The position numbers and the translations under genes are program-made. A DNA stretch of 64,000 nt from the NCBI GenBank assembly GCA_018402525.1, contig JAGYIR010000011.1, forward strand, positions 372,001 to 436,000, given 5' to 3'. The notes under the pieces are model-generated. The model searched no databases. It was not told the origin of the DNA and worked only from the letters and a program-made list of their open reading frames with translations. Source of the DNA: Crocinitomicaceae bacterium. Its GTDB lineage: Bacteria > Bacteroidota > Bacteroidia > Flavobacteriales_D > Crocinitomicaceae. Below are positions 1-64,000 of this stretch, piece by piece. The first letter of the stretch is position 1, and each line of letters starts with the position of its first letter.

Positions 1-2
1 AC

Positions 3-3000
3 CTATCGGAGGAGTTAGGAACGGAATTTAAGATCGACCAAGTTGCTATCTTGTTCTTTGATGAAATCGCACTGGACGGTGTATTGATCCGAGACCTTAA
101 TCAAGATACGATCGTTGCAGTAAAAACAATATATATTGGCATAAGTGATTGGGATTTGAAAAAATCTACTTTTTACCTGAAAAATGTAGCCGTCGAAAAT
201 GCAACGATACATATCGTTCAGGACGAGGAAGGAGAATATAATTTTCAATTCATCAAGGATTATTTCAAGTCGCCTTCAACAAAAAAACAAAAACCTCCAA
301 CGTTGTACGCTAACGAGGTTACCATCTCGAATACATTTTTCACTTTCGACGACAATAGAAAAAAACGACGAACAAAAGGTGTTGATTACTTTCACATTTA
401 CACGACAGATATTGAATGTAACGTGAAGGATTTTAAAATGATTGGTCGGGATTTTTATGGAGATATCACCCACATAAGTTGCCGAGAAAAATCAGGATTT
501 GAACTAAAAGATTTCAAGGCAAAATCGCATGTTTCAGAAAAAGGAATTTACCTTGCTGAACTGGCAATTAAATCCAAGGCATCCAAAATTTACTCCCAGA
601 AACTCAACATGATTTCTTCACATTTTGAAGATTTTAGGTCATTTGAAGATAGCGTCAGTTTTGATGCGATCATCGATTCAAGCTCTTTATCGTTGAAAGA
701 AGTTGCTCTATTTGCATACGTGATGGACGGGATGGAGGATCAGGTGCGTCTCTCTACAAAAATCAAACGAAAAGTCAAGAACTTAAAATTGGCTGATTTG
801 AATTTGCAGTTTAAAGAAAAGACACAAATAAAAGGAACATTCGGGCTTCCGGATCGGTTCAATGTTGCGACATCCTTCCTGCATGAAAAATTGGACTATG
901 TTTATGTTGACTTTGGTGAAATCAAAACCCTAAAACTCCCCTTTGTTGCCAATTCAACGTACATTACCATCAATAAAACTGTTAACCGACTTGGTTACAT
1001 TGAAGCCGAAGACACACGTTTGGATGGCTTTAGTTCTCAGTTTGTAATCGCTTCTGATTTGATAAAAACACAATTGGGGAATGTTCGCATTGATCATGGA
1101 ATCATGTTTACGAAGAATGAGAAAAACAACTCTTATGAGTTTGAACAATCCCAAGCGAGCAACTATGACGTTAAAGTGGAAAACTTCGATTTAGGCAAAC
1201 TCATTGCATCCAAAGATCTGGGTATTGTCGACGGAAAATTCTTTTTATCTGGAGAAGCTTTTTCGATCGAAGACATTCGATTTAAGTCAATTCAAGGTGA
1301 TGTGAACAGGTTTGATTACCTCGGTTATCCATACAAGAACATCACCGTTGTCGAAGGGACTGTAATTGATGATCGATTTACAGGGAAAATTGAGGTGAAG
1401 GACGATAATCTAGAACTGACTTACGATGGCTACATTGATTTTAAAAATGAGCTTCACTTGTTGTTCAATGTCAACATTGAAGAAGCACTTTTGGAAAAAC
1501 TACATTTAACGGACAAGGATGTGAAAATGTCTTCCCTTATTGAAATTGACCTTTACGGGAAAAATCCAAACGATTTTCGAGGTAAAATTTCCTTAGAGCA
1601 TTTCAGCTTTGAAGATGCAAAAAACAAGGTGAAAGTTCCACAAATGGATTTGACGATTACTCGCTCCGTGGAATCGGATAAGTTTATATTACGTAGTTCA
1701 ATTTTGGATGCTGACCTTACAGGCAAACTCAACGTCAACTCATTTTCGGATCAACTCGAATTAAAATTGAAATCCCTTTTTCCTGGATTTTTCAGTCACA
1801 GTGAACTGGTTCAAATACCAAGTACTGACAATAATAATTTTGAATTCAACACAACACTCAAGGAAACTGATGATTTACTAGCAATCTTTTATCCTGAATT
1901 GGCCATTGCACCAGAAACCAAAATAAGCGGAAATTATTACGGACAATCGTCCGATTTAAAGCTAAACATCAATTCTCCATTCGTTACATTCAAAGACATT
2001 CAATTCACAAACATTAAGATCAATAATGCCTTTGACAGCCAAAAGGCTTCATCAAGTTATGAGGTTGAAACGCTCGTTTTTAAGGACACGATTAATTTCA
2101 GTAATGTAAAATTGACGGCAGAGGGAAGTGACAATCGGATCCTTTCGAAAATAGTGTGGGACGAAAATACACCGACTGCTTCGAAAATTAGCTGGCAAAC
2201 AAGGGTTGAGGATTTAGAACATTACAGTTTTAGATTGCACCCCTCCTACTTTACGGTACAAGGTAAAAAATGGGAAATTGTCAACGAATCACGGTTTAGC
2301 ATCAATTCTGACACGGTGAATATTTCCAATTTCAGGTTAAAAAGAGAAGATCAAAACGTTTACCTAAATGGAACAATTTCCAACGATGATAGTCAAAAAT
2401 TGAATTTTAAAGTTGAACAACTGATGCTCAATGAATTGTCAGTTTTCTTTTCCGATGTACCAATGGAAGGTGTCCTAAATGCACAAGGAAATTTATCAAA
2501 CCCCTTTAATAATCTACAATATTTTGGGGATGCGACGATTAAAGAGTTTTTCATTAAAAATAATAAAGTTGGGGACGTCTCAGTGACTTCTGAATGGATC
2601 AACGAAAACAAAAGTATGCGCTTAAATGGCAATATTTTATTCCGTAACCAGGAAACGTTTGATTTTCAAGGAAGCTATTTCCCTTTAAGGAAAAAGGACA
2701 ACATTGACTTTAATCTGGTATTTAACTACACAGATATTCAATTCGTGAACGCATTCATGAATCCAGATGTCCTTTCCGATATTAAAGGATTGCTTTACGG
2801 TACATTAAAAGTCAACGGATCGATTGATGAACCCTACTTAAATGGTGATATTGATCTAGTCGCAGGTTCAGCCCATGTAGACATCACAGGTGCCCACTTT
2901 GGTGTGGAAGGAAAAGTGCTTGTCGATAAAGATGGCTTTTACATCAATACAATTCCGATCTATGACGAGGACGGAAACGCTGGAACGGTTGTCGGCTCTG

Positions 3001-4427
3001 TGTACCACGATAATTTCAAAGATTTCAACTTCGACTTAATGTTTGACCTAGAAGACGACGCTATCAACAGAGATCCACTTCAACCGTGGAAAGCACTACC
3101 CTTAGAACGATTTTTAATTCTTAATACCGACTATCGATCGGGTGATATTTACTACGGTAAAGGCTATGCAACTGGTGTCATTAACCTATTTGGATATACG
3201 GACAACTTGGCCGTTACGGTGAATTTAGAAACAAAAAGAGGCACAAAAGTCAACATACCAATGTTTGGCGTAGGTGAAATTGAAGATGAAAATAACTTCA
3301 TTGTCTTTATCGACAAAGATTCAATTGTAGAAATTACTGAGCCGAAAATTGACTTTACAGGTGTTGACCTTGATTTGAATTTCAAAATTACACCGGAAGC
3401 AGAAGTTAAAATTATCTTTAATGAAGAACTTGGTGATATTATCACAGCTCGAGGCAAAGGTGAAATGTCAATTAAGCTGGACAACCTAGGTGATGTTACA
3501 ATGAATGGAGTTTATACCGTGTCAGAAGGAGTTTATGACTTCGCCATGGGCATCATCAAGCAAAAATTCTTTATTGATCCAGGTGGAAGTATTAGTTGGA
3601 CTGGAGATCCTTATGACGCCGTGCTTGACATGAAAACGTTTTATAAGGTTAATGCAAACCTATCCACCGTTACTGGAGGTCAGTTTGGCTCAGGTGTCAG
3701 TGCACATCAAGAGATTCTTTGTTACCTAGAACTGCAGGAGTCACTGCTCAAACCAACCATCAATTTTGACATTCAAGCGCCTCGTGCGAATGAAACCGAA
3801 AGATCAATTCTTAACCGTATTAAGAGTGATCCTGACGAACTGAATCGCCAATTTTTCTCGCTGTTGTTATGGAAGAGTTTTCAACCACTGGCTGGAACGG
3901 CAGGTGGGACTGGAAGTGCAGCGTTGGACCTCGTTTCGAATCAAATCAATGCGCTCTTGTCTAAATTATCGAGTGACTACATCTTGAATGTCAACATGAA
4001 CGCCGATCAACTTTCGGGTGATAACACCTATGAATTTGGTGTTTCAAAAGGATTTTTGGATGATCGACTGATTTTCTCAGGAAGCTTTGGTGTAGAGAAT
4101 CAAAATCTGGAAGATGAAAGTAAAAACGCGTTGATTGGAGATGTAAGTCTTGAATATTTGCTCAACCAAAGTGGAACTTTTCGAGTGAATATTTTTAACG
4201 AATCAAATGACAATGCACTTATTGAATCCTCTGAACTTGGCAAATTCACGCAAGGTGTTGGACTTTACTACAAAGAAGATTTCAGTACGTTCTCTGATTT
4301 TAAAGCAATTCAATATTTCTTCGATATCTTCAGAAGCAAGAAAAACAAACGTTACCCAATCAAGCGCAAGAAGAAACAGGTTCCTGTGCCTACCGGTGCG
4401 CCGAAAGACATTATTGAACCAGAATAA
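3..4427 (+). CDS. tamB: TamB-like translocation/assembly module protein (5'-truncated by window edge)
   Basis: A very long envelope protein, at least 1474 residues. The frame is open from base 3, before the first TTG at 51, and the residues coded there continue smoothly into the rest, so the true start lies outside the window. The body is one long run of alternating beta-strand repeats of the AsmA/DUF490 type. The last ~400 residues match the TamB C-terminal domain, including a conserved glycine-rich stretch (near 3890-3930) and a final barrel-like segment. The C terminus is a basic tail rich in K and R. In proteobacteria TamB works with a BamA-family protein (TamA) in outer-membrane biogenesis and lipid transport; the Bacteroidota homologue is assumed to span the periplasm. 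No TamA-like gene is visible here. The family call is firm; the exact function is inferred. Confidence 0.88.
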   Translation, partial: LSEELGTEFKIDQVAILFFDEIALDGVLIRDLNQDTIVAVKTIYIGISDWDLKKSTFYLKNVAVENATIHIVQDEEGEYNFQFIKDYFKSPSTKKQKPPTLYANEVTISNTFFTFDDNRKKRRTKGVDYFHIYTTDIECNVKDFKMIGRDFYGDITHISCREKSGFELKDFKAKSHVSEKGIYLAELAIKSKASKIYSQKLNMISSHFEDFRSFEDSVSFDAIIDSSSLSLKEVALFAYVMDGMEDQVRLSTKIKRKVKNLKLADLNLQFKEKTQIKGTFGLPDRFNVATSFLHEKLDYVYVDFGEIKTLKLPFVANSTYITINKTVNRLGYIEAEDTRLDGFSSQFVIASDLIKTQLGNVRIDHGIMFTKNEKNNSYEFEQSQASNYDVKVENFDLGKLIASKDLGIVDGKFFLSGEAFSIEDIRFKSIQGDVNRFDYLGYPYKNITVVEGTVIDDRFTGKIEVKDDNLELTYDGYIDFKNELHLLFNVNIEEALLEKLHLTDKDVKMSSLIEIDLYGKNPNDFRGKISLEHFSFEDAKNKVKVPQMDLTITRSVESDKFILRSSILDADLTGKLNVNSFSDQLELKLKSLFPGFFSHSELVQIPSTDNNNFEFNTTLKETDDLLAIFYPELAIAPETKISGNYYGQSSDLKLNINSPFVTFKDIQFTNIKINNAFDSQKASSSYEVETLVFKDTINFSNVKLTAEGSDNRILSKIVWDENTPTASKISWQTRVEDLEHYSFRLHPSYFTVQGKKWEIVNESRFSINSDTVNISNFRLKREDQNVYLNGTISNDDSQKLNFKVEQLMLNELSVFFSDVPMEGVLNAQGNLSNPFNNLQYFGDATIKEFFIKNNKVGDVSVTSEWINENKSMRLNGNILFRNQETFDFQGSYFPLRKKDNIDFNLVFNYTDIQFVNAFMNPDVLSDIKGLLYGTLKVNGSIDEPYLNGDIDLVAGSAHVDITGAHFGVEGKVLVDKDGFYINTIPIYDEDGNAGTVVGSVYHDNFKDFNFDLMFDLEDDAINRDPLQPWKALPLERFLILNTDYRSGDIYYGKGYATGVINLFGYTDNLAVTVNLETKRGTKVNIPMFGVGEIEDENNFIVFIDKDSIVEITEPKIDFTGVDLDLNFKITPEAEVKIIFNEELGDIITARGKGEMSIKLDNLGDVTMNGVYTVSEGVYDFAMGIIKQKFFIDPGGSISWTGDPYDAVLDMKTFYKVNANLSTVTGGQFGSGVSAHQEILCYLELQESLLKPTINFDIQAPRANETERSILNRIKSDPDELNRQFFSLLLWKSFQPLAGTAGGTGSAALDLVSNQINALLSKLSSDYILNVNMNADQLSGDNTYEFGVSKGFLDDRLIFSGSFGVENQNLEDESKNALIGDVSLEYLLNQSGTFRVNIFNESNDNALIESSELGKFTQGVGLYYKEDFSTFSDFKAIQYFFDIFRSKKNKRYPIKRKKKQVPVPTGAPKDIIEPE

Positions 4428-4475
4428 ATTGAACTGCATAAGTAAATTGGAACATTCAAATTCTAAATAAAATTT

Positions 4476-4484
4476 TAACTTCGC
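4476..4484 (+). promoter_or_regulatory. Possible -7 promoter box for accC
   Basis: TAACTTCGC fits the Bacteroidota -7 pattern TAnnTTTG with one change. It lies about 25 bases before the accC start, in the short gap after the TamB-like gene. I see no convincing -33 TTG at the usual spacing. Confidence 0.35.
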
Positions 4485-4509
4485 ACGGAAGCAAAAACAA
4501 GAACTAAAG

Positions 4510-5994
4510 ATGAAAAAAGTACTCATAGCGAATCGAGGAGAAATAGCACGACGTGTCATTCGAACATTAAGAAAAATGGACATTAAAAGTGTGGCCATTT
4601 ATTCTGACGCCGATGCCAATGCACCCCATGTTTTGGAAGCAGATGAGTCCGTTTACGTAGGCGCAAGTCCCTCATCGGAAAGTTATTTGCGTCAAGATGT
4701 AATTCTTGAACACTGTAAAAAATTAGGGGTAGATGGCATCCATCCAGGGTACGGTTTCTTATCGGAAAATGCTGAGTTTGCACGCAAAGTAAAAGCAGCT
4801 GGAATTACGTTCATTGGACCATCGCCTGAAGCCATGGAGATTATGGGTGACAAATTAAGTGCGAAACAAGCAGTGAAAGAATTCAATGTACCATTGGTTC
4901 CAGGTGTTGATCGTGCAATTACAGATGTCGCCGAAGCAAAAATGATTGCTGAACAAATTGGATATCCAGTTCTCATCAAAGCATCTGCCGGTGGTGGTGG
5001 AAAAGGAATGCGTTTGGTAGAAAAAGCAGAAGAATTGGAGTCGCAGATGAAAATGGCACAAAACGAAGCGCGCTCTTCTTTTGGAAACGATGCATGTTTT
5101 GTAGAGAAATTCGTGACCAAACCAAGACACATCGAAATTCAAGTTTTTGCCGACAATCATGGGAATACTGTACATCTTTTCGAGCGTGAATGTTCGATTC
5201 AACGCCGTCACCAAAAAGTAATTGAAGAAGCTCCGAGTGCACTATTAACACCTGAATTGAGAGAACAAATGGGTCGAGCGGCTGTCAATGTTTGTAAAGC
5301 ATGTGACTACAGCGGCGCAGGAACGGTTGAATTCTTAGTGGATGCAGAGATGAAATTCTACTTCCTTGAGATGAATACGCGGCTGCAAGTAGAGCACCCT
5401 GTGACAGAAGAAATAACAGGACTTGACCTGGTAGAATGGCAAATTCGCGTTGCACGTGGAGAACAACTTCCTTTGAAACAGGAGGAATTGAAAATCAACG
5501 GTCATGCTATTGAAGTGCGTGTGTACGCCGAAGACACCCTGAACGGATTTACCCCAGACATTGGAAATCTAGAACGTTACAGAGTCCCAGCAGGCGAAAG
5601 TGTGCGTGTCGATGATGCCTTTGTTGAAGGAATGGACATTCCCATCTATTACGATCCAATGATTGCAAAATTGGTGGTTTGGGGTAAAGATAGAACATCA
5701 GCTATTCGTCGTACAATAAAAGCCATTGATCAATATCAGATTTCGGGACTAAAAACAACGCTGGATTTTGGTAAGTACGTCATGAAACACGAAGCATTTA
5801 CTTCAGGTGATTTTGATACGAATTTCGTGAAGCACTATTTTCAAGACCCAACGGTAATGAACGATGAAATGCAAGAAGAAAAAGAAATGTTAATTCACGG
5901 CATCAACCAAATTTGGGATGCAATTAAGAAGGATCATAGCGATGAATTTGCTTCGATTGAAATGACAAGTAACTGGCAAAACAGTCGATCATAG
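4510..5994 (+). CDS. accC: Biotin carboxylase subunit of an acyl-CoA carboxylase
   Basis: Catalyses ATP-dependent carboxylation of biotin, the first half-reaction of acetyl-CoA or propionyl-CoA carboxylase. The start is ATG with the typical N terminus KVLIANRGEIARRVIRTL. Domains in order: pre-ATP-grasp (1-115), ATP-grasp with the glycine loop GGGGKGM at 161-167, the catalytic and metal-binding stretch EMNTRLQVEHPVTE at 287-300, and the biotin carboxylase C-terminal domain (about 330-445). At 494 residues it is slightly longer than E. coli AccC (~450) because of an acidic tail. The EITGLDLVEWQIRVARGE segment resembles propionyl- and methylcrotonyl-CoA carboxylase alpha chains, but there is no fused biotin carrier domain, so substrate choice is open. 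No carboxyltransferase or carrier gene lies nearby. It follows the TamB-like gene by 82 bases. Confidence 0.93.
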   Translation: MKKVLIANRGEIARRVIRTLRKMDIKSVAIYSDADANAPHVLEADESVYVGASPSSESYLRQDVILEHCKKLGVDGIHPGYGFLSENAEFARKVKAAGITFIGPSPEAMEIMGDKLSAKQAVKEFNVPLVPGVDRAITDVAEAKMIAEQIGYPVLIKASAGGGGKGMRLVEKAEELESQMKMAQNEARSSFGNDACFVEKFVTKPRHIEIQVFADNHGNTVHLFERECSIQRRHQKVIEEAPSALLTPELREQMGRAAVNVCKACDYSGAGTVEFLVDAEMKFYFLEMNTRLQVEHPVTEEITGLDLVEWQIRVARGEQLPLKQEELKINGHAIEVRVYAEDTLNGFTPDIGNLERYRVPAGESVRVDDAFVEGMDIPIYYDPMIAKLVVWGKDRTSAIRRTIKAIDQYQISGLKTTLDFGKYVMKHEAFTSGDFDTNFVKHYFQDPTVMNDEMQEEKEMLIHGINQIWDAIKKDHSDEFASIEMTSNWQNSRS

Positions 5995-6116
5995 AAGTTG
6001 AGCATGCATTTCTAAAAAATATGTACAAAATCTTAAAAATTGCCAACAAAGATTGTTTTCAACCTTGGCACTTCCATAAATCCTATTAATTTTACGACAC
6101 AAATATTTCAGACAAG

Positions 6117-7328
6117 ATGAACTTACACGAATATCAAGGAAAATCAATTTTAAAGAGCTTTGGTGTTGCTATCCAAGAAGGGAAAGTAGTAGACAAAGTG
6201 GAGGATGCTGTAAAGGCTGCAAAAGAATTAAGTGCTGAAACTGGTACGGAGTGGTACGTGGTAAAAGCGCAAATTCACGCAGGTGGTCGTGGTAAAGGAC
6301 TTGTGGCAGAAACAGGATCTCACGGTGTTGTTTTAGCGAAAGGAATTGATCACGTGGAGGAAAAAGTAAAAGGAATCCTTGGTGGTCACCTTGAAACGGC
6401 TCAAACAAACGGTGTTGGAAAAAAAGTAAGCAAAGTGCTCATTGCACAAGACGTTTACTATCCAGGTGAATCAGAAACTTCTGAGTTTTATATGTCCGTG
6501 CTTTTGGACAGAGAAGCGGGCAGAAATACAATTGTTTATTCGACAGAAGGTGGAATGGACATTGAGCACGTAGCTGAACACACTCCAGAATTAATCTATA
6601 AAGAAATCATTGACCCACGTGTCGGAATTCAAGGATTTCAAGCACGGAAAATTGCTTTCAACCTTGGACTTTCAGGTCAAGCATTTAAAGAAATGACAAA
6701 ATTTGTGGTGAACTTGTACGCGGCTTACGAAGGATGTGATGCTTCTATGTTTGAAATTAATCCTGTGTTGAAGACATCAGATAATAAAATTATTGCAGTA
6801 GATGCAAAAGTAACGTTGGATGGAAATTCATTGTTCAGACACCCAAACTACGCTGCAATGCGAGACAAAACAGAAGAAGATCCAACAGAAGTTGAAGCAG
6901 GTGAAGCAGGATTGAACTTCGTTAAATTGGACGGAAACGTTGGTTGTATGGTCAACGGAGCTGGACTTGCGATGGCAACAATGGACATTATCAAATTGTC
7001 AGGTGGAAATCCAGCAAACTTCTTGGATGTTGGTGGTACAGCAGATGCAGAACGTGTAGCAAAAGCGTTCAACATCATTTTGAAAGACGAAAACGTAAAA
7101 GCAATTTTGATCAACATTTTTGGTGGAATTGTACGTTGCGATCGTGTCGCACAAGGTGTTGTCGATGCCTACAAGAGCATCGGAGAGTTCCCAGTGCCGT
7201 TAATTGTACGTTTGCAAGGAACAAATGCGGTTGAAGCGAAAAAATTGATTGACGATTCTGGATTGAATGTTCAATCGGTTGTATTGTTGCAAGAAGCAGC
7301 TGATAAAGTAAGAGAAGTATTGTCGTAA
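6117..7328 (+). CDS. sucC: Succinyl-CoA ligase (ADP-forming) subunit beta
   Basis: TCA-cycle enzyme subunit that joins with SucD to interconvert succinyl-CoA and succinate with ATP or GTP formation. It begins with the family hallmark MNLHEYQGKSIL. An ATP-grasp domain fills roughly residues 1-240 (KAQIHAGGRGKG near 48-60, FEINPVLK near 210). The ligase/CoA domain follows, with the conserved phosphohistidine-loop partner segment around NIFGGIVRCDRVAQGVV near 345. At 403 residues it is a little longer than E. coli SucC (388). It stands alone: sucD is not in the window. A strong intrinsic terminator follows directly, so it is probably a single-gene transcript or the end of one that includes accC. 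Confidence 0.96.
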   Translation: MNLHEYQGKSILKSFGVAIQEGKVVDKVEDAVKAAKELSAETGTEWYVVKAQIHAGGRGKGLVAETGSHGVVLAKGIDHVEEKVKGILGGHLETAQTNGVGKKVSKVLIAQDVYYPGESETSEFYMSVLLDREAGRNTIVYSTEGGMDIEHVAEHTPELIYKEIIDPRVGIQGFQARKIAFNLGLSGQAFKEMTKFVVNLYAAYEGCDASMFEINPVLKTSDNKIIAVDAKVTLDGNSLFRHPNYAAMRDKTEEDPTEVEAGEAGLNFVKLDGNVGCMVNGAGLAMATMDIIKLSGGNPANFLDVGGTADAERVAKAFNIILKDENVKAILINIFGGIVRCDRVAQGVVDAYKSIGEFPVPLIVRLQGTNAVEAKKLIDDSGLNVQSVVLLQEAADKVREVLS

Positions 7329-7350
7329 GTCAAACGGATATAAATGAAGA

Positions 7351-7379
7351 GGCGATTGTGGTACAATCGCCTTTTTTTT
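7351..7379 (+). terminator. Rho-independent terminator after sucC
   Basis: A perfect 9-bp stem (7351-7359 with 7363-7371) with a three-base loop is followed by eight T residues at 7372-7379. It starts 22 bases after the sucC stop codon. Confidence 0.9.
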
Positions 7380-7491
7380 GGTGTGAAATATTACACCAAT
7401 GTAACATAGGTTGCAGTGAAAAACAACCGTGTGATTAACTTTATAAAATACATGAGTAATAACCCAGCAATAACCACTTAAGATCTCGTTT

Positions 7492-8445
7492 ATGAAACCA
7501 ATCAGCTTTATAAGTATCGTCCTTCTATTTTTCATGTCAACCTCACTGACAAGTTGCAGTGATACAGCAACTGTTGAAGAATTATCCAGCGAAGAGAGCA
7601 TTCCTGCCGACGATGAAAATGCTTTAGCGCTCATCGATTCGAAGTGTTTTCTCTGTCACAACTCCAATTTAGATGCAGATGCTCGTTTGGCACCTCCGTT
7701 GTCAGAAATTCGCACGCTTTACTACCGTGATGATATGTCGCGTGGAGAATTCATAGCATCGATAGCGAATTTTGTAAAGGAACCAACTAAAGAGATCGCA
7801 CTGATGTCAGATGCAGTGAGCAAATACGGCGTTATGCCAAAACAACATTACGAGACTGCCGATCTTCAAATTATAGCAGGATATATGTACGACAATGATC
7901 TATCGAGCGATGCATGGTATACAATGTGGAACAGTCGCCAAGCAAAAACCACTGATTCTGATTACCTTAAACAAGGAAAAGAGATAGCCTTAGCGACAAA
8001 AAGTGTGTTGGGCCAGAACCTCATGCAAGCTCTCCAAAAAGAGGGAGTAATGAACGCGCTGGAATTCTGTACCGTAAGAGCAATTCCCCTCACGGATAGC
8101 ATGTCAGTGGTGTTAAATGCGAAAGTGAAGCGTGTTTCAGACAAACCGAGAAATCCGATGAATGCCGCGAGCAAGGAAGAACTGGAAATAATGAATCGCT
8201 ACAACGTCCAGATGAAAAATAAGAAAACGATTCAACCCGAGATCAAAACATACGATGATTACGTGGTAGGATATTATCCCATCGAGACCAATTCGATGTG
8301 TTTGCAGTGCCATGGGAAAGTCGGAAAGGATGTCGCGCTACAAACCGACAAGATGATTAAAAAATACTATCCAAATGATAAGGCAACAGGTTATGCAAGC
8401 AATGAATTACGCGGATTGTTTGTTGTTGAAATGCAGAAAAGATAG
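7492..8445 (+). CDS. Lipoprotein with two c-type heme sites (cytochrome c + DUF3365/Tll0287-like)
   Basis: A predicted envelope lipoprotein: signal peptide with lipobox LTSC (Cys22). Two covalent heme motifs are visible, CFLCH at 52-56 and CLQCH at 270-274. The first sits in a short cytochrome-c-like segment (about 45-135). The second lies in a C-terminal region (about 150-317) that resembles the DUF3365/Tll0287-like heme-binding domain, as judged from the GKEIALATKSVLGQNLMQAL helix and the late CxxCH. The likely role is periplasmic or surface electron transfer or redox/ligand sensing; no partner gene shows which. It is a single plus-strand gene between the sucC terminator and the convergent 5'-nucleotidase genes. 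A TAACTTTA box lies upstream at about 7437. The heme sites are certain as motifs; the domain name is from memory. Confidence 0.75.
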   Translation: MKPISFISIVLLFFMSTSLTSCSDTATVEELSSEESIPADDENALALIDSKCFLCHNSNLDADARLAPPLSEIRTLYYRDDMSRGEFIASIANFVKEPTKEIALMSDAVSKYGVMPKQHYETADLQIIAGYMYDNDLSSDAWYTMWNSRQAKTTDSDYLKQGKEIALATKSVLGQNLMQALQKEGVMNALEFCTVRAIPLTDSMSVVLNAKVKRVSDKPRNPMNAASKEELEIMNRYNVQMKNKKTIQPEIKTYDDYVVGYYPIETNSMCLQCHGKVGKDVALQTDKMIKKYYPNDKATGYASNELRGLFVVEMQKR

Positions 8446-8457
8446 TCTGAAGCGCAT

Positions 8458-9363
8458 TTAACGCACCTCAATAACAGAATGAGTAGAGCGAGGTTTAGCA
8501 TCAATTTCGACATCGATGCGTCCTAGATTTATTCCTGCCCAACCCACTTGGTTGATGAGCACTAATTCACCGTCTAAATTACGTTCTTGTGTCGGTTCAT
8601 TCAAAAAGGTGTGTGTATGTCCACCGATGATAAAATGAATGTTGCGGGTCTTTTGCGCTAACAAACGATCTGATACTTTTGTCGAACTGTATTCATATCC
8701 TAAGTGCGAAAGGCAAATAACAATGTCACATCCTTGCGCTTTCAGTTCAGCAGCACGATCAGTAGCAATTTCTATCGGGTCTAGCCATTTGCTCTCACCA
8801 TACAAGCGACCTGGGACTAAGCCTTTCAATTCAACTCCAATTCCAAAAACACCAATCTTAATTCCACCTTTGGTGATGATGGTGCTTTTCTGCGTATGCC
8901 CGTCGATCGGTGTGTTGGTGAAATCGTAGTTGGAACACAGAAACGGGAAATCACCAAATTGCTTGGCAGTAACAAATCCTTCCATTCCACCGTCAAAGTC
9001 GTGGTTCCCCATCGTTGCAGCATCGTAACCCAAAATAGACATCAGTTTCATTTCGAGCACTCCACCGTACCTGTTGAAATAAGGCGTTCCTTGGAAAATA
9101 TCGCCTGCATCCAGTAATAACACATTTTCTTCGGTAGCTCGAATCTGATTGATCAATTCAAACCGTCGGGATACACCTCCTTGACCTGGATGTTTTGAAT
9201 GATTGTCCGGAAAAGGTTCAATGTTCGAATGTGTATCGTTGGTATGTAGAATTGTAACTTTCTTTGTGCTTCTCTTTAAGGAAGATTGCGCCAATATAGT
9301 CGGAGCTGCTAGAATGCCTCCAGATATAATAAATGAATTGCGGATAAATTTTCTTCTTTCCAT
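8458..9363 (-). CDS. 5'-nucleotidase-type metallophosphatase domain protein (UshA N-terminal half)
   Basis: Calcineurin-like phosphoesterase that should remove phosphate from nucleotides outside the cytoplasm. All metal-site motifs are present: HTNDTHSNIEPF, LLDAGDIFQG, MGNHDFDGG, SHLGY and GGHTHTF. The N terminus MERRKFIRNSFIISGG with APTILA downstream looks like a Tat-type (RR-x-F-I) signal. I chose ATG at 9363 because it lies one base after the stop of the upstream gene; the alternative is a TTG 12 bases earlier. The protein is about 301 residues and lacks the C-terminal substrate-binding domain of classical UshA, which is encoded by the gene just upstream. The two are clearly translationally linked and probably act as one enzyme. 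It ends convergently 12 bases from the diheme lipoprotein gene. Confidence 0.88.
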   Translation of the reverse strand: MERRKFIRNSFIISGGILAAPTILAQSSLKRSTKKVTILHTNDTHSNIEPFPDNHSKHPGQGGVSRRFELINQIRATEENVLLLDAGDIFQGTPYFNRYGGVLEMKLMSILGYDAATMGNHDFDGGMEGFVTAKQFGDFPFLCSNYDFTNTPIDGHTQKSTIITKGGIKIGVFGIGVELKGLVPGRLYGESKWLDPIEIATDRAAELKAQGCDIVICLSHLGYEYSSTKVSDRLLAQKTRNIHFIIGGHTHTFLNEPTQERNLDGELVLINQVGWAGINLGRIDVEIDAKPRSTHSVIEVR

Positions 9364-9364
9364 C

Positions 9365-10069
9365 TTAAAAGCCAATTCGTTCGTCTTCGTTCCACCTCAG
9401 TTCACCTTGTTCCTTCGCAGCTGCAATCATCGCATCGCGAATCAAAATTCCTGTGTGCACAACATTCAAATTCTTCTGAAAGAAATACATTTTATCGCCG
9501 CCGTTCAGCAAATAATCGGAAGTGACAATAAAAAAGGAAGTTTGATTTGAAGCCTTGTCGTCAAAAATCAATTTGCCTTTAACAATCTTCGCTCCCCCGA
9601 TGGGTTCTCCCCCACTCCTTTTGAGGTAAATTTCAACTTCTTCAATTGTTTCCACAGGCATTTCAACAATGACTATTTCGTTGTCGAATGGCATGAGCTG
9701 AAAGATGTCCTTCAAAGCAATTTCTCCTTGATTCAGCGAATTGCGCAAGCCACCAAAGTTCAACAAGCTCATAACGGGCTTTTCTTGATCCAAACTGTCC
9801 CTCACAGCGTCTAAAACAACATCAGCCGACCAATTGTTCAAACTTCCATTCGGTCGACCACGCGTAAAATCATTGGGCGCCGAAGCAATCACTTCATTCA
9901 TTTCTGCTTCCAACGCACTTTTGTAGGGAGCAACTAACGAATCCACGCTATTTCCCTTTTCATAATTCGCCGTTACAACAATCGGAGCTGACTCAACCGA
10001 CAGTGTGGTAACAGAAGAGCAGGCCAAAAGACCTGCTCCACTTAGAAATATGATTAGAAATTTCAACAT
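9365..10069 (-). CDS. Lipoprotein with 5'-nucleotidase C-terminal (substrate-binding) domain
   Basis: A 234-residue lipoprotein (lipobox LLAC, Cys17) that corresponds to the C-terminal domain of UshA/NucA 5'-nucleotidases. This domain normally binds the nucleobase and sits after the phosphoesterase domain. Recognisable pieces are the NFGGLRNSLNQGEIALKDIF and LMPFDNEIVIVEM segments, and the VTSDYLLNGGDKMYFF segment near residue 185. There are no metal-binding motifs, so alone it cannot be a phosphatase. The metallophosphatase domain is the next gene, one base downstream. The endonuclease gene ends four bases upstream, so the three genes form one operon. Domain order is reversed compared with the fused enzyme. 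Role in nucleotide dephosphorylation is inferred from pairing. Confidence 0.85.
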   Translation of the reverse strand: MLKFLIIFLSGAGLLACSSVTTLSVESAPIVVTANYEKGNSVDSLVAPYKSALEAEMNEVIASAPNDFTRGRPNGSLNNWSADVVLDAVRDSLDQEKPVMSLLNFGGLRNSLNQGEIALKDIFQLMPFDNEIVIVEMPVETIEEVEIYLKRSGGEPIGGAKIVKGKLIFDDKASNQTSFFIVTSDYLLNGGDKMYFFQKNLNVVHTGILIRDAMIAAAKEQGELRWNEDERIGF

Positions 10070-10073
10070 ACTT

Positions 10074-12368
10074 TTAGTTCACAATCAATTTGCGTTGGGC
10101 AATTCCCTTCGTTGTTTGAATGTTTACAATATACGAACCTGCATTGAATTGATCAACATCTACTGTCAAATATGCTGCGTTTAATGAATTAACGTTAGCA
10201 ACTTCTCTTCCTTGCAAATCAACAATGGTGTATCCAGTAATTGTTCCATCCGTTGAACGAATTTGAACCTCATCTTTTGCAGGGTTTGGATACAATGCAA
10301 CGTTTTCATTTGTCAATTCATTGATCGCAGCAAGACAACCTCCACTGATATGAGACATATTGCTAAAATCGATGAAACATACTAAATCTGTTGAATCGAT
10401 GAATGGATTTCTGTTCCCTTGTAGGTTGTAAATGTACTCGTTACGTGCAATTTCATACGCATCTGGTAGATCTGCGAAGTGCCAGTTTTTAATCACCTCT
10501 TGGTCTTGACCGTACTGAATGATAAAACTAATTGGATTTGGGAACGCCCAAATTCCACTTGTTCCATTGTAAGAAACCGCTTCGTACATCATAGCACGCG
10601 CAATATCTCCTTTCATTTCATCACGTGGCTCATACACTGTTTGCCCATTAGCATTTTGTCCATACGTACCTCCTAAAAAAGAAGATGTAACCGTTACCAC
10701 TTCACCCAAAGGGTAATTGCTTCGCACCGCATTTACACTTGGAAAGTTTACGGGGAATAAATTGAACTGATCCGTGTATTCTGGTCGCTCTGGACTGTTC
10801 GCTGGATTAGTCGGCATCCAAGAATGTGCAAAAACGTGTTCACGACTGTAATTTGTCGGTGTCCAATCGAAAGGTCCACTGAACACCTTTCTTTCACCTG
10901 AATAAGCACATGTCACATACGACTGACCAGCAGTAGTATCCTTTACTTCAAATTCCTGCATCATTGTTTGCTTGTACATGAAGTAAGTAATCATAGTATG
11001 TGGATTAATAATCGCTGTTAAATCACTAATAAATGTTGGTGCTGCAGTAGATAGTCCTGCATAGTACGATCCACTGTTTTTACCTAAGCTTGTTACCATC
11101 TCTGAAGCTGGAGCAGTTGTCAAATAGTTCTCAAAACCATTTGTTCCGTTGAATGCATACACTTCAAAATAATAATCCTGATCTGCGATGATTCCTCTTG
11201 GAGTGAATGATGTTCCAGAACCCACATACGCTACTTTTGCATCTCCAACCACGTCACCTCTTTGGTAGGTTGTACCGTCAACTGGAGCACCAGTTATTGC
11301 ACTTCCATTTTTCCATAGCACAAGGTAGCTTGAAGCACCAGTACCTGCATTGTACTCACCACTCAAGGTATACGCTTCCACTGAAGGAAATGTTAAACTT
11401 GTTGGGTTTGCCGTTGGTTCAGTAGCAATATTGTCTGTTCCTACTGCTTCAAAGTTGATAATGTAAGGATTTTCATCCGCATCGTTCGAGCCTATTTCAA
11501 TAGTTCCAAAACGTGAACCTGTTCCTCCAGGAGTGTACGTCAATGTATAATCTGCATCTGACAAAGCTCCAATATTTCCCGCAACGATATCCGTTGAAAA
11601 ATCACCTAAATTTACTCCTGAAAAGGTATGACCAGAAATCACTAGATCGCTTACTCCTTGATTTTCAATCGTGATGTTTAAGGTTGGGGAATTACCCATG
11701 AAATAGTTTGAATTATGTAGAACCGTAACTCCATCAATTTTCACGTTAATTTCAAACGCTGGTGCAACATAAGCAACGATATCATTCAAGTCACGTGGTA
11801 CAATCTGATAGTTCGCATTAAACTGACCGATTGGCCCTGTAATTGTTACAGGTCCTACAGGAATAGGAGTTCCAACCATGTTTGTTCCTGTATTTACACG
11901 AACATCTAAATTCGTTGAACCATCAGATACAGTATACGTTGTGTTTCCAGCAAAATTTCCTGTTTGGTTAAAGGTCACGTTAATCACGCGAGCCAACTGC
12001 GATTCCTTTGATTCATCAATAGCAGAAAACGGCAATTCCAATGGAACTGGTTGAATTACTGCTGGTCCGTGGTTTACCACATTTGTCACAGTAGAAATCT
12101 CCAATAATCCCGAAAACTCAATCAGCGGCCCTGTAACTGTAATTGAATCGTATCGGTTAACACCGCCTATCGGTCCGCCGTATGCAGCGATGCCCGCTGT
12201 GTTGTCCTGCATGTAGCGAATTGGTCCTAATTCAGAACCATTGGTCGCAATTCCAGAAACAGTTACCGTTTGTCCGAGTGCAAAATTTCTCGCGTCTTCA
12301 ATGTTTGCTTGTCCAAAACCAAACGCTGAAATAGCGATAGTCATGATTGACATTATTACTTTCTTCAT
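10074..12368 (-). CDS. Secreted endonuclease I family nuclease with T9SS type A sorting domain
   Basis: A 764-residue secreted nuclease. After a signal peptide (about 1-21) there are OB-fold-like segments (about 22-200) of the kind found in extracellular nucleases, then beta-sandwich and fibronectin-like regions (about 200-425). The endonuclease I (EndA/NucM) catalytic domain spans about 430-670, with the metal/catalytic motif NYSREHVFAHSW and the conserved DQFNLFPV and EPRDEMKGDIARAMMY segments. The C-terminal ~75 residues are a T9SS type A sorting domain (VALYPNPAKDEV, ending in KLIVN). It should cut extracellular DNA at or outside the cell surface. The gene follows the TonB receptor by 48 bases and precedes the 5'-nucleotidase genes by four, which suggests DNA breakdown followed by dephosphorylation. 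Confidence 0.9.
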   Translation of the reverse strand: MKKVIMSIMTIAISAFGFGQANIEDARNFALGQTVTVSGIATNGSELGPIRYMQDNTAGIAAYGGPIGGVNRYDSITVTGPLIEFSGLLEISTVTNVVNHGPAVIQPVPLELPFSAIDESKESQLARVINVTFNQTGNFAGNTTYTVSDGSTNLDVRVNTGTNMVGTPIPVGPVTITGPIGQFNANYQIVPRDLNDIVAYVAPAFEINVKIDGVTVLHNSNYFMGNSPTLNITIENQGVSDLVISGHTFSGVNLGDFSTDIVAGNIGALSDADYTLTYTPGGTGSRFGTIEIGSNDADENPYIINFEAVGTDNIATEPTANPTSLTFPSVEAYTLSGEYNAGTGASSYLVLWKNGSAITGAPVDGTTYQRGDVVGDAKVAYVGSGTSFTPRGIIADQDYYFEVYAFNGTNGFENYLTTAPASEMVTSLGKNSGSYYAGLSTAAPTFISDLTAIINPHTMITYFMYKQTMMQEFEVKDTTAGQSYVTCAYSGERKVFSGPFDWTPTNYSREHVFAHSWMPTNPANSPERPEYTDQFNLFPVNFPSVNAVRSNYPLGEVVTVTSSFLGGTYGQNANGQTVYEPRDEMKGDIARAMMYEAVSYNGTSGIWAFPNPISFIIQYGQDQEVIKNWHFADLPDAYEIARNEYIYNLQGNRNPFIDSTDLVCFIDFSNMSHISGGCLAAINELTNENVALYPNPAKDEVQIRSTDGTITGYTIVDLQGREVANVNSLNAAYLTVDVDQFNAGSYIVNIQTTKGIAQRKLIVN

Positions 12369-12416
12369 TCTATATTTATTTAATATGCATCAACTAAATG
12401 CAATGTTTTTTTCTTG

Positions 12417-15124
12417 TTAAAATTCAAATCCTAGTGACATGTTAAACGTAAGTCCTTGCCCTACGAAAACTCCAGCAGAATTAATATCAAAAGAAGATCC
12501 GTTTTGATTATTTCTTGCATCAGAAATGTAAAGCGTGTTTAGTAAGTTAAATACATTCGCTCTGAAAATCAATGCTGTTTTTTTCAACGGCAAGGTGTAT
12601 CCTGCGTGGGCACTCAACATACCGTAAGACGGAATTTTCCATGATTCCCTTCTTGAGTTAGCTCCCGTCAAACTAAATGGATCAAAATTACTGAAGTAGC
12701 GATCAAAATAAGTGTACTTCACATTGATGTACGCTCCTTTCACAAAAGCCCAGCGAACACTTCCTGCATAAGTAGATTGTGCGGCATCACCAACGTGTAC
12801 ACCTTTCGCATCAAAGGTAAACTGTTGCCCAACGATATCTATAGTTTCAGCCGACTGCCAGGTCCAATCTCCATAACTTGCCATTCCTTCGAGAGAAAGT
12901 GTTTTGGTAATACGATACACCAGATCAATTTCAGCTCCCATGTGCAAGGCATCCATTCCATTTACGTTTGCACGAATAAAAGTTGTCGGATCATCTGGAT
13001 CTGGCACCGAAACACCAAACGGGAAGGGTTTGTTTTCCCAATACGTAAAATAACTATTAATATTTGCACTCAATTTTCTAGATCTATAACCATATCCAAA
13101 TTCAAAGGCATAGATTTTCTCATTCAATATCTCCAGGAAAAAGCTGTTTGTATTGTTATCAATTACATTACTATACTGAGGAGTTCTGCTTAAGTAACCA
13201 AGATTCAAAAATAAATTAGACTTTTCAGTGACATTAAAATTCACACCCGCCTTTGCTGTAAATCCACCAACCCATTTCCAACCAGTTTCGTTGTACACCA
13301 ATTCTTCTGAATCGTTCGTGTATGTTTTTCCGTTGTAGTTAATGGTGTCTTGCGCTCCGACATAGATAATCGTATCACCATCGTGTAATTCTTTCTTTTC
13401 AAAGTAATCAACTCCGTTGTACCCATTAAAAACGACAGAAACATTTGCGAATGCCGTCCAACGACCTTTCGAGTATTCTGCTTGTCCAAATCCTCCAGCC
13501 CACTGCATGAACGCATCACGGTGGTTATGGTAAGGCTCCCACCCTACTTTGTCGCCTACAACTTTTCATCGGATCAGCACTGTTTTGATTCTGTCCAGTT
13601 CTGCCCAATAATCACCACCGAGCAAGTCGACAAGCTCCGTGTAATGCTCTCCACGGTAGTAACGATAATCCAATCCTGCTGCAATGTCCCAATTATCATT
13701 GAGTTTATAATCTATTTGAGAAATTCCACCTACCCAAGTATGGTTGTTTCTCGCGGCAGTTAACACCTGTGATGATTTCAACAAACCTAAACTGTCTGCA
13801 GTGGTTCCAATCACAGTTCCTGCAAAGGTCTTATACTGATTGTTAAATATAATTTTATCCCAATCAACGCGACCTAAGGAATCATAAATAATTCCACCTG
13901 CATTTCTTGCACGGACTCCACCACCTCTACCAATGGATACATAAGCCATATTTGACCAAGACAGCTTGCTATTTACTTTCCAAAAATCTTTCAGCGTGAT
14001 TTGCGGCTTGTGGTAGAAATTTTCACGTTCGTACTTTTTTTCTTGATTTCCGTTTTCATCCGTGTAATACCCCCAGTGTTGGTTGTGTCGAATTCCCCAA
14101 TTTTTGCATTCGTTGTATCAGCACCTAAACTATGTGCATACTCTGAATCCCAATAACCAACTGGCTGATTAAAAGAACGTTGAGCATGTCGTTGCGGTGC
14201 TCCAAATCCACTCAATGAAAGCACGTGCTTACCAATTTTCTTTTGAACTTTCAGGTAGTAAAATCCACCTTGAGTGTTCAGTCCATCTACCCATCCATTT
14301 CCTTGCTTGTAGGAACCAGAGAATAAAACTCCCCAGCCATTTTTAAGTGTACCTGATTTGTACGAGTAATGATGATCTTAGGAAATTCCCGCTTCCATAC
14401 TCTTGTCTTACCTTAATTTCTCTTTACCTCCAGTATTTTCGGTGATAATATTCATCGTACCACCAACCGAAGGCATGGCAAGTTTTGTTGCTCCAAGACC
14501 TCTTTGCACTTGAATTTGCGACGTAATCGCATCCAAACCAAACCAGTTTGACCAATACACCCAGCCGTTTTCCATGTCGTTGACAGGAACACCGTCAATC
14601 ATTACGCCAACATTTCGCTGATCAAATCCACGGATTGTAATTCGCGCATCTCCATCACCACCACCTCGCTGTGTCGCATGAACACCAGGCTTTGAATTTA
14701 AGATCATCGGTAAATCTTGCGATCCAAGTTCTTCGATTATTTCCTTTTTTGTCAAGGTCGAAACAGCGACAGGTGTCTTTCGATCCTGCGCAATGTTCGC
14801 AATTACATTCATCTCTTCAATTTCTTGACTTCCACCAAGAATAATATCGTAGAAAAATTTCTCTTGGTCTACATTAATCGTAAATCGTGTTGTATCGAAC
14901 GACAACATGGTAATCACCGCGCTATACTCGCCAAACGGCACATCTTTGATGGTATAATTTCCATCAAAATCTGAAATCGCCTTGTGATTATCTGAGAAAA
15001 TGATTTTGGCTCCAACAACGGGTTGACTTGTCGCATTATCGGTTACCTTACCGCTTACAGTTGCCACTTGAGCACTCGTAGCACCTATAAATCCTAGAAA
15101 AAGGAAAGAAAGAAGTAGTTTCAT
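12417..15124 (-). pseudogene. TonB-dependent receptor, interrupted by several one-base indels
   Basis: Outer-membrane receptor of about 900 residues. The start is ATG at 15124 (MKLLLSFLFLGFIGATSAQ signal). A carboxypeptidase-like regulatory domain follows (about 20-105), then a plug domain with PMILNSKPGVHAT and ITIRGFDQRNVGVMIDGVPV, then the beta barrel, ending in the aromatic NMSLGFEF. The reading frame is broken in at least five places: a lost base at 14411-14412, an extra base near 14366, a lost base in the T5 run 14101-14105, a lost base near 13589, and an extra base in the T4 run 13563-13566. Restoring these by eye gives continuous receptor sequence. Four of the five are in base runs, so read or assembly error is likely. 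Substrate unknown; neighbours suggest DNA fragments, nucleotides or a metal cofactor. Confidence 0.85.
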
Positions 15125-15137
15125 GTCACAATTATTC

Positions 15138-15170
15138 AAAAAAAGAGGTCGATGAACACGACCTCTTTTT
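15138..15170 (-). terminator. Terminator between lamin-tail gene and TonB receptor
   Basis: A 12-bp stem (15140-15151 with 15159-15170) with a seven-base loop. On the minus strand it is followed by a T run ending near 15138. It lies 15 bases after the lamin-tail stop codon and about 14 bases before the receptor start codon. The A and T runs on both sides make it potentially bidirectional. Confidence 0.8.
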
Positions 15171-15185
15171 CTAGTATAAATTCAC

Positions 15186-16256
15186 TTATTTTACAATAAT
15201 TCTTTTGGTAATCGTTGTTCCCGATTTATCGGTCAACTTCACAAAGTAAACGCCTCGTCTATTCGTTAAATCAACCGCAATAATCGTTTGAGTGTTATTG
15301 TTAACATTCAATACTTCTTGTCCCAATGCATTGATTACAGAAACAGTTTGAACATTTGCCAATCCTTTGATGAAGAATTCACCTGTCGATGGGTTCGGGT
15401 AAATTGTAACTTTTTCAGCTTTCACTTCATCAACAGATAAAGGGTTACAATCACAATCGTGCCATCCTAATGATTCCCAGTTTCCTGTCCATTGTGGTGT
15501 AACACCATCTACTTGGTATAAGGTATCACCTGTAACTTCATCCAAACGTGGGATCAAAGCAGGAATTGAATCGTATTGTAACAATGGATTAAAAACGTAG
15601 CTAGCTCCTAATACTTCTCCCAAGTTGTTTTTACCAATCATAACATTTGGTTTACGAATCATAGAGTGATCTTCTGTCACTACACGATCCATTGTATTAC
15701 CACCTTGAGCAGCTGTCATATCATAAGGAGCAACACTTGACCAGCCATTGGTTCCCATTACTGTATTTTCAGGATCTTGTCCGTCCTTTCCAAAGAAATC
15801 AACCAAAATGGTGCCTGGTGCCTGAGGGCTAGATGCAGAACCTTTCGCTAACATAATACAATCATTTCCGTTCCAATACCATGCATTAGATGTCGCATAC
15901 ACTGGACAATAAAATGCATCTGCTTTATCCTGTAACTCATCCCATACTGGAGTCTCTTGACCTGTTCCAGAAGGATCTCTTTTATCTAAAACCCCAACAT
16001 GAGTACCGTATGCTGGGATAGTCCCTGTTAACTGCACACTTGTTGCAGCAGACGCTGAGCTGACACTAGCACCATTGGAGATACGTGTAACAAAATAGGC
16101 GCTCAAATCAATTGGACTTGCTGTTGGATTGTAAATTTCTAACGCTTTATTAGTACCTACCCCTTCAACGTATTCAGAGATAAATAATTCAGAACAATTT
16201 TGAGCAAATGTCATTGCGCTCAAAAAAGTGCTTAAAACAAGTAATGTTCTTTTCAT
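15186..16256 (-). CDS. Secreted lamin-tail-domain protein with T9SS type A sorting domain
   Basis: A secreted protein of about 356 residues. I chose ATG at 16256 because a clear signal peptide follows (MKRTLLVLSTFLSAMTFAQ); the open frame extends further upstream but without signal features. A lamin-tail (LTD) domain comes next (ELFISEYVEGVGTNKALEIY), the same motif that opens many extracellular nucleases. A middle region ending in a Cys-x-Cys segment (HDCDCNP) follows. The C terminus is a T9SS type A sorting domain (VTIYPNPSTGEFFI to RIIVK). No catalytic nuclease motif is visible. It precedes the TonB receptor and nuclease genes on the same strand, so it may bind DNA or the surface for that system. 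That role is inference. Confidence 0.8.
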   Translation of the reverse strand: MKRTLLVLSTFLSAMTFAQNCSELFISEYVEGVGTNKALEIYNPTASPIDLSAYFVTRISNGASVSSASAATSVQLTGTIPAYGTHVGVLDKRDPSGTGQETPVWDELQDKADAFYCPVYATSNAWYWNGNDCIMLAKGSASSPQAPGTILVDFFGKDGQDPENTVMGTNGWSSVAPYDMTAAQGGNTMDRVVTEDHSMIRKPNVMIGKNNLGEVLGASYVFNPLLQYDSIPALIPRLDEVTGDTLYQVDGVTPQWTGNWESLGWHDCDCNPLSVDEVKAEKVTIYPNPSTGEFFIKGLANVQTVSVINALGQEVLNVNNNTQTIIAVDLTNRRGVYFVKLTDKSGTTITKRIIVK

Positions 16257-16648
16257 GAGAATTCGGATTTTATATTTGTTATTGAAATTACTGATAGGAT
16301 AAAGACAAGAAAATGTACCACCATTATGAACACCAAGGAAAGTGTTTTGCTGCTTTAAATCAAATGATTTAGGCAAAATACAGTACATATTAATTCATTC
16401 TTCTCTCAATTTTTACTCGCTTGTGGTTTCAGCAAACTGCTTGCTTCAAGGATAACACATTTGAGTTTCAGGACAAAAGTACGACATTCTCGGCGACCTA
16501 TCATTATCAATTTATCAACATAGTGTTAATTGTTTTTAACTATTCATTGGAACTGGCGGCTAAAATATTTATTTGTGATTACCTCTTTTGGTTATTGCTT
16601 ATTTCATAACTTTATCCCTTTCAAAATTAAACTTCAAAAAACAAACGC
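16257..16648. other. 392-base divergent intergenic region
   Basis: It separates the minus-strand lamin-tail gene from the plus-strand peptidase gene. It is AT-rich with no coding sign on either strand. A possible promoter for the peptidase is TTTG at 16587-16590, a 16-base spacer, then TAACTTTA at 16607-16614. I see no convincing promoter, operator or RNA gene for the other side. Confidence 0.6.
16587..16614 (+). promoter_or_regulatory. Possible promoter of the S9 peptidase gene
   Basis: TTTG (16587-16590) and TAACTTTA (16607-16614) resemble the Bacteroidota -33 and -7 elements with a 16-base spacer. The -7 box has one mismatch to TAnnTTTG. It lies 34 bases before the start codon. Confidence 0.35.
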
Positions 16649-18812
16649 ATGCTAAAGCTCTTTACATCACTTGCTTTTATAACGTTAATAACTCTGACCT
16701 ATTCTCAACAGTTGTCTGTTGCAAAAATCTGGAAAGAATATGCTTTTTTCGGCAAATCTGTAGATGGATTCCGTTCTATGAATGATGGAAATTACTTTTC
16801 CAAAATCACAGGCAATTCCATAACAAAACATAAATTCTCAGATTATAAAGGTGAAGGCGAGTTATTGATTACCGAAAGTGATTTAAGTTACGACGGTGCA
16901 AAAATCAATTTTGACGATTACTATTTTAACAGTGATGAAACAAAAGTGCTTTTTACTACACAAACACAAGGAATCTATCGTCATAGCTTTTCTGCGGTGT
17001 ATTACTTGTATGATATTAACTCAAAGAAAACAGAGCCGCTGGATGAAGAACGTCAACCGCAAACGCTTGCTGAATACTCACCTGATGGTAAAAAAGTTGC
17101 TTACATTTTTGAAAACAATTTGTACATTAAAGATATCGCTAGCGGGAAAGTCGTTGCAGTTACAACTGACGGTGAACGGAATAAAATTATCAACGGAACA
17201 ACTGACTGGGTATACGAAGAAGAGTTCGCTATTATTAAAGGATATGAATGGTCGCCCGACAGCAAATACATTGGTTTCTTGCGTTTTGATGAAAGCGCTG
17301 TGAAAGAATTTAACATGACCTATTACGAAGAACTTTATCCAGACCTGTACACCTTCAAATACCCTAAAGCTGGAGAAGAAAATTCCAAAGTGACATTACA
17401 CATGTATAGTCTCGTTGGAAATGAGGTGTTAAATACCGTTGATCTCGGAACCTATGAATACATTCCGCGCTTAAAATGGTCGGGTAGTGAGAATAAATTG
17501 ATTGTTCAAACAATGAACAGGCATCAAAATCACCTTAAATACCATGCCGTTGGAATTGAGAAAGAGGTTGTAAATGCCTCCGTGTTTTATGAGGAAAAGT
17601 CAGAAACGTACATCGACATTGATGATAATTTAATTATCCTAAACGACGGTAAAACAATTTTACGTACGAGTGAAAAGGATGGCTACAACCACATTTACAA
17701 ATTGTGTTTTGATGGAGAGATGAAACAAGTCACCACTGGAAACTGGGATGTAATTGAATTTTTGGGTGTAGACGACAAAAACACCACCATATATTATACT
17801 TCAGCTGAAAGCGGTGCGATTCACGAATCGATCTACAAAATTGGCTTGGATGGAAAAAAGAAGAAACTAATTAGCAACGCCACAGGCTCTTCTTCTGCTG
17901 AATTTTCGAACGGCATGAAATTTTTCATTAAAACGTATTCCAATGCAAATACACCTCCCATTTATTCCTTGTGTGACAACAATGGAAAAGAGCTAACAAT
18001 TCTTGAAAACAACGCTGGACTAAAAGCACGTGCAGAACAATTTAAATTTTCACCAAAAGAGTTTGTGACTTTTAACGGAACAACAGAAAAATTAAACGGT
18101 TGGATAATAAAGCCAGCTAATTTTGATCCTCAAAAAAAATACCCAGTATATATTAATATATATGGTGGACCTGGTTCTAACATGGTTTCCGATTCTTGGG
18201 GTGGCGTTAATCTAGCTTACCACCAGCTTCTGGCTCAAAACGGATACATCGTTGTTTCTGTTGACCCGAGAGGGACAATGTACCGAGGTGAGAAATTTAA
18301 AAAGTCGACTTATTTGGAGCTAGGAAAACTTGAAACAGAAGACTTTATCAATGTAGCGAAGGAATTACAAGGATATGATTTTGTCGATCCAGCAAGAATT
18401 GGAATTATGGGATGGAGTTATGGTGGATTTATGACATCCCTGGCAATGACGAAAGGAGCTGATGTTTTTAAAATGGGAATTGCCGTTGCACCGGTGACTA
18501 ATTGGAGGTATTACGATAATATCTACACGGAACGTTTTATGCGCACACCTCAAGAAAATGAAAGTGGTTACGACGACAACTCCCCTATCAATCATGTAGA
18601 CAAGTTAAAAGGCAACTACTTATTGATTCATGGTTCTGGTGACGATAACGTGCATTATCAAAACACGATGGAAATGATCAATGCACTTGATTGCTGCGGA
18701 TAAGCAATTTGATCTGTTTATCTACCCAAATAAGAATCATGGAATTTATGGTGGAAACACTCGAAATCACCTATTTAACATGATGTTTGAGTACACATTG
18801 AAAAATTTATAA
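16649..18812 (+). pseudogene. S9 family (dipeptidyl peptidase IV-type) serine peptidase, one-base frameshift near the 3' end
   Basis: An exported peptidase of about 720 residues that would release dipeptides from peptide N termini in the periplasm or at the cell surface. A signal peptide (MLKLFTSLAFITLITLTYS) is followed by a DPP-IV beta-propeller (about 30-480) and an alpha/beta hydrolase domain. The nucleophile is Ser590 in GWSYGGF and the acidic residue lies in HGSGDDNVHYQNT. After NAL at 18688 one extra base (G at 18689) shifts the frame and gives a premature stop at 18703. Removing it restores DKQFDLFIYPNKNHGIYGG with the catalytic His, ending at 18812. As read, the protein lacks that His and would be inactive. 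The rest is intact, so a base-calling or assembly error is plausible. Confidence 0.85.
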
Positions 18813-18914
18813 AAAATAGTTATCAACTCGCTTGACAGAAACGTTTTGAAGTATTAATTTAGGCGACCGAATGATTGGGCATTTGGTTTACAATAATACA
18901 TTTTAGGAAACGAC

Positions 18915-20205
18915 ATGAGTGAAATTGCAAAATTTGAATTGGGCGGAAAAACGTATGAACTGCCAGTAATTGAAGGTACTGAAAACGAAAAAGGAATTGA
19001 CATCAGCGCACTTCGCGGTCAATCCAACGGATACATTACCCTTGATCCAGGTTTTAAAAATACGGGAAGTACGAAAAGTGCTATTACCTATTTAGATGGT
19101 GAAAACGGTATCCTGAGCTATCGTGGCTACCCAATTGAGCAATTAGCTGAAAAAGCAAGCTTTTTAGAAGTCGCTTACCTGTTGATTTATGGTGAGCTTC
19201 CTACCCAAGCCGAATTTGATAAATTTCAGTCTAGCATCACCAACCATACATTGGTGCATGAAGACATGAAACAATTCTTTGAAGCTTATCCTGCAAAGGC
19301 GCATCCAATGGGTGTCTTGGCTTCAATGGTTTGTTCATTGTCGACTTTCTACCCAGAATCATTGAATCCTAATAGAGGACAAGATGCGATGAATTTGACG
19401 ATTCAACGTTTGCTTGCAAAGCTCCCGACGCTTGCCGCCTGGTCCTACAAAAACGCAATGCGTCACCCGTTCATGTATCCTAAGAATGACTTAGATTATT
19501 GTGAGAACTTTTTGCATATGATGTTCGCAATGCCGACTTCGGATTATAAAATTGATCCCTGTCATTGCTCAAGCATTAAATAAACTATTAATTCTTCACG
19601 CTGATCACGAGCAAAACTGTTCAACTTCAACTGTTAGAATAGTAGGATCATCGCATTCAAACTTATACGCTTCAATTTCTGCTGGAATCTGTGCATTATG
19701 GGGTCCACTTCATGGTGGCGCAAATCAAGCGGTAATTGAAATGTTAGAACAAATCCATAACGACGGAGGTGATGTTGATAAATGGGTGGCTAAAGCAAAA
19801 GACAAAGATGATTCTTTCCGTTTGATGGGATTTGGGCACCGCGTCTATAAAAACTTTGATCCACGTGCAACAATTATCAAAAAAGCATGCGATGATGTGT
19901 TAGAGAAACTTGGAGTTGACGATCCATTATTAGCAATTGCAAAGAAATTAGAAAAAGTTGCGTTAGAAGATGAGTACTTCAAGGCGCGAAATTTATATCC
20001 AAACGTAGATTTCTACTCAGGAATCATTTACAAGGCAATTAACATTCCTACCGAAATGTTTACAGTAATGTTTGCTATCGGTCGTTTACCAGGATGGATT
20101 GCTCAATGGAAAGAAATGCTTGAGAATGGCGAGCCAATTGGTCGACCACGTCAAATTTATACAGGAGCAACGAAACGTGATTACGTTGACATCTCCAATA
20201 GATAG
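18915..20205 (+). pseudogene. gltA: Citrate synthase, interrupted by a one-base frameshift
   Basis: Type II-like citrate synthase (condenses oxaloacetate and acetyl-CoA), about 429 residues when repaired. The N-terminal part (MSEIAKFELGGKTYELPVIE) ends out of frame at 19583, while the second half is open from 19552. The break is an extra C in the CCC run at 19557-19559; with CC the text reads [20 protein letters not shown]. All catalytic parts exist after repair: [16 protein letters not shown], the active-site His in [10 protein letters not shown], and the Asp in [11 protein letters not shown]. Loss of the only visible citrate synthase would be severe for an aerobe, so I think this is a sequence error unless another copy exists. 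A terminator follows the stop codon. Confidence 0.88.
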
Positions 20206-20225
20206 AAATTCAACATATACACTAC

Positions 20226-20257
20226 AAAATTCCACTAATCTCTTAGTGGAATTTTTT
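20226..20257 (+). terminator. Rho-independent terminator after gltA
   Basis: A 13-bp stem (20226-20238 with 20243-20255) with a four-base loop merges into a T run ending at 20257. It starts 20 bases past the citrate synthase stop and separates it from the adhesin operon. Confidence 0.88.
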
Positions 20258-20283
20258 GTTTTATTAAAATGGTGTATCTTCGC
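20255..20283 (+). promoter_or_regulatory. Probable promoter of the adhesin/PorP operon
   Basis: TTTG (20255-20258) and TATCTTCGC (20275-20283) fit the Bacteroidota -33/-7 pattern with a 16-base spacer and one change in the -7 box. It overlaps the T tract of the gltA terminator and lies about 60 bases before the first adhesin gene. Confidence 0.5.
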
Positions 20284-20344
20284 ACCGTAAAATTTGATTT
20301 TAAATCAAAAAACGAAGTTTTATCTACCTTAATCGCTATAACTT

Positions 20345-23300
20345 ATGACTCCGATTTGGAAGTGCTTACTATTCTCACTATTTTTTCTTTTTCATAAGTC
20401 AGTCAATGCGCAAATTGACACTATTTTCTGGTTTGCAGCACCTGAAGTCTCCGCTTCTACTGGTGAATCCCCTGTATATTTGAGATTCATGTCGTATGAA
20501 AACGCATCTGACCTGACGGTTTCTTTGCCAGCCAATGGAGCATTCCTTCCGATTAACATTTCCCTTCCTGCGAATTCCATTGATAGCATTGACCTAACTC
20601 CATTTTTAGCAAGTATTGAAAGTCCAGCAGGAAATGTGATTTCAAACAATGGGATAAGAATTACTGCGACTGAAAAAATAAGTGCTTTTTATGAACTTAA
20701 GGCGCCAAGTAACAAAGAACTTTTTTCGCTGAAAGGAAATAAAAGCTTAGGTACAAATTTCTATACACCATTTCAAAAATTTTGGAATAACGCCGTTACA
20801 GTGCCAGCATCATTTTCATCGATTGATATTGTAGCAACGGAAAATGCAACGACTGTATTGGTGACACCAAGAACAAACATTATCGGGCATGCACAAAATG
20901 TCACCTTTTCAATCACATTAAATGAAGGCGAAACCTATAGTGCGCGAGACATGAATGTTTCTGCATCCTCTTCGTTAGCTGGTTCAATCGTCTCAGCCGA
21001 CAAACCAATTGCAGTAACTTTGTACAGCGGTGCTTTGGTCAACTCTACCTGCGAAAGTAGTATGGGTGATCAAATTACTCCTGAAGATTATACAGGAAGA
21101 GATTACGTAGTTCACGGCGGAACCTCATCAAGTGACAGGGTTTACATTCTTGCCACTCAGAACGGAACTTCGGTTACATTGACTAACAGTGCCACGACCA
21201 CTACCCTAATTAATTGGGGTGAAACTTATGAAGTAGCTCTATCAGAAGCACACAACTATATTTCTTCAACAAAACCTATTTACGTTTGGCACACTGCGGG
21301 ATATGGTTGTGAACTAAGCGGAGCACAAATACCTCCAATGTACTGCGCAGGAACATATTCTACTGCGTTCACTAGATCATCGAGTGACTCACTAGGGTTA
21401 ATTCTATACACTCGAACTGGATTTGAAGATCAATTTGAATTGAATGGAAACCCGAGCTTAATCCCTTCAGCTGCCTTCACAAATGTACCTGGGACTTCGG
21501 GAGAATTTAAAATGGCACTTATACATTATTCTACAGCCGAAATACCCATTAATTCGTATAACGAAGTAACGAACACAGGTGATATTTTTGGTTTAGGTGT
21601 AATCAATGGAAACGACGGAACAGGCAGTGGCTACGCGTACTTTTGAGAATTCAACTCCTATCCGTTTATCGACGCAGGACAGGATGATACGATTTGTGCA
21701 AATACTTCAATCAACCTAAATGGAATCGTTGGAGGAGGATCTGTGACTGGAAATTGGAGCGGAACTGGATTCGGAAGTTTTTCAAATCCAACAAGTGAAC
21801 TTTCTAATATATACAGCCCGAGTGCGCTCGACACGATCATTTCACCTATTCAGCTTATTCTGACTTCTACAGGACCTTGCCCCGTAATTCGTGACACCAT
21901 GACATTAGTGGTAGAGCCGGCACCCATCGTGAATGCCTCTGCAAATCAATCAGTTTGTGTTAATAACTCCATCGTACAACTAAACGGAACAGTTGGAGGC
22001 GGAGCAAATTCAGGTGTCTGGAGCACATTAGGAACAGGAGTGTTCACACCAGATAGTGTCACACTTAATGCAGAATATATCCCTTCCGCAGCAGATTTGG
22101 CACTTGGAGGCGTTCAACTCGTATTAACATCGACAAATTTTGGTTCTTGTGTGGTTGAAACAGATACCATGGAAGTCACATTCACAATAGCCGCAACGGT
22201 AGACGCGGGCAACGATACACTATTTGTCTGTAAAAACAATCCACTTGTCACCTTGTCAGGAAGTGTCTCAGGCGTAACCTCATCTGGCAAGTGGACGTCA
22301 TCAGGAAGTGGAGTTTTTGCTCCGGATAACTTGACCTTAAACGCTACTTACAACCCAAGTCCAACCGATTTAGCGGCTGGAAGTATTTGGCTCACCCTGC
22401 AATCTACGTCCAATGGGAATTGTGTCACCGAATATGATAGCCTCATCGTAATATTCACTGATTCTCCAGTAGTGGATGCTGGTACCAATTCTTTGACATG
22501 TACAAATGATGCATCCATCCAATTGAGTGGTGTAATCAGTGGTGCCACAACTACAGGGAACTGGAGTGGAGGAGCTGGAACCTACGCTACGAATAGTTCG
22601 GATTTAAATGCACTTTACACCCCAACAGCAGGAGAAATAGCAAGTGGAACTTTATTTTTAACGCTTACTTCGACCAATAATGGAGGTTGTCTGGCTGTCA
22701 TTGATAACGTTCAAATTAACTTTGTAGCGCCACCTTTCGCAAACTTTAATTTTACAGAAGAATGTCTCTATGACATGACTGTACTTACTGATTTCTCATT
22801 GCCGGGGTACGGAATTATAAATAACTGGGCATGGAACTTTGGAGACGGGAACACATCTTCCAACCAAAATGAAACACATAATTATTCGACTCCTGGAATG
22901 TATGATGTTCAGTTAATCGTTTCTTCTGATGTTGGTTGTAGCGATACTATTTTGCAACAAGTGCAAGTTTTTGAAGTCCCTGTTGCAGATTTTAGTTTTT
23001 CTTCTAGCTGTCCCAATAACCAGATTATTGTAGACTTTACCGACGAATCTACAACCGTAAGTGACGCCATTAATTATTGGTATTATGATTTTGGAGGTCA
23101 AGGAACTGCGGCAGTTGAAAATCCGACGCAATTGTTCACTTCAAATGGCAATTATACAATTGTTCATATTGTAGGAACAGTCAACGGTTGTTACGACACA
23201 ACTACACAGCAACTAAATGTACCTGCGCTACCAAATGCAGGGTTTTCTTACAATACCGATAATGGATTAAACATTGGTGCGGTTTTCAACTTTATTAGCA

Positions 23301-23776
23301 CTGCGACAAACACGAGTGGATATTTTTGGGAGTTTGGCAATTCGCAGACCTCAAACGAGCAAAACCCGAGTAGTACATACTTTTCGAATGGAACATACAC
23401 CATTACGCAATATGCCTATGGGTCACTTGGCTGCGTAGACAGCACATCTCAAACAATCACTATCAATACTGTCACAACTGAGATAAATTCTTTAATTCCA
23501 AATGCCATTTCACCAAATGGAGATAACAAAAACGATGTCTGGAAGCTAGAGTTCATTCAATTGTTATACTCAGAGGCATCAGTAAACATCTTCAATCAAT
23601 GGGGTCAGTTGATTTTCGAATCCGTAGGTTATGAAACTCCATGGGATGGAACCTATCAAAACAGCGGTGAATTTGTTCCTGATGGAACGTATTACTATGT
23701 CATTGATCTCAACGCAACTGGTGATGAAACCGATATTTACAAAGGGACAATACTCGTACTCAAAAGCAAAAACTAA
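20345..23776 (+). pseudogene. Large surface adhesin with type B T9SS domain, interrupted by an in-frame TGA
   Basis: Encodes about 1143 residues if the TGA at 21644-21646 is read through. A signal peptide (ending SVNAQ) precedes an N-terminal module (about 25-430) resembling IgGFc-binding-protein N-terminal domains. Four Cys-paired repeats of about 85-90 residues follow (from about 440, 527, 617 and 707), then three PKD-like domains with WxxxFGdG-type motifs (about 797-1045). The end is a gliding-associated (CHU_C, type B) sorting domain with AISPNGDNKNDVWK and NQWGQLIFES. The frame is unchanged across the TGA; the aligned paralogue has a Ser at this place, so one base change (TCA to TGA) would explain it. 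It could be true inactivation or an error. Its stop overlaps the start of the next gene, a PorP/SprF partner. Confidence 0.82.
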
Positions 23777-24750
23777 TGGTCAGAATTTTACTACTTTTAA
23801 TCGGACTTATGGTTGGTGAGAACCTCCTTGCACAGCAACAAGGTGTTTACTCCAATTTCCTAATGAACGATATTTACTACAACCCGGCAATTGTTGGAAG
23901 TAAAAATGTTCATATCGCTAACATGAGCTACAGGAAGCAATGGGTAGGTTTTGCTGGTGCCCCAACCCTAATGACAGGCAATTTCTACGGTTCCATAAAA
24001 AATCAAGGTAAAATGGGATATGGCGTATCGCTGACATCAGAAAGCACGGGGCTAACGCAAAACAACACCATTTATCTAAACTATGCGCACCATTTCAAAC
24101 TAACAGAAACGCTTAAACTTGGACTAGGAATTAAACCTGGACTCATGCAATACCGTGTCAAACTATACGATGCACAGCTGGCAGATGAAGGTGATGAAGT
24201 GTTGACAGGAAACGTTTATTCCGCAAGTGCAATTGATATGAGTGCTGGTTTCAATTTGTATTCTGATAAATTCTTTGTCATGGCATCCGCAAGTCACATG
24301 CTTGGAAATTCCATTCAATTCACAACGTATAATTCAAATCTTGCTTTTCATTTCAACGGAATTGCGGGGTATAATTTCAAATTCAAGAAAAAGAATTTTG
24401 AATTACAACCAAGCGTTATGGTCAAATATGTTAGCCCGATTCCAGTCCAGGTAACGGGAATGTTAAAAGGAACTTTCTCTAATAAATTTTGGGTAGGACT
24501 TATTTACCGATCGAACGACGCAGCTGGTATTTCAGCTGGATTAAATATTAAAGAACGATTTACTGTCGCTTATGGATATGATTACACTCTGTCTCGATTA
24601 AGCAACTATCAATCTGGATCTCACGAAGTAATGCTGTCATTTATCATTACCAAGAAAAAGCCAACGCTTGAAGAGGAAGACGATAAACTTAACAACAGTA
24701 TCATGGAGGAAATGAAACTGAAAATGGAAGAAAAGGAAAAGAATAAATAA
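23776..24750 (+). CDS. PorP/SprF family T9SS outer-membrane protein (partner of adhesin 1)
   Basis: A 324-residue outer-membrane beta-barrel of the PorP/SprF family. The signal peptide ends near LLAQQ. The family opening follows: YSNFLMNDIYYNPAIVGS, with the usual NPA motif, then the Y/M-S-Y-R-x-Q-W-x-G-F/W segment and regular amphipathic strands. SprF-type proteins are needed for secretion and surface anchoring of type B cargo. The ATG overlaps the adhesin stop codon (TAATG), so translation is coupled. The C terminus ends in a highly charged K/E-rich tail after the last strand (about residue 290), which is not standard for the family and could face the periplasm. The role as partner of the preceding adhesin is inferred from arrangement. 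Confidence 0.88.
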   Translation: MVRILLLLIGLMVGENLLAQQQGVYSNFLMNDIYYNPAIVGSKNVHIANMSYRKQWVGFAGAPTLMTGNFYGSIKNQGKMGYGVSLTSESTGLTQNNTIYLNYAHHFKLTETLKLGLGIKPGLMQYRVKLYDAQLADEGDEVLTGNVYSASAIDMSAGFNLYSDKFFVMASASHMLGNSIQFTTYNSNLAFHFNGIAGYNFKFKKKNFELQPSVMVKYVSPIPVQVTGMLKGTFSNKFWVGLIYRSNDAAGISAGLNIKERFTVAYGYDYTLSRLSNYQSGSHEVMLSFIITKKKPTLEEEDDKLNNSIMEEMKLKMEEKEKNK

Positions 24751-24758
24751 TTCTAGCT

Positions 24759-27700
24759 ATGAAACTATTAAAGTATTTGATTTTAGTATTGGTGCTCTGT
24801 AAAATGAGTTTCAATACAGTGCAAGCACAAATTGACACGGTCTTTTGGTTCGCAGCGCCTTGGGTAACTCCTGATCACGACGGAAATACTCAAATGGCAT
24901 TTCGAATTTCGACATTTAACAATCCAACGAATGTTCGGATTCAAATGCCTGCGTTGACCTATGACACTACATTCTTTGTTCCAGCGAATTCTCTCGCTGA
25001 CGTACCCGTAAGTCACTTAGTCAATGACATAGAGAGCGGACCGGCTGATGCTGTTTTAACAAGTGGAATTAAAATCACCTCCGATGAGTTAATCACAGTA
25101 GTGTATGATTTTATTTCTGATCTCATCACCATTAGCCCTGGTACTCCCAATAATCCTGAAACGTATTCATTAAAAGGACAAAATGGAATGGGAACCGAAT
25201 TCATTACACCATTTCAGACCTTATGGGACAATCGAGTTTTGACAGTTGACAGAAACGGAGATGGTTTTATTACACAACCACGTCAATACTTTTCAGTGAT
25301 TGCCACAGAAGACAACACGACAATTTATATCAAACCAAATTGTGATGTTGTAGGACACCCAGCGGGCATCACCTACTCAGTGGTTTTACCAGTTGCTGGA
25401 AATGTGTACACATGTGAAAATGTTGTTATGACCACAAGTAACCCTGGTTCCAACCTTAGCGGCTCTATTGTCTTTTCAGACAAACCTGTGTCCGTTACAA
25501 TCAATGATGATTCTGTAAACCCTTCTGGAGGTGGGGGGTGTTTTGACCTAATGGGAGACCAGATTGTTCCAACTGATGTTATTGGTACGGATTATATTGT
25601 AAACGAAGGATTTTTGAATGCAGGCTCAAATGAATCAATTTTTATAATTCCTGCAGAGAATTTCACGACTGTCACTGTCGACGATGGAGCTGCTACTACA
25701 CAACTGATGAATCAAGGTGAAACTTGGCAATACTCTATTAACGAGTTACTTACTTCCGTGCGAGCAGACAAACCCGTTTATGTTATCCATATGTCAGGCT
25801 ACGGTTGTGAGTTAGGATTAGCAATTTTACCTCCTTTGAACTGTGCGGGGTCGGATGAAGTGTCGCTTTCCAGAAATAATGCGCAGCAATTTTTATTAAA
25901 CATTCTCTGCGAAGCTGGAGATGAAGGCTCGTTTAACATTACCCCAGGACCTGCAACAATTCCTCCTGGTGCATTTAATCCGGTACCTGGTTTGCCTGGT
26001 TGGGTTGGAACACAAATCGACTATCCAGTTGGAGATATTGCTCCTGGAAATCAATACAATATCACAAACTCTGCAGGATTCTTTTCACTTGGAGTTATTA
26101 ATGGTGGAGCTTCAACAGGCTGTCTTTACCATTATCTTTCATCTTTCAATAGAAAAGTGTATACCAATGCAGGTAACGATACAACGATGTGTAGCGGTGA
26201 ACCTCTTGTCAGCTTGTCAGGTACAATCCAAGGAGGCTCAACAACTGGGTCATGGAATGTGGAAGATGGCACTGGGACTTTAAATAGTCCAAGTAGTTTG
26301 GCGACAACATATGCACCTAGCACCAACGATTACAACCAAGGCTTTGTGACATTTGTGTTGTCCTCAGATGGAAACTGTGAACCCGTTCGTGATACCATGG
26401 TGGTGACTTTCATTCAATCGCCAATTGTAGATGCAGGACTTGATGATGAATACTGTAAAAACAATATTGGAGTAATTCCAATCAATGGAAGTGTCTTTTT
26501 TGCAACAGGAGCTAGTTGGGCTGGAGGAAACGGAGGTTCGATTGGCAACCCTGGTAGTCTTTCAACTTCCTACACGCCATCCCCAGCAGATATTGCTGCA
26601 GATAGTGTGGTGCTTTATTTGACCTCTGCAGGTAGCCTATTTGCTTGTCAAGATGATCAAGATACCGTAGTTATACATTTTACTCCTTCTCCGAATGTAA
26701 CTGCAGGTGCTGATCTAGTGCTTTGTTCCAATGAAACAACCATTAATCTCAATGGAAGCATTTCAGGTGGAACGACTTCAGGAGAATGGAGTACAAATGG
26801 CGCTGGTGCATTTGCTCCAACGAACTTAAATCCGGTGACAGATTACCTTGTCAGCTCAGCCGATACTGCGACTGGTAACATAACGCTGTATTTAACCTCT
26901 ACCAACAATGGAAATTGCCTCGTAGAAATGGACAGCCTGCAAGTAACGTTTCTAGATGATCCTGTACTGGAAATCACTTCCTCAGATAGTATTTGTTCTA
27001 ACCTTAATGTGCTAGACTTAGATGGAGTCATTTCTCTGGGATATTCTCCAACATGGACAACCTCAGGATTTGGAACAATCATTGCTCCAGGCTCCATTAA
27101 CACACAATACAATATTTCACCAGTTGATACAACCGCGGGATTTGTAGATATTTTCCTAGAATCAAATGCTGGAATTTGTCCAATCGTTCAGGATTCAATT
27201 CGTATTTATTTCATTGACCCTCCTGCTGTCGACGCTGGACTAAATCAAGATTTTTGTGAAAATCAGGTCATTCAGTTAAACGGTTCGGTTACTGGAGCGA
27301 GTACTGCTGGTACATGGTCTACATTGGGGACAGGAACGTTCAATCCAGGACCTAATTTACTCGTTACCAATTATGTTCCTTCAGCAATTGATATCGGAAA
27401 TGGTTCTGTAAACCTTATCCTTACAACAGAAAGCGTTTTTGGCTGTGCACCAGAAAGCGATATGCTCACCATCACCTTTTTAACACCTCCCAATGCAGAC
27501 TTCAGTTCAAGCGTTGCTTGTGCAGGAGAAAATACTGCTTTTACAAACTTATCCAGTACAACAACAGGTACAGTGACCAATTGGGATTGGGATTTTGGAG
27601 ATGCTGTTACTTCCATTGTTAGTGACCCTTTGCATACGTATACTGGAAGTGGGAATTATTTTGCAACACTTGTCGTAACTGGAAGCAATGGTTGTTTGGA

Positions 27701-28490
27701 TACCATTACTCAATCAGTAACGATTAATCCAACTCCAGTAGCTAACTTCAATCCAACGATTGCCTGTGAGGATACACCAGTTGATTTTATCGATTTGTCT
27801 TTTATCTCCAGCGGAAGTATTGATTCTTGGCTGTACGATTTTGGATCCACAACAAGCTCTGAACAATATCCGACGTACATATTTAACACCTCAGGAAATC
27901 AATCTGTCACCCTCACTGTAACGTCTGACTTAGGTTGTGTTGATGATACAACGATGAACGTGCTCGTGCATCCATCCCCAAATGCTGACTTCTCTTTCAG
28001 TCCTAATCCTGCATTGGTGCAAGAGGCAGTTTCCTTTGAAGATGAATCCACAGGAAACCAAATTGGCAACTGGTTTTGGGATTTTGGTAACGGTCAAGCC
28101 AATAATGTTCAAAACCCTGTTCAATATTTCAATGATGGTGGTAGCTTCGAAATCTTGCTCGTTGTTACCGATGCAAATGGTTGTCAAGACTCAATTCGAA
28201 AAATTATATCCATCGCGCTGCCACCTGTACTCCCTTCTGGTTTTACACCAAATGGTGATGGTGAAAATGATGTATTTCTAATTCGAGGTGGACCGTTCAA
28301 TGAAGTCGATTTTAGAGTTTATAATAATTGGGGAGAGCTCATCTTTTCTACAAATGACGCGACGGTCGGTTGGGATGGTACTTATAAAAATGAACCTGTA
28401 CCAATGGGGGTTTACTCGTGGACTTTCGCTGTACAAATGACCAATGATGAAATTATCAAAGAGTCTGGTGATGTTACCTTAATTCGTTAA
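24759..28490 (+). CDS. Giant surface adhesin with Cys-paired repeats, PKD domains and type B T9SS domain
   Basis: A 1243-residue secreted protein, intact paralogue of the broken adhesin upstream. A signal peptide (ending TVQAQ) leads to an IgGFc-binding-like N-terminal module (about 26-465) that opens with IDTVFWFAAPWV, nearly as in the paralogue. Five Cys-paired repeats follow (from about 468, 553, 647, 734 and 820), then three PKD-like domains (about 910-1150). A CHU_C/type B sorting domain closes it (GFTPNGDGENDVFLIRGG, VYNNWGELIFS). The likely role is cell-surface adhesion or attachment, exported by the T9SS with help from the PorP/SprF protein two bases downstream. It begins eight bases after the previous PorP gene. 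Ligand unknown. Confidence 0.88.
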   Translation: MKLLKYLILVLVLCKMSFNTVQAQIDTVFWFAAPWVTPDHDGNTQMAFRISTFNNPTNVRIQMPALTYDTTFFVPANSLADVPVSHLVNDIESGPADAVLTSGIKITSDELITVVYDFISDLITISPGTPNNPETYSLKGQNGMGTEFITPFQTLWDNRVLTVDRNGDGFITQPRQYFSVIATEDNTTIYIKPNCDVVGHPAGITYSVVLPVAGNVYTCENVVMTTSNPGSNLSGSIVFSDKPVSVTINDDSVNPSGGGGCFDLMGDQIVPTDVIGTDYIVNEGFLNAGSNESIFIIPAENFTTVTVDDGAATTQLMNQGETWQYSINELLTSVRADKPVYVIHMSGYGCELGLAILPPLNCAGSDEVSLSRNNAQQFLLNILCEAGDEGSFNITPGPATIPPGAFNPVPGLPGWVGTQIDYPVGDIAPGNQYNITNSAGFFSLGVINGGASTGCLYHYLSSFNRKVYTNAGNDTTMCSGEPLVSLSGTIQGGSTTGSWNVEDGTGTLNSPSSLATTYAPSTNDYNQGFVTFVLSSDGNCEPVRDTMVVTFIQSPIVDAGLDDEYCKNNIGVIPINGSVFFATGASWAGGNGGSIGNPGSLSTSYTPSPADIAADSVVLYLTSAGSLFACQDDQDTVVIHFTPSPNVTAGADLVLCSNETTINLNGSISGGTTSGEWSTNGAGAFAPTNLNPVTDYLVSSADTATGNITLYLTSTNNGNCLVEMDSLQVTFLDDPVLEITSSDSICSNLNVLDLDGVISLGYSPTWTTSGFGTIIAPGSINTQYNISPVDTTAGFVDIFLESNAGICPIVQDSIRIYFIDPPAVDAGLNQDFCENQVIQLNGSVTGASTAGTWSTLGTGTFNPGPNLLVTNYVPSAIDIGNGSVNLILTTESVFGCAPESDMLTITFLTPPNADFSSSVACAGENTAFTNLSSTTTGTVTNWDWDFGDAVTSIVSDPLHTYTGSGNYFATLVVTGSNGCLDTITQSVTINPTPVANFNPTIACEDTPVDFIDLSFISSGSIDSWLYDFGSTTSSEQYPTYIFNTSGNQSVTLTVTSDLGCVDDTTMNVLVHPSPNADFSFSPNPALVQEAVSFEDESTGNQIGNWFWDFGNGQANNVQNPVQYFNDGGSFEILLVVTDANGCQDSIRKIISIALPPVLPSGFTPNGDGENDVFLIRGGPFNEVDFRVYNNWGELIFSTNDATVGWDGTYKNEPVPMGVYSWTFAVQMTNDEIIKESGDVTLIR

Positions 28491-28492
28491 TT

Positions 28493-29485
28493 ATGATGCG
28501 AAGAATAATCTTACTATTAATTATTTCGTTGACTACATTGCGTAGCTCAGCACAAGATGCTCACCTTTCATTGTATGATGCCGCACCTTTATTTTTAAAT
28601 CCGGCAATGACCGGTGTCTTTCAAGGTGACTGGAGGTTACATGGACATTTTAGAACCCAATGGAAAGCGGTCAACTTTAAACCCTATACGACAGGACTGC
28701 TAAGCTTTGATATGCCTTACAAAAAATGGGGGTTTGGCGTACAACTTTCCAATTTTAGAGCTGGACAGGGAAATTACAATGCGCTTCAAGGAACGCTATC
28801 CGTTGCATATGCCACCTCACTAGACAAGAAGAAAAACCACAATTTATCCTTTGGAATTCAAGGTGGTGTCACTCAAAAAACAATTGAATATCAATTGTTG
28901 TCGTTCAACAATCAATACACCACAGCGGACGGTGGTGGTTTCGATGAAACTATGCCGACACAAGAAGACTTTGCGGGGCAATCGACAACGGTGCCAGTGG
29001 TAAATGCAGGTTTTTTATACTTCTTTGCAAAACAAGAAAGTCGATTTAACCCGTTTATTGGAGGATCTGCCTTCAACCTTACACAACCAACAGAAACACT
29101 CTACAATGCAGACAATCGCTTACCTATGCGCTTTTATGGGCATGTTGGTACGCGAATTAACATTACAGAGTTGCTCTACGTGATACCAAAGGTTTTAGTC
29201 ATGAATCAACGTGAATTTTGGGAGCAAACATACGCTTTAGATGCCGGATACTACTTCAAGGAAAGTGATTTTTATTTGATAGGAGGAGCTGTATTTAGAG
29301 CAAACGATGCTATGATTATTTCACTCGGGGCTAAAATGGAGAACATTGTAGCTAAAATTGGGTACGACATCAACATTTCCTCTTTATCAACGATTTCAAC
29401 CGGCCGCGGAGGATTCGAAATTTCAGTCACCTACATCAAGCAAAAGAAAAAACCTACGACCGATAAAATATGTCCACGACTTTAA
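28493..29485 (+). CDS. PorP/SprF family T9SS outer-membrane protein (partner of adhesin 2)
   Basis: A 330-residue beta-barrel of the PorP/SprF family. Signal peptide LLLIISLTTLRSSAQ, then AHLSLYDAAPLFLNPAMTG with the family NPA motif, a W-R-x-x-x-x-F-R-x-Q-W segment, and the mid-protein LPMRFYGHVG block that is typical of the group. The gene starts two bases after the adhesin stop (a second ATG follows immediately). It is clearly related to the PorP two genes upstream and to the one next to gldJ, but unlike the former has only a short basic tail. Expected to anchor or aid secretion of the preceding type B adhesin; this pairing rule is known from SprB-SprF in Flavobacterium, the specific pairing here is inferred. 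Confidence 0.9.
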   Translation: MMRRIILLLIISLTTLRSSAQDAHLSLYDAAPLFLNPAMTGVFQGDWRLHGHFRTQWKAVNFKPYTTGLLSFDMPYKKWGFGVQLSNFRAGQGNYNALQGTLSVAYATSLDKKKNHNLSFGIQGGVTQKTIEYQLLSFNNQYTTADGGGFDETMPTQEDFAGQSTTVPVVNAGFLYFFAKQESRFNPFIGGSAFNLTQPTETLYNADNRLPMRFYGHVGTRINITELLYVIPKVLVMNQREFWEQTYALDAGYYFKESDFYLIGGAVFRANDAMIISLGAKMENIVAKIGYDINISSLSTISTGRGGFEISVTYIKQKKKPTTDKICPRL

Positions 29486-29499
29486 GCAGCTCAGAAAAG

Positions 29500-31605
29500 A
29501 TGAAAAAAACTATCCTATTCATTTTACTTATATTTCCACTTATCGGATATAGCCAGTCGAGAAAAGTGTCGATGAGTCATGCTGACACGTATTTTGAAGC
29601 AGAAGATTACCATAACGCACTTCTTAACTATCAAAAGGCGTTGAGCGATTCTTCTGGACTTAGTTCTATGATCTTTCCTTATGAAATTCAAGTTTCGAAA
29701 CAAAAATTAAAAAATAAAGAAGTTGAAATTGATTCATCGAAAACCGTTCCAGTGAAGGATTATCTCGAGCATCAAATTGCCATGTGCTACCTTAAAACGT
29801 ACGATTACAAAAAGGCTGTCGAGCATTTCGCAAAAAGCAATACCTATACCTCGTACCCTGAGGATGTCTACCATTATGCAGTTTCCCAGATGAATGTAAA
29901 TGAACATGAAGCAGCCATCTCTACATTTGAAAAATACATTCAGTCCGATAGTTACTCGGATTCACTTCTAAGAAGTGCCCAATTACTTATCACTGGATGC
30001 TACTATGCATTAGACAAGGACAACATAAAGACGGAAGTGCTGGTAAATTTGGCGGATTCAACTACTTTCAATAAAGGCAGTTCTTCCTTTGCACCTATGT
30101 ATTTCGGTTCTGAAGATCGAATACTCTTTACAAGTGCAAGAGCCGGTGGCGTAATTCTTGATCCTGAAAAACAAAATTCCGAATTCTTATGTGATTTATA
30201 TTGGACGGAAACGACAGGAGACAATAAGTGGTCAGAAGCAACGAATTTTGGCCGACCACTCAACACGGCACAGCACGATGCATCAGGTTCCTTTAGTCCA
30301 CGAAATATAATTTACTATACCCGCTGGAATGATGAGAATAGAAAAGACCAGAACATCTACTTAGCCCGAATGGTTGATTTCAAATTTTACGAATCATTTA
30401 AATTGCCTGAGTCTGTAAACGTTCCCGGCTACAAAAGCATTAACCCCTTTGTTTCGATGGATGGGTTGACGTTGTATTTCTCGAGTAATCGACCCGGTGG
30501 ACAAGGTGGGTTGGACTTATGGAAAATAGCCTTGGATGAATTAGGAAACGTGACAGGAGAAGCTGTCAACCTTGGCAGACCGATCAATTCTGAACTGGAT
30601 GAGGTCAGTCCATTTTTCCATGAAGTATCCTCTACGCTATTTTTCAGCTCTAACGGACACAATTCCATTGGTGGATTGGATATTTTTAAATCGCAATACA
30701 ACCGCCAGAACAAAGCATTTGAAGAACCAATCAATCTTGGTATGCCAATAAATTCAAGCAAAGATGACTCCTATATTATTTGGGACAAACTTTTGAGAAA
30801 AGGATTTTTCGCAAGTGATAGAGAAGATTGCGAGGCTGGACATTGTTACAACATTTACGAAGTAACTAACGAGCCTATACGCATTGAACTGGAGGGATAT
30901 GTCTATAATTCAGAAACCAATGAAATCATTCCAGATGCTGAGTTGATTTTTAAAGACATTGAATTCGTATTCAAACCTTTTACGCTTAAAACAGATAAAA
31001 ACGGGTATTATAAAACAGATTTGAATCAAAACCAAGAGATATTTATCAAGGCGCAAAAACCTTCCTTTTTCGCTGATGCTGCTTCCGTAAATACGAAGCC
31101 CATAACCGAATCAACATTGTTACAACAGGATTTCCATTTGCGACCTATTCCAACAGACGAAATCGAAATAGATGGAATTGAATACGATTTCAATTCGGCT
31201 AATTTACGTCCTGAATCTGAAGAAAAACTAGATGTTCTATATGAATTCCTCGTGTTAAATGATAACCTAATCGTCGAAATTAATTCAAATACTGATTTTA
31301 GAGGAAGTGATCAATACAACCAGAAATTATCAGACAGAAGAGCTAAGTCGTGTGTTGACTACCTCATTAAAAAGGGAATTTCTAAAGACCGTTTGAAGGC
31401 AGTTGGTTATGGGGAATCCGTTCCAAATTACTTGAAAGATGAAAACAAGAAACCAATTCTAGATGCGGGCAATAAACGTATTTACTTAACCGAAGAATTT
31501 ATCAACGCAGCGGCAACTGAGGAATTAAAAGAAGATTACCATCAACGCAACAGAAGAACTGCGTTTAAGGTTGTCGGCGAAGGATTTGAATTGAAGAGTG
31601 AATAA
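29500..31605 (+). CDS. PorE-like TPR / beta-propeller / OmpA lipid-free envelope protein
   Basis: About 701 residues. I place the start at ATG 29500 because MKKTILFILLIFPLIGYSQS is a clean signal peptide; an ATG at 29470 would overlap the previous gene. Domain order: TPR-like helices (about 25-170), PD40/WD40-like propeller blades (about 185-450, with LYFSSNRPGGQGGLDLWK), a carboxypeptidase-regulatory-like domain (about 460-540), and an OmpA C-terminal peptidoglycan-binding domain (about 550-695, with FNSANLRPESEEKLD and NQKLSDRRAKSCVDYL). This order matches PorE, a T9SS component that binds peptidoglycan and the Por ring in Porphyromonas. Here it closes an adhesin/PorP operon, so it may be a dedicated rather than core copy. 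It has no lipobox. Confidence 0.87.
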   Translation: MKKTILFILLIFPLIGYSQSRKVSMSHADTYFEAEDYHNALLNYQKALSDSSGLSSMIFPYEIQVSKQKLKNKEVEIDSSKTVPVKDYLEHQIAMCYLKTYDYKKAVEHFAKSNTYTSYPEDVYHYAVSQMNVNEHEAAISTFEKYIQSDSYSDSLLRSAQLLITGCYYALDKDNIKTEVLVNLADSTTFNKGSSSFAPMYFGSEDRILFTSARAGGVILDPEKQNSEFLCDLYWTETTGDNKWSEATNFGRPLNTAQHDASGSFSPRNIIYYTRWNDENRKDQNIYLARMVDFKFYESFKLPESVNVPGYKSINPFVSMDGLTLYFSSNRPGGQGGLDLWKIALDELGNVTGEAVNLGRPINSELDEVSPFFHEVSSTLFFSSNGHNSIGGLDIFKSQYNRQNKAFEEPINLGMPINSSKDDSYIIWDKLLRKGFFASDREDCEAGHCYNIYEVTNEPIRIELEGYVYNSETNEIIPDAELIFKDIEFVFKPFTLKTDKNGYYKTDLNQNQEIFIKAQKPSFFADAASVNTKPITESTLLQQDFHLRPIPTDEIEIDGIEYDFNSANLRPESEEKLDVLYEFLVLNDNLIVEINSNTDFRGSDQYNQKLSDRRAKSCVDYLIKKGISKDRLKAVGYGESVPNYLKDENKKPILDAGNKRIYLTEEFINAAATEELKEDYHQRNRRTAFKVVGEGFELKSE

Positions 31606-31624
31606 AATCTCTATTCACTCTTTT
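31594..31624. terminator. Bidirectional terminator shared by convergent genes
   Basis: An 11-bp stem (31594-31604 with 31612-31622) with a seven-base loop. It contains the stop codon region of both the PorE-like gene and the convergent methyltransferase gene. The T run on the plus strand is short (four bases). Confidence 0.65.
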
Positions 31625-32807
31625 GATCCTCCCCTTCAGTGATATTGTACTTTGCCTTTTTGGAACCCTCGTAAATAGAATACTTGCGGAATGAGCACTC
31701 CAAATCGCCGTTGAACATTTTTATTTTTCGCTCTGGACGAAGCCCAACAAACTTAAATGCATCCATATTAGAGGAAAGAATCCAACAGTCAAAACCTTTC
31801 ATTTCAGACTTCATCCAATCGCCCATAGCGCTGTACAATTCTTCAATCTCCTCACCCATTCTTTCACCATAAGGTGGGTTCGAAATCATTATTCCAGGTG
31901 AATTAAGATCTTTCACATCCGTAAACGGTTTTACTTCCGTTTTTACAAATCTTCCAACAGATAATCCTCTTAGATTACGGCGCGTCTTGGTGATCATTTC
32001 ATCACTTATGTCCGAACCGATAATTTCACAAGGAAGCTCTTTTACACGAAGATCAACTGCCCCTCGGATCGATTCCCAAAGCGCTTCATTGTAACCTTCA
32101 AAATTCTTAAATGCATAGTGCTGACGCTCAATCATCGATGGAATTCCCGCTGCATAAAGTGCCGCTTCGATGAGTAAAGTTCCTGAACCGCAAAACGGAT
32201 CTACAAACGTTGATTTCTTATCCCACCCAGACATACGAATCAATCCAGCAGCAACTACTTCGTTCAATGGAGCAATTCCAATCTCTTCTCGATATCCTCT
32301 CTGAAACAACGGTGCACCGCTTGTATTCATAGAAATCGTAACCACTTCCCTGTTGATGTAAACATCAAACAAGACTTGAGGCGTTTTAACATTCACATCC
32401 GGACGATCGCCTACCTTCTCTCTAAACGTGTCTGCTATGGCGTCCTTTACAACGAGCATTGGATACTGCGTATGATTGAACATATCAGAAAAAACAGATC
32501 CCTTTACAGCAAATGTCTTGTCCAAAGAAAAGTATCGGGTCCAATCTATCTTCATACACGACTTGTACAGGTCGTCCTCATTTCTAATTTTAAAGACCTT
32601 GACCTCAACTAATACAGAAATAGCACAACGCAAATGAAAGTTCAAATAATAAACATCACGCCAAGTTCCTTTTAGCTGGACAGCACGATTTAATTTTTCA
32701 ACTTTATTATAACCAAGCTCGTTGAGTTCTTCAACAAGCACCTCTTCCAACCCGAAAATAGTTTTTACCGTTATTGTAAGGATTGTATTATCCGCTTCTT
32801 CTTTCAA
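31611..32807 (-). CDS. THUMP-domain class I SAM-dependent RNA (guanine-N2) methyltransferase
   Basis: About 398 residues. A THUMP RNA-binding domain (about 10-165, beginning ITVKTIFGLEEVLVEELNEL) is followed by a Rossmann methyltransferase domain with VDPFCGSGTLLIEAALYA and the catalytic NPPYGERMG. The family includes the N-terminal half of RlmL/YcbY (23S rRNA m2G2445) and Trm14-like enzymes; I cannot fix the target. The frame runs further upstream, but homologues start close to the THUMP domain, and the best codon is TTG at 32807 (KEEADNTILTI). An ATG at 32882 is possible but would overlap the signal-peptide region of the divergent patatin gene. It converges with the PorE-like gene with both stops inside one hairpin. 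Confidence 0.88.
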   Translation of the reverse strand: MKEEADNTILTITVKTIFGLEEVLVEELNELGYNKVEKLNRAVQLKGTWRDVYYLNFHLRCAISVLVEVKVFKIRNEDDLYKSCMKIDWTRYFSLDKTFAVKGSVFSDMFNHTQYPMLVVKDAIADTFREKVGDRPDVNVKTPQVLFDVYINREVVTISMNTSGAPLFQRGYREEIGIAPLNEVVAAGLIRMSGWDKKSTFVDPFCGSGTLLIEAALYAAGIPSMIERQHYAFKNFEGYNEALWESIRGAVDLRVKELPCEIIGSDISDEMITKTRRNLRGLSVGRFVKTEVKPFTDVKDLNSPGIMISNPPYGERMGEEIEELYSAMGDWMKSEMKGFDCWILSSNMDAFKFVGLRPERKIKMFNGDLECSFRKYSIYEGSKKAKYNITEGEDQKSE

Positions 32808-32816
32808 AATATCTAT

Positions 32817-32824
32817 TAATTTTG
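32817..32824 (+). promoter_or_regulatory. -7 promoter box for the patatin gene
   Basis: TAATTTTG is an exact match to TAnnTTTG. It lies 15 bases before the proposed TTG start at 32840, in the gap between the two divergent genes. Confidence 0.45.
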
Positions 32825-32839
32825 TACAAAAGAACAAAT

Positions 32840-35125
32840 TTGAAGGCAAACCAACTATATATACTACTCTTTTGTTTAACATTTGCCTCAATTGCGAATG
32901 CACAACAAAAAATTGGGTTGGTTTTGAGTGGTGGTGGAGCCACTGGTTTCGCACACATTGGTGTACTTAAAGCGCTAGAAGAAAATAACATCCCCATCGA
33001 TTATATCACAGGAACGTCTGCTGGGGCACTTGTTGGGAGTTTGTATGCCATTGGTTACAGTCCTACCCAAATCGAAAATTTTGTGCTAAGTGATGAATTC
33101 CAAACGATGGCGGCAGGTGAAATTCATCCACATCAGCGATTTCTTTTTCGACAAGATGATAATGATGCCGGGCTCTTTGGAATTTCGCTTGCCCAAGAGA
33201 ATCTTTTAAAAAAATCGCTTCCTACCAATTTTACTTCCTCCGCACTTTTAGATTACCAAATGTTGTTATTAATGGGACCCGTTTCTGCTTCCTATGGACA
33301 TCATTTTGACAACCTATTTGTACCTTTTCGCTGTGTAGCATCGGATATCGTAACTAAGGAAAGTGTGATTTTATCTCACGGTCACCTGAATCAAGCTGTC
33401 CGGGCATCAATGACCTACCCCTTCTTTTTTAAACCCATCCATATCGATAGTGCCCTGCTGTTCGATGGTGGACTCTACAATAACTTTCCAGCAGATGTAA
33501 TGTATACCGATTTTAGTCCCGACTTTATTATCGGAAGTAACGTGTCCTACAACGCTGATTTACCCGAAGAAGATGACATCATTAGTCAACTTACCAATAT
33601 GCTCGTATTTTACTCAGAGTTTTCATTGCCATGCGAAGAAGGAATGATGATCGAACCTAAAACGGATGTCTCATCTTTTGCTTTTAGAGACGTTGAAAAA
33701 GCCATCGAGGACGGTTACAACGAAACTCTTCTAAAAATCGATTCGCTCAAATTGTTGATTAACCGAAGAACTGCAAAGGACGAGTTAGATCAGCGAAGAG
33801 AAAAATTTCGACAAGGAATTGTTCCACTAACCGTTTCTTCTATTTCGACACAATCTGACAAAAAACGCGTCACATTCGCAGGTAAAGCCATATTAAAAAA
33901 GAATAAAAGGGAGCAGTTGTCTTCGAAAGAACTGGAAAAAAGGTACTTCCGATTAAATTCTGCACCACAAATTGAGTTTCTTTACCCCACAGTTAGTCTC
34001 AACAGCGACAGTACGTATGAAATGAATGTTGACATTCGAAAAGCCAAAGAATTCAGACTTGAAGTGGGCGGACACTTTTCGTCAAGACCAGTAACAACAG
34101 GATATGTTGGATTATCGTATCAAACCATAGGTAAGGTAATGACGAAAACAAAATTAGAATCCTATTTTGGTAAATTTTATGGATCAGCAAAAGCAAAATT
34201 CACGCTAGAAATACCAGCCGTGAGTCCAGTTTCATTGAGTGGCTATTTTACAATGAACCGCTGGGATTACTTCAGAAGTTTCGCTACTTTCTTTGAAGAC
34301 GTAAAACCATCATTTCTGGTTCAAAATGAAATGTACACAGGATTACAGCTCGATCATCCCATCGGAAATTCTATAAAAAGTAGTTTTGATGCACGCTTTT
34401 TCGAACTGAGAGATCAATACTATCAAGATGATAATTTCACGAATCAAGATACGGCAGATTTAACTGTATTCTATGGAGGTTCGTTTCGTTGGACCTTTCT
34501 TCAAAATACACTCAATCGCATTCAGTTTGCATCAAGTGGTAGTTACTTCAAGTTTAGTGCACGCTATATTATTGGAAAAGAACATAGTATGTCGGGGTCG
34601 ACAGGACTCATACCTTACGATTTAAAACAAGAGCATTCTTGGTTAAACTTGCGCTTGGACTACCAAACTTTTTTGGTAGATATGCCCATTTTCCATTTTG
34701 GTGTTCAAGCTCAAGTGGTATATAACAACAACCCATTGTTCGCTAATTATACGGCAACGCTCCTCTCTATGTCTGAATCTACGCTGGTCATAGACTCCCG
34801 CACCTATTTTCTGCCAGAATACAGATCCCCTCAATTTATTGCAGGCGGTTTTAACTCTATTTTCACTGTCAGAAAAAATCTTGATGTTAGAGTAGAAGGT
34901 TTCATTTATCAACCGTTCATTCAAGTCAACGAAAATAGTGATGGTTCCTTGCAACTCTCAAAGCTTTTCTCAGGTGGAACCTTCATGGCATCCTCATCGT
35001 TGATTTACCACAGTTTTATTGGTCCTGTTCGTGTGACTGTGAATTATTTTCCAGAACAAAAAAATCCTATTGCGCTGCAATTCAGTCTTGGATATGTACT
35101 TTTCAATGAACGCGCAATTCGCTAA
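32840..35125 (+). CDS. Outer-membrane patatin-like phospholipase with C-terminal beta-barrel
   Basis: About 761 residues. I choose TTG at 32840 because a proper signal peptide follows (ANQLYILLFCLTFASIANA) and an exact -7 box lies just upstream. The patatin hydrolase domain (about 24-300) has the oxyanion loop SGGGATG, the nucleophile Ser60 in GTSAG, and Asp209 in FDGG, so the Ser-Asp dyad is complete. A POTRA-like linker (about 310-400) leads to a beta-barrel (about 400-761) with alternating aromatic strands, as in PlpD-type self-anchored or autotransported lipases. It should hydrolyse phospholipids or acyl esters outside the inner membrane. It is divergent from the THUMP methyltransferase and is followed by a VOC protein gene 88 bases on. 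Confidence 0.9.
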   Translation: MKANQLYILLFCLTFASIANAQQKIGLVLSGGGATGFAHIGVLKALEENNIPIDYITGTSAGALVGSLYAIGYSPTQIENFVLSDEFQTMAAGEIHPHQRFLFRQDDNDAGLFGISLAQENLLKKSLPTNFTSSALLDYQMLLLMGPVSASYGHHFDNLFVPFRCVASDIVTKESVILSHGHLNQAVRASMTYPFFFKPIHIDSALLFDGGLYNNFPADVMYTDFSPDFIIGSNVSYNADLPEEDDIISQLTNMLVFYSEFSLPCEEGMMIEPKTDVSSFAFRDVEKAIEDGYNETLLKIDSLKLLINRRTAKDELDQRREKFRQGIVPLTVSSISTQSDKKRVTFAGKAILKKNKREQLSSKELEKRYFRLNSAPQIEFLYPTVSLNSDSTYEMNVDIRKAKEFRLEVGGHFSSRPVTTGYVGLSYQTIGKVMTKTKLESYFGKFYGSAKAKFTLEIPAVSPVSLSGYFTMNRWDYFRSFATFFEDVKPSFLVQNEMYTGLQLDHPIGNSIKSSFDARFFELRDQYYQDDNFTNQDTADLTVFYGGSFRWTFLQNTLNRIQFASSGSYFKFSARYIIGKEHSMSGSTGLIPYDLKQEHSWLNLRLDYQTFLVDMPIFHFGVQAQVVYNNNPLFANYTATLLSMSESTLVIDSRTYFLPEYRSPQFIAGGFNSIFTVRKNLDVRVEGFIYQPFIQVNENSDGSLQLSKLFSGGTFMASSSLIYHSFIGPVRVTVNYFPEQKNPIALQFSLGYVLFNERAIR

Positions 35126-35166
35126 AACCATGAAGGCGTCGACATTAAAATTTCATCGGCTTTATG

Positions 35167-35175
35167 TATCTTCGC
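35167..35175 (+). promoter_or_regulatory. Possible -7 promoter box for the VOC gene
   Basis: TATCTTCGC has the same form as the box before the adhesin operon (TAnnTTTG with one change). It lies 38 bases before the start codon. Confidence 0.4.
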
Positions 35176-35213
35176 AATTCGATATGAGCAAAACGCTTTC
35201 AATAGAATAAAAA

Positions 35214-36281
35214 ATGGCAAAAATTATTTGTGGGATTCAACAGATGGGCATTGGTGTTCCCGATGTGCAAGAAATATGGAAATGGTACCGTAAATTCTTT
35301 GGAATCAACATTCGTGTTTTTGAGGACGCCGCTGAAGCACCTTTGATGACAAAATATACAGGTGGCAACGTGCATTCACGCACAGCTACATTAGCCCTTA
35401 GCATGGATAGTGGTGGTGGGTTTGAAATCTGGCAATTTACGTCTAGAGGAACAGAGAAAGCAGATTTTGCAATCCAATTAGGCGATCTTGGATTTTATGC
35501 ATGCCGCATTAAGTCTAGAAATGTCCAAAAAACTTACGCTTACTTTAAAGCAAATGGTGCCAAAATTCTTGGTGAATTAACCAAGGCTCCAAATGGAGAG
35601 TATACCTTCTTTGTTGAAGATCCAAATGGCAACGTTTTCAATATTGTGCAAGGATCGGGATGGTTTAAAAATACGAAACATCCTTCCCATTGTGGCGCTG
35701 TTGCAGGGACAATGATCGGTGTTAGTAATATTGACATTTCACTAGCATTGTATCAAGATATTTTGGGGTACGAGACAATCGAGTACGACGAAACTGGTGT
35801 CTTTGAGGACATAAGTGCACTTCCTCAAGGAAATACAAAATACCGACGTGTTCTACTTTCACATAAAGATGAACGAAAAGGTCCTTTCGCAAAATTACTG
35901 GGTCCCTCAAAAATCGAATTGATTCAATCGCTCGAGCGGAACGATTGCCGTAAAATTTTTGAAAATCGTTTTTGGGGAGATTGGGGATTTATTCACTTGT
36001 GTTTCGATGTACAAGGAATGGATGATTTAAAGACTGAGTGCGAAGCGAAAGGTTTTCCATTTACTGTAGATAGCGGAAATACGTTCGATATGGGCGAAGC
36101 TGGAGGTCGATTTTCTTACATCGAAGATCCGGACGGCGCATTGATCGAATTTGTTGAAACGCATAAAGTTCCAATCATGGAAAAACTTGGCTGGTACATT
36201 CATCTCCAAAAACGAGAACAAGGTAAATCACTACCGACATGGATACTACGTGCTATGGGAATGAACAAAGTAAAAGATTAG
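35214..36281 (+). CDS. Double VOC (glyoxalase/dioxygenase superfamily) protein
   Basis: A 355-residue cytoplasmic protein made of two vicinal-oxygen-chelate modules. The first (about 5-145) has GIQQMGIGVPDVQEIWKWY and ends with YTFFVEDPNGNVFNIVQ. The second (about 158-320) has VSNIDISLALYQDILGYE and ends with FSYIEDPDGALIEFVET. The overall plan recalls 4-hydroxyphenylpyruvate dioxygenase and other extradiol-type enzymes, but it lacks the well-known C-terminal helix signature of HPPD, so I do not name a reaction. Glu and His residues at the usual VOC metal positions exist (IHLCF in module 2, IEFVE at its end). It has its own promoter-like box and is not in an obvious operon. Substrate unknown. 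Confidence 0.7.
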   Translation: MAKIICGIQQMGIGVPDVQEIWKWYRKFFGINIRVFEDAAEAPLMTKYTGGNVHSRTATLALSMDSGGGFEIWQFTSRGTEKADFAIQLGDLGFYACRIKSRNVQKTYAYFKANGAKILGELTKAPNGEYTFFVEDPNGNVFNIVQGSGWFKNTKHPSHCGAVAGTMIGVSNIDISLALYQDILGYETIEYDETGVFEDISALPQGNTKYRRVLLSHKDERKGPFAKLLGPSKIELIQSLERNDCRKIFENRFWGDWGFIHLCFDVQGMDDLKTECEAKGFPFTVDSGNTFDMGEAGGRFSYIEDPDGALIEFVETHKVPIMEKLGWYIHLQKREQGKSLPTWILRAMGMNKVKD

Positions 36282-36342
36282 CCATTTAGCAACATGTCTC
36301 TTTTATTGAGTGTATAGTTTTCCAGTCAATCACTTATTTTCG

Positions 36343-36350
36343 TACTTTTG
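36343..36350 (+). promoter_or_regulatory. -7 promoter box for the lipoprotein gene
   Basis: TACTTTTG is an exact TAnnTTTG match, 18 bases before the ATG at 36369. No clear -33 TTG is seen. Confidence 0.45.
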
Positions 36351-36368
36351 AAAAATACTCTTAGAAAA

Positions 36369-37451
36369 ATGAAAAAAATACTCTTCGCTTTAACCTGTTT
36401 TATTGGATTGACTTTATCACTAGAATCGTGCAATGAAGAAATTCAGATGACTGGAAACTTTGTAGAAACTGCCGTTGTATTTGGTTTATTAAATCAAGCT
36501 GATACGGTGCACTACATCAAAGTAACCCGTGCCTTTATTGGTCCAGGTAACGCATTGGAGATTGCACAAATTCCTGATTCTAATTATTTCAATTCAGTCA
36601 CTGGAACAGTAAGAGAATTGACTTCTGGACGAATTTTCACTTTGAGAGATACAATTGTAGAAAATAAAGAAACGAACGGTGTATTTTATGCACCTGAACA
36701 AAAACTCTATTATTTTACAACTCCAGCGAGTTCTCCACTCGATGAAAACTCACTGTTCAGATTAAACCTAGACATCAACAATGGCGCATTTCAGGTTTCT
36801 GGTGAAACGGATTTAGTGAAAGGATTGAATTCAACCATCACAAGTCAAACACAACCTTTTAAATTTATTGACAACGCAACGGGTGATTACAAAGCGACTA
36901 CCGTAATGGTTTCTAGCACTGGTAATGCATTTCAAATAAATACAACATTGGAAATTGAATTTTCCGAATGGATTGGAACTGATTCTATTGTAAAAAAGTT
37001 TACCTGGAATTTGGGAGAAGCTGAAGTGCAACCAAACTCTTCTCAATCCTTTCAGGCACAAGGAAGTACGTTCTACGAGTTGGTAAAATCAAATTGCACC
37101 AATAACCCAGCAATTACGAAACGGACATTTAACTCTATTACTGCTCATATCACGGGTGGATCTGAAGAATTGTACAATTACATTCTTGTGAATCAACCGA
37201 CTTCTTCTCTTGCGCAAAGTAAACCAACATACACCAATCTTGAAGCAACAAATGGACATCCAGTTGTTGGGGTGTTTTCATCACGGCAAAAAGTAAGTTA
37301 TTACAAACCTTTCAAAGACCCATTGTTAACGTTGATTCGATGCATCGATAAACCTAGTACGCAACGTTTGTGCACGGGTAGCGTTACTGGTCCATACTTA
37401 TTCTGTAGTGATCACTCAGCTGATGCAGCAGAATTTTGGTCATGTGATTAA
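36369..37451 (+). CDS. Hypothetical lipoprotein (possibly DUF4249-like)
   Basis: About 360 residues. The start is ATG 36369, giving a signal peptide with lipobox LESC (MKKILFALTCFIGLTLSLESC). The mature part is beta-rich and polar, opening with AVVFGLLNQADTVHYIKVTRAF. This recalls Bacteroidota lipoproteins of the DUF4249 type, which also start with an Ig-like strand that describes values or costs in their repeats, but I am not sure. Four more Cys residues lie near the C terminus (IRCID, RLCTG, FCSD, WSCD), which could form disulfides. It lies between the VOC gene and priA with its own promoter-like box. No function can be assigned; outer-membrane location is likely. Confidence 0.65.
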   Translation: MKKILFALTCFIGLTLSLESCNEEIQMTGNFVETAVVFGLLNQADTVHYIKVTRAFIGPGNALEIAQIPDSNYFNSVTGTVRELTSGRIFTLRDTIVENKETNGVFYAPEQKLYYFTTPASSPLDENSLFRLNLDINNGAFQVSGETDLVKGLNSTITSQTQPFKFIDNATGDYKATTVMVSSTGNAFQINTTLEIEFSEWIGTDSIVKKFTWNLGEAEVQPNSSQSFQAQGSTFYELVKSNCTNNPAITKRTFNSITAHITGGSEELYNYILVNQPTSSLAQSKPTYTNLEATNGHPVVGVFSSRQKVSYYKPFKDPLLTLIRCIDKPSTQRLCTGSVTGPYLFCSDHSADAAEFWSCD

Positions 37452-37495
37452 TAGAAAACCTGCCTAAATTTCTTTATTGTTATTACCTTTAGCGT

Positions 37496-39976
37496 ATGTC
37501 TGAAAGGAAAACGCTTTTTGTTGATGTTATTCTCCCAATTCCCATTCACAGGGAGTTTACTTACCGCGTTCCCTTTGAATTAAATGCTGAAGTTTTTGCA
37601 GGTGCACGGGTTGTTGTTCCATTTGGACGGGCCAAGTTAATTACGGGCATTATCACCTCCGTTCATGAAAATGTACCGGCTTACTCGACAAAATACATCG
37701 AACATTTATTGGATGAATTAGCGATCATCACTCCAATACAATACAACTTTTGGAAGTGGATTTCCAATTATTACATGGCTCCGATTGGGGATGTCATGAA
37801 TGCAGCACTACCCTCCAATTTTAAGTTGGCAAGTGAAACAAAAATTGTGCTTCACCCTGACTATTCAATCGATTTAAAGTTCCTTACAGAGCGAGAAGCA
37901 GATATTGTACATGCATTAGAAATTAGGGAAGTACTAGATTTAAAGGAGATTTCCGAATTGGTTGGAATCAAAACCATTCAACCAATTATTAAAAATCTAA
38001 TCGATAAAAAGGCAGTGCTCTCTTTGGAGGAACTAAGTGATAAATTCACTCCAAAAACTGCTACATTTATTCAACTCACAGATTCCTTTCGAATTGAAGA
38101 AAAACTGAATGAATTCATTCGATCAATTGAACATATTAAAAGTAAGGAAAAACAACTGGAGGCCTTGCTTATCATTTTACAACAGGGAAGTTACCAGGAT
38201 ACTTCGCTAGTGCCTGTCATCAGAAAAGATTTAATCGACAAAGGAGTTTCGCAATCTTCGTTGAACACGCTCGAAAAAAATGGTGTCATCGAACAGCGAA
38301 AATTAGAGATTACTCGCTTAAAACCTTTAACGGATGAGGACGCCCAATTTAAACCGCTTTCAACTGCCCAAAATGATGCGTTAAATGAAATCCATGAAGC
38401 ATTTAAGGAAAACAAAGTCGCATTGTTGCATGGCGTAACGGGTTCTGGTAAAACGGAGATTTATGTCCAGCTAATTCAAGAAAATCTAGACCTTGGGAAA
38501 CAAGTGTTGTTTCTACTTCCAGAAATCGCGTTAACAACACAACTCATTCAGCGATTATCAGCGTATTTTGGAGAACAGATTGGCGTATACCATTCTAAAT
38601 TCAACCAAAATGAACGTGTTGAAATATGGAACAACGTGCTCAATGACAATCCTAATCAATATAGAATTGTCCTAGGTGCTCGCTCCTCTATCTTTTTACC
38701 ATTTCAGGATTTGGGGCTTGTCATCGTAGATGAGGAACACGAATCGAGCTTCAAACAATACGATCCATCTCCACGCTACAACGCCCGTGATTGCGCCATC
38801 GTTTTAGCTGCAATGCACAAAGCGAACGTTGTACTGGGATCTGCAACACCATCCATTGAAAGTTTTTACAATGCGAAAACAGGTAAGTACAAATTGATTT
38901 CATTGACCGATCGCTTTGGTAGCGTTTTAATGCCTGAAATACAATGTGCTAATGTACGAAAGGAGCGAAAGCAAAAAAGTATGCAATCACATTTTTCAAC
39001 GTTCTTAGTGGATCATATGCGTGACGCACTTAACATTAATGAGCAAATTATTCTCTTTCAAAATAGAAGAGGCTACACACCACTTTGGATGTGCGAAATT
39101 TGTAACTGGACGCCAAAATGCAAGAACTGCGACGTTTCACTCACCTATCACAAACACACAAATAGTTTAAAGTGTCACTATTGCAGCTTCACAACGAATC
39201 CTGTCGGTAGTTGCGGTGCATGCGGTAGTAATCGCATTCAAATGCTTGGCTTCGGAACGGAGAAAATTGAGGATGAATTGGCAATCATGTTTCCTGACAA
39301 AGTCATAAAGCGTCTAGATTTGGATACCACACGCTCAAAAAATGCTTACGAAACAATTTTAACCGAGTTTGATGCAGGAAAGATTGATGTCTTAATTGGT
39401 ACCCAAATGGTGACCAAAGGATTGGATTTTAGCAACGTCAATTTAGTGGGAATTTTAGACGCGGATATGTTGCTAAATCGCGCAAACTTTAGAGCATTTG
39501 AACGTTCATTTCAGTTAATGACACAAGTCGCTGGTCGATCAGGAAGGCGAGAAAAACGTGGAAAAGTAATTATTCAAACAGGTGATCCTGACCACTGGGT
39601 AATAGAGAAAGTAATGAACCACGATTTTATCGGTTTTTATGAAAATGAGATCATCGAACGTGAAAACTATTTTTATCCGCCCTTCTTTAAAATCATTGAA
39701 ATCACCCTTAAACACAAGGATGAAAACACAGTGGTGAAGGGAGCAAGTGACTTAGCAGCTATGCTGAGAGATAGTTTTAAGGAGCGGGTTTTGGGTCCAG
39801 AATTTCCAGTGGTGAAGCGGATACACAATTTATTCCTAAAAAAAATCACGCTCAAAATAGAACGTGACGCTGCGGATAAAAAAGTAAAGGAACGCATTCA
39901 CCAAATTATTGATGAATTTTATAGCGTTCCTTCAAATAAGCCAATTCGTGTTGTTATAGACGTTGATCCCGCTTAA
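37496..39976 (+). CDS. priA: Primosomal replication restart helicase PriA
   Basis: An 826-residue 3'-5' superfamily 2 DNA helicase that restarts stalled replication forks. The N-terminal DNA-binding region (about 1-110; [19 protein letters not shown]) recognises the 3' end of the leading strand. Walker A is GVTGSGKT at 313-320, and motif II is DEEH at 412-415. The zinc-binding insert has four CxxC pairs (CEIC, CKNC, CHYC, CGAC). The helicase C-terminal lobe has [19 protein letters not shown] and [19 protein letters not shown]. The region between residues 130 and 280 is longer than in E. coli PriA, as is usual in this phylum. Its stop codon overlaps the stop of the convergent rpoD. Confidence 0.96.
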
Positions 39977-40842
39977 CCTAGGTATGATTTTAGCATCCGG
40001 CTTCGGGAAGTGTGTTTTAACCTACGAATTGCTTTTTCTTTAATTTGTCGAACTCTTTCTCGTGTCAAGTCGAATTGTTCACCGATTTCTTCTAATGTCA
40101 TTGTTGTGCGCCCGTTTAAACCAAAGTATAGACGAACGACATCCCCTTCGCGACTTGTCAATGTAGACAGCGAGCGCTCAATTTCTTTTTGCAACGATTC
40201 GTACACCAATCCGTTTTCAGGCCCAGGTAATGAATCATTCGGCAATAAATCGTACATACTAGAGGATGACTCATCGCCTTCCATCAAAGGAGCATCCATA
40301 GAAACATGTCGGCTGTTATTTTGCAATGAAGTTCTCACCTCATTCACCGAAACATCCAAAAACTCCGCTAATTCATCCGCAGATGGCGGCCGCTCTAATT
40401 GCTGTTCCAATTCCGAAAACGCTCTATTTATTTTATTAATTGTTCCAATTTTATTCAACGGCAAACGCACAATTCTTGCTTGTTCAGCCAACGCTTGTAG
40501 AATTGATTGACGAATCCACCAAACGGCATACGATATAAATTTAAATCCACGACTTTCGTCAAATCGCTCTGCAGCCTTTATAAGTCCAAGGTTTCCTTCA
40601 TTTATTAAATCGGGTAAAGAAAGTCCTTGATTTTGGTATTGCTTGGAGACTGAAACGACAAATCGTAAATTTGCCTTCGTTAATCGATCTAACGCCTTTC
40701 GATCACCTGCCTTTATCCTTCTCGCTAACTCTACCTCTTCTTCCGCAGTAATCAGATCTACTCGTCCAATTTCCTGTAAATACTTATCAAGAGACGCTGT
40801 CTCCCGATTTGTAACTTGCTTGGTGATTTTTAACTGTCTCAT
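39973..40842 (-). CDS. rpoD: Primary sigma factor RpoD (SigA), short Bacteroidota form
   Basis: A 289-residue group 1 sigma-70 factor. Region 1.2 ([25 protein letters not shown] segment), region 2 with the -10-recognising AVWWIRQSI helix, region 3 ([10 protein letters not shown]), and region 4 with the helix-turn-helix [18 protein letters not shown] are all present. There is no acidic region 1.1, which is normal for the ~287-residue primary sigma of this phylum. It should recognise the TTG/TAnnTTTG promoters that occur across the window. The start is ATG at 40842, followed by [20 protein letters not shown]. The gene converges with priA and the two stop codons share TTAA. Confidence 0.95.
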
Positions 40843-41001
40843 ATAAAACTTTTTATATCCCTACTGCTATAATAACGCTTAAATATTTGTTTCGTTGGGT
40901 ATTTTTTTGTAAAAAACAATAATAAATGAACATTCGTCTACTCAACTGATTCGTTTCTTGCTTTTCAATGAATATTTAGCACTTTGTATCAATGCAATCC
41001 C

Positions 41002-41010
41002 TATTTTTGC
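41002..41010 (+). promoter_or_regulatory. -7 promoter box directly before the LMW-PTP gene
   Basis: TATTTTTGC matches TAnnTTTG exactly. Only three bases separate it from the ATG at 41014, so the transcript would have almost no leader. A TTTG at 40983-40986 gives a 15-base spacer. Confidence 0.45.
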
Positions 41011-41013
41011 TTT

Positions 41014-41475
41014 ATGAAAATACTAATGGTCTGTTTAGGAAATATTTGTCGCTCACCATTGGCAGATGGATTACTGAAAAGCAAGGTGGAGGAACTCGGT
41101 TTAGACGTTAAAGTCGATTCCGCAGGTACTTCAAATTATCACGTTGGACACTCACCTGATGCACGCATGAGAGCGACAGCACGCGAAAGAGGAATATCGA
41201 TTGATGAACTTGAGGCACGACAGTTCATCGTTCAGGATTTCGACGATTTTGAGTTGATCTATGCGATGGATCAGAGCAATTTTCAGAACATAATTGCACT
41301 AGCCCGAACTCCAGAAGATAAAGCCAAGGTGCATTTAATTCTAAACGAATCTCACCCGAATAAAAATCTCGAAGTTCCAGATCCTTACTTTGGAGGTGAT
41401 CAAGGATTTATAGAAGTATATGAATTATTGGATGAAGCAACAGATGCGATCATCAAAAATAGGCTCATGCAATGA
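41014..41475 (+). CDS. Low-molecular-weight protein-tyrosine phosphatase
   Basis: About 153 residues. ATG at 41014 (MKILMVCLGNICRSP) puts the P-loop C-x5-R-S at the N terminus, as in the family: nucleophile Cys7 and Arg13. The general acid lies in VPDPYFGG near the C terminus (about 125). The upstream TTG frame extension is not needed. Such enzymes remove phosphate from tyrosine, and sometimes arginine, of cytoplasmic proteins; in bacteria they often counteract BY-kinases in capsule or polysaccharide control. No kinase or polysaccharide gene is nearby. Its stop overlaps the next start by four bases (ATGA), so it is co-translated with the methylase. Confidence 0.93.
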   Translation: MKILMVCLGNICRSPLADGLLKSKVEELGLDVKVDSAGTSNYHVGHSPDARMRATARERGISIDELEARQFIVQDFDDFELIYAMDQSNFQNIIALARTPEDKAKVHLILNESHPNKNLEVPDPYFGGDQGFIEVYELLDEATDAIIKNRLMQ

Positions 41476-42185
41476 CAAAAGGAAAAATTTGGCTCATTCC
41501 AACAACCCTTGGAGGAGAATCAACTACGGATATTATACCAGAAGATGTGCGTTCATGGGTCATAGGACTTCGTGCATTTATCGTTGAAGACATAAAATCG
41601 GCGAGACGGTTCCTGCGTAAATTGGATCGTACTTTCCCCATTGATGAATCTACTTTTTTTGTGCTGAATAAAAAGACAATTCCAAGCGACTTAATGAGCT
41701 TTATTCAACCTGCACTAAAGGGACAAGATATTGGAGTAATGTCCGAAGCTGGTTGCCCTGGTGTTGCCGATCCTGGCGCTGCAATTGTCGCCTTAGCACA
41801 TCAGCATGAAATTCGCGTTCAACCCTTGGTCGGACCGTCCTCTATCCTATTGACATTGATGGGAAGTGGTTTTTCGGGACAAGAATTTACCTTTCATGGT
41901 TATTTACCAAAGGACAGAAAAGATCGCATTTATGCACTGAAGAATTTTGAAGCAGACAATCGTCGCTCTGGAGCAACGCATTTGTTTATGGATACACCCT
42001 TTCGGAATATGAATGTATTGGACGACATGTTGAACGAACTGGCCGATACTACGATGTTGTGTATCGCATCAAGCATTACACTTCCACAAGAAGATATCCG
42101 AACGATGTCCGTAAAAGAATGGAGAGAAAAAGCCTATGATCTAGGGAAAAAACCTACCATGTTTGCGATTGGGAAGTTGCAGTAA
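41472..42185 (+). CDS. Tetrapyrrole-methylase-fold SAM methyltransferase (RsmI-like)
   Basis: A 237-residue cytoplasmic protein of the SAM-dependent methyltransferase superfamily that contains RsmI (16S rRNA C1402 2'-O) and CbiF-type enzymes. The core motifs are MSEAGCPGVADPGAAIVALA (about 93-112), VGPSSILLTLMGSGF (about 120-134), and the GYLPKDRKDRIYALKN and FMDTPFRNMNVLDDML segments. It is shorter than E. coli RsmI (286 residues) and begins with IWLIPTTLGG in place of the usual VATPIGNL glycine loop. It therefore belongs to the RsmI-like side branch, and its target is unknown. The overlap with the LMW-PTP gene suggests coordinated production only. Confidence 0.8.
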   Translation: MTKGKIWLIPTTLGGESTTDIIPEDVRSWVIGLRAFIVEDIKSARRFLRKLDRTFPIDESTFFVLNKKTIPSDLMSFIQPALKGQDIGVMSEAGCPGVADPGAAIVALAHQHEIRVQPLVGPSSILLTLMGSGFSGQEFTFHGYLPKDRKDRIYALKNFEADNRRSGATHLFMDTPFRNMNVLDDMLNELADTTMLCIASSITLPQEDIRTMSVKEWREKAYDLGKKPTMFAIGKLQ

Positions 42186-42188
42186 AGA

Positions 42189-42968
42189 TTACTTCATTCC
42201 TCTTCGCTGCTTAATCGCATCGTAAGCTTCTTGAATTTTCTGGAATTTTTCTTTGGCGCCTTTTTGGTACTCATCGCCCATTTGCGCTACTTTGTCAGGG
42301 TGAAATTTGATCGCCATTTTTCGATATGCCTTTTTTACCTCCTCGTCGGTGGCACTGGGTTCAATTCCAAGTACTTTGTAGTCTGAATCAACATTGCGGT
42401 AAAACATGTTCTTTACGCTCTCAAAATCGACCTGAGAGATGCCCATCATAGATGCTATTTGCTGTATTACATTGATTTCACTGGTGGATACATCCCCATC
42501 TGCTTTTGCAATTCCAAATAGATAATGCAAGAGCTGTACACGCACTTCTGGTTGCATGCGCGTTCGAATATCCTGACAGATTTTTTGAAGCGGAATTTCA
42601 CCAGAGTCCAAAAAATGCTTGAGCGTTTGTAAATGCTGCGTCGAATACTGATTTCCGAACTGCTGAGCTAGAAAAGACTTTACATAGTTTAGTTCTGCCT
42701 TTAATACCTTTCCATCGGCACGCATAACAGACGCAGAAAGCGCCATGAGCATTGTAGGAACATCACTTGTTGTGGATCGCTGCTGATAATATTGAAATAG
42801 GTCTTCGGGACTAAACTTCCTTCCCTCACTTTGTGCTTGTTTTTTCGCGCGCCCCACCACTCCAACGTAGTTGTCAATAAATGAACCGATAAAAAACCCG
42901 AAGATCGCACCCAAAAATTTTCTGCCAAAAACAAAAAATCCAACAAAAGCCAATATCCACTTAAACAC
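42189..42968 (-). CDS. DjlA-like membrane co-chaperone (TerB + DnaJ domains)
   Basis: A 259-residue protein with the DjlA plan. An N-terminal glycine-rich membrane segment (WILAFVGFFVFGRKFLGAIFG region, 4-30) is followed by a TerB-like helical domain (about 65-175) and a C-terminal J domain (about 190-255). The J domain carries the HPD motif in KFHPDKVAQMG and should stimulate a DnaK-type Hsp70. The start codon is GTG at 42968. It reaches its stop three bases from the convergent methylase gene. It lies 64 bases from the htpG stop on the same strand, so two chaperone genes are neighbours, separated by a weak terminator. Confidence 0.88.
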   Translation of the reverse strand: MFKWILAFVGFFVFGRKFLGAIFGFFIGSFIDNYVGVVGRAKKQAQSEGRKFSPEDLFQYYQQRSTTSDVPTMLMALSASVMRADGKVLKAELNYVKSFLAQQFGNQYSTQHLQTLKHFLDSGEIPLQKICQDIRTRMQPEVRVQLLHYLFGIAKADGDVSTSEINVIQQIASMMGISQVDFESVKNMFYRNVDSDYKVLGIEPSATDEEVKKAYRKMAIKFHPDKVAQMGDEYQKGAKEKFQKIQEAYDAIKQRRGMK

Positions 42969-42985
42969 GCGCTATTCTTTAATTT

Positions 42986-43015
42986 AAAAGCGTTGCTGGC
43001 CGTTCACCAACAACG
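42986..43015 (-). terminator. Weak terminator after htpG
   Basis: A 9-bp stem with one G-U pair (43007-43015 with 42991-42999, minus strand) and a seven-base loop is followed by a short T run. It lies 18 bases past the htpG stop. Confidence 0.5.
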
Positions 43016-43032
43016 TTTAGTTATTCTAATTC

Positions 43033-44922
43033 TTATACTAATTCGATGCTTCGCTCAATGAACTTATTCAGTTCTTCGCCTTTAAGCAATCCTTGTGAAA
43101 GCAACGCAATGTCCGTCAATTGTTTAACTTTCTGTTCTTTCGATTTCTTCGATTTCTCTTTCAAAATCGCTTCAATTTTAGGATGATTTCCATTAACCAT
43201 TAGATTATGCATATCTGGAAAAGCACCCATGAAGCCACCGCCGCCCATTTTCTGTTGCTCCATCATTCGACGGATAAACTCTGGTTGGGTTATGATAATC
43301 GGTGCATCATCCGAACTCATACTTTCAAATTGAACCGTAAATTTATCCTTATTTATAGCTCCCTCGAACAAGGGTTTCAATTTTTCTTCATCTTCTTTCG
43401 ATAATTTGGAAGGAATTTCTTCGTCTTTTTGAATCAATTTATCCAAGGTATCTGCATCAACACGTGCGAATGAGATGTTCTCATACGATTGTTCCATTTT
43501 AGCTATCCAGTGCGGTGCCAACGGTCCATCCAATTCCAATACTTCGTATCCACGCCCTTTTGCCTTCTGAACAAAGCCAAATTGCTCTTCGACATTGTTC
43601 GTGTAAAGCATGACCACTTTCTCATTTTTATCGGTCTGAAGCGTCGCAACTTTTTCTTTAAATTCTTCGATAGAATAAAAAGCTCCCTCCGTGTTCTTCA
43701 CTAAAGCAAAACTTTTCGCTTTATCTGCAAATTTATCATCAGACAAAGTTCCATACTGAACAAACAGTTGTAAATCACCCCATTTCGATTCAAAATCAGC
43801 GCGGTCCTTTTTAAACATCTCCGCTAATTTATCCGCTACTTTTTTAGTGATGTGCGCAGAAATCTTCTTCACATTCCCATCGCTTTGTAAATAAGAACGT
43901 GAAACGTTCAATGGAATATCTGGCGAGTCAATCACACCGTGTAACAATGTCAAAAATTCAGGAACGATTTCCTCAACGCTATCCGTGATAAAAACTTGGT
44001 TCGAATACAAGTTAATTTTGTTACGTTGAACCTCAATATTCTCCTTAATTCGTGGGAAATAAAGAATCCCTGTCAAGTTGAATGGATAATCAACATTCAA
44101 ATGGATATGAAACAAAGGTGATTCAAACGTGGTTGGGTAGAGTTCTCTATAGAAACTATTGTAATCCTCATTAGTTAAATCAATTGGAGCTTTTGTCCAC
44201 GCTGGTTCCACATTATTCACTTGGTTTGGAACATCAACAGAAACCCGTTTTACCTTTCCGTTCTCGTCTTTTTCTCCCGCTGGATCGTCAACATACTCCG
44301 TTTTAGTTCCAAATTCAACTGGGATTGGTAAGAATTTACAGTATTTATCAAGGATCCCTTGAATTCTTCCTTTTTCTAAAAACTCCTTAGATTCTTCATT
44401 AATAAACAAAACGATATCAGTCCCTCGGTCAGTCTTTTCTATGTCAGTAATCGTGTATTCAGGTGAACCGTTACTTTCCCATTGAACAGCTTGCGCTCCT
44501 TTTTCACGTGAAAGTGTACGAATTTGCACCTTTTCAGCCACCATGAATGCCGAGTAGAACCCCAATCCAAAGTGACCGATAATCTGCTCTGCTCCTTCCT
44601 TTCCTTTGTATTTTTGAACAAATTCTTCTGCACCTGAAAATGCGATTTGATTGATGTATTTGTCGATTTCATCAGACGTCATCCCAATCCCTCGATCGCG
44701 AATGGTTAGCGTTTTTTCCTCCTTATTCAAAATCACTTCCACTTTCAAATCTCCTACCTCACCCTTAAACTCTCCATTTGAAGCGAAAAATTTTAATTTT
44801 TGAGATGCATCAACTGCGTTTGACACCAATTCGCGTAAGAAAATCTCATGATCAGAATACAAGAATTTCTTAATGATTGGAAAAATATTCTCCGTTTGAA
44901 CATTAATTTGACCTGTTTTCAT
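43033..44922 (-). CDS. htpG: Molecular chaperone HtpG (Hsp90)
   Basis: A 629-residue bacterial Hsp90. The N-terminal GHKL ATPase domain shows the N box FLRELVSNAVDASQKLKFFA, DRGIGMTSDEIDKYI and GHFGLGFYSAFMVAEKV. The middle domain contains the catalytic Arg region (NVSRSYLQSDGNVK), and the C-terminal dimer domain ends in RSIELV. An insertion around residues 215-245 (YVDDPAGEKDENGKVK) lies between N-terminal and middle domains; a short charged linker of this type is common in Bacteroidota. It works in protein folding under stress in the cytoplasm. I see no CIRCE or other clear heat-shock operator, only an imperfect palindrome about 30 bases upstream. The 139-base gap to the next gene is divergent. 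Confidence 0.97.
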   Translation of the reverse strand: MKTGQINVQTENIFPIIKKFLYSDHEIFLRELVSNAVDASQKLKFFASNGEFKGEVGDLKVEVILNKEEKTLTIRDRGIGMTSDEIDKYINQIAFSGAEEFVQKYKGKEGAEQIIGHFGLGFYSAFMVAEKVQIRTLSREKGAQAVQWESNGSPEYTITDIEKTDRGTDIVLFINEESKEFLEKGRIQGILDKYCKFLPIPVEFGTKTEYVDDPAGEKDENGKVKRVSVDVPNQVNNVEPAWTKAPIDLTNEDYNSFYRELYPTTFESPLFHIHLNVDYPFNLTGILYFPRIKENIEVQRNKINLYSNQVFITDSVEEIVPEFLTLLHGVIDSPDIPLNVSRSYLQSDGNVKKISAHITKKVADKLAEMFKKDRADFESKWGDLQLFVQYGTLSDDKFADKAKSFALVKNTEGAFYSIEEFKEKVATLQTDKNEKVVMLYTNNVEEQFGFVQKAKGRGYEVLELDGPLAPHWIAKMEQSYENISFARVDADTLDKLIQKDEEIPSKLSKEDEEKLKPLFEGAINKDKFTVQFESMSSDDAPIIITQPEFIRRMMEQQKMGGGGFMGAFPDMHNLMVNGNHPKIEAILKEKSKKSKEQKVKQLTDIALLSQGLLKGEELNKFIERSIELV

Positions 44923-45061
44923 TCTTTTAATATTTTAATTTTTACAACACGGCATGAGGTCAATGATTATGCCATCCCGTTTTTCGTGACAAAGTGGCGT
45001 AGATTTTAGACAATCTGACACAGAATAATCGATTATTTCTATTTTAGCAAAAAAATACTGC

Positions 45062-46534
45062 GTGCTCATTTACATTGGTTGTTTATTTCTGGTTTTCCTT
45101 CTTGCCTTTCGGTACTGGAAATTACTCAATACTAGCTTCTTAAACGCATGGTTACTTCCCATTGCCTTTTCAGTCAAGGTTGTCGTTGGTTTCTATTTCC
45201 TTTACGTTTATAGTGAAATTTATGGTAATGGCGCACTAAGTGCCGATGCTGGTGCATTTATGTCAGAGAGTAAAATTCTCAACCATGTTTTTTACACCAA
45301 CCCAGGAGATTATTTCAAGCTACTTTTTGGTTATGGTAATCAAACAGAATTGATTGCACACTACTTAACTGAAACACATCATTGGGATGCTGGTGAGCAG
45401 TCTATCATTAATGATAACAGGAATATAATGAGGATACACAGCATCATTCATTTTATTAGCTTTAACAATCCAGCAATTCACCTGTTTTTCATGTGTTTTG
45501 TGTCAACTGTTGCATTGAAACAATTATTCTTGGGTGTTTTCAAGCGCACTACACTTTCTCCAACATTACTCTTCTTTATTATTCTTTTTGTTCCAAGTCT
45601 TCTTTTCTGGACCGCGGGAATACTGAAAGAACCGTTCATGTTTCTCGGAATTGCACTGTTTGTCCGTGGATTACTGGGAGGGGAATTCGCAAAGCTTCGA
45701 TTGATATTCGTAACTCTCGGTATACTTCTATTACTTGCTTTTAAACCCTACGTTTTATTAGCATTGATACCTGCTTTACTTTTTTATGCGCTCTTCAGCG
45801 TTCTGCCGAAGTTGAAAATTCTAGGAGCGAGTGCAATTCTTATTGGGTTTGTATTCGCAGGAATTTTGATCTTCCCTCACGAAACAGATAATGCCGTTCA
45901 TTTGCTTTCCAGAAAACAGTTTGATTTTAAAAATGTCGGTAAAGGAGGTGTTCATGCCTATGCGGACACTTGCTTCTATTTCTTTGCTCCAGAACAAATA
46001 AATGAATTGACCTTCGATGGTGATTCTGTATCAATTTCGAAACCTACAGACGCAATGATTTTGGAACATGGGTCGTTGAAAGAACCTGTGCCTGTGCGAC
46101 TTTTGCCGACAGGTGAAAAATGGTTTGTCTTTTTTAAGAATGGTAAAAGTGACGGTTATATTGAAGTGACTTTAATAAATAATTCATTTTCTCAGTTGCT
46201 AAAAAATATTCCCGAAGCACTCTGCAATGTTTTACTTCGTCCATTTTTCACAGATCCAGGAAGTTGGTTAAAGTATCCGGCCATTGTTGAACTCCTCCTA
46301 TTGTACCTATTTATCATTTATGCCTTCTTTCGACGGAAAAAATTAACATCCAATGAAGTTGGACTAATCATTGCTACGGTAATTTTCATTATTGTACTCT
46401 CGTTGATTATAGGTTGGGTAACGCCGGTACTAGGAGCAATTGTTCGTTACCGGATCCCCATTTTGATTGCCCTGTTATTGATTGCAGTATTTACCGTTGA
46501 TTTTCAAAGAGTTAAAAAAAAGTCGTCCCGCTGA
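45062..46534 (+). CDS. Polytopic inner-membrane protein of unknown function
   Basis: A 490-residue membrane protein; the start GTG at 45062 is the first in frame and leads straight into a hydrophobic segment. By eye there are about 9-11 membrane spans: several before residue 300, one break of about 110 polar residues (about 285-395, probably outside the membrane), then three or four more. The short conserved-looking polar stretches are SADAGAFMSESKILNH, HHWDAGEQSII and PSLLFWTAGILKEPFM. The plan (many spans, a large loop, Lys/Glu after a WTAG motif) recalls O-antigen polymerases and GT39-like or GT-C membrane glycosyltransferases, but I cannot assign it. No partner gene adjoins it. The C terminus is basic. 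Confidence 0.6.
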   Translation: MLIYIGCLFLVFLLAFRYWKLLNTSFLNAWLLPIAFSVKVVVGFYFLYVYSEIYGNGALSADAGAFMSESKILNHVFYTNPGDYFKLLFGYGNQTELIAHYLTETHHWDAGEQSIINDNRNIMRIHSIIHFISFNNPAIHLFFMCFVSTVALKQLFLGVFKRTTLSPTLLFFIILFVPSLLFWTAGILKEPFMFLGIALFVRGLLGGEFAKLRLIFVTLGILLLLAFKPYVLLALIPALLFYALFSVLPKLKILGASAILIGFVFAGILIFPHETDNAVHLLSRKQFDFKNVGKGGVHAYADTCFYFFAPEQINELTFDGDSVSISKPTDAMILEHGSLKEPVPVRLLPTGEKWFVFFKNGKSDGYIEVTLINNSFSQLLKNIPEALCNVLLRPFFTDPGSWLKYPAIVELLLLYLFIIYAFFRRKKLTSNEVGLIIATVIFIIVLSLIIGWVTPVLGAIVRYRIPILIALLLIAVFTVDFQRVKKKSSR

Positions 46535-46595
46535 TTTTTCATTTGGCACATAATTTGGTTTTCAAGGTTAGTATTAACCAATTAAATTATGTGTT

Positions 46596-47130
46596 ATGAA
46601 AAAGTCAGTACTTATTATCGCCGCATTCTTATTTTTCAAATTTTTATTTTGTGAATGCTCAAAATTATTCGACAACATGTCATGCTTCGAATCAAGGGCA
46701 TCATTCATACCACAAAAAAAAGAAGGTAAATTATCACGGTTCTTATTATAACCATCATTCACAGCCAGCTTATGCCTGTTGCGCAGTGGTTCACCAACCC
46801 GTGCATTATCCTTCGCATCACCCTGGCCACAACATGCATAGGTATATCAGTGACAGTCAAATGCACTCAATAATATACGCAATCAATGAAGAATCTTTCT
46901 CTAGCAGTAAGATGAACATTGCAAAGCAAGCTACTCGAAATCGTTTGATTAGTTCTTCGCAAGTCGCTCAGATTGCGGGTTTGTTCAGCTTTGAAAGTGA
47001 TCGTTTGGCATTTGCAAAATATGCGTACAACTTTACTTACGACAAGAACAATTATTACCTGGTTAATTCAGTATTCAGTTTTAATAGTTCTAAAAATGAG
47101 TTAAACCAATATATCATGCAAAAATTTTAG
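46596..47130 (+). pseudogene. His-rich exported DUF4476 protein, one-base frameshift in the signal peptide
   Basis: The gene most likely starts at ATG 46596 (MKKSVLIIAAFLFF), but a T4 run at 46647-46650 has one base too many. Dropping one T joins this perfect signal peptide to the frame that holds the protein (VNAQNYSTTCHASNQGHH). Without repair only a GTG at 46651 could start it, and export would fail. Repaired length is about 177 residues. The N-terminal half is packed with His, Tyr and Lys (HHSYHKKKKVNYHGSYYNHH) plus a Cys pair, which suggests metal binding. The C-terminal ~90 residues match DUF4476, a Bacteroidota domain of unknown role. Single-gene unit with a terminator behind it. Confidence 0.78.
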
Positions 47131-47150
47131 ACCAAATTGATCATTAAATC

Positions 47151-47186
47151 AAAAGCATTTGCCGGATTAGGTGAATGCTTTTTTTT
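47151..47186. terminator. Terminator after the DUF4476 gene, shared with bioF end
   Basis: A 9-bp stem (47151-47159 with 47174-47182) and a 14-base loop with a T run to 47186. It is positioned for the plus-strand DUF4476 gene and overlaps the bioF stop codon; the A run on the other side could also serve bioF. Confidence 0.7.
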
Positions 47187-48261
47187 AGTGAATATAGTTA
47201 CGGATAACTTGGACGAGATGCTCAATTTCTTGTCGTGTGTTAAATGTGTGAAGACAAATGCGTAATCGCTCTTTTCCTGTTGCAACTGTGGGTGGAAAAA
47301 TGGCCTTTACCAAAATCCCCTCACGATAAAGACGTTCTGAAACTTCAGTCAAAGCTAGAATGTCACCACAATGCACTATTTGGATTGGTGATTGCTCATC
47401 AGAGACTAGCTCAACCCCATGCATTAGCTCCCGGAAATGGGCAATATTTTGATTTAAACAAATTCTACGTTCTGCTAGGGAAGGATGCGAAGCAATGAAC
47501 TCTATGCGCTTATATGCAGAAGGAGGTAGTGCAGTGGTATAAATAAATGAGCGCGAAAAATTATACAAGTACTGGATCAACTCTATACTTCCTAATATTG
47601 CTGCGCCATGCGACCCATAAGCCTTTCCGAATGTCACCAATCGTGCAAACAATCTAGATTCATAGTTCAATTCCATAGCTAACCCCTCACCAAATACACC
47701 AGCGGCATGCGCCTCATCGACAATCAGGTAAGCATTGTGCTTTTCCGACAATACAATCATATCGCCTAGAGGAGCAAAGTCACCATCCATGGAGTAAAGA
47801 GATTCTACAGCGATGTATTTTACACCTTCCGTTCGCTCAAGTTGCTGTTCTAGGTGGATTAAATCATTGTGCTTAAATGATCGGGCATTTGCAAAACTCA
47901 GTCGAATTCCATCACGAACGCTGGCGTGAATTAATTCATCGTACAAAATGGTGTCACCACGCTGAAGTACTGAACTGAAAAAACCAACATTGGCATCGTA
48001 CCCTGAATTGTAGATCAAACTAGCATCCGACTTAAATAGTCGGGCTATTGATTTCTCAGCAGCTAATGCTTCTTCGCTTGTACCTGATATCAATCGCGAA
48101 CCTGTTGATCCGTATTTGTCTAAACTCGTTGCGATGTCTAATCCCGCTAAGCCCAAATAATCGTTGGAATGAAAATCAATGCCCTCCTTATTACAAGAAA
48201 GGGACCTTAAAGTCCCTTCTAGCTGGCGTTTAGCCAATTTATCTATTAGTTTTTGATCCAT
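47185..48261 (-). CDS. bioF: 8-amino-7-oxononanoate synthase (or close AONS-family relative)
   Basis: PLP enzyme of the alpha-oxoamine synthase family that joins pimeloyl-ACP/CoA and alanine in biotin synthesis. Key residues: the SNDYLGLAG opening, the glycine and Ser patch GSTGSRLISG (51-60), VDEAHAAGVFG with the PLP-binding Asp182, and the Schiff-base Lys213 in FGKAYGSHGA. At 358 residues it is a little short (family ~380-390), mainly at the N terminus. Its ATG directly follows the bioB TAG, so the pair is co-transcribed, which supports the biotin role over 2-amino-3-ketobutyrate ligase. The other genes of the pathway (bioA, bioD, bioC/H) are not in the window. Confidence 0.92.
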   Translation of the reverse strand: MDQKLIDKLAKRQLEGTLRSLSCNKEGIDFHSNDYLGLAGLDIATSLDKYGSTGSRLISGTSEEALAAEKSIARLFKSDASLIYNSGYDANVGFFSSVLQRGDTILYDELIHASVRDGIRLSFANARSFKHNDLIHLEQQLERTEGVKYIAVESLYSMDGDFAPLGDMIVLSEKHNAYLIVDEAHAAGVFGEGLAMELNYESRLFARLVTFGKAYGSHGAAILGSIELIQYLYNFSRSFIYTTALPPSAYKRIEFIASHPSLAERRICLNQNIAHFRELMHGVELVSDEQSPIQIVHCGDILALTEVSERLYREGILVKAIFPPTVATGKERLRICLHTFNTRQEIEHLVQVIRNYIH

Positions 48262-49372
48262 CTACAATGCATCTACCGTCGTGACTTTACGCGGTTCAAA
48301 ACCTTCTCTTTGCGAGTTCTCTCTGGCTATTTTCAACTCTTCTGCTCTGGCTGCTTCTTTTAGTTTTCTCGCTTCAATAATTGGATCTGGTTGACTTACT
48401 GGTTTCTCGCCATCTGCAAATGATTGCTTTGGCATCAATCCCAGTATTTTAAACATTTCTTGATCTTCATTGAATTCAGGATTAGGCGTGGTCAACAACT
48501 TATCTCCTGCAAAAATTGAACTTGCTCCAGCCATAAAACATAGAGCCTGTGCCTCCATGTTCATTTTTGTTCTTCCAGCTGATAAGCGAACGACTGATTG
48601 AGGAAAAGCGATTCTCGTGGTTGCGACCATGTCGAATCATTTCCCATTGCTCAATCGGTTTTTGCTCTGCCATTGGTGTTCCTTCGACCGCCACCAATGC
48701 ATTAATTGGAATGGATTCTGGTGGTGTCTCCATCTCCATATAACTCATCAATAAACCAATTCGATCTTCTACTGCTTCGCCCATTCCAATAATTCCACCT
48801 GAACAAACAGAAATACCCGCTTTTCTAGCGTTGTCAATCGTGTTCAATCGGTCTTCGTACTCACGTGTCGAAATGACATCGTCGTAATAATCCTTTGAAG
48901 TATCTAAATTGTGATTGTAGGCAAAAAGTCCGGCATTTTTTAAACGTTTGGCTTGCTCTTCATTCATCATTCCCAATGTACAACACACCTCCATGTCCAA
49001 ATCGTTTACCGCCTGAACCATTTCGATCACATTGTCAAAATCTTTATTGTCTCTCACTTCTCTCCAAGCCGCTCCCATGCACAATCGAGAAGACCCATTC
49101 TCTTTTGCGTTTTTTGCCTGTTCAACAACCGATTCCACCGACATCAACTTATGTGCCTCAACATCTGTATGGTAGCGTGCGGCTTGAGGACAGTAACCAC
49201 AATCTTCAGGACAACCACCCGTTTTGATACTTAACAAAGAAGACATTTGAACTTCTCTCGGATTGTGAAATCGCCTGTGAACTGTCGCAGCTTCGAATAC
49301 AAGTTCCAACAACGGTTTATTGTACAATTCTAATAGTGCTTCTTTTGTGGTATAATCCTGTGATGTTTTCAT
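48262..49372 (-). pseudogene. bioB: Biotin synthase, one-base frameshift
   Basis: Radical SAM enzyme that inserts sulfur into dethiobiotin. The Fe-S motif CPEDCGYCPQ and the MGAAWREV, CCTLGMMNEEQAKRLKNAG and YNHNLDTSKDYYDDVISTR blocks place it firmly in BioB. The frame opened at 49372 breaks at 48631-48632, where an extra base follows IR; dropping it gives [19 protein letters not shown] and the rest to 48262, including [17 protein letters not shown]. Repaired length is about 370 residues. The C terminus after NP carries an extra helix rich in K, E and R. A single-base lesion in a conserved enzyme with an intact partner (bioF) looks like an error. A -7 box TATATTTG lies just upstream. Confidence 0.87.
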
Positions 49373-49388
49373 ATTGTGCGTTTGATTA

Positions 49389-49396
49389 CAAATATA
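49389..49396 (-). promoter_or_regulatory. -7 promoter box of the bioBF operon
   Basis: On the minus strand this is TATATTTG, an exact TAnnTTTG match, 16 bases before the bioB start. No clear -33 TTG. I see no BirA-type palindrome next to it. Confidence 0.5.
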
Positions 49397-49430
49397 ATTA
49401 TATCTCCCTTAGAAAAAAGTGAAAGGTTAT

Positions 49431-49907
49431 CTACTTATTCAAAAGACACGCTGCGTAGGCTTTGATTGCCTTTGATTGTCCAAAGGAATCTACCTTTTCG
49501 TGGGTTGTTGCTTTGATAGAAACCGCATCAACATCCAGTGATAAAATGGTAGCGATTGTTTCCTGCATTTTTGGAATGTGGGGGTTGAGTTTTGGAGTTT
49601 CAAGAATAACAGTGGAATCAATATTTATAACGTGGTATCCCTTTTCTTTGATCAATTTCATGACTTCAGCAAGCAACAATTTACTGTCTATGCCCTTGTA
49701 TTTTGGATCTTTATCCGAAAAATGAAAACCAATATCTCGAAGATTTGCTGCACCTAAAAGAGCATCACAAATCGCGTGAAGAAGAACATCTGCATCTGAG
49801 TGACCTACTGCGCCATGGTCAGATTCGATTGAGATACCACCAATGAACAACGGAATATTTTTTTCCAAACGATGTACATCGATACCGTAACCAATTCTCA
49901 AATTCAT
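49431..49907 (-). CDS. ispF: 2-C-methyl-D-erythritol 2,4-cyclodiphosphate synthase
   Basis: A 158-residue enzyme of the MEP isoprenoid pathway. It forms a trimer that releases CMP and makes the cyclic diphosphate. Metal ligands Asp10 and His12 (GYGIDVHRL) and His44 (LLHAICDALLGAA) are in place, with GHSDADV between them, FHFSDKDPKYKG after, and the C-terminal VSIKATTHEKVDSFG signature that contacts the nucleotide. Length is typical. The gene begins 12 bases after the porV stop on the same strand, so it probably rides on the porV transcript. Other MEP genes are not here. Confidence 0.97.
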   Translation of the reverse strand: MNLRIGYGIDVHRLEKNIPLFIGGISIESDHGAVGHSDADVLLHAICDALLGAANLRDIGFHFSDKDPKYKGIDSKLLLAEVMKLIKEKGYHVINIDSTVILETPKLNPHIPKMQETIATILSLDVDAVSIKATTHEKVDSFGQSKAIKAYAACLLNK

Positions 49908-49919
49908 AAGGTAATAATC

Positions 49920-51200
49920 TTATTCCGAAGAAACTGTTCCTCCATTGTTTTCACCAAGTGTCATTCTCAGTGAAAAACGCAATGTATTTGCAAGAGGGTT
50001 ATTTCTTTTCAACGCAGCTAAATATGACACGTCAATTCCAAAACGGTTGTACTTAAATCCAATACCAAAATTAAAATACTGACGAGCTCCTTTATTCCTG
50101 TTCTCATAAAAATAACCAGCACGTATTGCCAAAGTATTGTTGTACCAGTATTCCAAACCAGCAGCAATATTAATCTCTGTCAGCTCTTCTTTTAATCTAG
50201 AGTTTTTAACAACTTCGAACGAACCGTCAGGATTTTGAATCGGGTCACCGTTATCATCCAACACAAGTGTTCCTGGCGCATCATAAAACGACTGAATCAT
50301 TCCTGAAATAACACCAACGTCATTATTTTTCCCGGAAAGAATTACAAAATTTGAATCTGCATCAAACCCGTAATAAGCTGGGGTAGGCACCAATAATTTT
50401 TGAATGTCTAATGAAAATGTTAGCGAGTTATACTTGTCAAGCTGTGCATTAAATGAGTTCCCAATTTTCAAATTCATTGGTAAGAAATCTCCTGGGGCAT
50501 TTGAACCAACGTCTGAGTATTGTATTTTGTTACCAATGTTGTTGATGGTTGTTGCGAAAATGTACGTCCCCTTGACGTTTCCTATTCTCGCCTCGTCGTT
50601 AAAATAAGAAAACGAAATATCGGCAGCACCTGCTATTCCTGGTTTTGTGTTCACCCCTTGAACCGTAAGTCCCCCTGTTAAATTAGAATACACAAATTTA
50701 CCATTCAGACCAACACTCGTTCTACGCGAAGTTTTAAACGCATAACCACCTGTAATTTCATACTCACTGGGTTTGTCGTCACGTATAATATTTCCACTTT
50801 CATCCGTAAAGGTTATCTCACCCAAACTGAAAAATCTGAGCGCTCCACCAACAGAATGGCGGTCACCAAATCGATAATATCCAGAAACATACGACAAGTG
50901 AATATCGTTTGTTAATTGACGCAACCAAGGCGTGTACGAAATACAAATTTCTGATTGATCCTCTGAAAAGTTAAGAATGGAAGTATTCCAATACAAAGAA
51001 TTTGCATCTGCACTAAGCGCGGTACCAGCATCTCCCATACCTCCTGCTCTTGAATCAGGCGTAATCGACATGAACGGAACCGCCGTCGTAATTGTATTCA
51101 ATTGCAGGTCGTTGTCTGTGACTCCACTTCCCCCAGTTGGCTGAGCAAAGGAAGCACCTGCAATAATTAGAAATAGAGTGGCAACACTATATTTTATCAT
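49920..51200 (-). CDS. porV: T9SS shuttle/anchoring barrel PorV (LptO)
   Basis: A 426-residue outer-membrane beta-barrel of the FadL-like PorV family. The signal peptide is followed by the family hallmark SRAGGMGDAGTALSADANSLYWN (about 50-72), and the body has regular barrel strands ending with LANTLRFSLRMTLG. PorV binds the C-terminal domain of T9SS cargo emerging from the SprA channel and carries it to the sortase PorU. It lies downstream of porU on the same strand with a gap of 56 bases and an own -7 box, and ahead of ispF. Start ATG at 51200. The family is unmistakable. Confidence 0.95.
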   Translation of the reverse strand: MIKYSVATLFLIIAGASFAQPTGGSGVTDNDLQLNTITTAVPFMSITPDSRAGGMGDAGTALSADANSLYWNTSILNFSEDQSEICISYTPWLRQLTNDIHLSYVSGYYRFGDRHSVGGALRFFSLGEITFTDESGNIIRDDKPSEYEITGGYAFKTSRRTSVGLNGKFVYSNLTGGLTVQGVNTKPGIAGAADISFSYFNDEARIGNVKGTYIFATTINNIGNKIQYSDVGSNAPGDFLPMNLKIGNSFNAQLDKYNSLTFSLDIQKLLVPTPAYYGFDADSNFVILSGKNNDVGVISGMIQSFYDAPGTLVLDDNGDPIQNPDGSFEVVKNSRLKEELTEINIAAGLEYWYNNTLAIRAGYFYENRNKGARQYFNFGIGFKYNRFGIDVSYLAALKRNNPLANTLRFSLRMTLGENNGGTVSSE

Positions 51201-51221
51201 TTCTCTTTAATTATGAACTTG

Positions 51222-51229
51222 CAAATATA
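51222..51229 (-). promoter_or_regulatory. -7 promoter box of porV-ispF
   Basis: On the minus strand this reads TATATTTG, exact to TAnnTTTG, 21 bases before the porV ATG. It lies inside the porU-porV gap, so porV can be transcribed apart from porU. Confidence 0.5.
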
Positions 51230-51256
51230 CGGATTTGAAGCACCTTTATTGTGCAA

Positions 51257-54200
51257 TTACTTTAAAATAACTAATTTTTCTAATTTTTCTGCTCGGGCTC
51301 CATCCGGTGTCTGAACCGATAGGCGGTAGACATAGACACCTTTAGCCAGTTGATCACCGAAGTCATCGCGACCGTCCCAATGAATTCCTTCCGAGCGAAA
51401 TCCTTCTGTATGCACCAATTGATTAATTGTCCGTACTAACTTTCCAGATACAGTTAAAACCTGAATCTGTGCTTCCAAATAGCTACATACCTGATTGTGT
51501 TCAAAGAAAAACTCCGTTGATGTCGTAAATGGATTCGGGTAATTCAAAACATGCTCTAAACTAAGTTCTTCTTTTTCACGCACTTCAAATTCCACTGTAC
51601 TTTCAGATGAATTATTGTTCACATCCCAAACTTTAACCGTTAATGTGTGTATACCTGGTTCCATGGGAGTGAAATTATAGCGCGCTTCGCCAGATTGGTA
51701 AGAATCTAGATCGGCCGTATAATAATCATTTAAAATAATTGGCTTACTTGTTTCTTGATCTAAGATTGCGGTGAAATCGTGCCCTATACCATTTCCAACA
51801 GCATTAATCCCATTTTCATCAAAGACTTTAACAATTAATTGCGGTGTTTCATCGGTGATTCCTCCATTGACAAAACTCTCATCGTTCAAGAAAATCTCGA
51901 TATCTGGTCCAATGTTGTCGTCTAATCCATTAGGATTTACACCCCCAACGTAAAAGCGTTTATCATTTCCAAGCGCATCGATAACACCATTTTCGGCGTA
52001 GTAGCTTATTTTCCCAAAATCAAAACTGTAATCAATATCCTTAGGGACAATGAATGTAAACTCAAAACGACCGTTGGTTACACTCGCTTTACCTCGGTAC
52101 AGTCGATTCGTTTGCAATTCAAATGTCTGAACTGGAGATTCCAATGGCCCGTCATTACTTAATGTTTGTTGAATTTTGGGTTTATCATAAACGGATGGAT
52201 AGATAAAACCATTAAAAGTTGTCAAGTCCGCTCCATCAAAGTCTTCCAAATGTCCCTTTATTGTGACTTTACTCAATGCTCTCAACGTGTCCATTGTGAT
52301 TGCTGGAGAAAAACCATTGATACTATCTGTAACGACGTTCATTCGAGGCAAGGCAATCTTCAATCCAGGATCGCCAATTAGCGTAAAACTTCGCTTGTTA
52401 TTGCTTCCCGGCACTCCATTCTTCGTTCTACGAATGATCTCACCAAAAGTTAATGGTTGGTGATTAGCTTCGCGTTGAAATACATTTCTTATAAAGGAAC
52501 GTCCTGTGTTCGTATTGACACCAAAATAAACGGATCGAGTAGTTGTCATAAGTGCAATCGCAGCACCATAAGGATTAATGGAAGCCCATTCACCAGCAGA
52601 AACTCGCTCTGGATCATCAAACTTGGTAAACTCGCACGTTGCTGATACAATTAACGCCAACTTATCAATATTTTTCCATTCTTGAATTTGTGGAACCGTA
52701 ATCACGCGTTCTTCAGCAACGCCTACTTCACCTCCATGTCCTACATAATTTACGACCAATGCTCCGCGCTCAATTCTGTCATTGATGTCCTCGTTTACAT
52801 CAGGATATCGCGGTCCACCAGCCGTTGTGACTTGTGTATAGGCATCTAAATAAATTTTATCACAATTCATTGAAGGGTGATTTGCTGTCACCGTGTCGTA
52901 TTGGGGCTCAACATCATTAATAATAAAATATGCGCCGTCTTCATCGTCTGCAATTTGAACATATTTTGTCCGCCAGTCACCAAAAGTATTAGAACCATCA
53001 TCGCTACTACAGTTAGTGTTTGCTGTTGAATAAAGATTTGATCCGTTTCTCATATAGTGTTGAATCTTATCTACTTGTTGCCTTGCCATTTCGTTGTCTG
53101 AAATTAACAAACGACCTACACCAATGTCAAGCTCATCATTCGTCCCAATGGCTTCGCTATCATCCAACATTCCATAATAATCATCAGTGGGCATTGCTTC
53201 GATGTGGTTTTCTGAATTGAGCATTTGATATGTGGGAATAAAGTTGTTGTTATTTGGCACCCTGCCTTTTGGATCATAAGTACCATCTCCAAACAGCAAT
53301 AAACTTTTAGGTCGTGTTTCTGGACTCAAAGCGCCGCGGTCATAAAACATTTTTGCAAACATTTTTATTGCGGTCGGATCTAACATTCCTGAGCTGTATT
53401 CATTGAATACCTGCTCGCTCGTCACAACATGCACAGTTGTCCCGTTTGCTCGATGTAAATTTGCCAAACGATTGGCTTGGGCGATAAAGTTCTTATGAGT
53501 TACCAATAGATAGTCGGCTTGTTCTAAGGCATGCAAATTTTGATGATCAACGATGCCCACTCTAACTGGAATTTTAAAGTTTACTCCATCTGATGCCACA
53601 AATTCACGCAACGAATCAGCATCCAATTGAAATTCATAACTCGAACTAACTACTGCTCCATCCACCAATCGTGGTTCGTGACGGTTGGTCACTTCCCACA
53701 CAAATCCACTTGAAACAGGAAAGTTAGATATGCTATACGAAGCTACATTTCCAGCTCCGATCGAATTGGCATCTCTAAAATTGAATTGGGTGCCAAAAAA
53801 TGTCAATTGTCGCCTTGCGTTCAAAAGAATACGGTCAAGATAGGTGAGCGTGCTTGGGTTATTTCTAGTAATTGCAATCCGAAAAGGAATCGTTGCTGGT
53901 GGGTTATTCATACTCATAGTTGAAACCTGTCTTCCAAATTCCGTAGCGGTCGGCAAAACTGCATCAAACAGGGGGATACCGTTTACACTGTATGCTTGGG
54001 ATGTACCTGTTGTCGTTGAACCATTGGAAGCAATAGATACTTCAAAAAAAGCAGGTGAAGTATTATCGATGGCTGGAACATTGAAACTAAAAATGCGAAT
54101 TAGATCCGTGTCAAACACCTCGCCATACCAACGTTGACCTCCGCTTACCAAGTTAACCAAATCCAACTCGTGAACATCATAGTACGAATAGGAATTGACG

Positions 54201-55129
54201 TTATGCGTAACAGGATTGAGTGAATTAGAGATGGTAGTAATTCTCAATGGTGGTTGGCTAGAGTTAACATTAATGAAGTAGCAAGAAACATCCGAATATG
54301 GATTTCGATCCTGATCAAACCAATCGGCACCATCAAAAGACCAACGGTGCGGACCCCAAGCATGAAATAATATATAATCGTCATCGTCAAACGAGCCATC
54401 GGAACCACCTACAATTTCAATGGCGTTATTTGCCAAATCATCCGTTCGATGAACCGAATTCAACTCTGGCAAACGACCATCGCCGTTTCCATATATGTGT
54501 ATATGATCAGGATTCAGTGTTGAGACATCTATTCCACAACTTTCTAAAAATGCTTTGTCAATTTTGTGAATCCCGTCCTCTCTGACAGAAATTTTGTACC
54601 AAAAACCAGAACCAGTTCTCAATACAGAGTTGCTAACAAAGTCCTTTTCTTTAAAAAAGTTGGGTTGCTTCAATGGACTTTCAATTATTTTGAATGATGT
54701 CACACGCTTTACAATTCCATTTTCTTTGAAAAACGGGAATAAATTGAGAACCAGGTGTTTTTCGGTATTCGATAGCGCAACCTTCAGCTCGTAAGTTAAC
54801 TCACCCACCTCAATGTATTGAGAAGATAAATAGTAAATATCATTTTTCGTTGCACTTTCAGAAGTAAGCACTTCTAAGTCCAAATCCACATTGGCATTAG
54901 TAAGTTCTTTTCGAATAAAATAATTTGGTCTATTTCCATCGAGTTCCTGACCTTGAATCGCAGGTAATTTTATTTCTTGGTTATCAAACGTGATTACTTT
55001 CGGTTCATTCCATTGAATGGTGATAATTTCATCTTGACCTAAACCTCGAAACACACAGCATAATAGGAAGATAATAAAACCAAAATATCGAGATAACAAA
55101 TTAAATTCAAAACCAGCTTTCATTTTCAT
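51257..55129 (-). CDS. porU: T9SS C-terminal signal peptidase (sortase) PorU
   Basis: About 1290 residues; C25 (gingipain) family cysteine peptidase that removes the cargo C-terminal domain and attaches cargo to the surface. I choose ATG 55129 because a signal/anchor region follows (LLSRYFGFIIFLLCCVF); a longer frame up to 55201 exists. The catalytic pair, numbered from 55129, is His798 in NYVGHGGEVGV and Cys832 in VSATCEFTKF. Upstream is a long beta-rich N-terminal part, and the C terminus is a PorU-type sorting-like domain (LNYPNPFTTSTEFFF, ending LEKLVILK). The gene is divergent from porP and gldJ and precedes porV. An imperfect -7 box GATATTTG (55141-55134) is five bases from the start. 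Confidence 0.95.
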   Translation of the reverse strand: MKMKAGFEFNLLSRYFGFIIFLLCCVFRGLGQDEIITIQWNEPKVITFDNQEIKLPAIQGQELDGNRPNYFIRKELTNANVDLDLEVLTSESATKNDIYYLSSQYIEVGELTYELKVALSNTEKHLVLNLFPFFKENGIVKRVTSFKIIESPLKQPNFFKEKDFVSNSVLRTGSGFWYKISVREDGIHKIDKAFLESCGIDVSTLNPDHIHIYGNGDGRLPELNSVHRTDDLANNAIEIVGGSDGSFDDDDYILFHAWGPHRWSFDGADWFDQDRNPYSDVSCYFINVNSSQPPLRITTISNSLNPVTHNVNSYSYYDVHELDLVNLVSGGQRWYGEVFDTDLIRIFSFNVPAIDNTSPAFFEVSIASNGSTTTGTSQAYSVNGIPLFDAVLPTATEFGRQVSTMSMNNPPATIPFRIAITRNNPSTLTYLDRILLNARRQLTFFGTQFNFRDANSIGAGNVASYSISNFPVSSGFVWEVTNRHEPRLVDGAVVSSSYEFQLDADSLREFVASDGVNFKIPVRVGIVDHQNLHALEQADYLLVTHKNFIAQANRLANLHRANGTTVHVVTSEQVFNEYSSGMLDPTAIKMFAKMFYDRGALSPETRPKSLLLFGDGTYDPKGRVPNNNNFIPTYQMLNSENHIEAMPTDDYYGMLDDSEAIGTNDELDIGVGRLLISDNEMARQQVDKIQHYMRNGSNLYSTANTNCSSDDGSNTFGDWRTKYVQIADDEDGAYFIINDVEPQYDTVTANHPSMNCDKIYLDAYTQVTTAGGPRYPDVNEDINDRIERGALVVNYVGHGGEVGVAEERVITVPQIQEWKNIDKLALIVSATCEFTKFDDPERVSAGEWASINPYGAAIALMTTTRSVYFGVNTNTGRSFIRNVFQREANHQPLTFGEIIRRTKNGVPGSNNKRSFTLIGDPGLKIALPRMNVVTDSINGFSPAITMDTLRALSKVTIKGHLEDFDGADLTTFNGFIYPSVYDKPKIQQTLSNDGPLESPVQTFELQTNRLYRGKASVTNGRFEFTFIVPKDIDYSFDFGKISYYAENGVIDALGNDKRFYVGGVNPNGLDDNIGPDIEIFLNDESFVNGGITDETPQLIVKVFDENGINAVGNGIGHDFTAILDQETSKPIILNDYYTADLDSYQSGEARYNFTPMEPGIHTLTVKVWDVNNNSSESTVEFEVREKEELSLEHVLNYPNPFTTSTEFFFEHNQVCSYLEAQIQVLTVSGKLVRTINQLVHTEGFRSEGIHWDGRDDFGDQLAKGVYVYRLSVQTPDGARAEKLEKLVILK

Positions 55130-55221
55130 AGGGCAAATATCTACATCATTCTTCATGAACATACAAAAAAACGTAACAAATCTTTGATTATTATACTTCA
55201 ATTCGCATATTTGTAACTTTA

Positions 55222-55249
55222 TTGGAAAAATGTCGTTCTAGTATATTTG
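55222..55249 (+). promoter_or_regulatory. Promoter of porP-gldJ
   Basis: TTG (55222-55224), a 17-base spacer, then TATATTTG (55242-55249) is the best full match to a Bacteroidota promoter in the window. The porP ATG is 24 bases beyond it. The -7 octamer is identical to those of porV and bioB. Confidence 0.6.
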
Positions 55250-55273
55250 AAACTAAGGACTAAACAAAGTTGA

Positions 55274-56242
55274 ATGAAAGGACTTAAAAGATTACTGTTA
55301 CTGGGTTCACTATCATTGATAGCTAATAGCGCCGTAGCGCAAGACCCACAGTTTACGCAGTTCTACGCTAATCCCCTCTACTTGAACCCAGCCTTTGCTG
55401 GTTCTCAAGGATGTGCGCGTTTTGCTTCGAGCTATAGAAACCAATGGCCAAGTTTGACGGGAAACTATGTTACGTACAGTATTTCCTATGATCAATATTT
55501 TAAAAATATTTCTGGTGGTATTGGTATTATTGCTACCCACGATCAGCAAGGGCAAGGAACTATCTTTACTTCAAGCCTTGGTTTGATTTACTCATACCAC
55601 TTAAAGGTAAACCGTAAATTCAACATTCTATTCGGTGCCAAAGCAGCGATGACCAATAAATATTTGGATTGGGATAAATTGACATTTGGCGATATGATTG
55701 ATCCACGAAGAGGATTTATCTACCAAACAGGAGATGTTCCAAGAGGTGGAAGTCGCTACTTTTTTGATGCATCAGCAGGAATCGTAGGATACAGCAAACA
55801 TTTTTTCTTTGGAGTTGCTGCACATCATTTGAACATGCCAAATGAATCAATGATCGTAGGTGAATCGCGATTGCCGATGCGTTTTACAGGACACATGGGA
55901 GCCGAAATTAAATTGGGAGGCAAGTCGCAATACAACAACACGACTTCTATTATGCCGAACGTGATTTACCAATACCAAAATGGATTTCAAGAAATTTGTA
56001 TCGGAACATACCTCAAGTATGGTGTGTTTAACGTAGGTGCATGGTATAGAAATAGAGATGCCTTTATCTTATCAATTGGTGTCAACACAGGTAAATTTAG
56101 AATTGGATACAGTTACGATGTAACGGTATCAAAACTCAACAACGGAGTCTCAGGTGGTTCTCATGAAGTGTCACTTGGACTTAATTTGAATTGCAAGGAC
56201 AAGCCTGCGACGTTTAGAACAATTTCATGTCCATCGTTTTAA
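55274..56242 (+). CDS. PorP/SprF family T9SS outer-membrane protein
   Basis: A 322-residue PorP/SprF barrel. The signal peptide (ending SAVAQ) is followed by DPQFTQFYANPLYLNPAFAGS, the family's opening. The Y-R-N-Q-W-P segment and the mid-protein block LPMRFTGHMGAEIKLGG resemble those of the PorP paired with adhesin 2. It differs from the two adhesin-linked copies by standing next to the T9SS core genes: divergent from porU and 52 bases ahead of gldJ. That suggests a role in the core machine like PorP of Porphyromonas (which binds PorE), or partnership with a type B protein encoded elsewhere. The Cys near the C terminus (LNCKD, SCPS) are unusual for a barrel end. Confidence 0.9.
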   Translation: MKGLKRLLLLGSLSLIANSAVAQDPQFTQFYANPLYLNPAFAGSQGCARFASSYRNQWPSLTGNYVTYSISYDQYFKNISGGIGIIATHDQQGQGTIFTSSLGLIYSYHLKVNRKFNILFGAKAAMTNKYLDWDKLTFGDMIDPRRGFIYQTGDVPRGGSRYFFDASAGIVGYSKHFFFGVAAHHLNMPNESMIVGESRLPMRFTGHMGAEIKLGGKSQYNNTTSIMPNVIYQYQNGFQEICIGTYLKYGVFNVGAWYRNRDAFILSIGVNTGKFRIGYSYDVTVSKLNNGVSGGSHEVSLGLNLNCKDKPATFRTISCPSF

Positions 56243-56294
56243 AACTGTAACCAACTCAAAACTGTACGTTGTATAAACTGAATTTTAAAAAGCA

Positions 56295-58334
56295 ATGAAA
56301 ACGAAAACTTATAATATGCGATTTTTCAAAATAGTAGCTATTGCCGTAGCAGGAATATTTTTTGCTAGTTCTTGTTCGAGAGAAGCTTCGAACACAACAG
56401 GTTGGGATTATAACAATCCTCAGCAAGGAGGATTTCAAAAAGTACCTTTTGTTGATCAGGAAACTGGTCCGGGACTTCTATTGGTTGAAGGTGGTACATT
56501 TACCATGGGTCGTGCCGAACAAGATGTAATGTATGACTGGAATAACCGTGCAGCCAGAGTTACGGTATCTTCTTTCTACATGGACCAAACTGAGGTGACT
56601 AACTTTCACTGGTTAGAATATTTGTACTGGATTTCTCGTGCATACAACGAAACATACCCAATGGTATACAAAAATGCACTTCCTGACACATTGGTATGGC
56701 GTTCTAAACTTGGATTTAATGAGAAGTATGTAGATTACTACTTACGTCACCCTGCTTACAGAGATTACCCTGTTGTAGGTGTTTCTTGGTTGCAAGCAAA
56801 TGATTACTGTAAATGGAGAACCGATCGTGTGAACGAATACATCTTGATTCGTGAAGGGATTTTAGCATTTAACGTAGACCAACGAGATGAAAATACATTT
56901 AATACTGATGCTTATTACGCAGGACAGTACGAAGAAGGATTGGTTAGAAATATTCAAGATTTAGATCCATCCAATGTAAATGGTAAAAAATTAGGAACAC
57001 GTATTGTTCGAATGGAAGATGGAATTTTGCTTCCACGCTACCGCCTCCCAACTGAAGCCGAATGGGAATTTGCAGCTTCAGGATTAATAGGGAACTTACA
57101 AGAAGGAACTGAAAATATTGACGAAAGAAGATTGTACCCTTGGGATGGTCACTGGGTGCGTCAAGATGAAGCGCAATTTACAGGTCAAATCCGTGCCAAC
57201 TTCGTAAGAGGTCGCGGGGATTACATGGGGGTTGCTGGAAACCTGAACGACGGCGCTGATGTTACCGCTCCTGTTGAATCGTACTGGCCAAATGACTACG
57301 GTTTGTACCACATGGCTGGAAATGTTTCTGAGTGGGTATTGGATGTGTACAGACCATTGACAAGTGAAGAATACGATGAATTCCGTCCATTTAGAGGGAA
57401 TGTATTCAAAACCAAATTGCTTAACAACGAAGGAAGCATTGATTTGAAAAATGCGCAAGTGCAGTATGATGTGCATGGAATGAAAGAATACTTAAATGAG
57501 TTCGAGCGTATTCGTTTCCAACGTATTTCTGCTGACAAGCATGATCCAAATGACACTGTGATTCCTGTTGGTCTTTCCGCAAACGTTTCTTCAAGAAATC
57601 CATCTAGAAGAGGGTATGCACCAGATCCATTCTATGTTTCACACGGAAAAGTGAAAGATTCAATTGAATTGGATTTGTTACGTAAAATCAATGAGGTTCT
57701 TGACTTGGCTATCGTATACAAAAACGACAAGCATGATATCGAAGCTTCAACATTGATTCAGGATCAATTATTTGACGGAATCTTTGCGGATGAAATCAGA
57801 ACTGGTCCAGAAGGCGAAGAGTATGCCTTTGAAATCATTTCTATGTTGAGAGATGGATTTAGAGACTTTATCATGGACACTCCAGGTAAATTGAAGTACA
57901 GAAATGTAACTGAAGAGGAAAACATTGGCCGCTTGAATTATAGAAAAGATGACTACATTGATTACTTAGATGGTGATATTGAAAGCTCTATTTTCTATGC
58001 GAATGATGAGCGTAAAAACAACATTAATCAAGCAACTCGTGACCCTAACTTAGTTATGTACCAAGATCAACACGAGCAATACGGTTTGGACGGTGTACAA
58101 GTGAAACCAGGTGGTGAGGACAGAACATCATGGCCAACGACATTGATTTCAGATAAATCAAGAGTATACAAAGGTGGTTCTTGGAAAGATAGAGCATACT
58201 GGTTGGTTGCAAGTAACCGTCGTTATCTAGATGAGGACAAAGCAACAGATGCGATTGGTTTCCGTTGTGCAATGGATCGTGTAGGTTCTCCAACGGGTAT
58301 GAACTACGGTCGAGAAAAGAAAAAGAAAAAATAA
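56295..58334 (+). CDS. gldJ: Gliding motility/T9SS lipoprotein GldJ
   Basis: A 679-residue lipoprotein (lipobox ASSC, Cys27) with a sulfatase-modifying-factor (FGE/SUMF1-like) fold. The opening GGTFTMGRAEQD, DQTEVTNFHWLEYLYW, YRLPTEAEWEFAA and the close GGSWKDRAYW / GFRCAMD are the family marks. GldJ and the related GldK form the ring that stabilises the T9SS and gliding motor on the outer membrane. I prefer GldJ to GldK because of the position beside porU/porV and before murF, an order I recall from Flavobacterium, and because the gldLMN genes are absent here. It is longer than F. johnsoniae GldJ (about 560 residues) with an insertion in the middle (about 360-560). A lysine-rich end (REKKKKK) closes it. 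Confidence 0.88.
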   Translation: MKTKTYNMRFFKIVAIAVAGIFFASSCSREASNTTGWDYNNPQQGGFQKVPFVDQETGPGLLLVEGGTFTMGRAEQDVMYDWNNRAARVTVSSFYMDQTEVTNFHWLEYLYWISRAYNETYPMVYKNALPDTLVWRSKLGFNEKYVDYYLRHPAYRDYPVVGVSWLQANDYCKWRTDRVNEYILIREGILAFNVDQRDENTFNTDAYYAGQYEEGLVRNIQDLDPSNVNGKKLGTRIVRMEDGILLPRYRLPTEAEWEFAASGLIGNLQEGTENIDERRLYPWDGHWVRQDEAQFTGQIRANFVRGRGDYMGVAGNLNDGADVTAPVESYWPNDYGLYHMAGNVSEWVLDVYRPLTSEEYDEFRPFRGNVFKTKLLNNEGSIDLKNAQVQYDVHGMKEYLNEFERIRFQRISADKHDPNDTVIPVGLSANVSSRNPSRRGYAPDPFYVSHGKVKDSIELDLLRKINEVLDLAIVYKNDKHDIEASTLIQDQLFDGIFADEIRTGPEGEEYAFEIISMLRDGFRDFIMDTPGKLKYRNVTEEENIGRLNYRKDDYIDYLDGDIESSIFYANDERKNNINQATRDPNLVMYQDQHEQYGLDGVQVKPGGEDRTSWPTTLISDKSRVYKGGSWKDRAYWLVASNRRYLDEDKATDAIGFRCAMDRVGSPTGMNYGREKKKKK

Positions 58335-58358
58335 ATTCTAATTTTAGAATAAATTCTG

Positions 58359-58391
58359 AAGCCTATTTGTTAATTCAAATAGGCTTTTTTT
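58359..58391 (+). terminator. Terminator after gldJ
   Basis: An 11-bp stem (58359-58369 with 58376-58386) with a six-base loop, merging into a T run to 58391. It starts 24 bases after gldJ and ends only 11 bases before the murF start. Confidence 0.85.
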
Positions 58392-58402
58392 ATTTTTACC
58401 AC

Positions 58403-59701
58403 ATGGATGAAAAAATGTATGAGCTGTTTCTAAATTCTTCAGGCGTGTGCACTGATACAAGAGCGATAGAAAAAGACACCTTCTTTGTGTGTATCAAAGG
58501 TGACAACTTTGATGGAAATACGTTTGCCAAAGGAGCCCTCGAAAAAGGAGCGAAACATGTCATTGTCGACAATCCAGCGTATTGTACTGATTCAAAAAAC
58601 ATGACTGTAGTAGAAAATAGTGTAACATTTCTACAAAATCTTGCTTTGCACCATCGAAAACAATTCAATATTCCAATCATTGGAATTACTGGGAGTAATG
58701 GAAAAACAACAACGAAAGAGTTGATCAATGCTGTGCTTAGCAAAAAATTTAACGTTCTTTCGACAAAAGGAAACCTCAATAATCATCTAGGTGTTCCCTT
58801 CACCCTACTTCAATTGAATAAGCAGCATGAAATTGCTATTATCGAAATGGGAGCGAATAAATTCAAAGACATTGAAGAGCTATGTGCAATTGCGCTTCCG
58901 AACTACGGTATCATCACCAACATTGGAAAAGCCCATTTGGAAGGTTTTATTGACCATGCGGGCGTTATAAAAACAAAACGAGAGCTGTATGAATCCTTGG
59001 ATCTTGTTGAAAACGGAACCATTATTATCAACGAAGACGATGAACTATTAAAGGAAATTGTTCCTGCTGGTCCATCTCGTTTTACTTACGGAACTTCAAA
59101 TAAATCAAATGTTGTAGGGGAACTAGTCGACCTCTCCCCTTTTGTTGAAATGAGATGGGAGTTTAAAGAATTTAAATCTTCAGTTGTTTCTACTCAGATG
59201 GTAGGAAAGTATAACTTTTACAATTATCTGTCCGCAATTGCATTCGGATTAACATTCGGTGTTGACTATAAACTGATTTCTGAAGCAATTAGCGAATATA
59301 CACCTACGAACAATCGTTCACAGGTTAAAAAAACTAGCAGAAATTCATTAATTCTCGATTGCTACAACGCCAATCCAACAAGTATGAAGTCAGCCCTTGA
59401 GAGCTTTGCGATGATTGAAAATCCGAACAAATTATGCATTCTCGGCGATATGAAAGAATTGGGAGTCGAATCTTCTGTAGAGCACAAGGCGATTATCAAC
59501 TTACTTGAAGATTTGAAATTAAAAGCATATACCGTTGGAAAGGAGTTTAAGGAAATTAAATCATCAGCAGTTTTGCATGCCTTTGAAACGAGTGAAGATT
59601 GCAAGAATCATCTAGAATCAGAGCAACAAATCGCTAATCAACTCATTCTTCTCAAAGGTTCGAGAAGCATTCAGCTTGAAATTTTAGAAAACTCATTATA
59701 A
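58403..59701 (+). CDS. murF: UDP-N-acetylmuramoyl-tripeptide-D-alanyl-D-alanine ligase MurF
   Basis: About 432 residues; adds the D-Ala-D-Ala dipeptide in peptidoglycan precursor synthesis. I choose ATG 58403 (MDEKMYELFLNSSGVCTDTR), since earlier codons in frame lie inside gldJ and the terminator. The N-terminal Mur ligase domain (CIKGDNFDGNTFAKGALEKG) precedes the ATP-binding loop GITGSNGKTTTKELI, then AIIEMGANKFKDIEELC and LDCYNANPTSMKSAL, where the UDP substrate is held, and LCILGDMKELG. Cytoplasmic. A TATTTTTAC box at about 58391 overlaps the end of the gldJ terminator and may be its promoter. Confidence 0.96.
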   Translation: MDEKMYELFLNSSGVCTDTRAIEKDTFFVCIKGDNFDGNTFAKGALEKGAKHVIVDNPAYCTDSKNMTVVENSVTFLQNLALHHRKQFNIPIIGITGSNGKTTTKELINAVLSKKFNVLSTKGNLNNHLGVPFTLLQLNKQHEIAIIEMGANKFKDIEELCAIALPNYGIITNIGKAHLEGFIDHAGVIKTKRELYESLDLVENGTIIINEDDELLKEIVPAGPSRFTYGTSNKSNVVGELVDLSPFVEMRWEFKEFKSSVVSTQMVGKYNFYNYLSAIAFGLTFGVDYKLISEAISEYTPTNNRSQVKKTSRNSLILDCYNANPTSMKSALESFAMIENPNKLCILGDMKELGVESSVEHKAIINLLEDLKLKAYTVGKEFKEIKSSAVLHAFETSEDCKNHLESEQQIANQLILLKGSRSIQLEILENSL

Positions 59702-59726
59702 AAAAAGGGGAATCAATGACTCCCCT
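59700..59726 (-). terminator. Terminator after the acyl-CoA dehydrogenase gene
   Basis: A 6-bp GC-rich stem (59721-59726 with 59706-59711, minus strand) with a nine-base loop and a seven-base T run. It lies in the short gap between the convergent murF and acyl-CoA dehydrogenase genes. Confidence 0.7.
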
Positions 59727-59751
59727 CTCCAATTTTTATCAATTTCTACAA

Positions 59752-60894
59752 TTAGTCTTTCAACACGTTTCGTGAAATGACAATTTTTTGAATTTCTGAA
59801 GTTCCTTCGTAAATCTGGGTAATCTTCGCATCTCTCATTAATCGCTCTACGTGGTATTCCTTCACGAAACCGTATCCACCGTGAATTTGCACAGCCTCAA
59901 CGGTCTGTTCCATCGCTACTTTAGATGCATAGAGCTTTGCCATTGCACCAGATTGGTCATAGTTACGTCCTAAATCTTTATCTACAGCCGATTTGTATAC
60001 CAGCATTTTTGCAGCTTCAATTTGTGTTGCCATGTCGGCCAATTTGAATGCAATAGCTTGATGCTGGTGAATTTCCTTCCCAAAAGCCTTTCTTTCTTTA
60101 GAATATGCTAAAGCTAATTCATACGCACCTCCAGCAATTCCTAACGCTTGTGAAGCAATTCCAATGCGACCTCCAGAAAGTACTTTCATAGCGAATTTAA
60201 ATCCAAATCCATCCTCACCAATTCTATTTTCTTTTGGAACTTTTACATCATTAAAAAGTAATGTATGGGTGTCACTCCCTCTAATTCCCAATTTGTTTTC
60301 TTTCGCTCCCACGATAAACCCGTCCATACCACGCTCAATGATAAACGCATTAATTCCTCTATGTCCAGCTTCTACGTTTGTTTGTGCAATGACCAAATAA
60401 ATCGAAGCTGAAGAACCATTTGTTATCCAGTTTTTCGTTCCATTTAACAAATAATGATCTCCTTTATCTATAGCAGTCGTTCTCTGCGAAGTTGCATCTG
60501 AACCCGCTTCTGGCTCTGACAAACAGAATGCACCAATTTTTTCACCTGTCGCAAGAGGAATTAAATATTTTTGTTTTTGCTCTTCAGTACCAAATTTTTC
60601 AAGTCCCCAACAAACAAGTGAATTGTTAACCGACAGACACACTGATGTCGAAGCATCCACCTTTGAAATTTCTTCAATTGCCAATGCATAAGAAAGCGTA
60701 TCCATTCCAGATCCACCATATTTCGGATCTACCATCATCCCCATAAAACCAAGTTCTCCTAACTGCTTAATTTCCTCAGCAGGAAATCGTTGCTCCTCAT
60801 CACGATCAATGACTCCTGGCTTCAATACATTTTGAGCAAAATCTCTAGCTGCATCTCTCACGGCTAAATGTTCCTCTGTCAAATCAAACTTCAT
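59752..60894 (-). CDS. Acyl-CoA dehydrogenase
   Basis: A 380-residue flavoenzyme that forms 2,3-enoyl-CoA in fatty acid or branched-chain acid oxidation. The N-terminal helical part (MKFDLTEEHLAVRDAARDFA) is followed by the FAD-site signature GAFCLSEPEAGSDATSQRTT and the WITNGSSASIYLVIAQT strand. The C-terminal helices end in MRDAKITQIYEGTSEIQKIV. The fit is best to short-chain/butyryl-CoA dehydrogenases, and the Glu in YEGTSE is part of the family signature; exact chain length cannot be told. It lies alone, with an own promoter-like box upstream and terminator behind. Divergent from anmK. Confidence 0.95.
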   Translation of the reverse strand: MKFDLTEEHLAVRDAARDFAQNVLKPGVIDRDEEQRFPAEEIKQLGELGFMGMMVDPKYGGSGMDTLSYALAIEEISKVDASTSVCLSVNNSLVCWGLEKFGTEEQKQKYLIPLATGEKIGAFCLSEPEAGSDATSQRTTAIDKGDHYLLNGTKNWITNGSSASIYLVIAQTNVEAGHRGINAFIIERGMDGFIVGAKENKLGIRGSDTHTLLFNDVKVPKENRIGEDGFGFKFAMKVLSGGRIGIASQALGIAGGAYELALAYSKERKAFGKEIHQHQAIAFKLADMATQIEAAKMLVYKSAVDKDLGRNYDQSGAMAKLYASKVAMEQTVEAVQIHGGYGFVKEYHVERLMRDAKITQIYEGTSEIQKIVISRNVLKD

Positions 60895-60931
60895 AATTTT
60901 AGGATTTAGTTTTACTTATTATTGCAGTTCG

Positions 60932-60939
60932 CAAATTTA
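60932..60939 (-). promoter_or_regulatory. -7 promoter box of the acyl-CoA dehydrogenase gene
   Basis: On the minus strand TAAATTTG matches TAnnTTTG, 37 bases before the start codon. No -33 element recognised. Confidence 0.4.
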
Positions 60940-60972
60940 ATGCTTTAATTTAAATTTTAAGTTTATGTCGCT

Positions 60973-62046
60973 ATGAATTCATACAATTTAATTGGATTAA
61001 TGTCGGGAACATCGTTGGATGGTTTGGACATTGTATTTGCTACCTATTCGCGCAACGCTGAAAACGATTGGAGTTATGCAATTAAAGCTGCGACAACCAT
61101 TCCCTACCCATCGGAATTATTTGATGATCTTAAGGACGTTACTAAAAAGTCGACCGTCGAACTACTAACCCTTGATAAGACGGTTGGTTCCTTCTATGCA
61201 AAAAACATCAATAAATTTATTATTGAACATCAACTGGACTCAGTCACGATTGATGCCATCGCATCTCACGGACATACCGTTTTTCATCAACCGCAACATG
61301 GATTCACCTATCAAATTGGCTGTGGAGAGACGATTTCCTATCATACAGGGATAAAGGTTATCAACGATTTTAGGCAAAAAGATGTCGTTGCTGGTGGACA
61401 GGGAGCTCCGCTTGTTCCTATCGGAGATCAATTGTTGTTTAATTCCAGCGCCGAAGCATTTCTGAATATTGGTGGATTTGCCAACGTATCATTTATGAGC
61501 AACAAAAAAAACACTGCCTACGATATATGTCCAGCCAATCTACCACTAAACCATTTTGCTCGATTACTGGGTAAGCCTTATGATTTTGAAGGAAAATTCG
61601 CTAGAAACGGTGTTATTGATACAAATCTTTTAGAACAACTGAATTCATTGAGTTATTACAAAACTAATGCTCCTAAATCTCTAGGAATTGAGTGGATTCA
61701 TAAAAAGTTCATGCCTCTTGTAAACCAAAGCGCCTCTGCACATAACACGTTGAGGACAATTACAGAGCACATTGCCCTTCAAATCACCATAGAACTTCAT
61801 AAATTTAGTTTAGCGTCTGTTTTTATTACAGGTGGTGGTGCGAAAAATGACTTCTTAATCGAACGCATTCAACATCATTTCAAAGGCAAGGTTATAATTC
61901 CTTCTGACGAAGTTGTTGATTTCAAAGAGGCCCTTATTTTTGGTTTTTTAGGCGCACTCTATTTACATGGAAGCGCAAATATCTTATCTAGTGTAACGGG
62001 CGCAGAACGTGATACTGTGGGCGGAGTGCTTCACCTACCAAATTAA
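60973..62046 (+). CDS. anmK: Anhydro-N-acetylmuramic acid kinase
   Basis: A 357-residue kinase of the ASKHA fold. It phosphorylates and opens anhydro-MurNAc from peptidoglycan turnover. The family opening GLMSGTSLDGLDIVFATY, the catalytic Asp within INDFRQKDVVAGGQGAPLVP, NIGGFANVSFM and the C-terminal FITGGGAKNDFLIERI, are all present. Length fits the family (~360). A TAAGTTTA box at 60958 is a weak candidate promoter. It is divergent from the acyl-CoA dehydrogenase. Together with murF nearby it concerns cell-wall metabolism, but they are not in one operon. Confidence 0.94.
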   Translation: MNSYNLIGLMSGTSLDGLDIVFATYSRNAENDWSYAIKAATTIPYPSELFDDLKDVTKKSTVELLTLDKTVGSFYAKNINKFIIEHQLDSVTIDAIASHGHTVFHQPQHGFTYQIGCGETISYHTGIKVINDFRQKDVVAGGQGAPLVPIGDQLLFNSSAEAFLNIGGFANVSFMSNKKNTAYDICPANLPLNHFARLLGKPYDFEGKFARNGVIDTNLLEQLNSLSYYKTNAPKSLGIEWIHKKFMPLVNQSASAHNTLRTITEHIALQITIELHKFSLASVFITGGGAKNDFLIERIQHHFKGKVIIPSDEVVDFKEALIFGFLGALYLHGSANILSSVTGAERDTVGGVLHLPN

Positions 62047-62153
62047 TTTAAAGCCTGTTCAAAATTCTTTTTGAAAAGTACAAAGCACGATGTTGGTGGA
62101 TTAAATACTTTATTAACTTTGTTGACTTGTACTAAAATTTACATGTTGATCTA

Positions 62154-63383
62154 ATGAAGGATTTATTAGAAAAGTTTGAGAACAAACGACCGGAAATTGT
62201 TTTTGAATGGAAGGATTCAGAAACAGAAGCAGAAGGTTGGGTTGTCATCAATTCATTGAGAGGTGGAGCCGCTGGAGGAGGAACAAGAATGAGAGTTGGA
62301 TTGGACAAGCGAGAAGTCGAGTCGCTTGCAAAAACCATGGAAGTGAAGTTTACGGTTGCAGGTCCCGCTATTGGTGGAGCTAAATCAGGTATCAACTTCG
62401 ACCCTAATGATCCAAGAAAGAAAGATGTATTAAGACGCTGGTACGCAGCTGTTACTCCATTGTTGAAGCATTATTATGGCACTGGGGGTGACTTAAACGT
62501 TGACGAAATACATGAAGTGATTCCTATCACAGAAGATTGTGGTGTTTGGCATCCTCAAGAAGGCGTTTTTAATGGTCATTTTCAGCCAAGAGAAGCTCAA
62601 AAAATACACCGAATTGGTCAATTGAGACAAGGTGTATTAAAAGTTATAGAAGACGAAAACTATTCCCCTAAAGTAGCCAACAAATACGTGATTGCAGATA
62701 TGATCACTGGTTATGGTGTTGCAGAATCTGTAAAGCATTATTACTCTATCTGGGGTGGAAACGTAGAGGGCAAAAGAGTAATCGTTCAAGGCTGGGGGAA
62801 TGTTGGCTCAGCGGCGACGTATTATTTGGCTCAACAAGGTGCTATTATTGTTGGAATAATTGACCGTGTTGGTGGATTAATCAATGAGAATGGTTTTTCA
62901 ATGGAAGAAATTCGCGAGCTATTCTTGACCAAAGATGGCAATAAGCTGAATTGCGCTAATATGCTGCCGTATGAAGAAGTAAATGCGCGTATATGGGACT
63001 TAACAGCGGACGTATTTTTACCTTGTGCTGGTTCTAGAATGATCACTGAAGAGCAGTTGGATCGCATGATTCAAAATGGAGTTCAAGTCATTTCGGCTGG
63101 CGCAAATGTTCCTTTTGCAGACCCTGAAATTTTCTTTGGTAAGATTGCCGAAAAAGCCGATAATAACATTTCAATCATTCCCGACTTTATTTCCAACTGT
63201 GGAATGGCAAGGGTTTTCGCCTATTTAATGAGTAATGATCTAGGTGTTTTAACCGAGCAAGGTATCTTCGAAGATACGAGCGAAACGATCAAAAAAGCTT
63301 TACAAAACACCTATAATACGAATAATTCAAAAACTGGAATAGCCAAAACGGCATTCGAAATTGCACTTAAACAACTAATTTAA
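62154..63383 (+). CDS. Glu/Leu/Phe/Val dehydrogenase family enzyme
   Basis: A 409-residue amino-acid dehydrogenase. The N-terminal part has SLRGGAAGGGTRMRVGLDKREVE and KFTVAGPAIGGAKSGINFDP, with the substrate-binding/catalytic Lys of the family in GGAKSGI, followed by GTGGDLNVDE with the catalytic Asp. The Rossmann nucleotide domain is VIVQGWGNVGSAATYYLAQQ, with FLPCAGSRMITEEQLDR after it. It deaminates an amino acid such as glutamate or leucine with NAD(P). Its loop is not the standard GGAKGGI and length is between leucine (~365) and glutamate dehydrogenases (~420-450), so substrate is left open. It is followed 22 bases on by the antiporter gene. Confidence 0.9.
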   Translation: MKDLLEKFENKRPEIVFEWKDSETEAEGWVVINSLRGGAAGGGTRMRVGLDKREVESLAKTMEVKFTVAGPAIGGAKSGINFDPNDPRKKDVLRRWYAAVTPLLKHYYGTGGDLNVDEIHEVIPITEDCGVWHPQEGVFNGHFQPREAQKIHRIGQLRQGVLKVIEDENYSPKVANKYVIADMITGYGVAESVKHYYSIWGGNVEGKRVIVQGWGNVGSAATYYLAQQGAIIVGIIDRVGGLINENGFSMEEIRELFLTKDGNKLNCANMLPYEEVNARIWDLTADVFLPCAGSRMITEEQLDRMIQNGVQVISAGANVPFADPEIFFGKIAEKADNNISIIPDFISNCGMARVFAYLMSNDLGVLTEQGIFEDTSETIKKALQNTYNTNNSKTGIAKTAFEIALKQLI

Positions 63384-63405
63384 ACTCAAGCTAAACTTTT
63401 AAACC

Positions 63406-64000
63406 ATGGAAATTTTTATCGTTTCTGTTTTCATTTTAGGATACCTTGCGATTACGCTAGAACACACGCTTAAAATTGATAAACTTATACCAGCACTTGT
63501 CATGATGGCGCTTGCTTGGGCTGGAATTGCTTTTGGATTGGATAATTTCACGACGTGGTTTGATAGTCACAATGCACACTTGATCAATGATTTTGCCAAC
63601 CTTCCTTTAGCCAATGAAATTGGCGACCATTCGGTTAAATCGAAGTCCATGTGGATGGAAGAAACACTGCTGCACCATTTTGGTAAAACATGTGAGATTT
63701 TAATCTTCCTAGTAGGAGCAATGACAATTGTAGAAATTGTCGATCACTTCAATGGATTTCAAACGATTAAAAGTATTATTAAAACAAAGAGAAAAACATA
63801 CCTTCTTTGGATCGTATGTATTTTGGCATTCATTCTATCTGCAATTATAGATAATTTAACCGCGACGATCGTGCTAATTACCATCTTGAGAAAACTTGTG
63901 AGTGATAAATCACTTCGCATGTGGTACGCTGGTCTTATTATCATTGCTGCAAATGCTGGTGGCGCTTGGTCACCGATTGGTGATGTCACCACGACAATGC
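63406..64000 (+). CDS. nhaD: NhaD-type sodium:proton antiporter (3'-truncated by window edge)
   Basis: The first 198 residues of a membrane transporter start at ATG 63406. The hydrophobic N terminus (MEIFIVSVFILGYLAITLEH) and the spans that follow show the NhaD/ArsB superfamily. The marks are LIFLVGAMTIVEIVDHFNGF, ILSAIIDNLTATIVLITIL and AANAGGAWSPIGDVTTTM, the last two being the NhaD signature half-helices. The protein would exchange Na+ or Li+ for H+ at the inner membrane. The stop lies beyond the window. The Glu/Leu dehydrogenase ends 22 bases upstream, so they may share a transcript. Confidence 0.92.
   Translation, partial: MEIFIVSVFILGYLAITLEHTLKIDKLIPALVMMALAWAGIAFGLDNFTTWFDSHNAHLINDFANLPLANEIGDHSVKSKSMWMEETLLHHFGKTCEILIFLVGAMTIVEIVDHFNGFQTIKSIIKTKRKTYLLWIVCILAFILSAIIDNLTATIVLITILRKLVSDKSLRMWYAGLIIIAANAGGAWSPIGDVTTTM

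Follow-up and report, generated by a model that had tools for sequence, protein, structure and literature searches.

A plus-strand operon of five genes occupies positions 20345..31605 of the window (the whole stretch of DNA analysed, 64,000 nucleotides), encoding cargo A, the barrel PorPA, cargo B, the barrel PorPB and the PorE-like protein PorEL in this order (Table 1). This kind of operon is already known; the new point is that a cysteine in the C-terminal tail of a barrel and cysteines in a propeller loop of the neighbouring PorE-like protein are found together or not at all (104 pairs with both, 41 with neither and none mixed, for tails of 5-7 residues). Judging from the sequences, we consider it rather probable that this is a T9SS surface-display operon in which PorPB is fixed by a disulfide to PorEL, which would act as a wall anchor.

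Table 1. Features of the operon and of its upstream flank (positions in the window)
Feature	Position	Strand	Description and evidence
Terminator-like hairpin, T-rich tail	20226..20255	+	13-pair stem; 3' of upstream citrate synthase gene
Cargo A, N-terminal piece, 433 aa	20345..21643	+	Signal peptide; IgGFc_binding aa 133-395, PF17517 108.9 bits (cut-off 25.6)
In-frame TGA interrupting cargo A in present assembly	21644..21646	+	Sequence reading
Cargo A, C-terminal piece, 709 aa	21647..23776	+	PKD domains; type B T9SS CTD, TIGR04131 52.9 bits (cut-off 35)
PorPA, 324 aa	23776..24750	+	PorP/SprF; TIGR03519 226.6 bits (cut-off 90.55); PF11751 214.1 (cut-off 22.3)
Cargo B, 1243 aa	24759..28490	+	IgGFc_binding, PKD domains; type B CTD, TIGR04131 49.4 bits (cut-off 35)
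PorPB, 330 aa	28493..29485	+	PorP/SprF; TIGR03519 162.7 bits (cut-off 90.55); PF11751 118.8 (cut-off 22.3)
C327 codon, sole Cys of mature PorPB	29471..29473	+	Sequence reading
PorEL, 701 aa	29500..31605	+	Signal peptide without lipobox, TPR-like region, propeller, CRD-like region, OmpA domain
Cys pair C444/C449, last propeller blade loop of PorEL	30829..30846	+	Proposed partner of PorPB C327
OmpA peptidoglycan-binding-type domain of PorEL	31183..31440	+	PF00691 60.9 bits (cut-off 27.2)

Organisation and conservation of the operon

The coordinates and gene junctions given in an earlier note on this DNA were borne out when the sequence was read again. The stop codon of cargo A overlaps the start of PorPA by one base (TAATG at 23774-23778), a gap of 2 bases separates the stop of cargo B from the start of PorPB, and the downstream neighbour (31611-32954) lies on the opposite strand. 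The start of the PorE-like gene, previously placed at 29470, is likelier to be 29500, at the signal peptide. The hairpin upstream of cargo A may mark the operon boundary and is suggestive only, with terminator-like sites in 20150-31800 showing no enrichment (7, against 9.0 in shuffled sequences); a sigma-70 scan for the operon promoter stayed near chance level and established none.

The same five-gene order was found in all 20 fetched regions, which represent 19 genomes and 10 genus codes and had been chosen by paired IgGFc matches. A search with PorEL yielded 79 named loci, of which 17 have this order, several of these coinciding with the fetched regions. The operon is real and its gene order is not due to chance, since it is repeated across the family. 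The set is conserved in aquatic Bacteroidota and probably serves to display two large proteins at the cell surface, each by means of an outer-membrane barrel of its own.

Two ancient cassettes

The presence of two type B cargoes, each with its own barrel, had been proposed before and is supported by curated models, as both cargo CTDs score above the TIGR04131 cut-off and both barrels above that of TIGR03519. A tandem duplication had also been claimed, and the comparison of proteins then suggested as a check retains the duplicated unit and discards the recent copy, given that cargo A and cargo B are about 35-37% identical and PorPA and PorPB about 25%: the cassettes are related but ancient, with barrels ending in different conserved tails. 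A recent tandem duplication is ruled out, for the two cassettes can be told apart in all 10 of the genus codes sampled. We regard them as ancient copies that would not be interchangeable, and as not equivalent because their barrels bear different conserved tails. Moreover, the class of the cargo CTD agrees with that of the barrel in 79/81 cassettes, a set from which the HMM training and near-orthologue sequences were excluded, and the two classes are correlated over 168 cassettes (Mantel r 0.88, uncorrected for species kinship).

The tail of PorPA is acidic and free of cysteine, with the motif LN[NK][SG]I in 21/21 sequences (the window included), and that of PorPB ends in KICPRL, a CP[RQ]L terminus being found in 20 of the 21 sequences, again including the window. 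C327 was present in all 35 PorPB-type barrels of a chosen set. Mature PorPB has one cysteine in 18/21 sequences (window included), so that internal pairing is not possible in these. Neither barrel shows the Cys-X-Cys tail motif of the SprF type, the PorPB tail KICPRL having one cysteine and the PorPA tail none. A PDB sequence search gave no match for PorPB.

The PorE-like protein and its T9SS context

PorEL closes the operon, as the earlier note held, and its PD40 and OmpA domains score above their cut-offs; its TPR-type matches fall below cut-off and the CRD is seen by alignment only. A tentative domain order was derived from alignment to the PorE model together with the PorE boundaries of PMC7192894. 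Against that model (NF052230) PorEL reaches 342 bits, under the cut-off of 600, which is passed by no gene of the present genome. Nine other PorE-like genes (675-769 aa) were found in this genome, one of them scoring above PorEL on the PorE model, which rules out PorEL as its only PorE, a possibility earlier raised as one that would speak against a separate display module.

A lipobox string was found in none of 18 PorEL N-termini (window included). Among the PorE-like proteins of the cysteine class, a lipobox-like string occurs in 9/104 N-termini, and the examples resemble ordinary signal peptides by eye. PorEL is predicted to bind peptidoglycan through its OmpA domain, for which the best match in the PDB is 6top, a member of the OmpA family. 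As for a solved relative of the PorE propeller, the PDB sequence matches to PorEL were OmpA-domain chains and one chain of unrelated name, in the same stretch.

The T9SS genes reported near 50-58 kb are indeed there (PorV, PorU, a PorP-family barrel and GldJ). To call the operon a self-contained module was too strong, since export of type B cargo has been reported to require the general T9SS translocon. The genome also encodes GldK (TIGR03525 551.6 bits, cut-off 350; candidate cysteines at 279, 375, 410 and 419) and a DUF6089 protein with a single cysteine in its tail, at the end; we take DUF6089 to be the family of PorG.

Co-occurrence of tail and loop cysteines

Out of 148 unique barrel/PorE-like neighbour pairs, 145 were scored and 3 were unscorable. 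Cultured strains with both a tail-Cys barrel and loop cysteines are Crocinitomix catalasitica ATCC 23190 (locus L155) and Flaviaesturariibacter aridisoli 17J68-15 (L199). The first scoring took in the final 14 residues of the barrel together with PorEL 436-456, and gave one mixed pair (L215, with cysteines 9 and 12 from the end); the limits were afterwards narrowed to the last 7 barrel residues and PorEL up to 451. Tail lengths of 5, 6 or 7 give no mixed pair, lengths of 10, 14, 20 or 25 give L215 alone, and a longer PorEL loop limit made no difference among the pairs on recount. When PorE-like columns holding 10 or more cysteines were compared, C449 showed the strongest association with the tail cysteine (phi 0.98). 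C96 and C167 were rejected as tail partners, with phi of 0.23 and 0.68 and both retained in an operon copy that has no tail cysteine. This derived second copy, present in two genomes, has lost the tail cysteine, both loop cysteines and the OmpA end and has kept both cysteines of the TPR region.

On the PorE-like tree each trait changes only 2 times, both times concordantly, and therefore most of the 145 matches are accounted for by common descent; with so few events a sign test does not settle the matter (p 0.5). Three orphan PorE-like genes (L195, L236, L237) have loop cysteines and no barrel was found adjoining them. Tail-Cys barrels also occur with no PorE-like neighbour, both in the same genome (C6:171779, C13:29788, C7:359838 and window position 55274) and in several cases elsewhere, and hence the tail cysteine is not confined to barrels that partner a PorE-like protein. 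A literature search for a PorE/PorP disulfide brought up none that we recognised among the matches listed, and the string 'disulf' is absent from PMC9143113 and PMC12618676.

Proposed mechanism

We hypothesize that cargo A and cargo B leave through the general T9SS translocon and that each is taken over by the adjoining barrel, PorPA or PorPB, and remains bound to it on the cell surface, as homology to published cargo/shuttle pairs suggests. PorEL would be a soluble periplasmic protein, apparently non-lipidated, with its OmpA domain on the peptidoglycan and its propeller gripping the periplasmic tail of PorPB. The single cysteine of this tail (...C-P-R-L) could then form a disulfide with one cysteine of C444/C449, covalently fixing the barrel of cargo B to the wall anchor. 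PorPA, having the other conserved tail without cysteine, might be held in another way, by PorEL or by another partner.

Comparison with known systems and alternative readings

Operons of cargo, SprF-like shuttle and PorE-like protein are known from Flavobacterium johnsoniae, for example Fjoh_3952/Fjoh_3951/Fjoh_3950 (PMC12618676). The likeness lies in the order of cargo, barrel and PorE-like protein, in a cargo matched to its own barrel and in the static wall anchoring that has been proposed (PMC12618676), whereas there is one cargo there and two here. A CPRL tail and a loop cysteine pair are found here; Flavobacterium was compared by way of family code f6, which we guess to be Flavobacteriaceae, where the loop has no cysteine in 27/27 scored pairs and nearly all barrels terminate in PR[FY]F or PRFY. 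Our operon could be an ordinary one of this Flavobacterium type, a single anchor holding both barrels noncovalently: five such operons have been published for F. johnsoniae (PMC12618676) and, with cysteine-free loops, binding without cysteine evidently suffices in f6. Nevertheless this would account neither for the conserved tail cysteine and the loop pair nor for the PorPA tail being different, and we place it somewhat on the unlikely side.

In Porphyromonas gingivalis the type B cargo PG1035 is bound to PorP and PorP to PorE (PMC9143113), a system that shares with ours the type B cargo, the PorP-family barrel and the PorE-type protein. That system has no type B cargo other than PG1035, against two here; moreover P. 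gingivalis PorE is a lipoprotein, while PorEL has no lipobox and scores below the PorE model cut-off.

Since the traits change just twice on the tree, it is also conceivable that there is no intermolecular bond and that one set of pairs came by happenstance to fix both a tail cysteine and a structural intramolecular disulfide of the propeller. The number of loop cysteines ranges from 1 to 4 and is two or more in 103/104 pairs, enough for an internal bond. We nevertheless find this unlikely, because the tail cysteine is kept while other tail residues vary, because loss in the derived operon copy was concordant and spared the TPR-region cysteines, and because the loop architecture has turned over (CX4C, CXXC...C, CC) with its cysteines retained.

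A disulfide between SprF and GldK is known, by which SprF-SprB is tied to GldK (PMC12635249). This system resembles the present one in its PorP/SprF-family barrel, in a cysteine in the periplasmic C-tail, in an adhesin as cargo, and in twin cysteines on one side facing one cysteine on the other (PMC12635249); it differs in that here the barrel carries the single cysteine and the PorE-like wall anchor the pair, in a predicted partner other than the moving track, and in that sprF has no porE-like neighbour (PMC9143113). That the PorPB tail cysteine bonds GldK/PorK as in SprF, placing cargo B on the gliding track or the T9SS ring with PorEL co-encoded for other reasons, is in keeping with the bonds that SprF and PorG make to GldK Cys343 via tail cysteines (PMC12635249) and with the GldJ, GldK and DUF6089 proteins of this genome, but it is distinctly improbable, as the PorPB tail has one cysteine where the known SprF motif is Cys-X-Cys, as the tail cysteine tracks the loop cysteines and is lost with them, which a GldK Cys343 described as invariant does not explain, and as published mobile cargoes have no PorE-like neighbour (PMC12618676).

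Under the disulfide model, the bond between PorPB and PorEL would be the static counterpart of the SprF-GldK disulfide. The match of tail and loop cysteines bears on what makes some T9SS adhesins glide while others remain in place. It has been proposed that PorE-like partners render adhesins static, with no contact residues named in the portions of the source available, and the match offers exact residues as candidates for this contact. It also suggests that disulfide coupling of the barrel tail could serve moving and static adhesins alike. With slightly less than even confidence, we extend this to much of Bacteroidota, where PorE-like anchors would grip the C-tails of their partner barrels (often x-P-R-hydrophobic) and one large branch would add a disulfide between tail and last blade, linking adhesins covalently to the wall anchor as a static twin of the SprF-GldK gliding disulfide. 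A sequence rule based on a CPRL, SPRFF or CxC tail might then allow the fate of many surface proteins not yet studied to be predicted.

Interruption of cargo A

The first cargo had earlier been described as one open frame, the in-frame TGA that splits it into 433 and 709 residues having been overlooked. Its orthologue is uninterrupted (1138-1163 aa) in 20/20 fetched relative regions, and in one named relative (L135) cargo A is likewise split, at another place.

Organization and conservation of the two-cargo operon

The operon encodes two type B T9SS cargo proteins with an IgGFc_binding N-terminus (cargo A and cargo B), each followed by its PorP/SprF barrel (PorPA and PorPB), and is completed by PorEL, a PorE-like propeller/OmpA protein. 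The gene junctions were re-read in the sequence and agree with the earlier note, which had described a one-base overlap between cargo and barrel genes in the first cassette and a two-base gap in the second. A hairpin with a T-rich tail is found upstream, 3' of the citrate synthase gene, and the gene downstream lies on the opposite strand.

The reading frame of cargo A is interrupted by an in-frame TGA (21644-21646). Since three further conserved genes of these 64 kb are also frame-split, an error in the assembly sequence is a fair explanation for this stop codon, real decay of cargo A being possible.

Coordinates of the operon, of frame-split neighbouring genes and of short PorE-like genes
Feature	Sequence	Position	Strand	Remark
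Operon cargo A, PorPA, cargo B, PorPB, PorEL	window	20345-31605	+	gene calls, profile matches
DPP IV-family peptidase	window	16649-18703		continues in other frame
Citrate synthase	window	18915-20205		continues in other frame
bioB	window	48262-49372		continues in other frame
Short PorE-like, 547 aa, without OmpA end	locus L104	16932-18575		open frame
Short PorE-like, 547 aa, without OmpA end	locus L106	6033-7676		open frame

A family search gave an IgGFc match in 80 of 150 genomes. The order A-PorPA-B-PorPB-PorEL was found in all 20 regions fetched from 19 genomes, which, as these were picked for two IgGFc matches about 4.5 kb apart, indicates that the other genes accompany the pair and is not an operon frequency. 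In these regions PorEL was frameshifted once (L097), truncated twice where the contig or region ends (L101, L106) and short once (L105, 547 aa). When a named collection was searched with PorEL, 79 loci were retained, 17 of them with all five genes in this order, A being cut or split in some; several of the 17 are identical in place to fetched regions and six are MAGs (L137-L139, L141-L143). Eight more distant loci with upstream room (L145, L146, L148, L149, L151, L154, L155 and L158) have the one-cargo form, so that cargo-PorPB-PorEL looks like the core to which A-PorPA would have been added. The operon is of a known kind, in a conserved two-cargo form. It is present twice in genomes G051 and G137, one cargo A of the latter being cut by a contig end.

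Judging from their sequences, the A and B cassettes are not equivalent: identity between the PorPA and PorPB groups is 17-27%, against 40-94% within PorPA and 49-92% within PorPB. The PorPA tail reads LN[NK][SG]I in 21/21 and has no Cys, and that of PorPB ends in CP[RQ]L in 20/21. The class of the cargo CTD corresponded to that of the barrel in 79 of 81 scored cassettes (exceptions L160 and L243), which remained from 168 unique ones after exclusion of 36 that were weak matches or training loci, with a further 51 set aside as near-orthologues.

Matching cysteines in barrel tail and PorE-like loop

PorPB carries a Cys near its C-terminus (C327, KICPRL; tail Cys) and PorEL has C444 and C449 in the last propeller blade (loop Cys). 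In the fetched loci, 169 PorE-like genes could be paired with a barrel lying immediately 5' of them; 148 of these pairs are unique, three of which have an unreadable loop. Taking as loop the stretch aligned to PorEL 437-451, Cys was present in both tail and loop in 104 of the 145 scored pairs and in neither in 41, with no mixed pair for tails of 5, 6 or 7 residues, in a sample that is uneven, its loci coming mostly from three PorE-like queries and the named-collection search. Widening the tail to 10-25 residues produced one mixed pair (L215). The loop lacks Cys in 27/27 scored pairs of family f6, in three pairs of f7 (five with) and in four of the window's family (19 with).

For 101 PorE-like genes no adjacent barrel was found; 10 of them have a Cys in the loop stretch. 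Four of the 10 are situated at a contig end or have a broken frame (L097, L153, L157, L332), L241 (the same as L338) has a barrel with tail Cys when a longer stretch is taken, and L312 and L314 have a different, single Cys; for L195, L236 and L237 no adjoining barrel was found even in longer stretches.

On trees of the PorE-like proteins from which the loop columns had been removed, tail Cys and loop Cys each change twice, both times together. The first change separates the two big sets. The other, within the window's family, concerns the second of the two operon copies in G051 and G137: its barrel ends in KIIPRL, its loop has no Cys and its PorEL is shortened by the OmpA end, C96 and C167 being retained. 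The short 547-aa protein of the second copy, open in two genomes (L104 and L106), may be a form without wall anchoring. Among the Cys columns tested, C449 showed the strongest association (phi 0.98), but C444 and C167 also reached about 0.7, the latter presumably through ancestry.

Published work shows that PorE, PorP and cargo form a complex (PMC9143113). Cargo and shuttle come in cognate pairs, for which a static state linked to PorE has also been proposed (PMC12618676), and the tail of SprF is joined to GldK by a disulfide (PMC12635249). The domains of PorE and its lipoprotein nature are given in PMC7192894. No published description of covalent PorE/PorP anchoring was found in the literature searched. 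A lipobox was found in none of 18 PorEL sequences, and a lipobox-like string occurs in 9/104 Cys-class and 2/41 Cys-free paired PorE-like proteins. Since attachment via the tail of the barrel would account for a non-lipidated PorEL staying at the outer membrane, we propose that the tail docks on the last propeller blade of PorEL and that a disulfide would then lock it there. Covalent anchoring of this kind is a specific, testable hypothesis.

Related genes in the genome

The assembly (3.16 Mb, 19 contigs, 98% complete), whose relatives include Fluviicola and further MAGs from the Crocinitomicaceae, contains only two IgGFc_binding proteins, cargo A and cargo B. Matches to the type B CTD number 33, of which 31 exceed the cut-off; there are 15 PorP/SprF matches, two of which are halves of one split gene. 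Besides PorEL, nine genes encode PorE-like proteins of 675-769 aa and a tenth encodes one of 507 aa. No match to the PorE model exceeded the cut-off in this genome; the best was at C5:209236 (402.8 bits), PorEL being second (340.6 bits). A barrel followed by a PorE-like gene occurs at three other places (contigs C10 and C4, and C5:226872).

Just 5' of gldJ, at 55274-56242 of the window, lies a PorP/SprF barrel with a two-Cys tail (NCKDKPATFRTISCPSF), and a paralogue at C7:359838 is 96% identical with the same tail; the two may be the barrels that in this genome are SprF-like and linked to the track. Adjoining the latter is a barrel gene in two overlapping frames (L116, C7:360807-361740). Loci L112 (C6) and L123 (C15) share 7.5 kb of 100% identity that includes the genes for a type B cargo of 997 aa and its barrel; the segment was either duplicated recently or entered twice in the assembly. 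A protein of DUF6089, the family of PorG, is encoded at C1:96554-97165 (L334); it ends in GKPEKCFHQ and so has one Cys in its tail. The PorG of P. gingivalis reportedly has a single Cys. Finally, three PorP-family barrels (L354, L358 and L351; full lengths 506-600 aa) have a long C-terminal extension, which in L351 and L354 finishes much like the OmpA domain does (NRRVE).
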